Assembly (NCBI GenBank): GCA_020055645.1
Contig: CM034546.1
Location: forward strand, 82,894,001 to 82,958,000
DNA: 64,000 nt
Direction of reading: 5' to 3'
Source of the DNA: Tomocerus qinae
Lineage: Eukaryota; Arthropoda; Collembola; Entomobryomorpha; Tomoceridae
This document shows positions 1 through 64,000 of the stretch, one piece after another (within the stretch, counting starts at the first letter, position 1; every line of letters begins with the position of its first letter). The position numbers and the translations under genes are program-made. Under the pieces are notes generated by a model. That model made no database searches. It was given only the letters and a program-made list of their open reading frames with translations, and was not told where the DNA came from.

Positions 1-83
1 CATGTAGTATTTTAGTTCAAACCCAACCGATGACCCTCAGCCCTCAACCCACACTACGTAAATATGTTATACTAGACCACAGT

Positions 84-245
84 CAGGCACGTATCTAGAA
101 AATTGTTCAATGGGGGGGGGAGCAAAAATTATAATAAGCGAAAAATTTTTTCAATTTAAGGCCATTTTTGAGAAAAAAATTCTCTTTTTCTCAGATTTAG
201 GGTGGAGCGCTGGGCGCCCCCCACCCCCTACTAAATACGTGCTTG
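84..245. mobile_element. Small hAT-like MITE
   Basis: Short element with inverted ends CAGGCACGTATCTAG and, on the other strand at its right end, CAAGCACGTATTTAG, each followed inward by a G-run. It is flanked by a near-perfect 8-bp duplication (accacagt at 76-83, accacagc at 246-253). An 8-bp duplication with CA-starting ends is typical of hAT-type elements. There is no coding capacity. Parts of the same sequence recur at 18920-19030 and 28380-28505. It lies in the ACO2 intron downstream of the exon at 589-757. Confidence 0.7.
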
Positions 246-588
246 ACCACAGCAGTCCCCCGCATTGAATTTCAAAATTTGGTTTAATTTCGAAATATTG
301 TAATAAATATCACCCCAATATTTTCCTTGCGCCTGCGTTGTTACACAAAGTTCATCTTTTACATTCAAACATTATCACGAAATTTTTTCATTGCGCAACT
401 CCACTTCACGGTTATACTATAAATAAGTATAAAGTATGATGATGATGATAATAGATGGACATTTTTTCTTCAGCACCAAGCTCCTCAAGTGTGAATTAGA
501 TATTTACATAATTACCTTTCAATCGAATGGATAATAAACTTTAAGAAACGTCATCATCTCAATCATCTCTAAATTCTTTAAGGCTTAC

Positions 589-757
589 CTATCATAAGCA
601 GTCCAGGAAAAGCATAATTTTCTAATATAATTTGGTGAATAATGCCGCTGCCAGGTTTCCAAAAGCCAACACCATATTTAGCTCCAGCAGTTGCCAAAAA
701 ATCATAGACCTCCTTGTTCGTAACTTTAGCTCGAGCCAAATCCTCAGTACCACCAGT
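589..757 (-). CDS. ACO2: Mitochondrial aconitase, third exon seen (internal)
   Basis: The minus strand encodes a peptide beginning [11 protein letters not shown] and ending AFPGLLMIG, which I recognise as the aconitase segment just before the TDSHTPN motif. Aconitate hydratase interconverts citrate and isocitrate in the mitochondrial matrix using a 4Fe-4S cluster. The exon includes the GSGIIHQ motif; by family knowledge its His (His147 in pig numbering) lines the active site. The acceptor is ctacag before base 757 and the donor is G|GTAAGC after base 589. It joins the exon at 4678-4841 in phase 0 and ends in phase 1, as expected for a split Gly codon before TDSH. The following exons lie outside the window. 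Confidence 0.93.
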
Positions 758-1377
758 CTGTAGACAATACAATCAGCGGTAAATAATTCATCTTAAAAAC
801 CTTATTTTCAACCTACAGATTTAAAACTAGTATGTTTTTCTATCCCCAGCGAACTATATGTCATAGTAGTTAATAGACTGACCTAGCGATATTTAAAATC
901 CCGCTAAACAAGGTGACTTTGTTTTCGAAAATAAACGCTAGATCTAAGTTAGCAATGTTGGGTTCCTTTATACTATTTTCGTCGCAACGCCACTATAACG
1001 GGAAAGTCGAGAACAAGTTGGAGGCAGAATTTGTCTCCCGGAGTAAAAATTTTGGGCCACGGTCTTTTAAACTCATTCAACTGATTTATAACGTAAAGCG
1101 CAAAGTTCGAATGAGTATAAATATTTTAACTAATCTCATAGTCATTTGTAGAGAATAAACCCTGTCCACCACGACCGCTGATCGGTAGGGTTATACTTTG
1201 TGTGCTTAAAATCATCTTCTCTTAGAATTTCAAATAACATCCAATGAAGTAATAAAGTTTTCTTTCCGATTTGATTATGTTCTTTCATGGTCCCCGAAGC
1301 GAAAGTAAAAAGTGAAACAAGTAAAGTAAAGCAAAGATTACGAAATGATTCGCTTTGTTGTTGGCTTGTCATTATCG

Positions 1378-1998
1378 AGTACCGATCGGATCCCAGCTAG
1401 CTTAGCCACAGTGTCTTATATGCTTTTGATCGAGGCCCAATTAACGAATATGGTGAAATCTATTAAAAACTGTGGAAGGGGATGTGAAAATGTGTTAGAA
1501 AAAAGATACCCAATACTCCCTTTGCTGTTGAGCCTTATATCTTAAAAAATCAGCTTGTTCCCACCAAGATTTCTTATCAGAGTGATGCACCGACATGTGG
1601 AGTGCATGCTAAAAATTAAAAAGTCTGCAAAAACTATACCAACTTTCGAGTTATATGCGTTCAAAAAGGGTCCCAAAATGACAAAAAATTGTCTTTGAAG
1701 TAAAATAGTTCAGAAAGTAAAGGGAATATTTTGATGAAACTTCGCAGATAAGTTTCAGCAAATGTGAGAAAAGTTTCTTTTAAGTTTCAAACAATTCCTA
1801 CCACAGGGGGCGGAGATAGCCCCAAAGGGGGTAGCTCGCCCCCCATTCTTTGTATTGGCTCAAAATCGTTTGCTAACACATTTTCACATCCCCTTCCACA
1901 GTTTTTAATAGATTTCACCATATTCGTTAATTGGGCCTCGATCAAAAGCATATAAGACACTGTTAGCTAGCTCAGGACGATCGGGGTACACTTAATCT
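1378..1998. repeat. Foldback repeat, about 140-bp arms
   Basis: Sequence starting gtaccgatcgga (1378-1520) returns as its reverse complement at about 1855-1998, leaving a spacer of about 330 bp. The spacer (about 1660-1860) resembles 19120-19260, part of repeat X: both contain caattcctacca followed by gagatagcccc or a close variant. No coding sequence and no clean target duplication were found. Confidence 0.65.
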
Positions 1999-2144
1999 GA
2001 AAAAACTTTTCCTATTGACTGTATTGCTAGATGGCAAATTTGCCATATAGCGATGGGCCACCTTGTTTGACACATCACCTCACATACTCACATAACATTC
2101 ACATACATCTCATCAAACAATATGTTTCCCATATTCTTTCTTTT

Positions 2145-3290
2145 TCGAATAAATTCGAATGTTTCGGATAAATTCGAACGTATTCGGTTAAATTTGAATT
2201 TTTTGAATAAATTTGAATGTTTTCGAATAAATTCGATGATTTCGGATAACTAGAAAAGCATTCGGATAAATTAGAATTTTTTCGAATAAATTCAAATGTT
2301 TTCGAATAAATAAGTTTGTTGAATTGTAATTCGAAAGGATTAACTCGAAATGGTTCGCATTTACTCGAAAATATTCTAATTTACTCGAAAATATTCTAAT
2401 TTACTAGAAAATATTCGAATTTACTCGAAAATATTCGAATTTACTCGAAAATATTCTAATTTACTCGAAAATATTCTAATTTATTGAAAATATTCTAATT
2501 TAGTCGAAAATATTCTAATTTATTGAAAATATTCTAATTTAGTCGAAAATATTCTAATTTACTCGAAAATATTCGAATTTACTCGAAAATATTCGAATTT
2601 ACTCGAAAATATTCTAATTTACTCGAAAATATTCGAATTTACCCGAAAATATTCTAATTTACTCTAAAATATTCTAATTTACTCGAAAATATTCGAATTT
2701 ACTCTAAAATATTCTAATTTACTCGAAAATATTCGAATTTACTCTAAAATATTCTAATTTACTCGAAAATATTCGAATTTACTCGAAAATATTCGAATTT
2801 ACTCGAAAATATTCGAATTTACCCGAAAATATTCGAATTTACTCGAAAATATTCGAATTTACTCGAAAATATTCGAATTTACTCGAAAATATTCGAATTT
2901 ACTCGAAAATATTCGAATTTACTCGAAAATATTCGAATTTACTCGACAATATTCAAATTTACTCGAAAATATTCGAATTTACTCGACAATATTCGAATTT
3001 ACTCGAAAATATTCGAATTTACTCGACAATATTCGAATTTACTCGAAAATATTCGAATTTACTCGACAATATTCGAATTTACTCGAAAATATTCGAATTT
3101 ACTCGACAATATTCGAATTTACTCGAAAACTTTCGAATTTACTCGAAAATATTCGAATTTAATTGAAAATATTCGAAATTACTCGAAAAGTTTCGAATTT
3201 ACTCGAAAAGTTTAAATTTACTCGAAAAGGTTCAAATTTTCTCGAAAACTTTCGAATTTACTCGAAAAGATTCGAATTTACCCGAACAAG
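2145..3290. repeat. 20-bp satellite array with an inverted left flank
   Basis: From about 2340 to 3290 the DNA is a tandem array of a 20-bp unit, attcgaatttactcgaaaat and close variants. Before about 2330 the same motif runs in the opposite orientation (ttcgaataaattcgaatg), so two arrays meet head to head. Between about 2660 and 2770 and between 2940 and 3120, two unit variants alternate (cgaaaat versus cgacaat or ctaaaat), giving a 40-bp higher-order period. It is non-coding and lies inside an ACO2 intron. Confidence 0.9.
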
Positions 3291-3423
3291 TGATATGGCT
3301 TCGAAATAAAACTTTTAAAACGAAAGCGATCTATTGGTATCAGCTGGTTATCAAATTTTATTGCGGATAAAATATTATTATAAGTGTATCCATCCATGAG
3401 GTAAGTTCGTGAGGTAGGATGAT

Positions 3424-4480
3424 GTGAGGTATTATGGTTCCAAGCTAACTATTTTCCATTCAATTGGAAGAACAATGAATCATATGGTACTACACAAAAG
3501 GCTTGCTTCGACCAGAACTCGAAGCCGACAAAAACAACGCGTAAGGTCCAACTACACTACAACTCTGCGGGTAGGATTTCATATCCGAAGCACGTTACTA
3601 TTTGCCGACCGATGAATGCTACTTACTTGATTACAGATTGAGCTCAATGGCCATATTATTATAACTCAATGTCTACATAGCCGAATGCGAGTAATTTCGA
3701 AAATTTACGAGTAAATTCCAAAATTTAGAATTCCAAAATTTAGAGTAAATTCCAAAATTTAAGTAAATTCCAAAATTTAAGTAAATTCCAAAATTTAAGT
3801 AAATTCCAAAATTTAAGTAAATTCCAAAATTTAAGTAAATTCCAAAATTTAAGTAAATTCCAAAATTTAAGTAAATTTCAAAATTTAAGTAAATTCCAAA
3901 ATTTAAGTAAATTTCAAAATTTAAGTAAATTCCAAAATTTAAGTAAATTCCAAAATTTAAGTAAATTCCAAAATTTAAGTAAATTCCAAAATTTAAGTAA
4001 ATTCCAAAATTTAAGTAAATTCCAAAATTTAAGTAAATTCCAAAATTTAAGTAAATTCCAAAATTTAAGTAAATTCCAAAATTTAAGTAAATTCCAAAAT
4101 TTAGAGTAAATCCCTAAATTTAGAGGAAATTCCAAAATTCAGAGTAAATTCCAAAATTTAGAGTAAATTCCAAAATTTAGAGTAAATTTCAAAATTTAGA
4201 GTAAATTCCAAAATTTACGAGTACAGTATACAGTCATCACATTCGGCTATTCAGTCATTACATCATTTGCATTGAGCTCAAAGTGCATACTATTTATCAG
4301 TCGCCAAATAGTAGTGGGCTTCGGGTATGAAATCATACCCGCAGTGTGGTAGTCTCAAAGTACAGTTCTCGGCTTCGAGTTCTGTTCGAAGCAAGCCTTT
4401 TGTGTAGTACCATATGATTCATTGTTCTTCCAATTGAAATAGTGAAATAAATGAAATAGTTAGCTTGGACCCATAGTATG
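3424..4480. mobile_element. Foldback element with 18-bp satellite core
   Basis: The arms are inverted copies of each other: a block at 3424-3690 containing caattggaagaacaatgaat and its counterpart at about 4235-4478. Between them, about 3690-4220, is a tandem array of an 18-bp unit (ttccaaaatttaagtaaa). Long inverted arms around a tandem-repeat core resemble Foldback-type elements. The open frame across the array (KFWNLL repeated on the minus strand) exists only because 18 is a multiple of 3. Related bases occur elsewhere only as short fragments. Confidence 0.75.
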
Positions 4481-4677
4481 TGAAGTCTGGTGTGCCAACA
4501 AGGCCCAACTACTCTGGAAACGTGCAGAAATTTCAAAGCACAGAGTGGATATTATCTGAATGTACAGTACTAAATCGCATGGTTTAGCTGTACATTCCGA
4601 TAATCATATTATCAAGGCTTGTCACGGGTCACGAGAAAGTAAATCAAAACGACTTCCCACTAGTAAAGATTACTGAC

Positions 4678-4841
4678 CTTAGCTTCAATTAAATGGTCAC
4701 AGTGAATTGTTGAGGGTACAGCTACTCTAGGCAAGCCGGAGGAAATGAACTGCAGCATGGCCATCTGGGCAGTGGCATCTTGCATAGCCACTCGGTCAGG
4801 TCTTAATCTTAAGTAACTCACAGCTCGCTCAATCTCTTGCC
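4678..4841 (-). CDS. ACO2: Mitochondrial aconitase, second exon seen (internal)
   Basis: The minus strand encodes [20 protein letters not shown] onward to CDHLIEAK, strongly similar to animal ACO2. By family knowledge this segment contains substrate- and catalysis-associated residues: the Gln in AMQDATAQ (Gln72) and the Asp-His pair in CDHLIEA (Asp100, His101). The acceptor is tgtttag before base 4841 and the donor is AAG|GTCAGT after 4678. The exon starts in phase 1, completing a Gly codon begun in the exon at 20432-20621, and ends in phase 0. No frameshift or stop is present, so the gene looks functional across this part. Confidence 0.95.
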
Positions 4842-6080
4842 CTAAACAGAATAAATTTATAACATAACATAACATAACATATTGACATCAATTAACCGTC
4901 GGTGGAATTCTAGTACCATACTCAAACGTGAGTTAGGCTGCGGGACTGTAATTTTTTTAGTAATAATACCTCCTAAAATCAAGCGAACTGGCAACGCGGT
5001 AAAACTCAAATCAGCCATACCGTACATAATATATTAGTAGTAATCAAAAGTAAAATCGGATTTGATTTAGATTCAGATTGAAGAAAATGGATCAAATCCA
5101 ACATAGCTTTTGAGTGCTCAGATTAAAGTAATGATATTCTACAGCTTAGCCGAGGTGAGTTCAATTGTCATATTGTCCCCATAACAATTTCACTCACATT
5201 GAGCTTAGCTAAAAAGTGTTAGGCTGATTCCGCACTTTAACACAACAACCTGCGATTTTCCAACCAAAATCTTTCTAATCCGAATCTAAATCGTCCAGGA
5301 GACGATTCAAAAAATTCCAATGAGAACGATACAATTTTCTTGTTCGCGCATGAGCAGACGCAGTTTTGATGTAAAAAAGTAAATGAAATCGGATTTGATT
5401 CTAGTTTTGATTACTGCTATTATAGTAAATAGGTGAAACCTAGAACATAAGATGTGCTAGAAAAATGTTGAAACATGTAATATTCTAGCGACTGCATATT
5501 AGCCCGAAATTCAATGACAGGCCGAAGATTTCAACCGCAGAAAATTTCATAAATTCCCTGCGCGGCGTACTAACAAGAATTTCATCCATCCCTTTATTTA
5601 TTGCGAAATTCCACCTCAGCTATTAGGCCGTATAATATGGCCTGCGCTGATGCACTATAAGAGAAATGAGCGGCAGAGGGAGAGGAGGAGCAAATCAAAC
5701 AACGACGACGAAACCCAACTGACTCAGAACACTCTTCTTCGGGCTTTGGCCTCGACCACTACTCTTCGGCTCTAGCTCCTGCAACGACAATCTTGTTGTG
5801 GTCTGCCTGTCGTGCTTCGCCATTCCTTCGAATCATATTTGAATTACAATTGATTTACTAATTCTTTATTCTTTCAGTTAATACTTATCATTTCCTATTG
5901 AATCTATATTGAGTGCAAATATCTGGCTAAATAATAATTGAACTGTGAGATAAACTATTCTTGCGTTGAACTGGCATTACTGTATCGTGGCACAATAGAA
6001 TTCATCCCCCGAGAACCGGCAATCATACTTGCACCGCATCCGTTGACTTTATATTATTAGTTTAGTGACTGGTTTGCTAA

Positions 6081-6298
6081 TGGTTGAGTTTCTTATTATA
6101 AGTCTCTGGTGGATGGGCGACCTCACTAAGGAATAATCATCGTTATTGCGCTCGATAGATGCCCCACCACTGCACTGAAGGTAACGTTCATGTACAGTCA
6201 AATGCAGTGGTGGGACATCTATCGAGCACAATAACGATGAATTATTCCTTAGTGAGGTCGCCCAACCACCAGAGACTTTTATAATAAGAAACTCAACC
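6081..6298. mobile_element. Palindromic MITE, copy 1
   Basis: A near-perfect palindrome of about 218 bp. It begins TGGTTGAGTTTCTTATTATA and ends with the reverse complement; the arms are about 95 bp with a short loop near 6180-6200. The same element follows immediately (6299-6514) and recurs at 20811-21024. It is non-autonomous with no coding sequence. Confidence 0.85.
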
Positions 6299-6514
6299 TG
6301 GTTGAGTTTCTTATTATAAGTCTCTGGTGGATGGGCGACCTCACTAAGGAATAATCATCGTTATTGCGCTCGATAGATGCCCCACCACTGCACTGAAGGT
6401 AACGTGCATGTACAGTCAAATGCAGTGGTGGGACATCTATCGAGCGCAATAACGATGATTATTCCTTAGTGAGGTCGCCCATCCACCAGAGACTTATAAT
6501 AAGAAACTCAACCA
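6299..6514. mobile_element. Palindromic MITE, copy 2, abutting copy 1
   Basis: Second copy of the palindrome, joined directly to the first in the same orientation (...actcaacc|tggttgag...). Its arms match each other slightly better than in copy 1, for example gcgcaataacgatgattatt on both sides. The head-to-tail junction suggests insertion next to or into the end of copy 1, or local duplication. Confidence 0.85.
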
Positions 6515-6629
6515 TTGTGTGCATACCATTACACTAACACAGCTTATTATACTATTGGTATGATATAGATAGATAGGTTATTGATGAATATCTTTTGATA
6601 AACATCCCATCCAACCCAACATAACATCC

Positions 6630-6810
6630 TGATCAGGGTTGCGTTTTGTCCGGACAAAACTATTACTGTCCAGGATGAAATTAGTTTTGTCCACTTTCTA
6701 TCCAGGACAAAAGTGGACAAAACTAATTTCTTCCAGGACAAAACTAGTTTTGCCCTGGATAAAACCACTTTTATCCACTTTTGTCCACACCTTCCTATCC
6801 GGACACCGCA
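6630..6810. repeat. GTCC/GGACAAAA short interspersed motif cluster
   Basis: The motif ccaggacaaaa(c) and its reverse complement recur at least eight times in about 170 bp, in both orientations and broken by short spacers. This gives a hairpin-prone block. No ORF or TE domain is associated. Confidence 0.6.
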
Positions 6811-7527
6811 ACCCTGATCCTGATGGGAAGGTATTGGTTCTCATCCAGTACACCAAACATACTCGATATCAAAGCTTAGAAGCTCAAAAAATATTTCGTA
6901 ACAAGTATCTACGTACAGGTTGCTTAATTCGAACATTTATTTGTATTTGTTTGAATGCGAATTAGGAAAATAACATGTTATTTCTTACGGTCGGCTATTT
7001 CAAACCTTGTAGTTTCTTAGATAAGCTTCTGAGATAGTATGGGGTATATTGTTTGCTATTCGATTATTCGAGTTGTTCGATTCACTCCAAAGGATGTGAC
7101 AACCAACTCCTTTCCACCCAGCAGCCTGTAATGACCATCCAGGCTACTTTACCCATCCCATCATCAACATTTAAGAAATTGCCTCCCTCCATCCAATCCA
7201 GCCCATTACCGACATCAAAGAAATTGTCCTTCCAGCCCATCCAAACATCAGAATGGGATGGTGGATGGTTATGTTTACATCTATGGTGCGTTGGTATGCA
7301 ACATAATTAAAAACATAAGGAATATTTCACTACACATGTCCAAACTTCGCGTTTATACTTTAAAAATGATATTTATCAGCCGCCGCCGGTAAACCTCTGC
7401 TAAGGTGGCTCAACCGATGAAAAATGGGGGATCAACCGCCGCCGCCACTAAATATCACGGCTGGGGGCTCTGCTCATTCGTACATATACACACACAAAAA
7501 CATACGTACATACAAAGGTATTTAATA

Positions 7528-7660
7528 ATGTGCCCCAAAGCAGTTTACCCGACGTCCACCACACGCAACATGCTATTGTCGGGTGCCTTCCGAAGTTACC
7601 CGACAAAGACACTTTGCTAATGGTGGGCTTCGGGTGAACTGCTTTGGGGTACACCAAGAT
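7528..7660. repeat. Hairpin with CCCGAC motifs
   Basis: ccccaaagcagtttacccga near 7532 is mirrored by tcgggtgaactgctttgggg near 7630-7650. The interior has further cccgac/gtcggg pairs. The CCCGAC motif also dominates the ends of the 17-kb composite at 45572-62743. No coding sequence. Confidence 0.6.
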
Positions 7661-7685
7661 GCCTTGATTGGTCCCATGGCTACGC

Positions 7686-7830
7686 GTCTCAGGGGCAAGG
7701 TGACGACATGCTCCAGAAAACTGGTTTCCCCCAACCAGTTCTTTCCAACTACTTTACCCCCGATTTCGATTCGGAGAACTGGTTGGGGGAAACCAGTTTT
7801 CTGGAGCATGTCGTCACTTTGTCCCTGAGG
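7686..7830. repeat. Near-perfect palindrome, about 60-bp arms
   Basis: tgacgacatgctccagaaaa (from 7701) and the following bases through the repeated aaccagtt motif are repeated as an exact reverse complement ending at 7817. The spacer is about 23 bp. Outer matches (ctcagggg / ccctgagg) extend the arms. It could form a stable hairpin. Confidence 0.85.
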
Positions 7831-8093
7831 GCGGAGCCCTGGAAACATTTGGGGTACACTATTAAAAACATTCATTATTCAATGCGCGTGCGCCAGATTA
7901 TCTTTATACTTTAGTCATGATCTTTCTCAGTCTACGATTATAACATAATAACCATGCATTTGGAGCAGAGAAAGAAACCAGTTTTGATTTTGAAACCCAC
8001 AGCAAACCGTAACAGAACCTCGCCTGAGTAAAGGGGATAATGTGCACATTTTTGGTAGAATAATAGTGGAAAAGATGCATTAACAAATAATTA

Positions 8094-8800
8094 TTAATGT
8101 TGGCTATCAAAATCAACAGAAAATCAAAATAGATTAATGTTGGCTATCAAAATCAACAGAAAATCAAAATAGATTAATGTTGGCTATCAAAATCAACAGA
8201 AAATCAAAATAGATTAATGTTGGCTATCAAAATCAACAGAAAATCAAAATAGATTAATGTTGGCTATCAAAATCAACAGAAAATTAAAATACATTGATGT
8301 TGACTGTTAAAATCAAGAGAAAATCAAAATAGATTAATCTAATAAAAAATTAAAAGAAAATCAATTGATTAATACTAACTATCAAAATTAAAAGGCAATC
8401 AAAATCGCTTAGTACTGACTCCAAAAATCAAAAGAAATTTTCTTTAAGCGGTACATTCCGGTTGTAGTTGCTTTACTTGGAAATCTAAAATCATTTAGAA
8501 GCGGTATGAAATATTTTATACTATTATAAAAACAATTTATAGGAAACGCAATTGAAATTTTTAATGTACATTTTCTACTTGACTATCAAAATGAAGACAA
8601 AGTGAGCGCGCGGTATCTTGGTAACCAGTTGACCAATGTGGCCTATTTTCAATAGGGGTTGTCAGTGGTCCGTAAGCATTGTTTTTGCCCGGTTTGGTCA
8701 TAATGTATTGATGCGTTTGAAAGTTATCGTGTTCACTAATGGACTAACGGACGGACGGACGTGCGGTTCTATAAGCTGCCTTATTCACGCGAGCTAAAAA
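8094..8800 (+). mobile_element. Array-plus-tail repeat element, copy 1
   Basis: About five nearly exact 40-bp units (core ggctatcaaaatcaacagaa) at 8094-8290 degrade through 8440. A conserved tail of about 330 bp follows, with gaagcggtatgaaatatttt, gacaaagtgagcgcgcgg and ggacggacggac before a gcggttctataagctg motif. The same order recurs at 10690-16410 and 63560-64000, and the tail alone at 16411-16766. Non-coding; the layout resembles non-autonomous Helitron-like elements with a minisatellite core, but that assignment is inference. Confidence 0.75.
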
Positions 8801-8966
8801 GCAGAAAATATCGCACATGCGCCCAAAAAGGGAATTTAACGCGTTTGAATAAAGCAGCATTGGGCTGCATTTTTTTCAATTCTGAATATGACTTGGGGTA
8901 TAGCAAACGAGCAAAGCAAGTAAAGTTTACCTTGAAGTCTGAGCCCACCGGCTGACTTCACTTCAA

Positions 8967-9012
8967 AGCAGGACCGCAGCCTGTAAAAAAAATTGGGGGG
9001 AGGGGGAACTGA
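8967..9012. mobile_element. hAT-like MITE terminus (fragment)
   Basis: caggaccgcagcctg followed by an A-run and a G-run resembles the terminus of the 25461-25602 element (CAGTGCCGCAGCCAG then a G-run). Only one end is seen. Confidence 0.4.
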
Positions 9013-9193
9013 TAAAAAATGACGTAATTTTTGCGACGTTTTTAGACAAAATTTACTAGTGATCTACCCGCGTTACTCTGTAGATGAGCCTATGTGAGTA
9101 GAAAATTTGGGAAAATACGCAAAACTACATCAAAATTAGAACAAACCCCTGAGTAATAGGGACAGTGTGCACATTTTTGGTAGAATAACAGTA

Positions 9194-10655
9194 GGAGCGT
9201 TGTCGAAATAAACGAAGCAGAGGCGAAGTGAGACATTTCTGCCCTGTACAGGCAGAAAGTAACTTTCATACAGCGCACCTTCATGCAATTTAAAATGGCG
9301 GACTCCACGAGCAATTATCTCTAATAATGAGATACACAAAAATGTTTGTTGAACCCTCATCCACATTACCAAAAAAGTTTTTTTTCAAAATTGTACTCCA
9401 TTTCCTTACAATGCAAAAATTATGTGACAATTAAATGCATATAAAATCAACACGCACCATTTATCCCCAACCAAACTCCTTTGGTTGGATAGTACATTGT
9501 AAATGCTACATTTTACTAATTGGAACCAGTAGGGGATAAATGGTGCATTCAAAAGTGTTTAAAAAAGTCTCGAAATAGCGGAAATTCATATTTCAAAAAT
9601 ACCAAGGTAGTTTCATGTAGGGACAATTACAGATCATTAATTACAAAATATTTTAAAGGTCTAGAGACCCTAGGAAATTAATGGCTTATATTATATTTTC
9701 AGGTTTTCGGATGCGCTAATTTCAAAAACAATTACCGTTACTGTAAAAATTTGATAAATGGGAAGGGTGGCCCCACCCACTTTGTTTTGGCAGTCATTTA
9801 TTGTTCAGTGTAGAATAGCATAGAGTATATTATAATATTAATTGCCATTGAGTGTAAGTTATGCTTATGCGTATTGTAGTGTTGTTTCGAAGAGCCAAAG
9901 GAAAATCCTTTGGGGAATCAGTTCTGCTTGAATTTGTCTGTGTTGTGTGTCAATATTTGCTGTTGAAATATAATTTACTTTTCAGTGATTTTACAGTAGT
10001 AATTTGCCAATTAGTTTTACGACAAATACTTACTGCATAATTATACAGCAGTAGTTACATTAAAACTAAATATCAGACAAAAAATAGGTACACAAATACC
10101 AGTTTTACACACGCATACCACTAGCAGAGACTCAATCATTTTCCCCATCTTGGACACTCCAATTCAGGGAAACAAACCGTCAATCCTCAACCACACATTC
10201 TACATTTATTTTATAAATCCTAATTGTATTCGAAATCAGCATATTCGAAAACCTAAGAAAATACACAAATATGACTACCAAAACTAAGTAACTTCTCGGA
10301 TGTTTGCAGTAACGGTAATTATTGTTTTCGAAATTAGCGTGCCCGACAACCTCAAAATGTAACTTGTAATATCAATTTGATTGTACTTAATGAAATGGGT
10401 AGGGTCACTCCGCCTACTCCGAATTTTGAATTTACAAATCAATCATTATTGTATTCAAAATCAGCATCATTAGTGCAGAAGCAGAGCAGAGGAGAGGCTA
10501 CCACCTAAAACGCCATGACCAACCACAGTACCCATACCTCACTCACGTTGTGGCATAGTTAAATGGCGCTGTGAAGATGGCGCACGGAGCCCTAATTTTT
10601 TAATGGTACCTACTACTGCTAAATGGCAGTGCTCCGTTTATTTCGACAACGCTCC
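9194..10655. mobile_element. Putative 1.46-kb TIR element
   Basis: GGAGCGTTGTCGAAATAAAC at 9194-9213 is repeated exactly in inverse orientation at 10636-10655. A second inverted pair lies inside: 9698-9745 and 10306-10360, both containing taccgttactg or its complement and a block near aaattagcg. A small hairpin at 9457-9546 carries caccatttatcccc twice in opposite orientation. No long ORF. Target duplication not resolved. Confidence 0.5.
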
Positions 10656-10689
10656 AGTGGAAAATAGATTTATTTTCATTGCAAAATTA

Positions 10690-11610
10690 ACAGTAATTCA
10701 AATTACAAAAATTATTCAAAACATATCAATATTTTTGAATCTCAAAATCAGCAGAAAATTAAAACATCTCAATATTTTTGAATCTCAAAATCAGCAGAAA
10801 ATTAAAACATCTCAATATTTTTGAATCTCAAAATCAGCAGAAAATTAAAACATCTCAATATTTTTGAATCTCAAAATCAGCAGAAAATTAAAACATCTCA
10901 ATATTTTTGAATTTTAAAATCAGCAGAAAATTAAAACATCTCAATATTGGCTATCAAAATCAAGATAAAATTTAAATTTATTACAATTGATTATCAAAGT
11001 CAACAGAAAATCAAAATAGAATAACGTTGACTATCAAAATCAACAGAAAATCAAAATAGAATAACCGTGACTATCAAAATCAACAGAAAATCAAAATAGA
11101 ATAACGTTGACTATCAAAATCAACAGAAAATCAAAATAGAATAACGTTGACTATCAAAATCAACAGAAAATAAGAATAGATCAATGTTGACTATTAAATT
11201 CAAGAGAACATCAAATTGGATTAATACTTACTCTGAAAATGAAAACCTACAGCAAGCCGTAACAGAAGCTCGCCTGAGTAAAGTTTACCGTGATTAATGC
11301 TGACAATGAAAATCAACCGAAAATCAAAATTGATTAATGTTGACAATGTAAATCAACCGAAAATCAAAAATGATTAATGTTGACAATGAAAATCAACCAA
11401 AAATCAAAGTACATTAATGTTGACTATAAAAATCAACAGAAAATCAACGTACATTAATGTTGACTATAAAAATCAACAGAAAATCAACGTACATTAATGT
11501 TGACTATAAAAACCAACAGAAAATCAGCGTACATTAATGTTGACTATAAAAATCAACAGAAAATCAAATTACTTTAGTGTTGACTATAAAAATCAACAGA
11601 AAATCAAATT
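10690..11610 (+). repeat. Minisatellite arrays of the array-plus-tail element, copy 2
   Basis: The block at 10700-10945 repeats a 43-bp unit with atttttgaatctcaaaatca. The block at 10950-11210 repeats a 38-40-bp unit with gactatcaaaatcaacagaa. From 11290 onward a related unit runs up to 11610. The array is then interrupted by a non-LTR retrotransposon and resumes at 15797. Confidence 0.85.
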
Positions 11611-11987
11611 ACAACAGACAGGATTATGTCAAACAATGTGGGGTAATTGTGTCGGATATTTCTGACCACAATATTATTTTCTGTGTTAGAAAAAAACCTA
11701 AGATGTCTTTTGCTAAGAAAACTATTACTACACGCAATTACAAACTCATTGATAATACAAAGCTAAGTAGTGATTTAGAAAGTATACCCTGGTCAGTGCT
11801 TGATGCATGTGATAATGTTGACTCTATGCTGGATATGTTCAATTCTTTATGTCTTGATATAGTTAATGAACATGCACCTGTTATAACTCGTAGAGTGAAA
11901 GCTAAACCTGCTCCGTGGATTACTGCAAATATAATTAAATTAATTCACTATCGTAATCATGTTAAAAAGTGGGTATATAAGATAAAT
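11611..11987 (+). pseudogene. Endonuclease C-terminal fragment of non-LTR ORF2
   Basis: The frame reads DYVKQCGVIVSDISDHNIIF and continues to KAKPAPWITANIIKLIHYRN. The SDHNIIF segment matches the last conserved motif (SDH) of APE-like endonucleases in non-LTR retrotransposons. By family knowledge this enzyme nicks target DNA to prime reverse transcription. The N-terminal catalytic motifs are absent, consistent with 5' truncation at insertion. The frame is cut by the element at 11988 and resumes in the same frame after 13152. Confidence 0.8.
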
Positions 11988-13148
11988 GAATGGGTTATAC
12001 GAATGACCTGTAAACTCAAATCGTAGATAAATTAGAAAATTTTTTAATAATTTAATCCTTGACAACAAACAAATAAAACACCCGAAATCACTTGCGTAAT
12101 TTATCCAGCCGAACAAAACTGAACAAAAAATTATCAGTCCTCTCTGGCTGAATTTAGGCATCGAGATCTCGTTTCCTCCAAGAAGCATAAACTGTATAAA
12201 GAGTGTCAAATACAGAATTTTCCATAAGGGATTTTTTTCACTAATTTATCCCTAAATATCCAACATATTGTTGGAAACGGAATAAATGCAGAACGATTAC
12301 CAGGATATTCAAATGGGACGATCAATGGTGAAGCATTATAGCAAAGGTAGAGGTACAAGGGACTTTTCTGAGAAAAAGTCCCTTTTAAATCTTCAGAAAT
12401 CTATATTATAGCAAAATTCGCTAGTGGACTCTCCTTAATACCATTATACAGCGCCATGACTACAGCTCATGCTTCTTGGTTTCCTCCAAGTTTCCACATA
12501 TTCAATCATCACTTTTATGCTCAATAAAATACTATTAAGTTTTATTAAGTTTCGAGGAAACAGACAATAGGTATATTGAAACAAGATACCAACCAATATG
12601 TTCTATTTCTTAGTCAGATTCAAAATTTTGTGCACCATACTACTGTTCGTTCAGGAAAATTAGATAGTCCTGCGTGGCTTTTTACATGCTGATCATTTTG
12701 AAATCTTAGTTTACTGGTAAATTTTATTTCACTGAAGACAAAAATCTAAATAACCATGCATGGTAACATTTAAATATGCCAAAAAGCTTTCAGATTTTGA
12801 ACTTTCCAATTTTTTTGAACGAACAATAGGACTGAAAACAAAGCTACATTGAGTGAGGGTGCATAGGGGGCAAATGCCAAATTTTCCCAAAATACCATAA
12901 TAAAATCTGACGAAATAAAAAGTGATTTTTAGGCCATTTATACATATTATGGCTGTAAGACATCCTTGCCATCTCCGATATCGACTTCTAAGGTCAACTG
13001 CAACTGCATAAACTGGGGTTTGTCATTTTCGATAGAATGCGTATTGACTTTCGGGTCCCTGGTCTTTCATAATAAGTTTTGTTGTCAAGAGAGATTTTTC
13101 ATAATTTATCTAACATCTGAGTTTACAGGTTATTCGTATAATCCATTC
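11988..13148. mobile_element. 1,161-bp non-autonomous TIR element inside the retrotransposon
   Basis: The ends are inverted repeats: gaatgggttatacgaatgac at the left, and on the opposite strand at the right gaatggattatacgaataac. Both continue with cctgtaaactca and a later ttgacaac. The TIRs therefore run to at least 31 bp with few mismatches. A 4-bp duplication AAAT flanks it (11984-11987 and 13149-13152). Removing the element plus one AAAT brings the retrotransposon frame back in register, which confirms the boundaries. No ORF resembles a transposase. Superfamily not assigned. Confidence 0.85.
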
Positions 13149-13152
13149 AAAT

Positions 13153-14052
13153 AATGTTAATCTTTTAGCTATGTATAAGAAACTGCGTAATAAAACTACA
13201 CTTATTGTACGGCAGGCGCAAAGTAGGTATTATAGAAAGAAATTTAGTGAGAAAAAAGATAATACGCATTTGTGGACAACATACAAAAATCTGGTAAACA
13301 GTAATGCTCAGTCTAGCTTTGTCTCAGAAATTAAATCTGATAATGAAATTATCTGAAATTGTTGATAATCCAACAATCTCAAAACATTTTGTTGATGCAT
13401 TCACTTTGTCACACGCTGACAATTCCGCTGAATTAAAAATGTTGTGGGAATCTTATGATACAAATGATCATACTGATATTACGGAAGAGTATGTCTCCAA
13501 ATGTCTGCGTAAAGTTAATGGTAATGTTACCCCAGGCTTTAATACTGTACCTACTAAAATAGTCAAATTAATGTTAGCTGCCCTTACTCCACCAATAACT
13601 AAGTTATTCAATTACTGTTTAAAAAATGGATGTTTTCCTATTGAATGGAAATTAGGTATTGCTACGCCACTACTCAAACCAGGTGGCGATAAATGTAATG
13701 TAAATTCATTTAGACTAATTTCTATTATACCATTTCTTGGGAAAACACTAGAACTAATTATCCTTGATATGCTGACTATTCATATGAATAGAAAGTCCCT
13801 TTCTTTCACCAACCAATATGGTTTCCAGAGATTTCTTTCCACCACTACTGCCTTAGTAGACTTAACTAACACAATATACACGGGACTAGATAACCGTAAA
13901 CTAGTTAACGTATCGTTTTATGATATCAAGAAAGCCTTTTCAAGCACCAACCATGTACACTTGCTGCGTAAGATGCAATCTGAGTTCTGTCCTCCTAATA
14001 GTGTAATGAAAATATTATGTGATTATTTTCTAAATTGTGGAAATCTCCAGCA
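13153..14052 (+). pseudogene. Reverse transcriptase N-terminal half of non-LTR ORF2
   Basis: The frame starts NVNLLAMYKKLRNKTTLIVR and shifts near 13304-13356. It then carries typical non-LTR RT blocks: NGNVTPGFNTVPTKIVK, IATPLLKPGGD, FRLISIIPFLGKTLE, and the YDIKKAF motif that holds the first catalytic Asp. It stops being RT-like after DYFLN near 14040, where another insertion begins. A frameshift near 13350 and the interruption make it non-functional. Confidence 0.85.
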
Positions 14053-14562
14053 TATAATTATTTAGTATCAGCATGTAATCTAGTATGTAAAATAGTGGAC
14101 TAGAATTTACAGAATCGTATGATGTGTCCTATCTGTTTTTTCTGAACTTTTGTCCTACTTTTTCCTAAATGTATGAGTTTGGTTGCTTCCAAGACCTCAT
14201 AATTGCATAATTGGTCTCTGGAAGCAACCTTGGTTAAACTTGAACCTAAATGAATGAAGGTAACCGTGTCATTCCCTACACTATAAATACATGTGTCTTA
14301 CCTGTCATTCGTGTGCACTTACCTTTAGCCTGTAGCTGTCTACACATCTCTTAGTGTAAATAAAACTCTACCGATTTTATAAGTTCTTGTAGTACCAGTC
14401 TCAAATTCCCCACATCTCAGCTAGGCTCATCTCACACTTTTGCCATAATTTTATTTATAGAAACTTAGATTTTTCCTAACGATTTTTCATGAACTTTGTG
14501 TTGAGAACACGTAGCTAGGATAGCTTTTCTCATAAATCGTCATATATCCATTAGGCTGGGTT
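14053..14562. mobile_element. Insertion of about 510 bp within the RT, LTR-like signals
   Basis: RT similarity stops near 14050 and resumes at about 14563 with the segment equivalent to ISDRFPVLGG. The intervening sequence contains a TATA-like box (ctataaataca near 14281), then aataaaac near 14360, an order expected in a solo LTR. A hairpin at about 14176-14228 carries ggttgcttcc mirrored by ggaagcaacc. Possible flanking repeat ttag on both sides. Exact ends are uncertain. Confidence 0.5.
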
Positions 14563-15547
14563 AGTTTATTTCTGACCGTTTCCCCGTCCTAGGGGGCCTG
14601 CCTGAGGGATCAACACTCGGGCCTAGATTATATTGTTATTATATTAATGATATAAATAGTTATATTGATAACGATAAGGTGCTATTCGCCGATGACCTGG
14701 CTAAGCCTTCTGTAAATGATAATGTTGATGATCTATTATTGGATACAAAAAATTCTATGCAACAATTCGATAATTGGTGTCGGCATAATTATTCTGAACC
14801 GAGCTGGCAAAAGTCAAATTTTGTTCTCTTCAGAAATCCTCGCGTATGTAATGAAACTTATTTTCCTGATTCAATTACTTTAAATGATTGTTTTATTGAA
14901 AGGAAATACTCATTTAAGTATCTGGGCATCGATATTGATGATACGCTAACTTTTAATAATCATCATGCACAAAAATGAGTCTGAGGATAACAAATTTACT
15001 GCGTTTCAAGACTAAAATTCCATCAAAATCTATGCCTGTATTATTTAGAGCAATTGTTTATACTGTGTTTGAATATGGTCTTATTATTTACTCCAGCACT
15101 TCTGCTAAAAATTTATCTCGTATTCAAAGCTTATTTGATAATTTCCTAATTAAATACCACTATGGTATTAAATTATATCGTAGAATTAAAGCTGGTAACT
15201 CTGTCATGCCAAACCTATTTTTGTTATATGATAAGTTTAACATTCTGTCAGTGCATGAACAAGTAAGATACTCTCTATGTACATATACATTTTCGCTCCT
15301 ATGCAATACACATCTGTATCCAAGTCGCTTAGCTAATGCTTTCTGCTTAAAATCTAATACAAGATCTACTAGACAAGACTTCGATCTGTGTATTCCAAAG
15401 TGTAGTTATGCTCTCACTAAAGATTCTTTTGTAGTAAGAGGCTGTTCTGAGTGGAATAAATTGCCACTAGAATTGAAAAAAATTAATGACCTACCATTGT
15501 TTAAAGTTAAATTACTTCAATACATTAAGTTACAACGTAATACTTAA
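14563..15547 (+). pseudogene. Reverse transcriptase C-terminal half and tail of non-LTR ORF2
   Basis: The frame runs FISDRFPVLGG, EGSTLGP and YYINDI to LFADD, the catalytic Asp pair of RT, then KYLGIDIDDTLTF. A frame change at about 14975 leads into a 190-codon C-terminal segment ending LLQYIKLQRNT. The C-terminal part contains YTVFEYGLIIYSSTSAKNLS, a conserved non-LTR tail block. It matches the pieces at 43014-44093 region by region. Confidence 0.85.
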
Positions 15548-15796
15548 TTCTACTATTCTAGCTATAATATAATATTATGATTTTGACTGATTCTATTAAC
15601 CTAAGTATTATTGTTTGTGTTACTGATGTTTTTTCCCTAAGTTTGTGTATTCTTGGTCTCCTTTGTATTTAACTTTTACCTTATATTTGAAATCTTTATT
15701 ATGTCTGAGGCAGGAGAACAGGGTATCATGTATTGATATTCTGATGCAACTTGACAATAAAGCATTGATTTGATTTGATTTGATTTGATTTGATTT

Positions 15797-16410
15797 ACAT
15801 TGACTATAAAAATCAACAGAAAATCAAAATATTATTAATGTTGACTATGAAAATCTAAAGCAAATCAAAGAACATTAAAGTACACTATGAAAATCAACAA
15901 ATATTCAACTTTGATTGATTATGAGTATTAAAATCAACGGAAAATTAAATTCGGTTAATAAAGACTATCAAAATTAAAAGGAAATCAAAAAATGGAGATT
16001 TGACTATCAATTTGAATATAAATGCGAAATAGATTTATTTCCGTCCTATAATGATTATTTTGCAGTTTTATTTACGTCATTATAAAATCTTAAATTTGGT
16101 AGAAGCGGAGTTAAATATTTTATACTATCTGGCTAACAATTAATAGGAAGCACAATTGAAATTTTTATGGCCCATTTTCTGCATTGACTATCAAATAAAG
16201 ACAAAGTGAGCGCGCGGAATCTCAGCAACTTATGGACCGATTTGAACCAAAATCAATAGGGTGCGTCACCAGTCCATAGACATTGTTTATGGGTGATTTG
16301 GTCAACTTCGGTCAATGTGTTCGAAAGTTATCGTAGGTCCGGAAGGACGGACAGACTGCGGTTCTATGAGCTGTCTTATTCAGGCGAGCTTAAAGGAATT
16401 CTAAAAATGT
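15797..16410 (+). mobile_element. Array-plus-tail element copy 2, right part
   Basis: The minisatellite resumes immediately after the retrotransposon tail (tgactataaaaatcaacaga) to about 15990. It is followed by the conserved tail: ttggtagaagcggagttaaa, gacaaagtgagcgcgcgg, and a ggaaggacggacagactgcggttc block ending near 16395. Together with 10690-11610 this is one element split by the retrotransposon. Confidence 0.8.
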
Positions 16411-16773
16411 AAATTTAACTATAAAATTAAATATAAACTCGAAAGTTTTTTTCATCTTCTAGCAGTTATTTTTCGGTTTCATTTGCTTTATTATAAAATC
16501 TTAAATTTGGTAGAAGCGGCTTGAAATATTTTATTCCAATAAACTTACAATTTAAAGGAACCACAATGGCACTTTTTAAAGCCCATTTTTCAATTTGGCT
16601 ATTAAATTTAAGACAAAGTGAGGGCGTGGTATTTCAGCGGTATCGATTTGAACCAAAATTTATAGGGTTCGTTGAGTTACAGGCATTGTTTTTGGCACGT
16701 TTGGTCAATTTCCGTGATTGCATTCAAAAGTTACATAGTGTTGGCGGACGTACTGTCAATTCCTCTTAGCGAT
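16411..16773 (+). mobile_element. Array-plus-tail element, tail-only copy
   Basis: A diverged third tail: ttggtagaagcggcttgaaa near 16510, gacaaagtgagggcgtgg near 16613, and ggcggacgtactgtcaattc near 16743. No minisatellite precedes it except a few bases. It ends where the TIR element at 16774 begins. Confidence 0.7.
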
Positions 16774-19742
16774 GGTATTACCCATTGCGGAGTGGCACTT
16801 GGATACGCAATCTGATTGGCTGAAATTTTTTGAAATCCAGCCTTCTGATTGGCTATTGCTATAACGAATATTTTATAGATTCCCCAGATGGGGGAATTTT
16901 AGTAACACTTTACAATTTACTACAAATTACAATGCACTACATGAATATTATACACAGGATGCACACAAAGATACTTTGCATGGTACAACAACAGAATCGT
17001 TCTCATTCTACTATTATGAATCATTTACCGCGTATAATAATTAAATACCTTGATGTTGTTGAAGTGTGAAATGTGAATTATTGATAAACTGCCTCCGTTT
17101 CAAACAGATGATACATTCGGTTTCATTTTACTGCATTGACAGTTGCAAACACATAATTTTACTCAACCTATAATAGCAATAACATACAGAATACTTCGAT
17201 TATATAGTAATATATTATAAAGAATTCACACATTCAGACTTAACGTACAGAGCGAGAGATGTAACCATACTAGTAGTGTAAACTAATTATTTTCGCCATA
17301 AATCATGGAAGAATGAGAAATGAGAGATGTTACTATCTTTACTTTCTATATGATTTTAATTAATTAAATTTTTAGAAATAATTGATGTTTACCTACTAGT
17401 ATGGATGCGTAAATGATACGATAAGGTATATCGAAGTCGCAATAATAATAATATATTATGACTCCGATGTACCAGCTAACTTTCAGACTTTATGCAAAAT
17501 CCTTCTGTGTATAATGTTATTTTACATGGTCAGGTTGGAGTCTTAAAATTCTGTTTGTTATTGTTATTGCTATTATAGGTTGAGTAAAATTATGTGTTTG
17601 CAACTGTCAATGCAGTAAAATGAAACCGAATGTATCATCTGTTTGAAACGGAGGCAGTTTATCAATAATTCACATTTCGCACACTTCAACAACATCAGGG
17701 TATTTAATTATTATACGCGGTAAATGATTCATAATCTCTATATCATAAAATTATTTCTTCCTATGTTGCAGGTAACTATCTATGTATCTATCTATGCCAT
17801 GGACAATGCGGCATTTTGTGGCAATGCACATGCGCGTATACAATACATGTTTCATCAAACAAGGAAGTCCAATATGGGTTAGCATTAGCTTATTTCGAAA
17901 TTAGACAATGATAATATGCATAATTATTTTGAAATTTAGCAATGGTACTGGGTGCCTATTATACTATTATGTATACACTATAGGGGCCTATTATGAAATT
18001 ATTATAACATCAAAACAAAAATAGAAATGTACATAAAATGATTATTTTGTGATGGAAATGATTGGCGAAAGGGAACATTTCGTTATGATCGTAATGTGCG
18101 TATTAATTAACATTTCAAAACTCCTAATCCAAATTGGTTCTGTTAAATCTATACACTTATTTAGCATTTTTTAGTAGAGTTGGTTTTACTTTTTATTACC
18201 CCCTGGACCCCCTTGATTCCTTTGTGCCAGCTTGCACATATTTTTGTAGAATTAAATAACAGTATTGGGGGCCACTATTTATCCTGCAAAAATATTAATT
18301 CGCAAGTTGCACTCATGGGATTTGTACGTTTTTCCAAAATCCCAGGGGGAATCTTATTTTTCTGATTTTATATGGGAGCTTTTTGGTAACTTATTGGGCT
18401 GTTTATTAAAAATGGAGTCTTTCATTGTCCCCTGTATTTGATGCTACGATCTACAGTTATTGTTGTAGTTTAGTAAAATCTATTTTATCAGGAAGTTGAA
18501 ACTGCAGATAATTTTTCCAACCACTGTAGAAACTAAAACTATATTTAAATTATTGTATTTACAAATATAATAACCTAAGGGAAATAACGATGATTTTTCG
18601 GAATTGTTTTTATTACTGTGATTGCGCCCCTTAGCTGGGTTCACTATCTTCTATCTAATAAAAACTTAAGGAAGAAGTTTGCATTTGGGTGATGTCCCTA
18701 AAATGAGCAATGCGCAAGTCCGTATAATATATGCTATGCTTTTTCTAACATCAGGTTTCAATATGAAACTTCTGTGTTAAGATTTGGTGTGTGATTATTA
18801 CAAAACAAACAACGTCTTTGATTTTGATTGTGCTTTGTGTTTGTAGTAGATATGTATGTTTTGTATTGCTTTTCAGGTATTGATTGTTTGTTCATCTGTG
18901 AAGGTAAGTAGGTGTCGACCTGCAAGCACGTATTTAGTAGGGGGCGGTGGGGGTGGGCGGAGCGCCCCCCCCCTAAATCTGAGAAAAAGAGAATTTTTTT
19001 CTCAAAAATGGCCAAAAATTGCAAAAAATTGCTGATTTAAGGCAACAGGACTAATGCTGCTCAGAAGCAGTTTCTCTTGAAAATGTTCAACAAAAAATTG
19101 ACTTCAATATTCAATATCTCAGAAAGCAATGGGACCTTTTTAATAAAACTTGACAAGTATATTTGGGTAAATATGTGGGACCTTTAGTTTCAATATCAAT
19201 CAATTCCTACCAGAGAGGACAGAGATAGCCCTAGAGGGGTGTTACGAGCCCCCAAAACATTTGACTGATTCAAAATGGTTTCAAATAACATTTTTACATA
19301 ACCTTCGACAGACTCAATGGATTTCAACATTTTGAAAATTTATAGCACTATTTTAAAATTCAGGACATTGTACTATGCCAAGCATAGTAAAGCCACTAAA
19401 GCAAATAGCAACGATTTTTTTGGGATTGTTTTTATTACTGGGATTGGTTGCTTGTTGAATTTCTCTTGAGTGCTAGGTTAGTCCCTTTGCTGGGTTCACT
19501 AGTAGTAGAATGAGAACGATTCTGTTGTTGTGCCATGCAAAGTGTCTTTGTGTGCATCCTGTGTATAATATTCATGTAGTGCATTGTAATTTGTAGTAAA
19601 TTGTAAAGTGTTACTAAAATTCCCCCATCTGGGGAATCTATAAAATATCCGTTATAGCAATAGCCAATCAGAAGGCTGGATTTCAAAAAATTTCAGCCAA
19701 TCAGAATGCGTATCCAAGTGCCACTCCGCAATGGGTAATACC
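16774..19742. mobile_element. Long-TIR element Y, split by repeat X
   Basis: The ends are GGTATTACCCATTGCGGAGT and its reverse complement. The left TIR is 16774 to about 17186. The right TIR is in two parts, about 17562-17731 and 19502-19742, separated by X. Without X this is a foldback of about 1.2 kb with TIRs of about 412 bp and a 375-bp loop. The TIRs look about 98% identical where compared. Each contains a cccccatctggggaatct hairpin motif. No ORF, and no clear target duplication. A diverged TIR of the same family is at 32117-32352. Confidence 0.85.
17732..19501 (-). repeat. Repeat X, copy 1 (1,770 bp)
   Basis: A block inserted in the right TIR of Y; the matching point in the left TIR (about 17009-17012) is uninterrupted and serves as the empty site. 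On the minus strand X starts gtgaacccagcaaagg and ends gatatagagatta. An internal second gtgaacccagctaagg lies near 18638-18652. The opposite-strand copy at 27921-30792 is nearly identical. X lacks TIRs and coding capacity; its right end resembles the 3' part of the BEL LTR, so it may be a solo LTR of a related family (inference). Confidence 0.8.
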
Positions 19743-19743
19743 C

Positions 19744-19962
19744 AAGATTCGTCTATATGGTAACAGGTTAGTCGGTCCGGTAGTTGGCAAATTAAAAATT
19801 CACTTTTGTCACTTCTGGAGGACAAATCCTATAATTTGTCCTCCACTGCTTGGATAGGATAAAGGACTGCCATTGCTAACTACCATGGTGATTATGGAGG
19901 TGAAAAAAGTGAACTTTTAATTTGCCAACTCCCGGACCAACTAACCTGTTTAGACGAATCTT
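19744..19962. mobile_element. MITE with about 60-bp TIRs
   Basis: aagattcgtctatatggtaa continues to acaggttagtcggtccgg and agttggcaaattaaaaattc. It is mirrored at 19900-19962 (gaatttttaa-type, ccggaccaactaacctgttt, agacgaatctt). It lies directly beside the right end of Y and beside the next hAT-like terminus. Confidence 0.75.
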
Positions 19963-19963
19963 C

Positions 19964-20005
19964 AGGGCCGCAGCCAGAAAAAACTTTCGGGGGCGAGCCA
20001 AACCG
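19964..20005. mobile_element. hAT-like MITE terminus (fragment)
   Basis: CAGGGCCGCAGCCAGAAAAA followed by a G-run matches the complement of the right end of the 25461-25602 MITE. The other end was not found nearby. Confidence 0.45.
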
Positions 20006-20431
20006 AACTGATTAATGTGTAAATTATCACACCACATCCCAAATTTTTGTCAATTTTCTTGCTGTTAATCTTGACAATTCAAAAAACTGAGTTTTTCACA
20101 CCCTCGGTACATAAGTCAATTATCTAGAACATGGATATCATTAAGTAGACAATAGCTGAAGGTCAAAGAGGTTCTAATAATACACAGGGAATAGAGTGAA
20201 AGTGGAGAATATTTACTTGATAACATCGATGAATAGCTCCGGCGTGAAATGGCGCGAAAATTTACGATACCTACTAATGTGTAATCGAAGCCAATAGGGA
20301 TTGATTTTTGTACCATTAAAAGGTATTATACCTCTATATTATTACAACCTCTTGCTGAAGGTAGACTTGAACTGAAGTCTGAGGAGCGATCTAGAATTCC
20401 ACCGTATTGATTTATATGGAACATTTTCTAC

Positions 20432-20621
20432 CCTGTGGATCATCCAGGTGTGAGTAAAGAATTTTCTCGGAAAGCGTCATTGGTCTATTAAGACGCTTTT
20501 TTATAACGTCTAAATTCTTCTTCAGCTTTGGATATGGCAACTGAGCATCCTGGTCAAATTTGGACATGGCCGCCCCGACCTGGGGACTGGAGTGCAATCT
20601 TCTGGCCATACATTTTCCCAC
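20432..20621 (-). CDS. ACO2: Mitochondrial aconitase, first exon seen (targeting peptide and N-terminus)
   Basis: The minus strand encodes VGKCMARRLHSSPQVGAAMS and then a mature N-terminus with KKRLNRPMTLSEKILYSHLD, characteristic of mitochondrial aconitase. The Arg-rich, Ser-rich start (ARRLHSS) fits the end of a mitochondrial targeting sequence. The acceptor is atatccag before 20621 and the donor is CAGG|GTAGAA after 20432. The exon is 190 bp with phase 0 at its start and phase 1 at its end, matching the exon at 4678-4841. The initiator Met is probably in a further upstream exon to the right, not identified; the internal Met codons here are alternatives. Confidence 0.92.
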
Positions 20622-20810
20622 CTGGATATTAATATTCAGTATTTAACATTATTTACATTACAATAAAGGCTGAATTTAGTCAGTAGGATCTCCTTTCCTC
20701 TGTTTTCCCCGTTCCCATTTCCTCAAAATGTAATAAAATGTGAGGCTGCAAAGGACTTTGAGCTTTTCTTAGTCGCTAGCCGTGCGCTAACCTCTAAGAA
20801 TGGTTGAGTT

Positions 20811-21024
20811 TCTTCTTATTATAAGTCTCTGGTTGATCGGGGACCTCACTAAGAAATAATTTATCGTTATTGTGCTTGATAGATGCCCCACCACTGTACT
20901 TGACTGTACATGCACGTTTCCTTCAGTGCAGAGTGCAGTGGGGGCATCTATCGAGCGCAATAACGATGATTTTTCCTTAGTGAGGTCCCCGATCCACCAG
21001 AGACTTATAATAAGAAACTCAAAA
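20811..21024. mobile_element. Palindromic MITE, copy 3
   Basis: Same family as 6081-6514 (starts TGGTTGAGTTTCTT, ends AAGAAACTC). It is more diverged and the loop is longer. The flanks (ggactttgagcttttcttag to the left, cacgaagc to the right) are related to 27130-27215, where the MITE is absent. Confidence 0.8.
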
Positions 21025-21100
21025 ATTGTGCACGAAGCCATAGCCGTGACTAGTGAACGACTTCGTGCAATTAGGGAGGGCAAGCACCAAAATTTTTGTC

Positions 21101-21407
21101 TAGAGTCTATACTCTTTGCTGGCATTCCAGCAATCATTAGGGTATAGTATCGTTAGCTCTAAAAAATGCATCCTATTTTGCCACGGATTCCGTGACAAAC
21201 AGAGGTGATGGCCGACAATGAGGCGAGGCAGAAATGATGGGAGGCGGCCAAAACTGATGTATCTATGGATATTCTGGCCACCTACACTTTTTTCCGCCTC
21301 ACCTCATTGTCGGCCATCACCTCTGTTTGCCACGGAATCCGATGCATATTTTAGAGCTAACGATACTAGACCCTACTCCTGGCATACCAGCAAAAGGGTA
21401 TAGACTT
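21101..21407. mobile_element. Foldback MITE, about 130-bp arms
   Basis: Left arm from tagagtctatactctttgct through gtgatggccgacaatgaggc. Right arm is the reverse complement, ending aaaagggtatagactt. One half of a related copy is at 62886-63050 (tctagaatctatacc through gatgaccgacaatgaggcga). Confidence 0.8.
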
Positions 21408-21901
21408 AAAACAACGAAAATGTTGGCCTCAGGCCTCACTAATTACTAATTACTTTGCAACCAAAAAGTGAAAAGTAAAAAAGTGGCACTCGTAAACTGT
21501 GTTCTGTTTCTTAACAACAAATGCACTTGACTTCGACAACAAATTCCCAATACCGACTTTCGACTTTCATTCTTATCAACTTTTGGAAATTCAATTTTTT
21601 AGTTCCTGTATCTGCGGTAACTCCGTAAAAACTCGAACATCTTTACTCTACATAAACATAAAGTGGGGCATGCGCATGGGATACTTTCATTATTCTTGAA
21701 TAAATGTTTGTATATATGTCGGTAATATTTTGTAATTAATGAGTAAGGGTAATATTTTGTAATTAATGAGCAAGGACTAGACTACTGAGTCCAATCAACG
21801 GTCTATGAAATTCGGGCCAAAGCGCAGTCGCTAGAAATTTACTGATTGCAACATTTTCTAGCACACTTTGTGTGCTAGGATTCAACTAGTTTTAATATAT
21901 T

Positions 21902-22490
21902 CAGTGTACAAAATTTACCACTTTTTTGCCTTTTTTACCATCACAGTGGTAAAAATGCACTTAATGGTAAAAATGCATTTAATGGTAAAAATGGTAAATT
22001 TTAGCGATTGATTAGACAGCTGAGTACAGATACACTAGACTTTCTAAAATATAAGTTTTAAAACTTTATTTTTCTATGAAATATTTCCAATCAGCCCCTT
22101 AATCAATTAAATTAATCATATTTATTTGATTGTACACCAAAATTTATAAAAAAATGAAGAAAGAAAGATTGTATTTGGTATCGCCCATTTAAAATTGATG
22201 CTAATTTAACCACAATTAATTTCTCAATCGGCAAGGGTTGTTAGCGCCCCATTGGTTGAATCCTACTCTGATTGACGAACACTTATCAATTTGTAACAAC
22301 AATGATCATCTGCTAAGCTATTTCATACTTTGGCACCGAATTTTATTCAAAATTCAAACACGAAATTTAAATGAAACTATATTTTACCATTTTTACCATT
22401 TATACCACTTTTTAGGTAGTGGTATTTAACGTTAAATACCATTAAAAACCACTTACCACTGGTAAGTGGTAAATGGTATTTTGTACACTG
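21902..22490. mobile_element. hAT-like non-autonomous element with exact 8-bp duplication
   Basis: The ends are CAGTGTACAAAAT and its complement, followed inward by short accatt/taccact motifs repeated in both orientations. A perfect 8-bp duplication AATATATT flanks it (21894-21901 and 22491-22498). Many ggtaaaaatg subterminal repeats occur at 21945-21995. No transposase-like ORF. Confidence 0.9.
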
Positions 22491-22636
22491 AATATATTAT
22501 ACTTGACAAGCCTCTGGACACCTTGCAAAAACACCTGCAAAGTTGTTTAACTTTTTCGTTTCCACTTTTGCGTTTTGTTGTCGTGCAACAAAGATTGCAA
22601 AGTAAGCGCTTACGTAAGGAAATGCGGACTTAGACC

Positions 22637-22795
22637 TGTTTTATACTTCTCACTTTCACTTCACTTTTACATTTAGTGACGTCAAAATTACGTCATTACG
22701 TTGGAAACCAAATTGGAAACATTTTTGCTAATTACAAATTAATTGTAGTGACGTCACAAAACGTGAAAGTGAAGTGATAAGTATAAAACAAGTTA
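22637..22795. repeat. Foldback of about 160 bp
   Basis: ctgttttatacttctcactt at the left is mirrored by aagtgataagtataaaacaag at the right. Both arms contain a tgacgtca motif near the centre. No coding sequence. Confidence 0.7.
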
Positions 22796-22889
22796 TACAC
22801 TTTAGTATATTATTATCATCCCTCTAAGCTTTAAGGTTACACTTTGGCCCTGCATAGCAACCACAGGGGACTATCAAAATGCATGTTAA

Positions 22890-23225
22890 AAAATCTTTTA
22901 CATCGACTATTATAACTTCCGGAGGATCAGTCTGATTTTTATGGAACCTACATTTTTGGAACCGTGGACTATCAAGGAACAAAAGTTACCATTCGGAATT
23001 TTGATATAGTTGCTTTAAATGGACCAAAAACATCAACGTTTTATAAAAAACTAAAAATGACTCATTTTTTTGGGAATTTGATTTTTTTAAATGCATTTAA
23101 AACAACTATATCAAAATTCCGAATGGTAACTTTTGTTCCTTGATAGTCCACGGTTCCAAAAATGTAGGTCCCATAAAAATCAGACTGATCCTCCGGAAGT
23201 TATAACAGTCGATGTAAAGATATTA
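22890..23225. mobile_element. Foldback MITE, about 120-bp arms
   Basis: Left arm at about 22892-23016 contains aacttccggaggatcagtct and aaaagttaccattcggaatt. The right arm at 23101-23221 is its reverse complement with few changes. The loop is about 85 bp. Confidence 0.85.
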
Positions 23226-24296
23226 TGATGAATTTTAAATGCATGGAGGTTGACCCGAATTGCTGATGATGGAATACCGAGGGCATAAGTCAATGCAATT
23301 CCAAAAAATTAGTTTCTAGGAAACGGGGAAGTGTATTATATTATAAAGATTTCTATACTGACTTGTATAGTAGCATTTCCACCTGTCGTCATTGGCAATG
23401 TTATTACAAATACTTTAGTACAAAATCTTTTTTGTTTGCATCTTGCTTCAATGCATTCATACTTGTAAGTTTAAGTTATAACCATGGTTGTTATAACTAC
23501 TATCAAAGATGTCTATTGTCCATGTGACATAAACGGCCATCAAGTACAAGCATTGACACCGTAGTCATAGTGATATAGTACTAACCAAAGTACTAACCAA
23601 TAGATTTACAAATATTATACCATAAGACGGCCGTTTATGCCGCATGGAATTCATTTTGTTATTGACTTGATAGCATCTTGTTTATCAATATTGCACTGCC
23701 AAAACTTCCCCTTGAGGTAGTGGAATGGCCGGGTAGGTTAACTATGGGGTTTCGGATGTGACAATTGACGGGTTAAATTTTGGAAATTATATTTTTTTCG
23801 TTAGCAACCAACGTAAACAGCGTCCTTAATACAATTGCATTGCGTACTCAACCCTATGAAATAATACAATAATTAACTTTTTTAATTGTAGAAACATAGA
23901 TAGACTAGACTAGCTTTGCTTGCTGAAAGAAGCAACGGTTGACACATCACAAGATATCAAAAGTATTTTGTATACAATTAAAAATTTTAAGTGTTTTAAT
24001 TACATATAGAGTTTAGAACAGTGTATCTTACGATTTACGATGGTGGTAATGGTATTCATTCATGCTAAAAATGCTAGTCCGCACTTCCTTATATCACAAG
24101 TCTAATTCGAAATTCTGTATTTCATTAAATATTTCCCCTGGGAATGCTTTACGAAAATCATACAAAATTTTGCTAAGAAATTCTGTTCTGATTGGTCAAT
24201 TTTAAATGCATCGACCAATGAAACGCGATATTCATTTCCGTTTCGATTTGAAAATTATCTACCTTGAATAATTAAGACAGTATAATACATCTTAAG

Positions 24297-24674
24297 GATC
24301 CCATTATTTCATGTGCGGGAAAATTTGAAAATTGGACCATTTACATGTAAAAATAAAAGTCGCAAAGGCTTTTTAACTAATTGCTTAATTGAAAAAAATA
24401 AAGAGACAAAAAGTGTTTTTCATATTGTCATCTAAAAAGTGAAGTAGCTTTTTGACGATAGCACAATTCCTTCCCACTTTGGAAGGCTGTAAAATGGGAA
24501 GGAAGTGGGCTATCGTCAAAAAGCTACTTCACTAATTAGATGACAATATGAAAAACATTTTTTGTCTCTTTATTTTTTTCGATTAAGCAATTAGTTAAAA
24601 AGCCTTTGCGACTTTTATTTTTACATGTAAATGGTCCAATTTTCAAATTTTCCCGCACATGAAATAATGGGATA
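24297..24674. mobile_element. Foldback MITE flanked by CTTAAG
   Basis: The arms are about 180 bp and nearly identical: GATCCCATTATTTCATGTGC at the left and the complement of TATCCCATTATTTCATGTGC at the right. A central hairpin surrounds ccttcccactttggaagg. CTTAAG is present on both sides (24291-24296, 24675-24680), so the target duplication includes TTAA. TTAA is typical of piggyBac-type insertion, but the ends alone do not prove the family. Confidence 0.85.
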
Positions 24675-25009
24675 CTTAAGTGTTTCGGTTAGGTTAAGAT
24701 GTGGGTTTCGGTTACGATTTGTAATGCAATTATCAGGGGTAAATTTTCATAATTATATTTATTTCGTTACCGACCAACCGTGAAGCCCATCCTAAAGTTT
24801 ACCAATTTGATTGAGGAATGAGATCTAGCTGCCTAAATTCAGCCGCAAAATTAGCATTATTGATAAATTGAATTTATATGAATTGAATGTTATATTAATT
24901 GCTTAATTAGAGATAATTATACCATTAGAATTAGAATAATTATACAGAGATGTGTAAATATAACTGGGCCATACGAAATTATCAACCTTTCCAGAAAAGC
25001 CAGAAAAAT

Positions 25010-25164
25010 GTTTTTTTGGGGGGGGGCGACAAAATTTAAGCAAAAATATATACTATTTTCGCACGAAGGGCGAAACATTTTTAGGTTTTAAGGCAAAAAT
25101 TCCTTTCCTTTCTTCAACTTCGAGGGGGGGGGCGGGCTGGCCCTCCCCCTAGCTGCGGCACTGT
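25010..25164. mobile_element. hAT-like MITE, one end eroded
   Basis: It starts near gccagaaaaatg followed by a run of T then G, and ends ctagctgcggcactg, the complement of CAGTGCCGCAGCTAG. G- and C-rich runs lie at both margins, as in 25461-25602. Confidence 0.55.
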
Positions 25165-25232
25165 TGTGACGTCATAAATCGGTTTACGCATACTAAAAAA
25201 TTCAGAAGTGCCTGGGAATTCCAAACCTTTTG

Positions 25233-26227
25233 ATCCTGTCATCCCATGGGGACTATTTTAAATCCAGGGGGACATGAAAATCGCTTCTCATTGGTGGATG
25301 AGATTTTTTACTGACCAATCAGAACGCAGTATTTCATTTCAAAATTTTATATGATTTTCAAAAAGCATTCACAGGGGAAATATTTATTACAACATTTGAC
25401 TTCTGAGGTATTATACACTTTTGCATGTAATTTTATTATATCACCATCCTATGCTACACTCAGTGCCGCAGCCAGGGGGGGGGGACGCCCACCTCCCGAA
25501 ATCGAATAAAAGATAGGAATTTTTGCCTTAAAACAGAAAAATTTATGTTTTCAATTATTATTTGTCGGGCCCTCCCGAAATTATTTTCTGGCTGCGGCCC
25601 TGGGCTACATTTACATTTACCCTCTACGGATAACTGTAACAAGACAATTAGACTAAGCTAGTAGACATACTAGAGTATTTCAGCATACATTATCGATACA
25701 TAAATAAATACATAAATACTATAGATGCTGGAGTGTTTTATAGACAAGTTTTAATATAAATGTACATTATCGGTACTTGTAATTAACTTCATTGTATAAT
25801 AACGTATTATGAAATAAATACTCTCTATGAAATAATACACGATTAACTTTTAACAACAACAACTTTAGAGTACAATATTATATTATACCACCAGTCTAAG
25901 CTATAATACATCAGTAGATATCCTGTTGTTCGAAAGTTAATTCAGTAACATGTAGCTTATACTTGTATTATGCAGAGTTAAGTACGCAATGTAGTAAGTA
26001 TATAGCTTAGGATGGTGATAATAAAATTACACGCTACAAGCTGTATAATATCTCATAAGTCAAATGTTGCAATAAATATTTCCACTGTGGGAATGCCATA
26101 TGAAAATCATAAAATTTTGAAATGAAATGCTGCGTTCTGATTGGTCAATAAATAATTTCATCCACCAATGAGAAGCGATTTTCATGTCCCCCTGGATTTG
26201 AAAATAGTCCCTATGGGATGACAGGAT
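25233..26227. mobile_element. Long-TIR element W (995 bp)
   Basis: TIRs of about 220 bp: atcctgtcatcccatgggga at the left matches the complement of the right end, tccctatgggatgacaggat. The arms share aggggaaatatttatt-type and gattggtca motifs. A hAT-like MITE (25461-25602) is inserted at the inner end of the left TIR. Diverged pieces of W occur near 24085-24260 and 63060-63175. No coding sequence. Confidence 0.8.
25461..25602. mobile_element. hAT-like MITE nested in W
   Basis: The ends are CAGTGCCGCAGCCAG and the complement of CAGGGCCGCAGCCAG. The flanks gctacact and gctacatt form a 7/8-match target duplication (the right copy is one base away). Removing it leaves W's left arm continuous. 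Confidence 0.75.
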
Positions 26228-27920
26228 AAGTATTTTTCTTCGACTAGCCTTGGGAGATTATGGAGTGGCCGTTAGCAATATAACTTGGGTTCGGGGTACC
26301 AGAAACCATATAGCAATTCTAACACTCCTGGTTGTATTCTAAATTAATGTATTTTTGCACACTGCTATATGTATAAGCCCTATGGTCCAGATATTTTTGC
26401 ACATCGCTGTAGATAATAGAAAACTAGAGAGCTAACATCAAATGCCCCTCGGTAGAAAATCATTTTGAAATATTTTCCAATTAATAGCCGCTCCGGGGTA
26501 CAAACAAATCAATTTTGAATTAAATATTATTACAATGAATATGTGACTATTTAATTTGGTAGTAAGCAGTGTTCAAGATAAATATTCACTATAAACGTAA
26601 ATATTGAATGTTTACAAGAAGTGCGTTGTGAATTTATACATATAATATAATATTGTAATTTTCTTGTGAGTATGGTGATTCAATGGGGAATGGGGAAATA
26701 TGCCCTGAACCAGAATGGCTACACAAAACACAAGACACAAACTGAACAACTCCACCAGACAAATAGAACAATGCACCTCACGTCACACGTCTCACTCTCA
26801 AACTCAAATCCAACTTATCCAAATTCAATTACTTGTACTTTGCAGTTTTGCACTCAGTCCGAGTAGAAGATTGTTTGAATTATTTTGCCGATCCCGAATT
26901 TGTCGTCATGGATTTTGTCGCTTGTTTTAGCCCATCTGTTTCATGTTCCATCTCACTCATATCAAAATGGAGCATGTAGAGGAAGGGGCCGCAGGCCGAA
27001 GCGGTAGGATGCAGTCGAAAATTCGTTTCGCAAGATTGGGAGAAGTGCAAGGGCAGTCATTAGGCATGAAGGCACTCTGCTGGAAGGCCGTTTAGGACAT
27101 GTGCTAACAAAATATCACTGAATGCAGTCCTGTGTCCCTAAAGGAGTTTGAGCCTCTCTTAGCCGCTAGCCGCCAGCCTTTAAGAATTGCACGAAGTCGT
27201 GATTAGTGAACAATACCCGAAGTCTTATTGCTTGTACACCCGACATCACTTTAAAGAAATTCAACAAACAATAAGTTAGAAACAGTTGACCATGGTGATT
27301 CTTGGTCTTCAATTTTATACCCTATAAACCGTTATAGTGGAATGGGGTCATCGCAAGGATAGTATAGGGGAAGGTTCGGACACTAGCTGTTATTTTCATC
27401 GCCAATGGAGATGTCAGGTCACCCGGTGTCTCTCCCGAGGAGACTAGTATTTCATTTCCATGTAAACCCACTAAGTATGGCCTCGAGTGACGTCGCCCGA
27501 AGTCAAAATCCCATATAATGTTCCCATAAACCCCACCCACTTTTCTGTTGCATAGGGTCCACGGGTTGGGGTCATCCACTATATCGGGAAAATTAAACTT
27601 TGAAATTAAATTCTGTGGACATTTTGACGTTTTTCAACATGCAGATTCTAAATTTCGACTTCAATTTTATACCCATTTTCGTCCACTGGACTAAAAATGG
27701 GATGCTAAATGTTCGAAAGACCAGTCACCAGTGTGACAATGCGGATGTCAGATCCACCTATCTCGATAGCTCTATGTGTGGAATGTGAAGATGATAGACC
27801 AGTGTCTATCAAGTGTTAACTGTCCCTAGATTTCAGATCTAAAAACTGACAACTAACACTATGCCAAAAAGTAGGAAAACGAGAAGCAAGTAATAATTTT
27901 TATGGGTATTTATTATATTA
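26228..27920. other. AT-rich stretch without a recognised gene
   Basis: No gene recognised. A plus-strand frame at 26967-27089 (MEHVEEGAAGRSGRM, 41 codons) is GC-richer than its surroundings but matches nothing I know. At 27125-27215 there is a relative of the flanks of the MITE at 20811. A module with ggggtcatccactatatcgg at about 27560-27680 recurs at 31075-31200 and again at 31205-31240. Confidence 0.5.
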
Positions 27921-29443
27921 TAGTGAACCCAGCAAAGGGGCTAACCTAGCACTCAAGAGAAATTCAACAAGCAACCAATCCCAGTAATAAAAACAATCCC
28001 AAAAAAATCGTTGCTATTTGCTTTAGTGGCTTTACTATGCTTGGCATAGTACAATGTCCTGAATTTTAAAATAGTGCTATAAATTTTCAAAATGTTGAAA
28101 TCCATTGAGTCTGTCGAAGGTTATGTAAAAATGTTATTTGAAACCATTTTGAATCAGTCAAATGTTTTGGGGGCTCGTAACACCCCTCTAGGGCTATCTC
28201 TGTCCTCTCTGGTAGGAATTGATTGATATTGAAACTAAAGGTCCCACATATTTACCCAAATATACTTGTCAAGTTTTATTAAAAAGGTCCCATTGCTTTC
28301 TGAGATATTGAATATTGAAGTCAATTTTTTGTTGAACATTTTCAAGAGAAACTGCTTCTGAGCAGCATTAGTCCTGTTGCCTTAAATCAGCAATTTTTTG
28401 CAATTTTTGGCCATTTTTGAGAAGAAAATTCTCTTTTTCTCAGATTTAGGGGGGGGGCGCTCCGCCCACCCCCACCGCCCCCTACTAAATACGTGCTTGC
28501 AGGTCGACACCTACTTACCTTCACAGATGAACAAACAATCAATACCTGAAAAGCAATACAAAACATACATATCTACTACAAACACAAAGCACAATCAAAA
28601 TCAAAGACGTTGTTTGTTTTGTAATAATCACACACCAAATCTTAACACAGAAGTTTCATATTGAAACCTGATGTTAGAAAAAGCATAGCATATATTATAC
28701 GGACTTGCGCATTGCTCATTTTAGGGACATCACCCAAATGCAAACTTCTTCCTTAAGTTTTTATTAGATAGAAGATAGTGAACCCAGCTAAGGGGCGCAA
28801 TCACAGTAATAAAAACAATTCCGAAAAATCATCGTTATTTCCCTTAGGTTATTATATTTGTAAATACAATAATTTAAATATAGTTTTAGTTTCTACAGTG
28901 GTTGGAAAAATTATCTGCAGTTTCAACTTCCTGATAAAATAGATTTTACTAAACTACAACAATAACTGTAGATCGTAGCATCAAATACAGGGGACAATGA
29001 AAGACTCCATTTTTAATAAACAGCCCAATAAGTTACCAAAAAGCTCCCATATAAAATCAGAAAAATAAGATTCCCCCTGGGATTTTGGAAAAACGTACAA
29101 ATCCCATGAGTGCAACTTGCGAATTAATATTTTTGCAGGATAAATAGTGGCCCCCAATACTGTTATTTAATTCTACAAAAATATGTGCAAGCTGGCACAA
29201 AGGAATCAAGGGGGTCCAGGGGGTAATAAAAAGTAAAACCAACTCTACTAAAAAATGCTAAATAAGTGTATAGATTTAACAGAACCAATTTGGATTAGGA
29301 GTTTTGAAATGTTAATTAATACGCACATTACGATCATAACGAAATGTTCCCTTTCGCCAATCATTTCCATCACAAAATAATCATTTTATGTACATTTCTA
29401 TTTTTGTTTTGATGTTATAATAATTTCATAATAGGCCCCTATA

Positions 29444-30328
29444 GGGGACCACCCCAAATTGTCAATACCTTTTTGTCAACACCGAAATGTCAACACAATT
29501 TTGACCCCTTTGGTCGTCAACATCTTTTTGTCAACCCATTTAGACTTTTTGTCAACACAAGTTTAGCATCTCTTTTCCATGATTCATATATCACCGTTCA
29601 TTTTTGGTTGGACCACCACAGTGCTGGTACACTAGTAAAATAATCATTTTTTGAAAAAACGTTTTCTCGAAATGAAGCATGTATGAGCAGCTAGAAAAAA
29701 ATGCAAATGAAAGTTTAATAGCTATATATAATAAACATGTAAAAGAGTACGAATTTTAACATTAGTCAAAACTTAGACAACTAATTTTCTTGCTTCAACA
29801 TAAGTTAAAAATTTGAAATTAAAAGAATCATTCTCAAATATCGCTAAGAATATTTTAAAACCTTTTCTGAGTTTAAATAAAATTTTTGAAAATGACCCAT
29901 TAAATCGCTACCAGTCGCAGATGATCGTTCTGTGCATCGATGTGGAAATTCCTTAATGTACTTCAGAAAGAACAACACCGCAGTGAAAATTGGCTAGGAC
30001 TGTTGAGCGAAATAAGTTTCCTAGCAAGAAATGTCCACATGTTGTCCAGTATATCAAACGTTTAAAGTTATCCAAGTTTTTTACCTTTTACAGTTTGTAC
30101 CTTAATTTTTACTTGTACACTTCATTCATTCATTTTCATATTACCTTCATTATGTGACTGATTATCTAACGTTACTGTTTATTTTAATTTATTGCATTGA
30201 ATAAAAATTGCTGTTGACAAAATAGGACAAAATGACTTTGGTTATGTTGACAAAAAAGAAACTTGGTGTTGACAAAAAAATTTTCGTGTGTTGACAAAAA
30301 AGGGTTGACAATTCGGGGGTGAATCCCC
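29444..30328. mobile_element. 885-bp TIR element with subterminal GTCAAC repeats
   Basis: The ends are ggggaccaccccaaattgtc and, on the other strand, ggggattcacccccgaattg. TATA is present on both sides (29440-29443, 30329-30332) and once at the empty site in copy 1 (17979-17982). About six ttttgtcaac-type motifs lie within 130 bp of the left end, and about six in the opposite orientation near the right end, as expected of transposase-binding subterminal repeats. The interior is AT-rich with no transposase-like frame. Superfamily not assigned. Confidence 0.85.
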
Positions 30329-30347
30329 TATAGTGTATACATAATAG

Positions 30348-30552
30348 CAAGGTAGGTAAAATTTTAGATTGTCAGGGTGATACGGCATAAGGTAATTTCA
30401 TGCTCGAAAAACTTGATATTTTTTGCAACCACATAAGAGGCAACATTGCCCTTTGACCCCTGCAGTTACCTGGTTTCCGTTGCCATTGGCAACGAGGAGC
30501 ATGAAATTACCTTATGTCGCGTCCCCTTCAATCTAAAATTTTACTTACCTTG
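30348..30552. mobile_element. 205-bp hAT-like MITE
   Basis: TIRs caaggtaggtaaaattttag and caaggtaagtaaaattttag run about 24 bp. An internal inverted pair follows (ataaggtaatttcatgctc / gagcatgaaattaccttat). A perfect 8-bp duplication CATAATAG (30340-30347, 30553-30560) occurs once at the empty site in copy 1 (17964-17971, complementary strand). Non-autonomous. Confidence 0.92.
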
Positions 30553-31624
30553 CATAATAGTATAATAGGCACCCAGTACCATTGCTAAATTTCAAAATAA
30601 TTATGCATATTATCATTGTCTAATTTCGAAATAAGCTAATGTTAACCCATATTGGACTTCCTTGTTTGATGAAACATGTATTGTATACGCGCATGTGCAT
30701 TGCCACAAAATGCCGCATTGTCCATGGCATAGATAGATACATAGATAGTTACCTGCAACATAGGAAGAAATAATTTTATGATATAGAGATTACTTGCATA
30801 CACTCAGATTAAAATTAATTAACAAAACTTCAAAATCTAAAATTAATTCTATCTCTCTCGTTCCTACACACGTACACGTTGAGTTCTATTTCAATACTGA
30901 CACGAATCTCTCTCCAGACTCAATACAACGCGTTCTGAACGTCTCTTCTAAATTCTCAACGGATAACGCACATCAAATACACAAATTACAAAACATTAAT
31001 AGATGGCATTAAAAGTACACCAAATAAAAATACACTAAGTTGGTCGTCGACATCCATTAAACCGTTATAGTGGTATGGGGTCATCCACTATATCGGGAAA
31101 ATTAAACTTTGAAATTAAATACTGTAAATGGGCATTTTGACGTTTTTCAACATGCTGATTCTAAATTTGAACTTCAATTTTATGCCCCATAAACCGTTAT
31201 AATGGAATGGGGTCATCCACTATATCGAGAAAACTTTCAAATTAAATTCTGATCTTCATAATATGACACATCTTCATTCATAATATGTGACCTCACATCG
31301 ACATTTTTCGACGATAAATAAAATTTGATATCTTAAATCTCGTAGAGGTCAACAATTTTATGTTAACAAATGTTTTTTGCCCTATAAGCCATAACTTTAT
31401 AAGGGCTTTATTTTTTAATCGGGCAGAATTTTGATGAAACAATCCCTTATAAGAAAATATAACAGGTAAAAACCTGGAAAATAATATAGGGGGAGAATGC
31501 CAAAAAAAACTAAAAAAAAACAAGGCATTATTTTGAGATTGCGGTACGAGAAAATAATTAAATTTTACAAAAGTATTCTCTTAAATAATCTTCCCGTGAA
31601 TTTAAAGTTAAGTCATTCATAGTA

Positions 31625-32352
31625 ACATTCGTTTTGCAAAACACCAGGTATAAACAGAAGCACAAATCGATGTAATGGGCTAAAAAACGTTGATGTTGAA
31701 CTGCTTATATATTCAATAATACTTTTCTTCATTTGGTTACAACTGCTAACTGATCACATAAATTTACTAAAATTATAATAGCAAAATAGCAATAACAACT
31801 TACAACAACAGCAGAACAGAGGAAGAGTTCGGCTGAAATTAAGCAGCAGTACTTCGTTGCCGCCGTTGCCGTTGGGAGGTATCGGGGGTTAGTGGCAACA
31901 GCGGAAACGAAGTACCGCTGCCTAAATTCAGCCGAAGAGTTCTACAGAGTTCTGTCTGATGTTCTTGGGATTGCTATGTTATCAATTTAGTAAATGTAGT
32001 AAAATTATAATATTGAATTCGCATTTCAACAACAAGGTTTTAAATTACTATGTTCATATAACATCGATTTGTACTTCTGTTTATAGCTGGTGTTTTGCAA
32101 AACGAATGTTTATAAATATTATGATGGGCAAATGATTCATAATGATTCGACTTCGTTGTTGTATATTGCAACGTTTAAACTTTGTATACATTGTGTATAA
32201 TATTCATGGATGTATTGTATTTTGTAGTAATTGCAAAATGTTAATAAAATTCCCCCATCTGGGGAATCTATAGAATATTCATTACTGCAATAACCAATCA
32301 GATCGCTGGATTCAAAAAATTTCGACCAATCAGAATGCGTATCCAGGTGCAA
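31625..32352. mobile_element. Diverged Y-family foldback
   Basis: Inverted arms at about 31625-31800 and 31970-32112 share cattcgttttgcaaaacacc and acagaagcacaaatcgatgt. They surround a GC-rich hairpin at 31826-31938 (gttcggctgaa ... ttcagccgaa). The right part, 32117-32352, is recognisably the terminal repeat of Y (cccccatctggggaatctat, accaatcagaatgcgtatcc). The left end is not resolved. Confidence 0.6.
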
Positions 32353-33150
32353 CTCCTAAATTATAGCGGTTTCACGGACTACTGAAACCAAGGAAAATAG
32401 AATATAATATACTGAGAAGGAATGGTGTATTATTCGATTTATTGGGGGTTCGGAACAATTGAAAATGTGTGGAAAATTTACATGACTACAGCTGATCCCT
32501 AATTCCCCCCACTTGGGGATCTCTATGTAAATAAGCCTTCGCCAATGACGTCATTGGCGAGCTTTTCCCACCCACTTTTCATTTTTTAATTTCCCCATAG
32601 GGATGTGCCGCGGGTTGACTGAAACTATCAGTAATGTCAATAACAACGGAGCAACGGAGAGTTGACGATATACGGCAATTTTTTGTGCCCCTATTCAAGA
32701 TAAAATATTTGATTTGTTTTCTTCAAATCATAACATGATCGTACTCCTAATATGAGGGGTGTATAAAAATTAAATGCAATGTCAATATTTCAGTCATAAC
32801 TAATATAGAAAATGCTGTTGATTATTGAAATTGCGATTTGAAGAAACTGGGCTTTTAGTTTTCTACTTTAAATATATAAAGCGTGACTTCTGTGAAGTTG
32901 AAATTTGGTACCTTAAACCTTATTTCGAAATTATCGTCAACTACAACTAAAATCAGATGAAATCTGTTCGATATCTATTGAGAGTTGCATGCAAGTGAAT
33001 AGCTTTAAACTCACGGGTGATTATTTAGGAGAATACTTTTGTAAAGTTTCAATATTTTCTCATGTCGCAATCTCTAAATAATGCCTTGTTTTTTAGTTTT
33101 TCTGGCATTCTCACCGTATATTTTTCCAGGTTTTTAGCTGTTATATTTTA
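32353..33150. other. Interior of element Z, no gene
   Basis: AT-rich sequence with no recognised coding region. The last 160 bp are the right TIR of Z. A ccaatgacgtcattggcg dyad lies at 32542-32559. Confidence 0.4.
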
Positions 33151-33152
33151 CT

Positions 33153-33545
33153 AGTGAACCCAGCTAAGGGGCAAATCTAGCATTCAAGAGAAATTCAGCA
33201 GGCCACTTATCACAGTAATAAAAACAATTTCGAAAACACCCCATTAGGTTATTATGTTACCTTTATAAATACAAAGTATATTTAAATTAATATACTTTTA
33301 TAGTGAACCCAGCTAAGCGGGGCAAACTCAAGAGAATTTCAGTAGGCCACCCATCACAACAATAAAAATAATTCCAAAAAAATAATCGGTATTTCCCTTA
33401 AGTTATTATGTTATTATGTTAATCAAAACTGTTATTCAATTCTGCATAAAATGTGTTCAAACTGGTAGAAAGAAATCTTGGGGACAGTAAAAGTAACAGC
33501 AGGTCTATTAAAAAATGCTAAATAAGTTTGTCGATATATTGTAGC
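33153..33545 (+). repeat. Repeat X fragments, two in tandem
   Basis: agtgaacccagctaaggggc starts at 33153 and a second diverged start is at 33302. Both resemble the left part of X (cagtaataaaaacaattt; aaaaatgctaaataagttt). They stop before the BEL LTR. Confidence 0.7.
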
Positions 33546-33702
33546 AGTCAAGTCGTCTGGTGAGTTCGACCATCAAATTAGCCCTTAACTTTTTTGGCAA
33601 ACTTAAAACTTCTTCGAGAATACTGGTCTTAGGATGACAAAATTGGACTCCCAAATCGCAGAAAAACCTGGTTGAGGTGTGGTATTCTGCGTTTATTCAT
33701 AT

Positions 33703-33931
33703 TGGATAAACCTCGTTAATGCATTTTGGTATCTACACGAGGGAGCAAGACGTAAGTTCGAAACAGTCTTGTCTTGCCCCTTTGTTGAGTTTGGAATCTC
33801 TACAGGGAGACAGGACGTGTTAGTTCGAAACATTCTTGTCTCTAGCTTGTGCTTGAGCTTCTCACTCGTCCCTACACATTTACATGTAGTAGATAGGGAC
33901 AGTGGAAATCTCGTTAATCCATTCATGCGCT

Positions 33932-33975
<44 letters not shown>

Positions 33976-35217
33976 CAGTTACTCCCGAAGGAGTAAAGCC
34001 TACTCTCTTTCCCACAGCCAGCCTCCTGTACCTATCTTAGTGTTGAGTAGTAGTTTTTAGCAATACATGTGTAAGCAGAATAGTTCTAGCATAGCATGTA
34101 AGTCTAGTACCTACCTATCTATTAGTATGTAGCCCTCTATGTAGTCTAGTACCTACCTATATAATATAGTGGTTAGCCCTACCTACCTGTACCTACCTAT
34201 TAGATGTAGAACATAAAGGAAGTTTTTGGCGTAGCATTTCTCAGTAGCACGCGGAACCTCGTTGAAGACGCACATTATTTTTTGTCAGTTCTTCAAAAAA
34301 TATTTAATTTGCCCAATTAAATATTACTAGTGCTACCCTTAATTACCTTACCTGTAATTAACCATAAATTGATTATTGTGTGTTTGTTTGTGTATGTGTG
34401 CCATTATTATTACATAATAAAAATCGTGTTTATTACACAAAATTCAGTTCACGAAAGCACACATTACATTAAAGCATCCTGGATTTGGCATCTCTGGTTT
34501 TGGACTCTACCTGCAAGCGATATCGAAGTCAGCCCTCTACACATATTCATCTCCAATTTCGAGATATTAAGGTTTTAATTCGCAATACCTCGAAATTAGT
34601 AAATAGTAGTCATAGATACTTCCCAATCACCTGTACTTGAGCTTTATTTATGGAATTCCCTGTATTTTGAAAAACCCATGTTTACAAAATGTCACCTTTG
34701 CTAATCAATTCCACTCAATCACCAATAATAAACCTAAGTAAATTTCTACTTCCTAGTATTGTTATTTTCATGTTATAATGATTTATGAAACAACTCATTA
34801 CGTTGGTTTAGAGGAAATGCATGAGTATGCGCATTTTGCTTTTAAGGAACCTGCATCTATTACGTGTGCAGTTGTTGGGGGAGTATATACCCAAAAGTGT
34901 TACAGTCAGTACTTGCGATTTCCGTTAAACATTGGCGAGGGGGTTTTGCGTTACGTAATATATGCACGTTCCCTAGGATCTCCTACCACCCATACATAGA
35001 GACATAGATAGGTTGGTACATGCCCCTATGCATTGTTCGGTGGTTTAGAGAAACTGAGCATGCGCATTTTGATTTTCGGAACACCCTACCAACCGTACAT
35101 ACATAGATAGATAGACACGTAAATTTTATCGATTCTGCGATTATAATATAGAGATTGTTTTTCATGATATATCACGTTTATAACTATCATATAACTATGA
35201 ACTACAAAAGATTTAAC
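33703..35217 (+). repeat. 5' LTR of the BEL element (1,515 bp)
   Basis: Begins TGGATAAACCTCGTTAATGC and is repeated at 40038-41374. The bases at 34090-34267, rich in acctacctat motifs, are missing from the 3' copy; otherwise lengths are equal (1515 - 178 = 1337). I noticed one substitution (near 33905). The part from about 34650 on resembles 42100-42440, outside the element. A minus-strand open frame here is incidental. Confidence 0.9.
34090..34267. repeat. 178-bp segment present only in the 5' LTR
   Basis: Contains gtctagtacctacctat twice plus related acctacc repeats. The junction in the 3' copy (ttctag|acgcac) shares AG with both ends, consistent with a microhomology deletion there. Insertion in the 5' copy is less likely because no duplication flanks it. 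Confidence 0.8.
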
Positions 35218-38200
35218 ATCCATCATAACACGAAGCTATCTGGAGCACAGAAGCTTCAATACCTGAAAGGTGCAGTGGACGGTGAGCCGTCGAAGCTCAT
35301 CAGTAGTCTCCAGATAACGGACGCTAACTACGACGTCGCCTGGAAGACCTTAGAGGATCGGTATCAGGACAAGCGTGAACTCATCCGAGGTACGTTCGTC
35401 CGACTCCTCTCTCAACAGAACATTATCACGGATTCTCCAGCTATGCTACAGACTCTAGCCGATACTTCTCGTGAGTGCGTGCAATCCTTCGTGACTTTAG
35501 GCATTCCCAAAGAAGAAGTGTGTGAGCTTCTTATAGTGCACATCATCACGCAAAAGTTAGACTCAGAGTCTCGTACGCAGTGGGAACGCAAGCAGGAAAA
35601 AGGTAAACTGCCCACATTTGAACAGTTTTGTGAGTTCCTCGATGAACAGGCCAGAGTCACGGCCGCAGCAAAACCGTCGTCGTCCAAATCTCAAGTGAAG
35701 TCCAAGGATCGCCGTCCTGGAGCAGCTATGCACTACGGATCATCGGACGCAAAACCACGAAGTGAGTGCACGTTTTGTAGTGGTGAACATCATATATTTT
35801 CGTGTTCAGCCTTTGCGGCTCTAACTGTGCCAGACAGATGGACATCTGTAAAGAGTAAAGCCTTATGCTTTAACTGCTTGGAATTTGGGCACAGAACCGA
35901 GCACTGCACGAAGAGAAAGTGTAGGCATTGTCGGAAGCCCCACAATCGCTTACTCCACCCGGAGAAACCTCCGCGAAAGCAAGATTCGCCTGCACCAGCT
36001 ACGACGGATCTACCAGAAAAGGTACAAGTTAGTTTTTGTTCGTCTCTATCTGCATCACGTACGCAAACTCTGCTGTGCACTGCGCTCGTACGAGTGAAGG
36101 ACAGCAAGGGACAGCTACAAGTGTGCAGAGCTCTGTTGGATAACGGCTCGCAGACTTCTACAATCACCACAGCATGTGCTACTCGCCTAGGACTACGTAG
36201 ACGCAAAGTGCACATACCCATCTCAGGCATTGGTGGTGTGGATGCAGGTACGTACTCAGAAATCACGTCTCTTAGCTTTTCCTCTTGCTACGCTACTCAG
36301 CCTACATTCGATGTCAACGCTATCGTGATGAAAGTCATTACTCATCCCTTGCCTACGTATGAAATCACGGAAGTGAATTGGAATCACCTACACGGACTAC
36401 AACTAGCAGACCCTCATTATAACGTCCCTAGCAAGATCGACATGCTGCTAGGAATGGACATATACAATGCTTTGCTAATGGATGGCATGAAGAAAGGCGC
36501 ACAGGGTAGTCCTACAGCTATCAACACGGCTCTCGGTTGGATTGTCGGAGGAAAGCTAGGAACTACGCAGCCTACTTCACTCGCCACGCATCACATCCAT
36601 TGCGACATGGATGAAGCGCTCAGAAAATTCTGGGAACTGGAAGAAGTGCCACGGCAGAAGTTCTTGTCGCTCGAAGAGAAAGAATGCGAAGAACACTATG
36701 CAGCTACGCATAGCAGAAACGATGATGGAAGATTCGTCGTACGCCTCCCCTTCAAGAAAAGTGCAGAGCCACTTGGAGACTCTAGGAACATTGCCATGAA
36801 GCGCTTGAAGAGTACGGAACGAAGATTAAGCTTAGACCCACCTTTGCATACAGAGTACCAGTCGGTAGTTAGTGAGTATCTACAGCTTAAGCATATGGAA
36901 CTTGTCCCCGAGCGTGAAGTGTTTCCCGATCGGCAAGTGTATTATATGCCGCACCATGCAGTGTTAAAGCCCACTAGTACTACGACAAAACTGCGTGTAG
37001 TGTTTGATGCATCAGCAGCATCATCAAATAAAGTTTCATTGAACGAAAATCTACTAGTAGGTCCCAAACTGCAAGACGATCTAGTGTCTATACTAGTTAG
37101 GTTCCGAAAGCATGCGATCGCATTTACGGCAGACTTGGCCAAGATGTACAGACAAGTACAGATGCATCGCGATGATATAGACTATCAACGCATTCTTTGG
37201 CGAGCCTCTACTACTGAACCTGTACGTGACTACAGGCTTCTTACTGCAACATTTGGAACTGCCTCAGCACCGTACTTGGCTATCAAAAGCAGTCAGCAAC
37301 TAGCCACGTATGAAGAAGTCAAGTACCCAGAAGCAGCGCAAATAGTGCGTAGAGACTTCTACGTTGATGATTTGATGAGCGGTGCGGAGAGTGAGGAACA
37401 CGCAATCAAGCTACAGAGCGACCTGATTGCAATGCTGCAGCTCGGACAGTTCGAACTACGCAAGTGGTCATCCAACTCTCCAGTACTGCTAGCATCCGTC
37501 CCATCAGAAATGCGTGAAATCAACTTGCCCCTGTCGATTGACGAAAATGAAACTATCAAGACATTAGGACTTAAATGGCATCCTGCTACGGACTGCTTTT
37601 CATTTACAGTTACTCTCACGCAACAAGTCACAGCACCAACCAAGCGGATAGTGTTGTCTGAAATTGCTAAAGTGTTTGATCCGCTTGGCTGGCTGTCCCC
37701 TGTTACTATAGTTGCTAAGACTTTCATACAGACGCTATGGAAGGAAGAAATCGGATGGGACGAAGCACTACCGCATGAACTCCAAGCTCATTGGAATGAG
37801 TTAAGGGAGCAGCTGCCTACTCTCCATGAATTGAAGATCCCACGCCACGTCCTCACAGTGAATGTTGTTGAGACTCAACTGCACGGCTTTAGTGATGCAT
37901 CGGAACGTGCATACGCTGCAGTTGTGTTTCTACGCTCTGTTGATGCAAGTGGAACTGTGCGCGTGCGGATGGTAGCTGCTAAAAGCAAAGTAGCTCCAGT
38001 GAAGCAAGTGACTTTGCCTCGATTAGAATTGTGTGCCGCAGTTCTACTCGCAAAGTTGATGCAGTGTGTGCATAGTGCCTTAATGTTACCTGTACGAGAG
38101 AACTACGGCTGGACGGATTCAACAATCACTCTTGCTTGGCTCGCATCCCCACCTCAACGCTGGTCCACATTCGTCGCGAATCGTGTGTCCGAAGTACAGC

Positions 38201-39924
38201 AGACTGTACCATACATTGAGTGGAATCACGTACGGAGTGAGGAGAACCCTGCAGACTGTGCATCCAGAGGAATCCCACCGTCTGAACTCCTCACTCACAA
38301 TTTGTGGTGGAACGGGCCTGAGTGGCTCGCAGTGCCTGACTTTGTACCTACTAACTACATTGAACCGTGCGTCGCTCCGCCAGAAGAACGAACCAGGAAG
38401 GTGCTGCATGTGACCGTGGATGACTCTATGCTACATAGATATTCAGATGTAAGTCGACTACTTAATGTTACTGCATACTGTTTACGCTTCATACGTAATG
38501 CTCGAATGAAAGCAAGTGCACGACGTACTAGGCCAGAGCATGTCAGTCCACCCAACACGTCCGAATTAGATAGTGCATTGCATACTTGGGTGAAAATAGT
38601 TCAGGCTAACGAGTTTCACTCGGACATTTGTGCTCTAAAAGCAAATAAGGAATTACCCACTAGCAGTAAGTTGAAGTCACTAGTGCCCTTCCTTGATGAA
38701 CATGGAATTTTGCGTGTTGGCGGACGGCTGAAGAAATCAGCACTGCATACCGACGCCAAGCACCAAATCCTACTGCCGAAGAATCATCACTTCACTCAAC
38801 TCATCATTGCAGACTACCACAAGAAAGAATTGCACGCAGGGCCTCAGCTACTCCAAGCATCTATACAGCAGAAATACTGGATTCTGGCCGCTCGCGATGC
38901 AATAAGGAAATATGTGCGCCAGTGTGTACGGTGCTTTCGCTTCCGTGCACAAGCTACACAGCAGAGAATGGGAGAATTACCAGCATCTCGAGTAACCCCA
39001 GCACCTCCATTTCAACGGTGCGGAGTTGACTATGCTGGCCCATTTCTACTCACTGCACGGAAGGGACGAGGACAGAAGAGCTACATAGCCTATGTAGCTC
39101 TCTTCGTGTGCTTCGTGTCTCGTGCGATTCATTTGGAACTGGTGTCAGATTTGACTACGGATGCTTTCATGGCTGCATTCCGTAGATTTATTGCACGTCG
39201 TGGAAAGCCTACAGACGTGTATAGTGACTGTGGTACGAACTTTGTTGGTGCACGCAACAAGCTCGACGACCACTATAAGAAGTTCTTGTCTGCTGCACAT
39301 AACGAAGAAATGGAACGAGAGCTCGTACGTGAAAGGATTCACTGGCATCTTAATGCGCCTGCATCGCCACACCATGGAGGTATATGGGAGTCTGGCGTGA
39401 AGTCCATGAAGCATCACCTCCATAGAACGGCCGGCAATGCAATTCTCACCACAGAAGAGATGTCTACACTGCTAGCGCAAGTAGAAGCTTGCCTCAACTC
39501 CCGTCCTATCACTGAACTGTCAAGCGATCCGAACGACTTGCTGCCGCTTACGCCTGGACATTTCCTCATCGGACGGCCACTCACTGCACTCGCTGAGCCT
39601 TCGCTCACGCATCTGAAGGAGGGACACCTATGCCGCTGGCAACACGTACAGCAACTGTACCAGCACTTCTGGAACAGATGGTCTACGGAATATCTCGCGC
39701 GACTACAGCAACGTAAGAAGTGGACTACACAGCATCCCAACATTAAGGTAGGAGATGTAGTACTTCTTACGGATGAACGCCTTGCACCGAACAGATGGAA
39801 CCTAGGACTCATCACTGCTACTACGTCTGGAAAAGATGGTTTAGTGCGCGTAGTGACTGTGAAGACATCAGCAGGGAGTGTGCAACGCTCCATTGCTAAA
39901 GTGTGCATATTACCTATAGGATAA
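35155..39924 (+). CDS. BEL/Pao gag-pol polyprotein, 1589 codons
   Basis: A single frame encodes the gag and pol proteins. In order: a gag segment like DUF1759 (about 22-170); Cys/His zinc-knuckle region (about 205-265, CFNCLEFGHRTEHC); aspartic protease ALLDNGSQTS (about 326); reverse transcriptase (about 560-790, FTADLAKMYRQ and YVDD at 736-739); RNase H (GFSDAS, LPRLELC, WTDSTI, about 912-990); integrase with an H-H-C-C zinc part ending CVRC (1257-1260) and D1292, D1358, E1412; and a C-terminal DUF5641-like domain (about 1460-1589). No internal stop. Residues 1-21 come from the LTR; the usual gag N-terminus before the DUF1759 core is absent. The first ATG is the longest option; Met4 and Met15 are alternatives. 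Confidence 0.95.
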   Translation: MFFMIYHVYNYHITMNYKRFNIHHNTKLSGAQKLQYLKGAVDGEPSKLISSLQITDANYDVAWKTLEDRYQDKRELIRGTFVRLLSQQNIITDSPAMLQTLADTSRECVQSFVTLGIPKEEVCELLIVHIITQKLDSESRTQWERKQEKGKLPTFEQFCEFLDEQARVTAAAKPSSSKSQVKSKDRRPGAAMHYGSSDAKPRSECTFCSGEHHIFSCSAFAALTVPDRWTSVKSKALCFNCLEFGHRTEHCTKRKCRHCRKPHNRLLHPEKPPRKQDSPAPATTDLPEKVQVSFCSSLSASRTQTLLCTALVRVKDSKGQLQVCRALLDNGSQTSTITTACATRLGLRRRKVHIPISGIGGVDAGTYSEITSLSFSSCYATQPTFDVNAIVMKVITHPLPTYEITEVNWNHLHGLQLADPHYNVPSKIDMLLGMDIYNALLMDGMKKGAQGSPTAINTALGWIVGGKLGTTQPTSLATHHIHCDMDEALRKFWELEEVPRQKFLSLEEKECEEHYAATHSRNDDGRFVVRLPFKKSAEPLGDSRNIAMKRLKSTERRLSLDPPLHTEYQSVVSEYLQLKHMELVPEREVFPDRQVYYMPHHAVLKPTSTTTKLRVVFDASAASSNKVSLNENLLVGPKLQDDLVSILVRFRKHAIAFTADLAKMYRQVQMHRDDIDYQRILWRASTTEPVRDYRLLTATFGTASAPYLAIKSSQQLATYEEVKYPEAAQIVRRDFYVDDLMSGAESEEHAIKLQSDLIAMLQLGQFELRKWSSNSPVLLASVPSEMREINLPLSIDENETIKTLGLKWHPATDCFSFTVTLTQQVTAPTKRIVLSEIAKVFDPLGWLSPVTIVAKTFIQTLWKEEIGWDEALPHELQAHWNELREQLPTLHELKIPRHVLTVNVVETQLHGFSDASERAYAAVVFLRSVDASGTVRVRMVAAKSKVAPVKQVTLPRLELCAAVLLAKLMQCVHSALMLPVRENYGWTDSTITLAWLASPPQRWSTFVANRVSEVQQTVPYIEWNHVRSEENPADCASRGIPPSELLTHNLWWNGPEWLAVPDFVPTNYIEPCVAPPEERTRKVLHVTVDDSMLHRYSDVSRLLNVTAYCLRFIRNARMKASARRTRPEHVSPPNTSELDSALHTWVKIVQANEFHSDICALKANKELPTSSKLKSLVPFLDEHGILRVGGRLKKSALHTDAKHQILLPKNHHFTQLIIADYHKKELHAGPQLLQASIQQKYWILAARDAIRKYVRQCVRCFRFRAQATQQRMGELPASRVTPAPPFQRCGVDYAGPFLLTARKGRGQKSYIAYVALFVCFVSRAIHLELVSDLTTDAFMAAFRRFIARRGKPTDVYSDCGTNFVGARNKLDDHYKKFLSAAHNEEMERELVRERIHWHLNAPASPHHGGIWESGVKSMKHHLHRTAGNAILTTEEMSTLLAQVEACLNSRPITELSSDPNDLLPLTPGHFLIGRPLTALAEPSLTHLKEGHLCRWQHVQQLYQHFWNRWSTEYLARLQQRKKWTTQHPNIKVGDVVLLTDERLAPNRWNLGLITATTSGKDGLVRVVTVKTSAGSVQRSIAKVCILPIG

Positions 39925-40024
39925 ATAATGAATTTTTTATTGTATTTAGCTATATTTATCCTTGGCATGTATTATGTATTATGAATGTATGTATGTTAGC
40001 GTAGTAATTGAAATAGTGTATTTC

Positions 40025-40037
40025 AAGGCGGGGAAAA
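40025..40037 (+). promoter_or_regulatory. Polypurine tract of the BEL element
   Basis: aaggcggggaaaa lies immediately before the TGG that opens the 3' LTR. In LTR elements this purine run primes plus-strand DNA synthesis. Its exact abutment supports the LTR start. Confidence 0.8.
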
Positions 40038-40266
40038 TGGATAAACCTCGTTAATGCATTTTGGTATCTACACGAGGGAGCAAGACGTAAGTTCGAAACA
40101 GTCTTGTCTTGCCCCTTTGTTGAGTTTGGAATCTCTACAGGGAGACAGGACGTGTTAGTTCGAAACATTCTTGTCTCTAGCTTGTGCTTGAGCTTCTCAC
40201 TCGTCCCTACACATTTACATGTAGTAGATAGGGACAGTGGGAATCTCGTTAATCCATTCATGCGCT

Positions 40267-40310
<44 letters not shown>

Positions 40311-41374
40311 CAGTTACTCCCGAAGGAGTAAAGCCTACTCTCTTTCCCACAGCCAGCCTCCTGTACCTATCTTAGTGTTGAGTAGTAGTTTTTAGCAATA
40401 CATGTGTAAGCAGAATAGTTCTAGACGCACATTATTTTTTGTCAGTTCTTCAAAAAATATTTAATTTGCCCAATTAAATATTACTAGTGCTACCCTTAAT
40501 TACCTTACCTGTAATTAACCATAAATTGATTATTGTGTGTTTGTTTGTGTATGTGTGCCATTATTATTACATAATAAAAATCGTGTTTATTACACAAAAT
40601 TCAGTTCACGAAAGCACACATTACATTAAAGCATCCTGGATTTGGCATCTCTGGTTTTGGACTCTACCTGCAAGCGATATCGAAGTCAGCCCTCTACACA
40701 TATTCATCTCCAATTTCGAGATATTAAGGTTTTAATTCGCAATACCTCGAAATTAGTAAATAGTAGTCATAGATACTTCCCAATCACCTGTACTTGAGCT
40801 TTATTTATGGAATTCCCTGTATTTTGAAAAACCCATGTTTACAAAATGTCACCTTTGCTAATCAATTCCACTCAATCACCAATAATAAACCTAAGTAAAT
40901 TTCTACTTCCTAGTATTGTTATTTTCATGTTATAATGATTTATGAAACAACTCATTACGTTGGTTTAGAGGAAATGCATGAGTATGCGCATTTTGCTTTT
41001 AAGGAACCTGCATCTATTACGTGTGCAGTTGTTGGGGGAGTATATACCCAAAAGTGTTACAGTCAGTACTTGCGATTTCCGTTAAACATTGGCGAGGGGG
41101 TTTTGCGTTACGTAATATATGCACGTTCCCTAGGATCTCCTACCACCCATACATAGAGACATAGATAGGTTGGTACATGCCCCTATGCATTGTTCGGTGG
41201 TTTAGAGAAACTGAGCATGCGCATTTTGATTTTCGGAACACCCTACCAACCGTACATACATAGATAGATAGACACGTAAATTTTATCGATTCTGCGATTA
41301 TAATATAGAGATTGTTTTTCATGATATATCACGTTTATAACTATCATATAACTATGAACTACAAAAGATTTAAC
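40038..41374 (+). repeat. 3' LTR of the BEL element (1,337 bp)
   Basis: Direct repeat of 33703-35217, lacking the 178-bp segment. It ends caaaagatttaac followed by tagattt, whereas the 5' copy continues straight into gag (atccatcat). This defines the shared right border. Confidence 0.9.
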
Positions 41375-41464
41375 TAGATTTGTGAATATTTCGAAATTTT
41401 TTATATAGGTTACAATACCAGTAATACAGCGCACGCCAATGTACAGTATTAAGGTTATTAAATA

Positions 41465-42450
41465 CTAGTGAACCCAGTTAGGGGGCAAACCTTTGCTAGA
41501 GAAATTCGGCAGGACACCCGTTATTAAGTTAACTTTGTAAATACAAAGTATATTTAAATTAATATACTTTTACTTTCTACAGTGGTTGGAAAAATTAGCT
41601 GCAGCCCCAACTTTCTGATAAAAAGGAATTTCCTAAACCAAAATAATAACTGTAGATGGAAGCATCAAATACAGGGAACAATAAAAGATTCCATTTTTAA
41701 TATAAATTCCACATAGTCATCAAAAAGCTCCCTTTCAAAATCAGAAAAATAAAAATCCCATGAGTACAGCTTACGAATAAATATTTTTAAAGAATAAATA
41801 GGGGCCCCCAGTACAGTTATTTCACTATACAAAAAGGTATGCTAACTGGCACAACGGAATCAAGAGGGTAGTAAAAAATTAAACCCAACTCTACTAAAGA
41901 TAGCTGAATAAGTTTGTCCATATAGCAGTACCAATAAACGTTTCCCACAATTCCAGGATAACATAGACAGGTATTGGAGTCATTTCAATACCCATTCATG
42001 TTAATTTGACCGGTCATCAATTGTGGGAAATCTCTTTTTGGATTAGAAGTTTTGAAGTGCTATTTAATACGCACATTACGATCATTACAAAATTTTAATA
42101 TCTCCTTTCGCTAATCATTTCCATTCCATCACCACTCACTACTCACCATTCAGCCTTCTTATGTAAATTTCTATTATTGTTTTGATGTTATAATAATAAT
42201 AAACGACTCATTTCAGTGGTTTAGAGGAATTGGGCCTGCGCACTTTGCTTAAAAGAAACATGCATATATTACGTGTGCAATTGATGGGAGAAGGTAATCA
42301 AAAGTGTTGCAGTCAACAATTGCGTTAGACATGGGGGAGTGGGTTTTGCGGTACGTAGTATGTTCAGGTTCCCTAAGCTCTCCTACCAGACATAGATAGA
42401 TATATAGATAGGTAGGCAAATTTGCTTTATTTCAGTCTGTGGTTATATAT
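41465..42450 (+). repeat. Repeat X, diverged copy
   Basis: Starts tagtgaacccagttaggggg. It follows X through the ttctacagtggttggaaaaa block and the acgcacattacgatcatt block, and ends with a tagatagatatatagatag tract. Its right third (about 42100-42440) also matches the BEL LTR: gtttagagga, attacgtgtgca and aaaagtgtt blocks in the same order. Confidence 0.75.
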
Positions 42451-42479
42451 TAGAATCATACATTATTATCATTATTGAG

Positions 42480-44160
42480 TTGTTGAACTTAGCATTGATA
42501 ATGAAAAGATTGTTAACAATATTGATATTGCTAATTGCTTTGTTAATACATTTCAATTGAATCATGTTGATGAAAAGGATGAGCTCTTTGATTTGTGGAA
42601 TTCCTTCAATTCTAATTGTGATTTATGAAGTTTGATCTATTATCTGAGGACTGTGTTACAAAAGGTTAGCTAATATTAAACCTAGTTCTACTGCGGGCAT
42701 GTCTAGTGTACCTCCAAAGATTATAAACATATTTGTTAATTCCCTTTGCCCTATTGTAACAAAAATATTTAATTTCGCTCTAACGACCGGTAAATTCCCT
42801 ACTGTTTGGAAACGAGCCGTGGCTTCTCCGTTACTTAAAACGGGTGGTGTGAATTCCGATCCTGGTTCATATCGACTAATATCAATAATACCTTTTCTTG
42901 GTAAAACGTTTGAAGCTATTCTGGCTGATAAAGTAGAAACTGCTCTATTTCAATCTGGACTAGTATTCGTATCCTAATATGGTTTTAGGCGTAATCTGTC
43001 AACTACTCACGCCTTGATCTCTTTAACATCTCAAATCCATACTGGTTTGGATAATAATAATTATGTAAGTGTTCCTTTTTATGACCTAAAAAAGGCTTTT
43101 CCATCAGTAAACTATGTACTACTGATTAAAAAAATGAAAAATAAGTTCGAAATCCCTGAAATATTAACCAGCTACTTTACTGACCGTAGCATATGTATTA
43201 AGCTTAATACCTACATTTCTGACCCATATGATGTTTTGGGTGGCTGCGCTGAAGGCAGTATACTTGGGCCTTTGACCTTTTGCTTTTATATTAGTGACCT
43301 TTGCTCTTATATTGAAACACCCATTGCCCTTTACGCCGATGATGTTGGGAACATCATAGTCAAAGAAGATGCACAAAGTATGACAAATGAAATTGTAAAC
43401 TCTATGAATAATCTTGATAAGTGGTGCACTGATAACAATTCTACTCCTAATTGGGTGAAGTCTTTTTTTGTTGTTTTTGAAAATAGCCAATGCAAACACA
43501 AAGAAGATGTATGTAATGTGATTATTTCTACAAACAATGATGAATTGCATAGGGTTGATACGTTTAAGTACTTAGGTATAGACATGTATCCCATATTCGT
43601 CAAAAGTTGTCCTATCGCTGTTTTAACATTCTAAGATTAAGGCGCTATATACCTATTAGTATCATGATTACATTGTTTAAGGCGTTCGTAGTTTCTGTTA
43701 TTGACTACGGTATTTCCATTTATTCTGCTACTTCTGCAAATAATTTGAACAAAATTCAAAAAATTGTCGACGAATTTCTAATTGTATATTTTTATGGTTA
43801 TAAAAAAATTATTACGTATTCGTTGTGGTTACATTAAATATCCAGTTATGTACACTCTGTATGAAAGATTAATTTTATTATATGTCAAGGAGTTATCTCT
43901 ATATTCGACGCTTACTGCTTCATTTTCAATTATAAAAAATCCGTCTTTTTATCCTGAAGAATTACGCTCTTTACTTACTACACGCAAATTAAGTCATTCT
44001 TCAAAATTCTCTAATAACCTTGTCCTTCCTTCTTTCAACACTGAAAATTTGAAGCTATCATTTCAATATCGTGTGTCTAAATTTTGGAATTAAATGCCGG
44101 ATAAGTTAAAATCAATCAAATCTATTAATAGTTTTAAAACCTCACTGTTTGAGTACCTTA
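42480..44160 (+). pseudogene. Non-LTR ORF2 remnant (RT and C-terminus)
   Basis: RT pieces: VPPKIINIFVNSLCP and ASPLLKTGGVNSDPGSYRLI at 42699-42977, then a stop just before YGF. The frame at 43014-43634 contains PFYDLKKAFPS, AEGSILGP and the catalytic YADD. The frames at 43607-43837 and 43782-44093 carry the C-terminal region (SVIDYGISIYSATSANNLNK). At least one nonsense and two frameshift changes make it inactive. Confidence 0.88.
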
Positions 44161-44418
44161 TATCTTTAAGAATTGTATGTTAAACTATACTGCATTTTGT
44201 GTCGAAATTTTATATTAAAAAAAATATTGGTTTTCGATATGATACCAAAACTGTATTTCTCTGTAACCTTTGTATAATTCTAACTGATTAAGTTACATAA
44301 TTTTCTTGTCTATGTTTGGAAAGTGTCCCTTTTTGGAAAACAGTTCAAATTTTTTTAATTTGAATTGAAATCGTTTGACAATAAAGCAATTACTTACTTA
44401 CTTCACTTACTTACTTAG
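42480..44418 (+). mobile_element. Second non-LTR retrotransposon, 5' truncated and decayed
   Basis: Same family as 11611-15796. It begins within the linker before the RT (NCFVNTFQLNHVDEKDELFD) and ends tttgacaataaagcaa then acttacttactt. Stops and frame changes are present. The tail repeat differs from that of the first copy (actt versus gattt). Confidence 0.85.
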
Positions 44419-44930
44419 ATGATGGCTGCCTATGCCAATTCAGTGTACTCAGTACTCCGTATAAACGGAGATTGAATTAGGAAATGGAATATTTTTCGAT
44501 GGGTATTCCTAGTTCCATGAGTCCATTCCCACTCCATTCAGTACCCAATGACTATGATGCATTTTGCATTGTACCAAGTAACCAAAGGAGATAAATTGGT
44601 GACCAAACAATTTCAAAACTCATTCTTCCGGTTCCTACGTATTCCTTGTCACCGGACAGCTGATTTTGACCTGGATCGCAACCCACCGAAGAATTCTCTA
44701 CGTTTTTCGTATCTTGCATTTCACTGAAATTACTAGTTTACTTGAAATCGGAGCTGACAAAATTTGAAAGCCTATATATACGCATTTATAGTGGTAAAAC
44801 CACACATTGCCCTTCGGACAAATTTTTTGGTGCCACTGAAATACTGAAAAATGAATTTTTTGACCAGATGTTGGTTCATAGTAGCATTAAGGTCAGCGTA
44901 TTCCTAATTACAGATAGTTACCCTAAGAAT

Positions 44931-45218
44931 CTGAGACGACTGGTCCTACACACACATAGTAAATTTGAAAAAGATACATCGAAACTTTCTTCATCGTTTC
45001 CTTATTGAAAATTTCACACTTTCGACTTTTTTTTCTAAGATACCTCAGTTTGAAGATTGAAACTTGATTTTTTGGTCAAAATGTTAAGTTAAAAACTAAA
45101 AATCTTAGACAACAAAGTTGAAAGTGTGAAATTAAAGAAAAAGGATGAAGAAAGTATCGGTGCATCTTTTTCAAATTTAATGTGTGTGTGTAGGACCAGT
45201 CGTCTCAAATCCTTAGGG
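44931..45218. mobile_element. Foldback MITE, about 110-bp arms
   Basis: ccctaagaatctgagacgac continues with tggtcctacacacaca and is mirrored at 45110-45218 (tgtgtgtaggaccagtcgtc, tccttaggg). No target duplication resolved. Confidence 0.75.
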
Positions 45219-45422
45219 ACTTAATTCCGTTTTAACGTTTTAATCCGTTAATATCTCGAAATCGGAGTAGTAGCCCTAGACCAGGATTTTCTACGATTTT
45301 AGAGACCAACCTTAGAGACCTTTCTACGACCAGTATTCTCGGAGTTATATCCGGTTTCCGAAAAAAAGTTAAAGGCTAAATTGATAGCCGAGGTCATGTC
45401 CCGTAACGTTGGAGACGAGAGC

Positions 45423-45571
45423 CTTAAGGCCCATATTTTTAATAAACACTCCCACTCTAATCTCCACTCTTTGAGAGTGTAAGGTATGTATTGAGGTACC
45501 TTTCACTCTCGAAAAAGTGCGTAAAAAGTGCGTGAGAGTGAGAGTCGAGTCATTAAAAATATGGGCCTAAG
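45423..45571. mobile_element. Small foldback abutting the 17-kb composite
   Basis: cttaaggcccatatttttaa at the left is mirrored by attaaaaatatgggcctaag at the right. Inner cactctc/gagagtg pairs follow. It ends at the first base of the composite's left terminal repeat. Confidence 0.7.
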
Positions 45572-46026
45572 TTAGACCGCTCTGACCTCGACAAAAGTCA
45601 ACATTTTTACTGTTTACATAAGCCTCATCCTATCTACCCGACACCAGACAGCCAACTACCTGACTCCTTCCCGATGCCCGACAGCGACCGAATCCTTCCC
45701 ACCCGACGTCCGACAACTAACTACCGGACCCCCGATGCCTAACCAACAGACACCCGCCGCCTTCCCACCCGACAACAGACGCCCTTCTACCCGACATTTA
45801 GATTGCTTGGAAAATTAAAAATTTTTACCCGATGGATGTGCAAGTCATAGCATACCCGAAAGTTTGAAGGCATGGACAGTCATAAGCTAGAGACATGACC
45901 TTTCTCTATGCCAATACCATCACTGGCGTTGTAAGCAGAAAAGAATAGAAAAACGGTTTAGTAGAAAAGCGATAGCCACAGTGCAATACTGAAAATAGCA
46001 ATAAATGCGTGACAGAGCCGCAGGGA
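45572..46026 (+). repeat. Left terminal inverted repeat, CCCGAC-rich
   Basis: After the terminal 32 bp it carries a minisatellite-like stretch (about 45637-45800) of cccgac, ccaacta and cagac motifs, much richer in GC than its surroundings. A segment with gtttgaaggcatggacagtc and catgacctttctctatgcca follows, ending gtgacagagccgcagggagg. All parts recur inverted at 62211-62743. Confidence 0.85.
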
Positions 46027-46327
46027 GGGGAGTATACGGCCTATGCATGGATAGGTATTCCCCTACTCCTTATACATGGATAGGTATGCACCTAAAGCTT
46101 GTGTGCATTTCTCCCTATGTACTCAGGCACACTGGCACACATGCAGTCTCCCCATGTTCTCAGGCACTACATGCATCCTCCCTTCATTCTCAGGCACACA
46201 TGTCCTTTTCTTATGCATGGATGCAGGTCTTGCAGGTATACAGCTAAAGCATGCCTGTATTTGTTCTTAGTCCCTATGCAGCTATGTACTCAGGCACATG
46301 CATTATCCCTACGGTTAAAGGACATGA

Positions 46328-46905
46328 CAATTCACATGACATAACGACACAGTGGTCAAATCACATGACATAACGACACAGTGGTCAAACCACATGACAT
46401 AACGACACAGTTTTCAAATCACATGACATAACGACTCAGTTTTCAAATCACATGACATACCCGCACAGTGGTCAAATCACATGACACATCACATGATATA
46501 CCCGCACAGTGGTCAAATCACATGACACATTACATGACATACCCGCACAGTGGTCAAATCACATGACATATCACATTACATGCCCGCACAGTGGTCAAAT
46601 CACATGACATATCACATGACATATCCCATTACATGCCTGCACAGTGGTCAAATCACATGACATAACGACACAGTTGGCAAATCACATGATAAAACCACAA
46701 AGTGGTGAAATCGCATGATAAAGGCGCACATTGGTCTAATCACATGATAAAAGCGCACAGTGGTCAAATCACATGACAAAGGCGAACAGTGGTCAAATCA
46801 CATGATAAAAGCGCACAGTGGTCAAATCACATGATAAAAGCGAACAGTGGTGAAATCACATGACAAAAGCCCATAGTGGTCAAATCACATGTTAAAACCG
46901 ATGTT
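46328..46905 (+). repeat. 29-bp array (CACAGTGGTCAAATCACATG...)
   Basis: Units of about 29 bp, gacacagtggtcaaatcaca followed by tgacataac, with variants in the cgcaca and gataaaagc parts. Repeated in each unit (49795-50360, 54314-54880, 58052-58618) and, in opposite orientation, at 61760-62070 in the right inverted arm. Confidence 0.9.
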
Positions 46906-47226
46906 AACGGAAATAAGTTTAACAATAAGCTTAAGGTCTAGGCAATAAGCTTATGCCTAGGCAATAAACTTAATGTATAGGCAATAAGGGCCAAGTCCAT
47001 CAACATTGTAAGGCTAGAGCCAAGGATTTGCCGCGTAAATGCTTTGTCTCACCGCGTTAACTTTTCAGATATTTAGTACTGCGCGCTATTAATATACACT
47101 GCAGTGAGAGTAAAAAGCAGAGAAGGTCATCCTTGTAGAACTACAAAAATAAATCAACTATCGTGAGGGGCTGTGCAAAAACAATTTATACGTAAACCCA
47201 GTCACTACCATAATGTCCAGAGTTTA

Positions 47227-48002
47227 ATATATACCGTTTCCAAATTGTTGAAAACCATTTCCAAGCTATTGGAAAACATTTCCAAGCAATTGGAAACCAT
47301 CCCCAAGCTATTGGAAACCATTCCCAAGCTATTGGAAACCATTCCCAAGCTATTGGAAACCATTTCCAAGCTATTGGAAAACATTTCCAAGCAATTGGAA
47401 ACCATTCCCAAGCTATTGGAAACCATTTTCAAGCTATTGGAAACCATTTCCAAGTTATTAGAAACCATTTCCATGTATTGGAATTCATTTCCAAGCCATT
47501 TGAAACTATTTCGAAGCTAAATCTATGACTTATGTCATTGGAAATGGCTTCCAAGCTATTGGAAACCATTTCCAAGCCATTTGAATCTATTTCGAAGCTA
47601 AATCTATGACTTCTTAATCATTAGAAATGGCTTCCAAGTCATTGGAAATGGCTTCCAAGTCATTGGAAATGGCTTCCAAGTCATTGAAAATGGCTTCCAA
47701 GTCATTGAAAATGGCTTCCAAGTCATTGAAAATGGCTTCCAAGTCATTGAAAATGGCTTCCAAGTCATTGAAAATGGCTTCCAAGTCATTGGAAATGGCT
47801 TCCAAGTCATTGGAAATGGCTTCCAAGTAATTGGAAATGGCTTCCAAGTAATTGGAAATGGCTTCCAAGTAATTGGAAATGGCTTCCAAGTAATTGGAAA
47901 TGGCTTCCAAGTCATTGGAAATGGCTTCCAAGTCATTGGAAATGGCTTCCAAGTCATTGGAAATGGCTTCCAAGTCATTGGAAATGGCTTCCAAGTCCTT
48001 GG
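47227..48002. repeat. 21-bp minisatellites of unit 1
   Basis: First array (47227-47515): attggaaaccatttccaagct. Second array (47537-48002): attggaaatggcttccaagtc, about 22 copies. Each unit contains the dyad TTGGAA...TTCCAA, so it can pair with itself. Long open frames on both strands result from a stop-free 21-bp period. Confidence 0.92.
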
Positions 48003-48179
48003 AAATTCTCGAAAAAATTAGATTATCTTTTGCATTTTTATTTTTTTAAATAATATTGAATGTTAAACATAAGTTTAAATACTTTGTTTCATTAATGCGT
48101 GTTTAAATCATTCAATATTTGCAAAAGATTATGCTTTTTCGAAAAATTTTCGAAATTTTGGCAAAAATGCATAATAGTA

Positions 48180-48595
48180 ATGATATGGGATGCTCTCAGA
48201 GAAAAACATTTTAAAGTTTATGAGGAAGTACATTGCAATTCGGATAATGGATCCAACCGCCGAGTTGATATTTTAGATATCAATGGAAAAACTGGTTACA
48301 TATTGATCCCACTATTAGGATCGAAAATCATATTGAACAACCTGAGGAAGTAAATATTGAGAAGAAATTAATCTACGAGCCATGTATCCAATATTTCATT
48401 AGTAAATACAAGCTAACGAACATTGAGGTTATTGGATTAATGATAGGATCTCGAGGTACAATTCCAACATTTTTTGACGAATTCCGGAAACGATTTTCTT
48501 TGTCTAAGGAATTGGTTAAAAAGATGGTGCTATCTGTGATTAGAAGTTCAAGTATGATACTTCATAATCATCTATTTAGCTCTAATTCAAACTGA
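48180..48595 (+). pseudogene. Endonuclease-like relic, unit 1
   Basis: The frame starts MIWDALREKHFKVYEEVHCN and continues DNGSNRRVDILDINGKTGYI. A one-base loss near 48303 shifts frame; the second part reads EEVNIEKKLIYEPC, IEVIGLMIGSRGTIPTFF and ends HLFSSNSN then TGA. I associate this pattern (a conserved RRVDI followed by TGYI, then GxxGTIP) with the C-terminal, restriction-endonuclease-like region of R2-type retrotransposon ORFs in invertebrates, from memory and not certain. No RT lies upstream. Confidence 0.6.
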
Positions 48596-48889
48596 ATATT
48601 AAATATATTAATATAATATATATTAAATAACTTTGTTACTTTGTTGAATTAATCAACCCATGTTGTAGTTTAAACTTATTACTGTGTCGTTATCGGCAAA
48701 CTTTATATGTATAAGTCAGTAGACTAATAAAGTCGATGTATGTATCTCTGAAAGTTTAGGCCTTAGAAAACCGTGGTTTTTTGTGAGAAGTCGAGCATCT
48801 GCTACTCTTTCAATTAGCTATTGCTATTTTGAAAAAGCTTGCACTTCAAAAATTAACTTTTTGAAATCGTTACAATTGAGGTAGAATCG

Positions 48890-49530
48890 CCCTAAGCTTA
48901 ATGGCCAAAAATGCCCGATATTAAGCTTAATGCCTAGTCTTTAAGCTTAGTGCCTAGGCTTTAAGCTTAATGCCTGGTCTTATTGCCTGATTTGATTGGA
49001 AATCAATGTAAACAGAAAAAACTTAAGTCTAATATACACATTCCATGTGTATTTATGTAAAATGCAAATGTACACGGTTAGGGATAGTCATTTAAAACAA
49101 TAATATGGGATTTTTACATGTATTTTAATTTCATAAATTTTACAAATGCTATATGCTAACACCACCGCCATTCGGATTTCCCAGTAAGTCGAGAGTTGCA
49201 TCGTTGTGACAATTCGAGCCTTCAGTTCAGCAATGTCTTGAGGTGTGGTTTATTCGTAATAAATGCGTGATTTAAAGTGTCTCCAAAGGAAAAATATCAA
49301 TTGTCCACATTTTACATAAATACACACATGGACTGTGTATATTAGACTTAAGTTTTTTCTGTTTACATTGATTTCCAATCAAATCAGGCAATATGACCAG
49401 GCATTAAGCTTAATGCCGAGTAAAATTCAGGCTTAAAGCCTAGGCATTAAGCTTAATGCCGGGCATTTTTAGGCATTAAGCTTATTGCCTAGGCATTAAA
49501 CTTAATGCTTGAATTTACTCATTTCCGTTA
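48890..49530. mobile_element. Inner TIR element with AAGCTTAATGCC palindromes
   Basis: The left arm (cctaagcttaatggccaaaa, aagcttaatgcctagtcttt, then gattggaaatcaatgtaaac and taagtctaatatacacat) is mirrored at about 49300-49530. The ends carry several copies of the 10-bp palindrome cattaagcttaatg and relatives. One copy is present in every tandem unit (about 53400-54030, 57140-57775, 60905-61540). Confidence 0.8.
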
Positions 49531-51003
49531 ATATATGCACCCACAGTGATCACATTTCATGATAAATGTGCAGAGTAGTCAAATCACGTTATATGCACAG
49601 TGGTCACATGCAGTCTCCCCATGTTCTCAGGCACTACATGCATCCTCCCTTCATTCTCAGGCACACATGTCCTTTTCTTATGCATGGATGCAGGTCTTGC
49701 AGGTATACAGCTAAAGCATGCCTGTATTTGTTCTTAGTCCCTATGCAGCTATGTACTCAGGCACATGCATTATCCCTACGGTTAAAGGACATGACAATTC
49801 ACATGACATAACGACACAGTGGTCAAATCACATGACATAACGACACAGTGGTCAAACCACATGACATAACGACACAGTTTTCAAATCACATGACATAACG
49901 ACTCAGTTTTCAAATCACATGACATACCCGCACAGTGGTCAAATCACATGACACATCACATGATATACCCGCACAGTGGTCAAATCACATGACACATTAC
50001 ATGACATACCCGCACAGTGGTCAAATCACATGACATATCACATTACATGCCCGCACAGTGGTCAAATCACATGACATATCACATGACATATCCCATTACA
50101 TGCCTGCACAGTGGTCAAATCACATGACATAACGACACAGTTGGCAAATCACATGATAAAACCACAAAGTGGTGAAATCGCATGATAAAGGCGCACATTG
50201 GTCTAATCACATGATAAAAGCGCACAGTGGTCAAATCACATGACAAAGGCGAACAGTGGTCAAATCACATGATAAAAGCGCACAGTGGTCAAATCACATG
50301 ATAAAAGCGAACAGTGGTGAAATCACATGACAAAAGCCCATAGTGGTCAAATCACATGTTAAAACCGATGTTAACGGAAATAAGTTTAACAATAAGCTTA
50401 AGGTCTAGGCAATAAGCTTATGCCTAGGCAATAAACTTAATGTATAGGCAATAAGGGCCAAGTCCATCAACATTGTAAGGCTAGAGCCAAGGATTTGCCG
50501 CGTAAATGCTTTGTCTCACCGCGTTAACTTTTCAGATATTTAGTACTGCGCGCTATTAATATACACTGCAGTGAGAGTAAAAAGCAGAGAAGGTCATCCT
50601 TGTAGAACTACAAAAATAAATCAACTATCGTGAGGGGCTGTGCAAAAACAATTTATACGTAAACCCAGTCACTACCATAATGTCCAGAGTTTAATATATA
50701 CCGTTTCCAAATTGTTGAAAACCATTTCCAAGCTATTGGAAAACATTTCCAAGCAATTGGAAACCATCCCCAAGCTATTGGAAACCATTCCCAAGCTATT
50801 GGAAACCATTCCCAAGCTATTGGAAACCATTTCCAAGCTATTGGAAAACATTTCCAAGCAATTGGAAACCATTCCCAAGCTATTGGAAACCATTTTCAAG
50901 CTATTGGAAACCATTTCCAAGTTATTAGAAACCATTTCCATGTATTGGAATTCATTTCCAAGCCATTTGAAACTATTTCGAAGCTAAATCTATGACTTAT
51001 GTC

Positions 51004-52523
51004 ATTGGAAATGGCTTCCAAGCTATTGGAAACCATTTCCAAGCCATTTGAATCTATTTCGAAGCTAAATCTATGACTTCTTAATCATTAGAAATGGCTT
51101 CCAAGTCATTGGAAATGGCTTCCAAGTCATTGGAAATGGCTTCCAAGTCATTGGAAATGGCTTCCAAGTCATTGGAAATGGCTTCCAAGTCATTGGAAAT
51201 GGCTTCCAAGTCATTGGAAATGGCTTCCAAGTCATTGGAAATGGCTTCCAAGTCATTGGAAATGGCTTCCAAGTCATTGGAAATGGCTTCCAAGTCATTG
51301 AAAATGGCTTCCAAGTCATTGGAAATGGCTTCCAAGTCATTGAAAATGGCTTCCAAGTCATTGAAAATGGCTTCCAAGTCATTGAAAATGGCTTCCAAGT
51401 CATTGAAAATGGCTTCCAAGTCATTGAAAATGGCTTCCAAGTCATTGAAAATGGCTTCCAAGTCATTGAAAATGGCTTCCAAGTCATTGAAAATGGCTTC
51501 CAAGTCATTGGAAATGGCTTCCAAGTCATTGGAAATGGCTTCCAAGTCATTGGAAATGGCTTCCAAGTAATTGGAAATGGCTTCCAAGTAATTGGAAATG
51601 GCTTCCAAGTAATTGGAAATGGCTTCCAAGTAATTGGAAATGGCTTCAAGTAATTGGAAATGGCTTCCAAGTAATTGGAAGTCATTGGAAATGGCTTCCA
51701 AGTCATTGGAAAATGGCTTCCAAGTCATTGGAAATGGCTTCCAAGTCATTGAAAATGGCTTCAAGTCATTGAAAATGGCTTCCAAGTCATTGAAAATGGC
51801 TTCAAGTCATTGAAAATGGCTTCCAAGTCATTGAAAATGGCTTCCAAGTCATTGAAAATGGCTTCCAAGTCATTGAAAATGGCTTCCAAGTCATTGGAAA
51901 TGGCTTCCAAGTCATTGGAAATGGCTTCCAAGTCATTGGAAATGGCTTCCAAGTAATTGGAAATGGCTTCCAAGTAATTGGAAATGGCTTCCAAGTAATT
52001 GGAAATGGCTTCCAAGTAATTGGAAATGGCTTCCAAGTAATTGGAAATGGCTTCCAAGTAATTGGAAATGGCTTCCAAGTCATTGGAAATGGCTTCCAAG
52101 TCATTGGAAATGGCTTCCAAGTCATTGGAAATGGCTTCCAAGTCATTGAAAATGGCTTCCAAGTCATTGAAAATGGCTTCCAAGTCATTGAAAATGGCTT
52201 CCAAGTCATTGAAAATGGCTTCCAAGTCATTGAAAATGGCTTCCAAGTCATTGAAAATGGCTTCCAAGTCATTGAAAATGGCTTCCAAGTCATTGGAAAT
52301 GGCTTCCAAGTCATTGGAAATGGCTTCCAAGTAATTGGAAATGGCTTCCAAGTAATTGGAAATGGCTTCCAAGTAATTGGAAATGGCTTCAAGTAATTGG
52401 AAATGGCTTCCAAGTAATTGGAAATGGCTTCAAGTAATTGGAAATGGCTTCCAAGTAATTGGAAATGGCTTCCAAGTCATTGGAAATGGCTTCAAGTCAT
52501 TGGAAATGGCTTCCAAGTCCTTG
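51004..52523. repeat. Expanded 21-bp minisatellite, unit 2
   Basis: About 72 copies of attggaaatggcttccaagt with c or a as the last variable base and attgg or attga at the start. Runs of like variants (gtcattgaaa about eight times, then gtcattgga three times, then gtaattgga about six times) occur twice, showing that a block of several hundred bp was itself duplicated. Confidence 0.92.
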
Positions 52524-52698
52524 AAATTCTCGAAAAAATTAGATTATCTTTTGCATTTTTATTTTTAAATAATATTGAATGTTAAACATAAGTTTAAATA
52601 CTTTGTTTCATTAATGCGTGTTTAAATCATTCAATATTTGCAAAAGATTATGCTTTTTCGAAAAATTTTCGAAATTTTGGCAAAAATGCATAATAGTA

Positions 52699-53115
52699 AT
52701 GATATGGGATGCTCTCAGAGAAAAAACATTTTAAAGTTTATGAGGAAGTACATTGCAATTCGGATAATGGATCCAACCGCCGAGTTGATATTTTAGATAT
52801 CAATGGAAAAACTGGTTACATATTGATCCCACTATTAGGATCGAAAATCATATTGAACAACCTGAGGAAGTAAATATTGAGAAGAAATTAATCTACGAGC
52901 CATGTATCCAATATTTCATTAGTAAATACAAGCTAACGAACATTGAGGTTATTGGATTAATGATAGGATCTCGAGGTACAATTCCAACATTTTTTGACGA
53001 ATTCCGGAAACGATTTTCTTTGTCTAAGGAATTGGTTAAAAAGATGGTGCTATCTGTGATTAGAAGTTCAAGTATGATACTTCATAATCATCTATTTAGC
53101 TCTAATTCAAACTGA
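52699..53115 (+). pseudogene. Endonuclease-like relic, unit 2
   Basis: As in unit 1, with the same one-base frameshift before the second half, plus an extra A in the run near 52723 that breaks the first half too. Confidence 0.6.
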
Positions 53116-55522
53116 ATATTAAATATATTAATATAATATATATTAAATAACTTTGTTACTTTGTTGAATTAATCAACCCATGTTGTAGTTTAAACTTATT
53201 ACTGTGTCGTTATCGGCAAACTTTATATGTATAAGTCAGTAGACTAATAAAGTCGATGTATGTATCTCTGAAAGTTTAGGCCTTAGAAAACCGTGGTTTT
53301 TTGTGAGAAGTCGAGCATCTGCTACTCTTTCAATTAGCTATTGCTATTTTGAAAAAGCTTGCACTTCAAAAATTAACTTTTTGAAATCGTTACAATTGAG
53401 GTAGAATCGCCCTAAGCTTAATGGCCAAAAATGCCCGATATTAAGCTTAATGCCTAGTCTTTAAGCTTAGTGCCTAGGCTTTAAGCTTAATGCCTGGTCT
53501 TATTGCCTGATTTGATTGGAAATCAATGTAAACAGAAAAAACTTAAGTCTAATATACACATTCCATGTGTATTTATGTAAAATGCAAATGTACACGGTTA
53601 GGGATAGTCATTTAAAACAATAATATGGGATTTTTACATGTATTTTAATTTCATAAATTTTACAAATGCTATATGCTAACACCACCGCCATTCGGATTTC
53701 CCAGTAAGTCGAGAGTTGCATCGTTGTGACAATTCGAGCCTTCAGTTCAGCAATGTCTTGAGGTGTGGTTTATTCGTAATAAATGCGTGATTTAAAGTGT
53801 CTCCAAAGGAAAAATATCAATTGTCCACATTTTACATAAATACACACATGGACTGTGTATATTAGACTTAAGTTTTTCTGTTTACATTGATTTCCAATCA
53901 AATCAGGCAATATGACCAGGCATTAAGCTTAATGCCGAGTAAAATTCAGGCTTAAAGCCTAGGCATTAAGCTTAATGCCGGGCATTTTTAGGCATTAAGC
54001 TTATTGCCTAGGCATTAAACTTAATGCTTGAATTTACTCATTTCCGTTAATATATGCACCCACAGTGATCACATTTCATGATAAATGTGCAGAGTAGTCA
54101 AATCACGTTATATGCACAGTGGTCACATGCAGTCTCCCCATGTTCTCAGGCACTACATGCATCCTCCCTTCATTCTCAGGCACACATGTCCTTTTCTTAT
54201 GCATGGATGCAGGTCTTGCAGGTATACAGCTAAAGCATGCCTGTATTTGTTCTTAGTCCCTATGCAGCTATGTACTCAGGCACATGCATTATCCCTACGG
54301 TTAAAGGACATGACAATTCACATGACATAACGACACAGTGGTCAAATCACATGACATAACGACACAGTGGTCAAACCACATGACATAACGACACAGTTTT
54401 CAAATCACATGACATAACGACTCAGTTTTCAAATCACATGACATACCCGCACAGTGGTCAAATCACATGACACATCACATGATATACCCGCACAGTGGTC
54501 AAATCACATGACACATTACATGACATACCCGCACAGTGGTCAAATCACATGACATATCACATTACATGCCCGCACAGTGGTCAAATCACATGACATATCA
54601 CATGACATATCCCATTACATGCCTGCACAGTGGTCAAATCACATGACATAACGACACAGTTGGCAAATCACATGATAAAACCACAAAGTGGTGAAATCGC
54701 ATGATAAAGGCGCACATTGGTCTAATCACATGATAAAAGCGCACAGTGGTCAAATCACATGACAAAGGCGAACAGTGGTCAAATCACATGATAAAAGCGC
54801 ACAGTGGTCAAATCACATGATAAAAGCGAACAGTGGTGAAATCACATGACAAAAGCCCATAGTGGTCAAATCACATGTTAAAACCGATGTTAACGGAAAT
54901 AAGTTTAACAATAAGCTTAAGGTCTAGGCAATAAGCTTATGCCTAGGCAATAAACTTAATGTATAGGCAATAAGGGCCAAGTCCATCAACATTGTAAGGC
55001 TAGAGCCAAGGATTTGCCGCGTAAATGCTTTGTCTCACCGCGTTAACTTTTCAGATATTTAGTACTGCGCGCTATTAATATACACTGCAGTGAGAGTAAA
55101 AAGCAGAGAAGGTCATCCTTGTAGAACTACAAAAATAAATCAACTATCGTGAGGGGCTGTGCAAAAACAATTTATACGTAAACCCAGTCACTACCATAAT
55201 GTCCAGAGTTTAATATATACCGTTTCCAAATTGTTGAAAACCATTTCCAAGCTATTGGAAAACATTTCCAAGCAATTGGAAACCATCCCCAAGCTATTGG
55301 AAACCATTCCCAAGCTATTGGAAACCATTCCCAAGCTATTGGAAACCATTTCCAAGCTATTGGAAAACATTTCCAAGCAATTGGAAACCATTCCCAAGCT
55401 ATTGGAAACCATTTTCAAGCTATTGGAAACCATTTCCAAGTTATTAGAAACCATTTCCATGTATTGGAATTCATTTCCAAGCCATTTGAAACTATTTCGA
55501 AGCTAAATCTATGACTTATGTC

Positions 55523-56261
55523 ATTGGAAATGGCTTCCAAGCTATTGGAAACCATTTCCAAGCCATTTGAATCTATTTCGAAGCTAAATCTATGACTTCT
55601 TAATCATTAGAAATGGCTTCCAAGTCATTGGAAATGGCTTCCAAGTCATTGGAAATGGCTTCCAAGTCATTGGAAATGGCTTCCAAGTCATTGGAAATGG
55701 CTTCCAAGTCATTGGAAATGGCTTCCAAGTCATTGGAAATGGCTTCCAAGTCATTGGAAATGGCTTCCAAGTCATTGGAAATGGCTTCCAAGTCATTGGA
55801 AATGGCTTCCAAGTCATTGAAAATGGCTTCCAAGTCATTGGAAATGGCTTCCAAGTCATTGAAAATGGCTTCCAAGTCATTGAAAATGGCTTCCAAGTCA
55901 TTGAAAATGGCTTCCAAGTCATTGAAAATGGCTTCCAAGTCATTGAAAATGGCTTCCAAGTCATTGAAAATGGCTTCCAAGTCATTGAAAATGGCTTCCA
56001 AGTCATTGGAAATGGCTTCCAAGTCATTGGAAATGGCTTCCAAGTCATTGGAAATGGCTTCCAAGTAATTGGAAATGGCTTCCAAGTAATTGGAAATGGC
56101 TTCCAAGTAATTGGAAATGGCTTCCAAGTAATTGGAAATGGCTTCCAAGTAATTGGAAATGGCTTCCAAGTAATTGGAAATGGCTTCCAAGTAATTGGAA
56201 ATGGCTTCCAAGTCATTGGAAATGGCTTCCAAGTCATTGGAAATGGCTTCCAAGTCCTTGG
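55523..56261. repeat. 21-bp minisatellite, unit 3
   Basis: About 35 copies of attggaaatggcttccaagt(c/a), with variants ordered as in the left half of the unit 2 array. Confidence 0.92.
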
Positions 56262-56438
56262 AAATTCTCGAAAAAATTAGATTATCTTTTGCATTTTTAT
56301 TTTTTTAAATAATATTGAATGTTAAACATAAGTTTAAATACTTTGTTTCATTAATGCGTGTTTAAATCATTCAATATTTGCAAAAGATTATGCTTTTTCG
56401 AAAAATTTTCGAAATTTTGGCAAAAATGCATAATAGTA

Positions 56439-56853
56439 ATGATATGGGATGCTCTCAGAGAAAAACATTTTAAAGTTTATGAGGAAGTACATTGCAATTC
56501 GGATAATGGATCCAACCGCCGAGTTGATATTTTAGATATCAATGGAAAAACTGGTTACATATTGATCCCACTATTAGGATCGAAAATCATATTGAACAAC
56601 CTGAGGAAGTAAATATTGAGAAGAAATTAATCTACGAGCCATGTATCCAATATTTCATTAGTAAATACAAGCTAACGAACATTGAGGTTATTGGATTAAT
56701 GATAGGATCTCGAGGTACAATTCCAACATTTTTTGACGAATTCCGGAAACGATTTTCTTTGTCTAAGGAATTGGTTAAAAGATGGTGCTATCTGTGATTA
56801 GAAGTTCAAGTATGATACTTCATAATCATCTATTTAGCTCTAATTCAAACTGA
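56439..56853 (+). pseudogene. Endonuclease-like relic, unit 3
   Basis: Same shared frameshift; an additional base loss (ggttaaaagatgg) near 56778 breaks the second half. Confidence 0.6.
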
Positions 56854-59260
56854 ATATTAAATATATTAATATAATATATATTAAATAACTTTGTTACTTT
56901 GTTGAATTAATCAACCCATGTTGTAGTTTAAACTTATTACTGTGTCGTTATCGGCAAACTTTATATGTATAAGTCAGTAGACTAATAAAGTCGATGTATG
57001 TATCTCTGAAAGTTTAGGCCTTAGAAAACCGTGGTTTTTTGTGAGAAGTCGAGCATCTGCTACTCTTTCAATTAGCTATTGCTATTTTGAAAAAGCTTGC
57101 ACTTCAAAAATTAACTTTTTGAAATCGTTACAATTGAGGTAGAATCGCCCTAAGCTTAATGGCCAAAAATGCCCGATATTAAGCTTAATGCCTAGTCTTT
57201 AAGCTTAGTGCCTAGGCTTTAAGCTTAATGCCTGGTCTTATTGCCTGATTTGATTGGAAATCAATGTAAACAGAAAAAACTTAAGTCTAATATACACATT
57301 CCATGTGTATTTATGTAAAATGCAAATGTACACGGTTAGGGATAGTCATTTAAAACAATAATATGGGATTTTTACATGTATTTTAATTTCATAAATTTTA
57401 CAAATGCTATATGCTAACACCACCGCCATTCGGATTTCCCAGTAAGTCGAGAGTTGCATCGTTGTGACAATTCGAGCCTTCAGTTCAGCAATGTCTTGAG
57501 GTGTGGTTTATTCGTAATAAATGCGTGATTTAAAGTGTCTCCAAAGGAAAAATATCAATTGTCCACATTTTACATAAATACACACATGGACTGTGTATAT
57601 TAGACTTAAGTTTTTCTGTTTACATTGATTTCCAATCAAATCAGGCAATATGACCAGGCATTAAGCTTAATGCCGAGTAAAATTCAGGCTTAAAGCCTAG
57701 GCATTAAGCTTAATGCCGGGCATTTTTAGGCATTAAGCTTATTGCCTAGGCATTAAACTTAATGCTTGAATTTACTCATTTCCGTTAATATATGCACCCA
57801 CAGTGATCACATTTCATGATAAATGTGCAGAGTAGTCAAATCACGTTATATGCACAGTGGTCACATGCAGTCTCCCCATGTTCTCAGGCACTACATGCAT
57901 CCTCCCTTCATTCTCAGGCACACATGTCCTTTTCTTATGCATGGATGCAGGTCTTGCAGGTATACAGCTAAAGCATGCCTGTATTTGTTCTTAGTCCCTA
58001 TGCAGCTATGTACTCAGGCACATGCATTATCCCTACGGTTAAAGGACATGACAATTCACATGACATAACGACACAGTGGTCAAATCACATGACATAACGA
58101 CACAGTGGTCAAACCACATGACATAACGACACAGTTTTCAAATCACATGACATAACGACTCAGTTTTCAAATCACATGACATACCCGCACAGTGGTCAAA
58201 TCACATGACACATCACATGATATACCCGCACAGTGGTCAAATCACATGACACATTACATGACATACCCGCACAGTGGTCAAATCACATGACATATCACAT
58301 TACATGCCCGCACAGTGGTCAAATCACATGACATATCACATGACATATCCCATTACATGCCTGCACAGTGGTCAAATCACATGACATAACGACACAGTTG
58401 GCAAATCACATGATAAAACCACAAAGTGGTGAAATCGCATGATAAAGGCGCACATTGGTCTAATCACATGATAAAAGCGCACAGTGGTCAAATCACATGA
58501 CAAAGGCGAACAGTGGTCAAATCACATGATAAAAGCGCACAGTGGTCAAATCACATGATAAAAGCGAACAGTGGTGAAATCACATGACAAAAGCCCATAG
58601 TGGTCAAATCACATGTTAAAACCGATGTTAACGGAAATAAGTTTAACAATAAGCTTAAGGTCTAGGCAATAAGCTTATGCCTAGGCAATAAACTTAATGT
58701 ATAGGCAATAAGGGCCAAGTCCATCAACATTGTAAGGCTAGAGCCAAGGATTTGCCGCGTAAATGCTTTGTCTCACCGCGTTAACTTTTCAGATATTTAG
58801 TACTGCGCGCTATTAATATACACTGCAGTGAGAGTAAAAAGCAGAGAAGGTCATCCTTGTAGAACTACAAAAATAAATCAACTATCGTGAGGGGCTGTGC
58901 AAAAACAATTTATACGTAAACCCAGTCACTACCATAATGTCCAGAGTTTAATATATACCGTTTCCAAATTGTTGAAAACCATTTCCAAGCTATTGGAAAA
59001 CATTTCCAAGCAATTGGAAACCATCCCCAAGCTATTGGAAACCATTCCCAAGCTATTGGAAACCATTCCCAAGCTATTGGAAACCATTTCCAAGCTATTG
59101 GAAAACATTTCCAAGCAATTGGAAACCATTCCCAAGCTATTGGAAACCATTTCCAAGCTATTGGAAACCATTTCCAAGTTATTAGAAACCATTTCCATGT
59201 ATTGGAATTCATTTCCAAGCCATTTGAAACTATTTCGAAGCTAAATCTATGACTTATGTC

Positions 59261-60020
59261 ATTGGAAATGGCTTCCAAGCTATTGGAAACCATTTCCAAG
59301 CCATTTGAATCTATTTCGAAGCTAAATCTATGACTTCTTAATCATTAGAAATGGCTTCCAAGTCATTGGAAATGGCTTCCAAGTCATTGGAAATGGCTTC
59401 CAAGTCATTGGAAATGGCTTCCAAGTCATTGGAAATGGCTTCCAAGTCATTGGAAATGGCTTCCAAGTCATTGGAAATGGCTTCCAAGTCATTGGAAATG
59501 GCTTCCAAGTCATTGGAAATGGCTTCCAAGTCATTGGAAATGGCTTCCAAGTCATTGGAAATGGCTTCCAAGTCATTGAAAATGGCTTCCAAGTCATTGA
59601 AAATGGCTTCCAAGTCATTGAAAATGGCTTCCAAGTCATTGGAAATGGCTTCCAAGTCATTGGAAATGGCTTCCAAGTCATTGGAAATGGCTTCCAAGTC
59701 ATTGGAAATGGCTTCCAAGTCATTGGAAATGGCTTCCAAGTCATTGGAAATGGCTTCCAAGTCATTGGAAATGGCTTCCAAGTCATTGGAAATGGCTTCC
59801 AAGTCATTGGAAATGGCTTCCAAGTAATTGGAAATGGCTTCCAAGTAATTGGAAATGGCTTCCAAGTAATTGGAAATGGCTTCCAAGTAATTGGAAATGG
59901 CTTCCAAGTAATTGGAAATGGCTTCCAAGTAATTGGAAATGGCTTCCAAGTAATTGGAAATGGCTTCCAAGTCATTGGAAATGGCTTCCAAGTCATTGGA
60001 AATGGCTTCCAAGTCCTTGG
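59261..60020. repeat. 21-bp minisatellite, unit 4
   Basis: About 36 copies. Here most of the units that read gtcattgaa in unit 3 read gtcattgga, which suggests homogenisation within the array. Confidence 0.92.
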
Positions 60021-60197
60021 AAATTCTCGAAAAAATTAGATTATCTTTTGCATTTTTATTTTTTTAAATAATATTGAATGTTAAACATAAGTTTAAATAC
60101 TTTGTTTCATTAATGCGTGTTTAAATCATTCAATAGTTGCAAAAGATTATGCTTTTTCGAAAAATTTTCGAAATTTTGGCAAAAATGCATAATAGTA

Positions 60198-60613
60198 ATG
60201 ATATGGGATGCTCTCAGAGAAAAACATTTTAAAGTTTATGAGGAAGTACATTGCAATTCGGATAATGGATCCAACCGCCGAGTTGATATTTTAGATATCA
60301 ATGGAAAAACTGGTTACATATTGATCCCACTATTAGGATCGAAAATCATATTGAACAACCTGAGGAAGTAAATATTGAGAAGAAATTAATCTACGAGCCA
60401 TGTATCCAATATTTCATTAGTAAATACAAGCTAACGAACATTGAGGTTATTGGATTAATGATAGGATCTCGAGGTACAATTCCAACATTTTTTGACGAAT
60501 TCCGGAAACGATTTTCTTTGTCTAAGGAATTGGTTAAAAAGATCGTGCTATCTGTGATTAGAAGTTCAAGTATGATACTTCATAATCATCTATTTAGCTC
60601 TAATTCAAACTGA
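60198..60613 (+). pseudogene. Endonuclease-like relic, unit 4
   Basis: Same shared frameshift as the other three copies; one substitution (aagatcgtgc) in the second half. Confidence 0.6.
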
Positions 60614-61759
60614 ATATTAAATATAATAATATAATATATATTAAATAACTTTGTTACTTTGTTGAATTAATCAACCCATGTTGTAGTTTAAACTTATTAC
60701 TGTGTCGTTATCGGCAAACTTTATATGTATAAGTCAGTAGACTAATAAAGTCGATGTATGTATCTCTGAAAGTTTAGGCCTTAGAAAACCGTGGTTTTTT
60801 GTGAGAAGTCGAGCATCTGCTACTCTTTCAATTAGCTATTGCTATTTTGAAAAAGCTTGCACTTCAAAAATTAACTTTTTGAAATCTTTACAATTGAGGT
60901 AGAATCGCCCTAAGCTTAATGGCCAAAAATGCCCGATATTAAGCTTAATGCCTAGTCTTTAAGCTTAGTGCCTAGGCTTTAAGCTTAATGCCTGGTCTTA
61001 TTGCCTGATTTGATTGGAAATCAATGTAAACAGAAAAAACTTAAGTCTAATATACACATTCCATGTGTATTTATGTAAAATGCAAATGTACACGGTTAGG
61101 GATAGTCATTTAAAACAATAATATGGGATTTTTACATGTATTTTAATTTCATAAATTTTACAAATGCTATATGCTAACACCACCGCCATTCGGATTTCCC
61201 AGTAAGTCGAGAGTTGCATCGTTGTGACAATTCGAGCCTTCAGTTCAGCAATGTCTTGAGGTGTGGTTTATTCGTAATAAATGCGTGATTTAAAGTGTCT
61301 CCAAAGGAAAAATATCAATTGTCCACATTTTACATAAATACACACATGGACTGTGTATATTAGACTTAAGTTTTTTCTGTTTACATTGATTTCCAATCAA
61401 ATCAGGCAATATGACCAGGCATTAAGCTTAATGCCGAGTAAAATTCAGGCTTAAAGCCTAGGCATTAAGCTTAATGCCGGGCATTTTTAGGCATTAAGCT
61501 TATTGCCTAGGCATTAAACTTAATGCTTGAATTTACTCATTTCCGTTAATATATGCACCCACAGTGATCACATTTCATGATAAATGTGCAGAGTAGTCAA
61601 ATCACGTTATATGCACAGTGGTCACATGCGGCACAATTTTGTAAATTTAAATCTACTACCGTGACCATTTGTATGTTAATTGGTGATTGTGCACATTTGT
61701 CATGTAATTTTAAAACAGTGCATCTATTTGAAGCTATTTCTTTATGATTCCACGGGTGT

Positions 61760-62070
61760 ACGCTTTTATCACGTTATTTGACCACTGTGCGGTTTTGTTT
61801 TGTGGTTTGACCAATGCGGTTTTATCATGTGATTTGACCACTGTGCATTTTTATCCTGTGATTTAACCACTGTGCGGTTTTATTATGTGACTTGACGACT
61901 GTGCGGTTTTATCATGTGATTTGACTACTGTGTCATTATGTCATGTGACTTGACGACTGTGCGGTTTTATCATGTGATTTGACCCCTGTGCTGTTATGTC
62001 TTGTGATTTGCAAACTTTTTCGTTATGTCATGTGATTTGTAAACTGTGTCGTTATGTCATGTAATTTGAC
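61760..62070 (-). repeat. 29-bp array in the right inverted arm
   Basis: Reverse-complement copies of the 29-bp unit (tcatgtgatttgaccactgt), more diverged than those inside the tandem units. Confidence 0.85.
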
Positions 62071-62210
62071 TCAGACACATGCATTATCCGCGTAGGTATA
62101 ATACGTGGTCTCGGAGAACATACGTATGATGCATGTGCCTGAGAACATAGGGATAATGCATATGTCTGAGTGCGTAAGGATACGTCATGTGCCTAAGCAC
62201 ATAGGAAGGC

Positions 62211-62743
62211 CCCTCCCTACGGCTCTGTCACGCATTTATTGCTATTTTCAGTATTGCACTGTGGCAGTAATCGCTTTTCTACTAAACCGTTTTTCTATTA
62301 TTTTCTGCTTACAACACCAGTGATGGTATTGGCATAGAGAAAGGTCATGTCTCTAGCTTATGACTGTCCATGCCTTCAAACTTTCGGGTATGCTATGACT
62401 TGCACATCCATCGGGTAAAAATCTTTAATTTTCACAGCAATCTAAATGTCGGGTAGAAGGACGTCTGTTGTCGGGTGGGAAGGCGGCGGGTGTCTGTTGG
62501 TTAGGCAACGGGTGTCCGGTAGTTAGTTGTCGGACGTCGGGTGGGAAGGATTTGGTCGCTGTCGGGCATCGGGTGTCTGGTAGTTGGCTCTCGGTTGTCG
62601 GGTAGATAGGATTTGGTCGTTGTCGGGTGTCGGGTGGGAAGGAGTCTGGTAATAGTTGGCTGTCTGGTGTCGGGTAGGTAGATAGGATGAGCCTCAAGTA
62701 AACAGTAAAATTGTTGACTTTTGTCGAGGTCAGAGCGGTCTAA
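62211..62743 (-). repeat. Right terminal inverted repeat, CCCGAC-rich
   Basis: Inverted counterpart of 45572-46026, about 78 bp longer because the gtcggg minisatellite region (62447-62680) has extra copies. Ends tcgaggtcagagcggtctaa. Confidence 0.85.
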
Positions 62744-62848
62744 TTTAAAGTGAAAACAACGTATGTGAGGCTGTCACAGTCCTGCCATGTGAAATAATTT
62801 CATCTGTTTTTCACACCCCTATGGAAACATCCTAGAGATGACATCGAA

Positions 62849-62886
62849 AATGACCTTCTCACCTCGACAAAAGTCAACAATTTTAC
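62849..62886. repeat. Isolated terminus of the composite family
   Basis: tgaccttctcacctcgacaa followed by aagtcaacaattttactt resembles the left end of the composite (ctctgacctcgacaaaagtc) in direct orientation, 105 bp outside it. Confidence 0.6.
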
Positions 62887-63052
62887 TTGTCTAGAATCTA
62901 TACCGTTATTGCTTTCCAGCAATACGGTCTAGTATCGTTGGCTCTACCAAATGCATTCTGTTTGCCACGGAATCCGTGGCAAACAGAGGTGATGACCGAC
63001 AATGAGGCGAGGTGGAAATGAGTGGAGGCGGCCAAAATATCCATGGTTATTA
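62886..63052. mobile_element. Half of a foldback like that at 21101
   Basis: gtctagaatctataccgtta, the gccacggaatccgtggcaaa palindrome and gatgaccgacaatgaggcga match the left half of 21101-21407. The other arm is missing. Confidence 0.7.
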
Positions 63053-63540
63053 TAATAAATAATAAATCAGAACACAGCATTTCATTTCAAAAGTTGTATG
63101 ACTTTCATCAACATTCTCAGGGGGAATATTTATTGCAATATGTGTCAATTTTAGTACCTCAGTTAAATGTCTTTCCAAAATAAGAAATAAAAAGGGATAG
63201 AAAAAAGAAAGTCATCGTTTATTTCGTTCAAAATTCAAACAACTATCTTTGGCCTTTCAGCTAATTCAGCCTGGCTATTCACAATGATTATTTATTTAGC
63301 CAGCTAAAATGGAACGGGAAGAGAGTATGGACCATCATCTGTCAGTGTACATAAGCTGCTTGAATTTAATTTGTGTGTGTGTGTTATTATTTGAGAGACT
63401 GAATTTGACTGAGTAGCGTTGAAATGTTACAAACAAATACAAGCTCTCAACACACACACGAAATTAAATAATATTCTCAGCTTGATAAACTTAATAGGAA
63501 AAGGGAGGGGAGTGAGTTCATAAGTAGGAAACCTCTAATT
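63053..63540. other. Repeat fragments, no gene
   Basis: 63060-63175 resembles the arm of element W (cagaacacagcatttcattt; gggggaatatttattgcaat). 63352-63484 has a short inverted pair around gtgtgtgtgtgt / acacacacac (aagctgcttgaattt against aaattaaataatattctcagctt). No coding sequence seen. Confidence 0.5.
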
Positions 63541-63559
63541 TAAATTCCTAAAAGATCAA

Positions 63560-64000
63560 AATGGATTAATGGTCACTATAAAAATCAGCAGTAAATCATA
63601 GAATAATGTTTACCATCAAAATCAACAGAAAATCATAGAATAATGTTCACTATCAAAATCAACAGAAAATCTTAGAATAATGTTCACTATCAAAATCAAC
63701 AGAAAATCAAAGTAGATAATTGTTGACTAAAAATCAACAAAAACCTCAAAATTGATTAATATTGAGTATCAAAATAAACAAAAAGTCAAAATTGATTAAT
63801 ATTGAGTTTAAAAATCAAAAGACAATCTAAATTGAATAATATTGAGTATTAAAATCAAAAGAAAATCCTATAATCCTATAATATGTATTTTCCGGTTATC
63901 TTTACTTTATTATAAAATCTTAAATTTTGTCGAAGCGGAGTTAAATATTGGATACTATCCGTTAACAATTCATAGGAAACACAATTTAATTTTTAATGTC
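63560..64000 (+). mobile_element. Array-plus-tail element, copy 3 (cut by window end)
   Basis: Units of gttcactatcaaaatcaacag run to about 63870. The start of the conserved tail follows (tcgaagcggagttaaatatt near 63931). It continues past the window. Confidence 0.8.

What the first reader, a model, noticed from the sequence alone, without database searches (positions are those of the whole stretch)
45572..62743. Giant foldback-like composite with four recently amplified 3-kb units
Exactly matching outer ends and long inverted arms bound four head-to-tail units. Each unit is 2,999-3,001 bp plus one variable 21-bp array, so almost all length variation comes from the array. Units differ by only a few bases, so amplification is recent. 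No known transposon class with these ends, this inner organisation and no transposase comes to mind; it may be an undescribed non-autonomous family.
Basis: partly seen in the sequence, partly recalled or inferred. Interest (0 to 1): 0.85.

Follow-up and report, generated by a model that had tools for sequence, protein, structure and literature searches.

The report
Old Foldback transposon with quadrupled middle
This is one large copy of an ordinary kind of mobile DNA with long inverted ends (a Foldback transposon), in which the 3-4.5 kb middle section has been copied four times in a row; the elaborate pattern is real, but the transposon class is known.

Summary
In detail: inverted arms enclose four head-to-tail, almost identical units. 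The reading needs three corrections. (1) The element ends at 45622 and 62693 (GGCTCATCC...), not at 45572/62743; the outer 50 bp belong to another repeat. (2) The class is known: 12 other two-ended copies were found (0.56-15.7 kb); 10 of 13 tested end pairs have identical 9- or 10-bp target duplications, and a nested copy gives an empty site. Long arms with internal tandem repeats plus such duplications mark Foldback / Mutator-like elements (Tetris, Tm1, FB4). (3) The unit is not a family trait: probes of 343 and 1,594 bp matched end to end only in the four units, among 40 scored candidates each. It holds an array, a truncated LINE end and another inverted-repeat element, and its junctions share a 7-bp microhomology. 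The window copy lacks a target duplication; its arms (94-96% alike) look old, while the units differ at only 2-9 positions in ~3.07 kb. No transposase frame was seen in it. Total copy number, species and unit number in reads remain unknown.

The parts
45561..45621 (+). left flank: fragment of another dispersed/palindromic repeat; holds the 32-bp perfect 'outer end' 45572-45603
   Evidence: matches L032, L033 and L034 over 45561-45622 at 87-88%; high-copy in genome
45622..46030 (+). outer part of left Foldback arm, starts GCCTCATCC (family GGCTCATCC)
   Evidence: family end pattern; arm identity
46031..46327 (+). left arm inner zone with ~27-30 bp repeats
46328..46897 (+). 29-bp array (CAAATCACATGA..CACAGTGGT), left arm side, included in unit 1
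   Evidence: TRF; inverted counterpart at 61757-62070
46141..49607 (+). unit 1 (3,467 bp)
49608..54126 (+). unit 2 (4,519 bp; 21-bp array 1,452 bp)
54127..57864 (+). unit 3 (3,738 bp)
57865..61625 (+). unit 4 (3,761 bp)
46904..49531 (.). nested second inverted-repeat element inside unit 1 (TTAACGGAAAT...ATTTCCGTTAA)
   Evidence: its two ends match many other genome places
47233..48006 (+). 21-bp arrays of unit 1; the part 47618-48006 (TCATTGGAAATGGCTTCCAAG type) is the length-variable one
48189..48745 (+). 5'-truncated 3' end of a LINE (frame broken in unit 1); related copies elsewhere carry a reverse transcriptase upstream
48893..49484 (.). inner inverted repeat (arms of ~172-177 bp, 89%) of the nested element
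61626..61756 (+). stretch between unit 4 and the right-arm array
61757..62070 (-). 29-bp array of right arm (inverted relative to left)
62071..62209 (-). right arm 27-bp repeat zone
62210..62693 (-). outer part of right Foldback arm, ends ..GGATGAGCC
62694..62887 (.). right flank: copy of the other palindromic repeat (inverted pieces 62694-62740 and 62851-62887)

Best explanation
The thing is an old, non-autonomous Foldback-type DNA transposon (core 45622-62693, 17,072 bp), most likely of the Mutator-like (MULE) superfamily. Shown: arms with internal tandem repeats; a genome family with the same ends; 9-10 bp target duplications in that family; one empty site. Inferred: a MULE transposase acting on the GGCTCATCC ends moved the ancestor, which had one copy of the middle. 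Its middle had picked up a second inverted-repeat element carrying a 21-bp array and a dead LINE 3' end (nesting seen in the sequence, order inferred). A tandem duplication between two CACATGC sites, one in the left arm (46138-46144) and one just before the right-arm array (61623-61629), then made a 3.5-kb direct repeat (junctions shown, event inferred). Unequal exchange or replication slippage raised it to four, and the 21-bp array changed length separately in each unit. The unit was found at this locus only, so the amplification most likely happened in place and did not spread with transposition. The outer 50 bp are flanking DNA: parts of a separate palindromic, partly satellite-forming repeat.
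For: Family: 40 scored of 390 candidates, 77 matches, many as facing pairs. Ends and TSDs: of 13 non-window end pairs, 9 have an exact 9-bp and 1 an exact 10-bp duplication. Nested copy L020:1004-8696 with GTATTGTAA on both sides; its joined flanks match 11 of 11 tested subjects (10 loci and the window) across the junction, 83.8-99.5%. In the 387-bp arm core, 7 TSD-bearing copies have arms 98.5-100% alike, the window 96%, with its two arms sisters at support 0.988. All 13 relatives' stretches scanned (12 elements) contain tandem arrays, as do L020 and L025. Unit probes of 343 and 1,594 bp full-length only at the 4 units, 40 scored of 138 and of 598 candidates. Unit junctions share CACATGC. MULE domains PF10551 occur in the genome, 59 matches.
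Against: The window copy itself has no target duplication: 4 of 9 bases match at 45622/62693 and no direct repeat of 7 bp or more was found near 45572/62743. No transposase was found between family arms, and the nearest of 59 MULE matches is 108 kb from the nearest of 40 arms, so Mutator membership rests on duplication size and architecture; one search used one family model and reads no introns. L015 and L017 show no exact duplication either (L017 7 of 9). Arm identity is an uneven clock: L013, with a duplication, has arms only 89% alike over 852 columns, and L016 and L022 could not enter the core comparison with both arms. Homogeneity of the units could come from gene conversion instead of recent amplification. 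Genome searches by DNA score only the best candidates. Unit number is as assembled; no reads were available.
Confidence: 0.85

Rival explanations
1. The whole 45572-62743 block is a member of an undescribed transposon class with its own ends (TTAGACC...) and a modular four-unit interior.
For: 32-bp perfect inverted match at the very outside, above the 16-20 bp of 20 Markov windows.
Against: In one search (40 scored of 275 candidates, 44 matches) only the two window ends run from the outer 50 bp into the arm; the other 42 matches stop at query position 51 or before. 10 of 13 other end pairs have their target duplications at GGCTCATCC. The unit was found at this locus only.
Confidence: 0.04
2. 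The four units are an assembly artefact (misjoin or over-expansion of one unit).
For: Units nearly identical; unit 2's array has several one-base deletions not seen in the other three, as consensus errors might give.
Against: Each unit has its own array length and pattern, and unit 4 has five substitutions not shared by the others, so they are not copies of one read; the contig is 140 Mb long.
Confidence: 0.1
3. The copy is a product of ectopic recombination: two arms from different insertions of the family, as in chimeric Galileo copies, which explains the missing target duplication and the inverted flanks.
For: No target duplication; flanks are inverted pieces of one other repeat cut at the same place; Galileo chimeras bounded by different 7-bp sequences are described (PMC3573991, passages).
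Against: The two arms are each other's closest relatives among the 25 arms compared, unlike chimeras of different subfamilies. Exchange between near-identical copies, or decay of the duplication, remains possible.
Confidence: 0.3
4. The family belongs to another superfamily that has evolved foldback arms (as Galileo, of the P superfamily, did).
For: Foldback architecture may arise in different lineages (PMC4079207, Discussion part 1). L011 holds a DUF659 / hAT-dimerisation-like gene piece between its arms.
Against: Target duplications are 9-10 bp; 8 for hAT is recalled, 7 for Galileo is. The hAT-like scores are below the Pfam cut-offs; I saw that gene piece in L011 only, among the copies whose ORFs I listed (L011, L014, L015, L018/L019), so a captured or nested piece is likelier.
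Confidence: 0.12

Closest known systems
Tetris (Foldback, Drosophila virilis; PMC4079207)
   Same: Non-autonomous, arms with internal tandem repeats, variable middle, 8-10 bp target duplications, tandem amplification within the element
   Different: In Tetris the amplified repeat is a ~220-bp part of the arms forming satellite arrays; here a 3.5-4.5 kb unit made of arm, middle and nested elements is present fourfold at one locus. Arm sequences were not compared
Tm1 (Mutator/Foldback, root-knot nematodes; PMC3169594)
   Same: Composite arms of variable length with internal repeats, mostly 9-bp target duplications, non-autonomous groups
   Different: A transposase-bearing copy is known in Tm1, none found here; arm sequences were not compared
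Drosophila FB4 (passages in PMC8277862)
   Same: ~700-bp repetitive arms, 9-10 bp target duplications, non-autonomous, capture of other DNA
   Different: Arm sequences were not compared; four large direct units not described in the passages read
Galileo (P superfamily; passages in PMC3573991)
   Same: Long arms with tandem repeats of changing number; chimeric copies without matching target duplications
   Different: 7-bp target duplications against 9-10 bp here

Membership tests
Foldback elements | long terminal inverted repeats holding internal tandem repeats | tested here: met
   TRF and self-comparison of window and relatives
Foldback elements | middle of variable content and size, usually non-coding | tested here: met
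   two-ended copies 556-15,702 bp, window 17,072 bp; gene-like frames seen in L011 and L018/L019
Foldback / Mutator-like | 8-10 bp, mostly 9-bp, target duplications | tested here: met
   family: 9 of 13 end pairs 9 bp and 1 of 13 10 bp; empty site. The window copy alone: not met (4 of 9 bases)
Mutator superfamily (MULE) | MULE transposase in an autonomous member with the same ends | tested here: inconclusive
   PF10551 has 59 matches in the genome, nearest 108 kb from the 40 arms known; the genome-wide search for all ends did not complete
hAT superfamily | 8-bp target duplication and short terminal repeats (recalled) | tested here: not met
   9-10 bp duplications and arms of several hundred bp
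Repbase/Dfam library entry | match to a described consensus | not testable with these tools
   no such library on hand

The most novel reading that the evidence does not exclude
A Foldback transposon acting as a seed for a macrosatellite: arm-borne short repeats give microhomology for duplication of the whole arm-plus-middle block, making a higher-order tandem array with 3.5-4.5 kb monomers, each holding a nested 21-bp array that varies on its own. This would extend the Tetris model from arm repeats to whole composite blocks.
Probability: 0.2. Interest if true: 0.45.

Novelty: new member of a known kind. Interest (0 to 1): 0.27.

Why it matters
It gives a readable case of how a mobile element may become a tandem array in place: insertion, nesting of other elements, one microhomology-joined duplication, then growth to four units while a short array inside each unit drifts. 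It also shows how flanking repeats in inverted order can pass for transposon ends. For genome annotation it defines a Foldback family with clear ends and target duplications in this (unnamed) genome.

Tried and rejected
TTAGACC as the element's end: rejected, because the outer 50 bp match other repeats and not other arms. Polinton/Maverick, because of size and arms: considered for the 15.7-kb relative L018/L019; of six of its frames scanned against Pfam one had C2H2 zinc fingers and the others nothing above the cut-offs; duplications are 9 bp, not 6 (6 recalled). hAT because of the gene piece in L011: rejected on duplication length. Chimera of two subfamilies: not supported by the arm tree. 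An earlier identity table on fixed 650-bp pieces put the window's own arms at 83.6%, and L016, L015 and L022 at 77, 82 and 66%; it was confounded by indels and by an insert in L016, and is not used. PDB search of the LINE piece: best E 0.19. The nested element's own target duplication was not resolved. Papers: PMC4079207 abstract, passages, Discussion part 1; PMC3169594 abstract and passages; PMC3573991 and PMC8277862 passages and start of abstract. Four literature searches were made; in the last two I saw 12 of 178 and 1 of 1 papers listed, none described by title or start of abstract as kb-size unit amplification within a Foldback; the library is open-access papers only.
Full report
Setting. 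The window is C1:82894001-82958000 of an unnamed 334-Mb genome in 115 contigs; contigs C1-C5 are 140, 72, 52, 34 and 24 Mb long. Its retrotransposons point to a eukaryote; the species was not identified.

Observation. The described structure is there. The outer 32 bp are perfectly inverted at 45572/62743; inner arms are 94.3% alike over 407 columns, the outer stretch 85% over 133. The longest inverted matches in 20 Markov windows are 16-20 bp. Four units start at 46141, 49608, 54127, 57865. After removing the 21-bp array the units are 3,067-3,069 bp long; the first 1,467 bp differ by 0-1 positions between units and the last ~1,606 bp by 2-8, counting gap columns, so 2-9 in all over six pairs.

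The family. The 455-bp left end gave 390 candidates in the genome, 40 scored, 77 matches. I fetched 20 stretches around them. Their arms are inverted repeats of up to ~900 bp; L009, L010, L011, L012, L014, L016 and L018/19 have their longest stretches 97.7-99.9% alike, while L013 is 89% over 852 columns and L015 85-94%. Aligned ends begin GGCTCATCC. Of the 20 loci (two adjoining ones joined, so 19) 13 non-window end pairs could be tested: L009, L010, L011, L012, L013, L014, L018/19, L020 (1004-8696) and L022 have exact 9-bp target duplications, L016 10 bp, and L015, L017 (7 of 9 bases) and L020 (604-8696) none; the last pairs an outer end with the end of a nested copy, so 12 elements are two-ended. 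The other seven loci showed ends of one direction only or none. The nested copy in L020 gives an empty site: its joined flanks match 11 of 11 tested subjects across the junction at 83.8-99.5%; six of the 11 alignments have no gap, five have 2-12 gap positions. All 13 stretches scanned with Tandem Repeats Finder (12 elements) hold arrays with 22-, 27- to 32- or 76-bp units, and several have other arrays (18, 20 or 55 bp); L020 and L025 have 146-bp arrays of over 30 copies. The two-ended copies are 556 to 15,702 bp long.

The window copy. Its own ends are at 45622 and 62693, giving 17,072 bp, and it has no target duplication (4 of 9 bases). Its two arms are sisters in a tree of the 387-bp core of 25 arms (support 0.988) at 96%, against 98.5-100% within L009, L010, L011, L012, L013, L014 and L018/19, and 95% in L015; L016 and L022 gave one core arm each and are not in this comparison. 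So it is probably an older copy.

The outer 50 bp. Searched with 19 bp of arm (69 bp in all), they gave 275 candidates, 40 scored; 42 of 44 matches stop at or before query position 51, and only the window's two ends run on into the arm. Elsewhere this stretch sits in a palindromic repeat, and in a ~395-bp tandem array in L045-L047. The right flank keeps matching that repeat to 62861-62862 and has a second inverted piece at 62851-62887; the left flank matches it from 45561. So I take these as flanks. Why both flanks are the same repeat, cut at the same point and inverted, is not solved; recombination or conversion at the ends is the likeliest reason (inference).

The unit. A 1,594-bp probe of its second half is matched end to end only by the four units; the others listed are partial matches to its components (40 scored of 598, list cut). 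A 343-bp probe of its first half likewise (40 of 138). Components: 48189-48745 is the 3' end of a LINE, of which other copies run on into a reverse transcriptase (RVT_1 E 4e-24 in L043, 7e-07 in L042); its frame is broken in unit 1. I recall the part after the reverse transcriptase as resembling the endonuclease of R2-type LINEs; no call showed that, and Pfam found nothing in the two pieces. 46904-49531 is bounded by TTAACGG ends like those that bound elements in L060-L062. The unit's edges are the two places where CACATGC occurs, in the left arm (46138-46144) and at 61623-61629. The ancestral one-unit element would have been about 5-6 kb, within the size range of its relatives (inference from unit lengths).

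Mechanism. Most likely: insertion by a Mutator-like transposase, decay, nesting, one tandem duplication at a 7-bp microhomology, and growth to four by unequal exchange or slippage. The first step is inferred from the family; the junctions and homogeneity are shown; the exchange mechanism is inferred. Homogeneity could also be kept up by conversion. MULE domains exist in the genome (59 matches at E 0.001 or better), but none lies within 100 kb of the 40 arms known, and the search for all ends did not complete.

Comparison. Tetris (PMC4079207) has the same design, 8-10 bp duplications and tandem growth inside the element; its authors say that most foldbacks seem to be Mutator-like. Tm1 (PMC3169594) has 9-bp duplications and a putative Mutator-type transposase. 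FB4 has 9-10 bp duplications and ~700-bp arms (PMC8277862). Galileo (PMC3573991) shows tandem-repeat growth in arms and chimeras without duplications. The window element therefore fits Foldback by the features tested on its family; the missing duplication concerns this copy and two others (L015, L017).

Verdict. A real, attractive structure; a new member of a known kind. The fourfold kb-size unit is unusual but, as far as searched, local.

Noticed in passing
window 33703-41374: A Pao-type LTR retrotransposon with a 1,590-aa open frame (35152-39924; Peptidase_A17 E 4e-53); its direct end repeats are nearly identical (952 of 952 bp, and 387 bp with one difference, with an extra ~176 bp in the left one), so it looks young. 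Only observed.
   Followed up: partly
window 17978-19511 and 27912-29444: A 1.53-kb inverted pair at 99.7% identity, 8.4 kb apart, with ends CTATAGGGGCC; the only direct repeats found there are parts of the ends themselves. Perhaps another long-armed element.
   Followed up: partly
L045, L046, L047 (C4:16.69 Mb, C4:20.02 Mb, C1:52.55 Mb): A ~395-bp tandem array containing the palindromic repeat that also flanks the window element; a satellite linked to a dispersed inverted repeat.
   Followed up: partly
L018/L019 (C5:19286983-19302684): A 15.7-kb family member with arms 99.9% alike holds a frame with two C2H2 zinc fingers and other gene-like frames, possibly captured gene pieces.
   Followed up: partly
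L011:3880-5473: A DUF659 / hAT-like gene piece (below Pfam cut-offs) lies between Foldback arms in an 8.7-kb copy.
   Followed up: partly
L020 and L025 (C2:11.97 Mb, C4:9.93 Mb): As far as fetched, two loci carry the same nested arrangement, a family copy with a 146-bp array inserted in an arm of another copy, suggesting that the composite itself moved or was duplicated.
   Followed up: partly
window 51085-52527: The 21-bp array of unit 2 has several one-base deletions (CTTCAAG for CTTCCAAG) that are absent from the other three arrays: real variation or consensus errors.
   Followed up: no
window 2142-3290, 3690-4217, 8093-8338, 10718-11613, 63567-63867: Other tandem arrays of 18-43 bp; a 40-bp type recurs at several places of the window, and a like one is in L016.
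   Followed up: no
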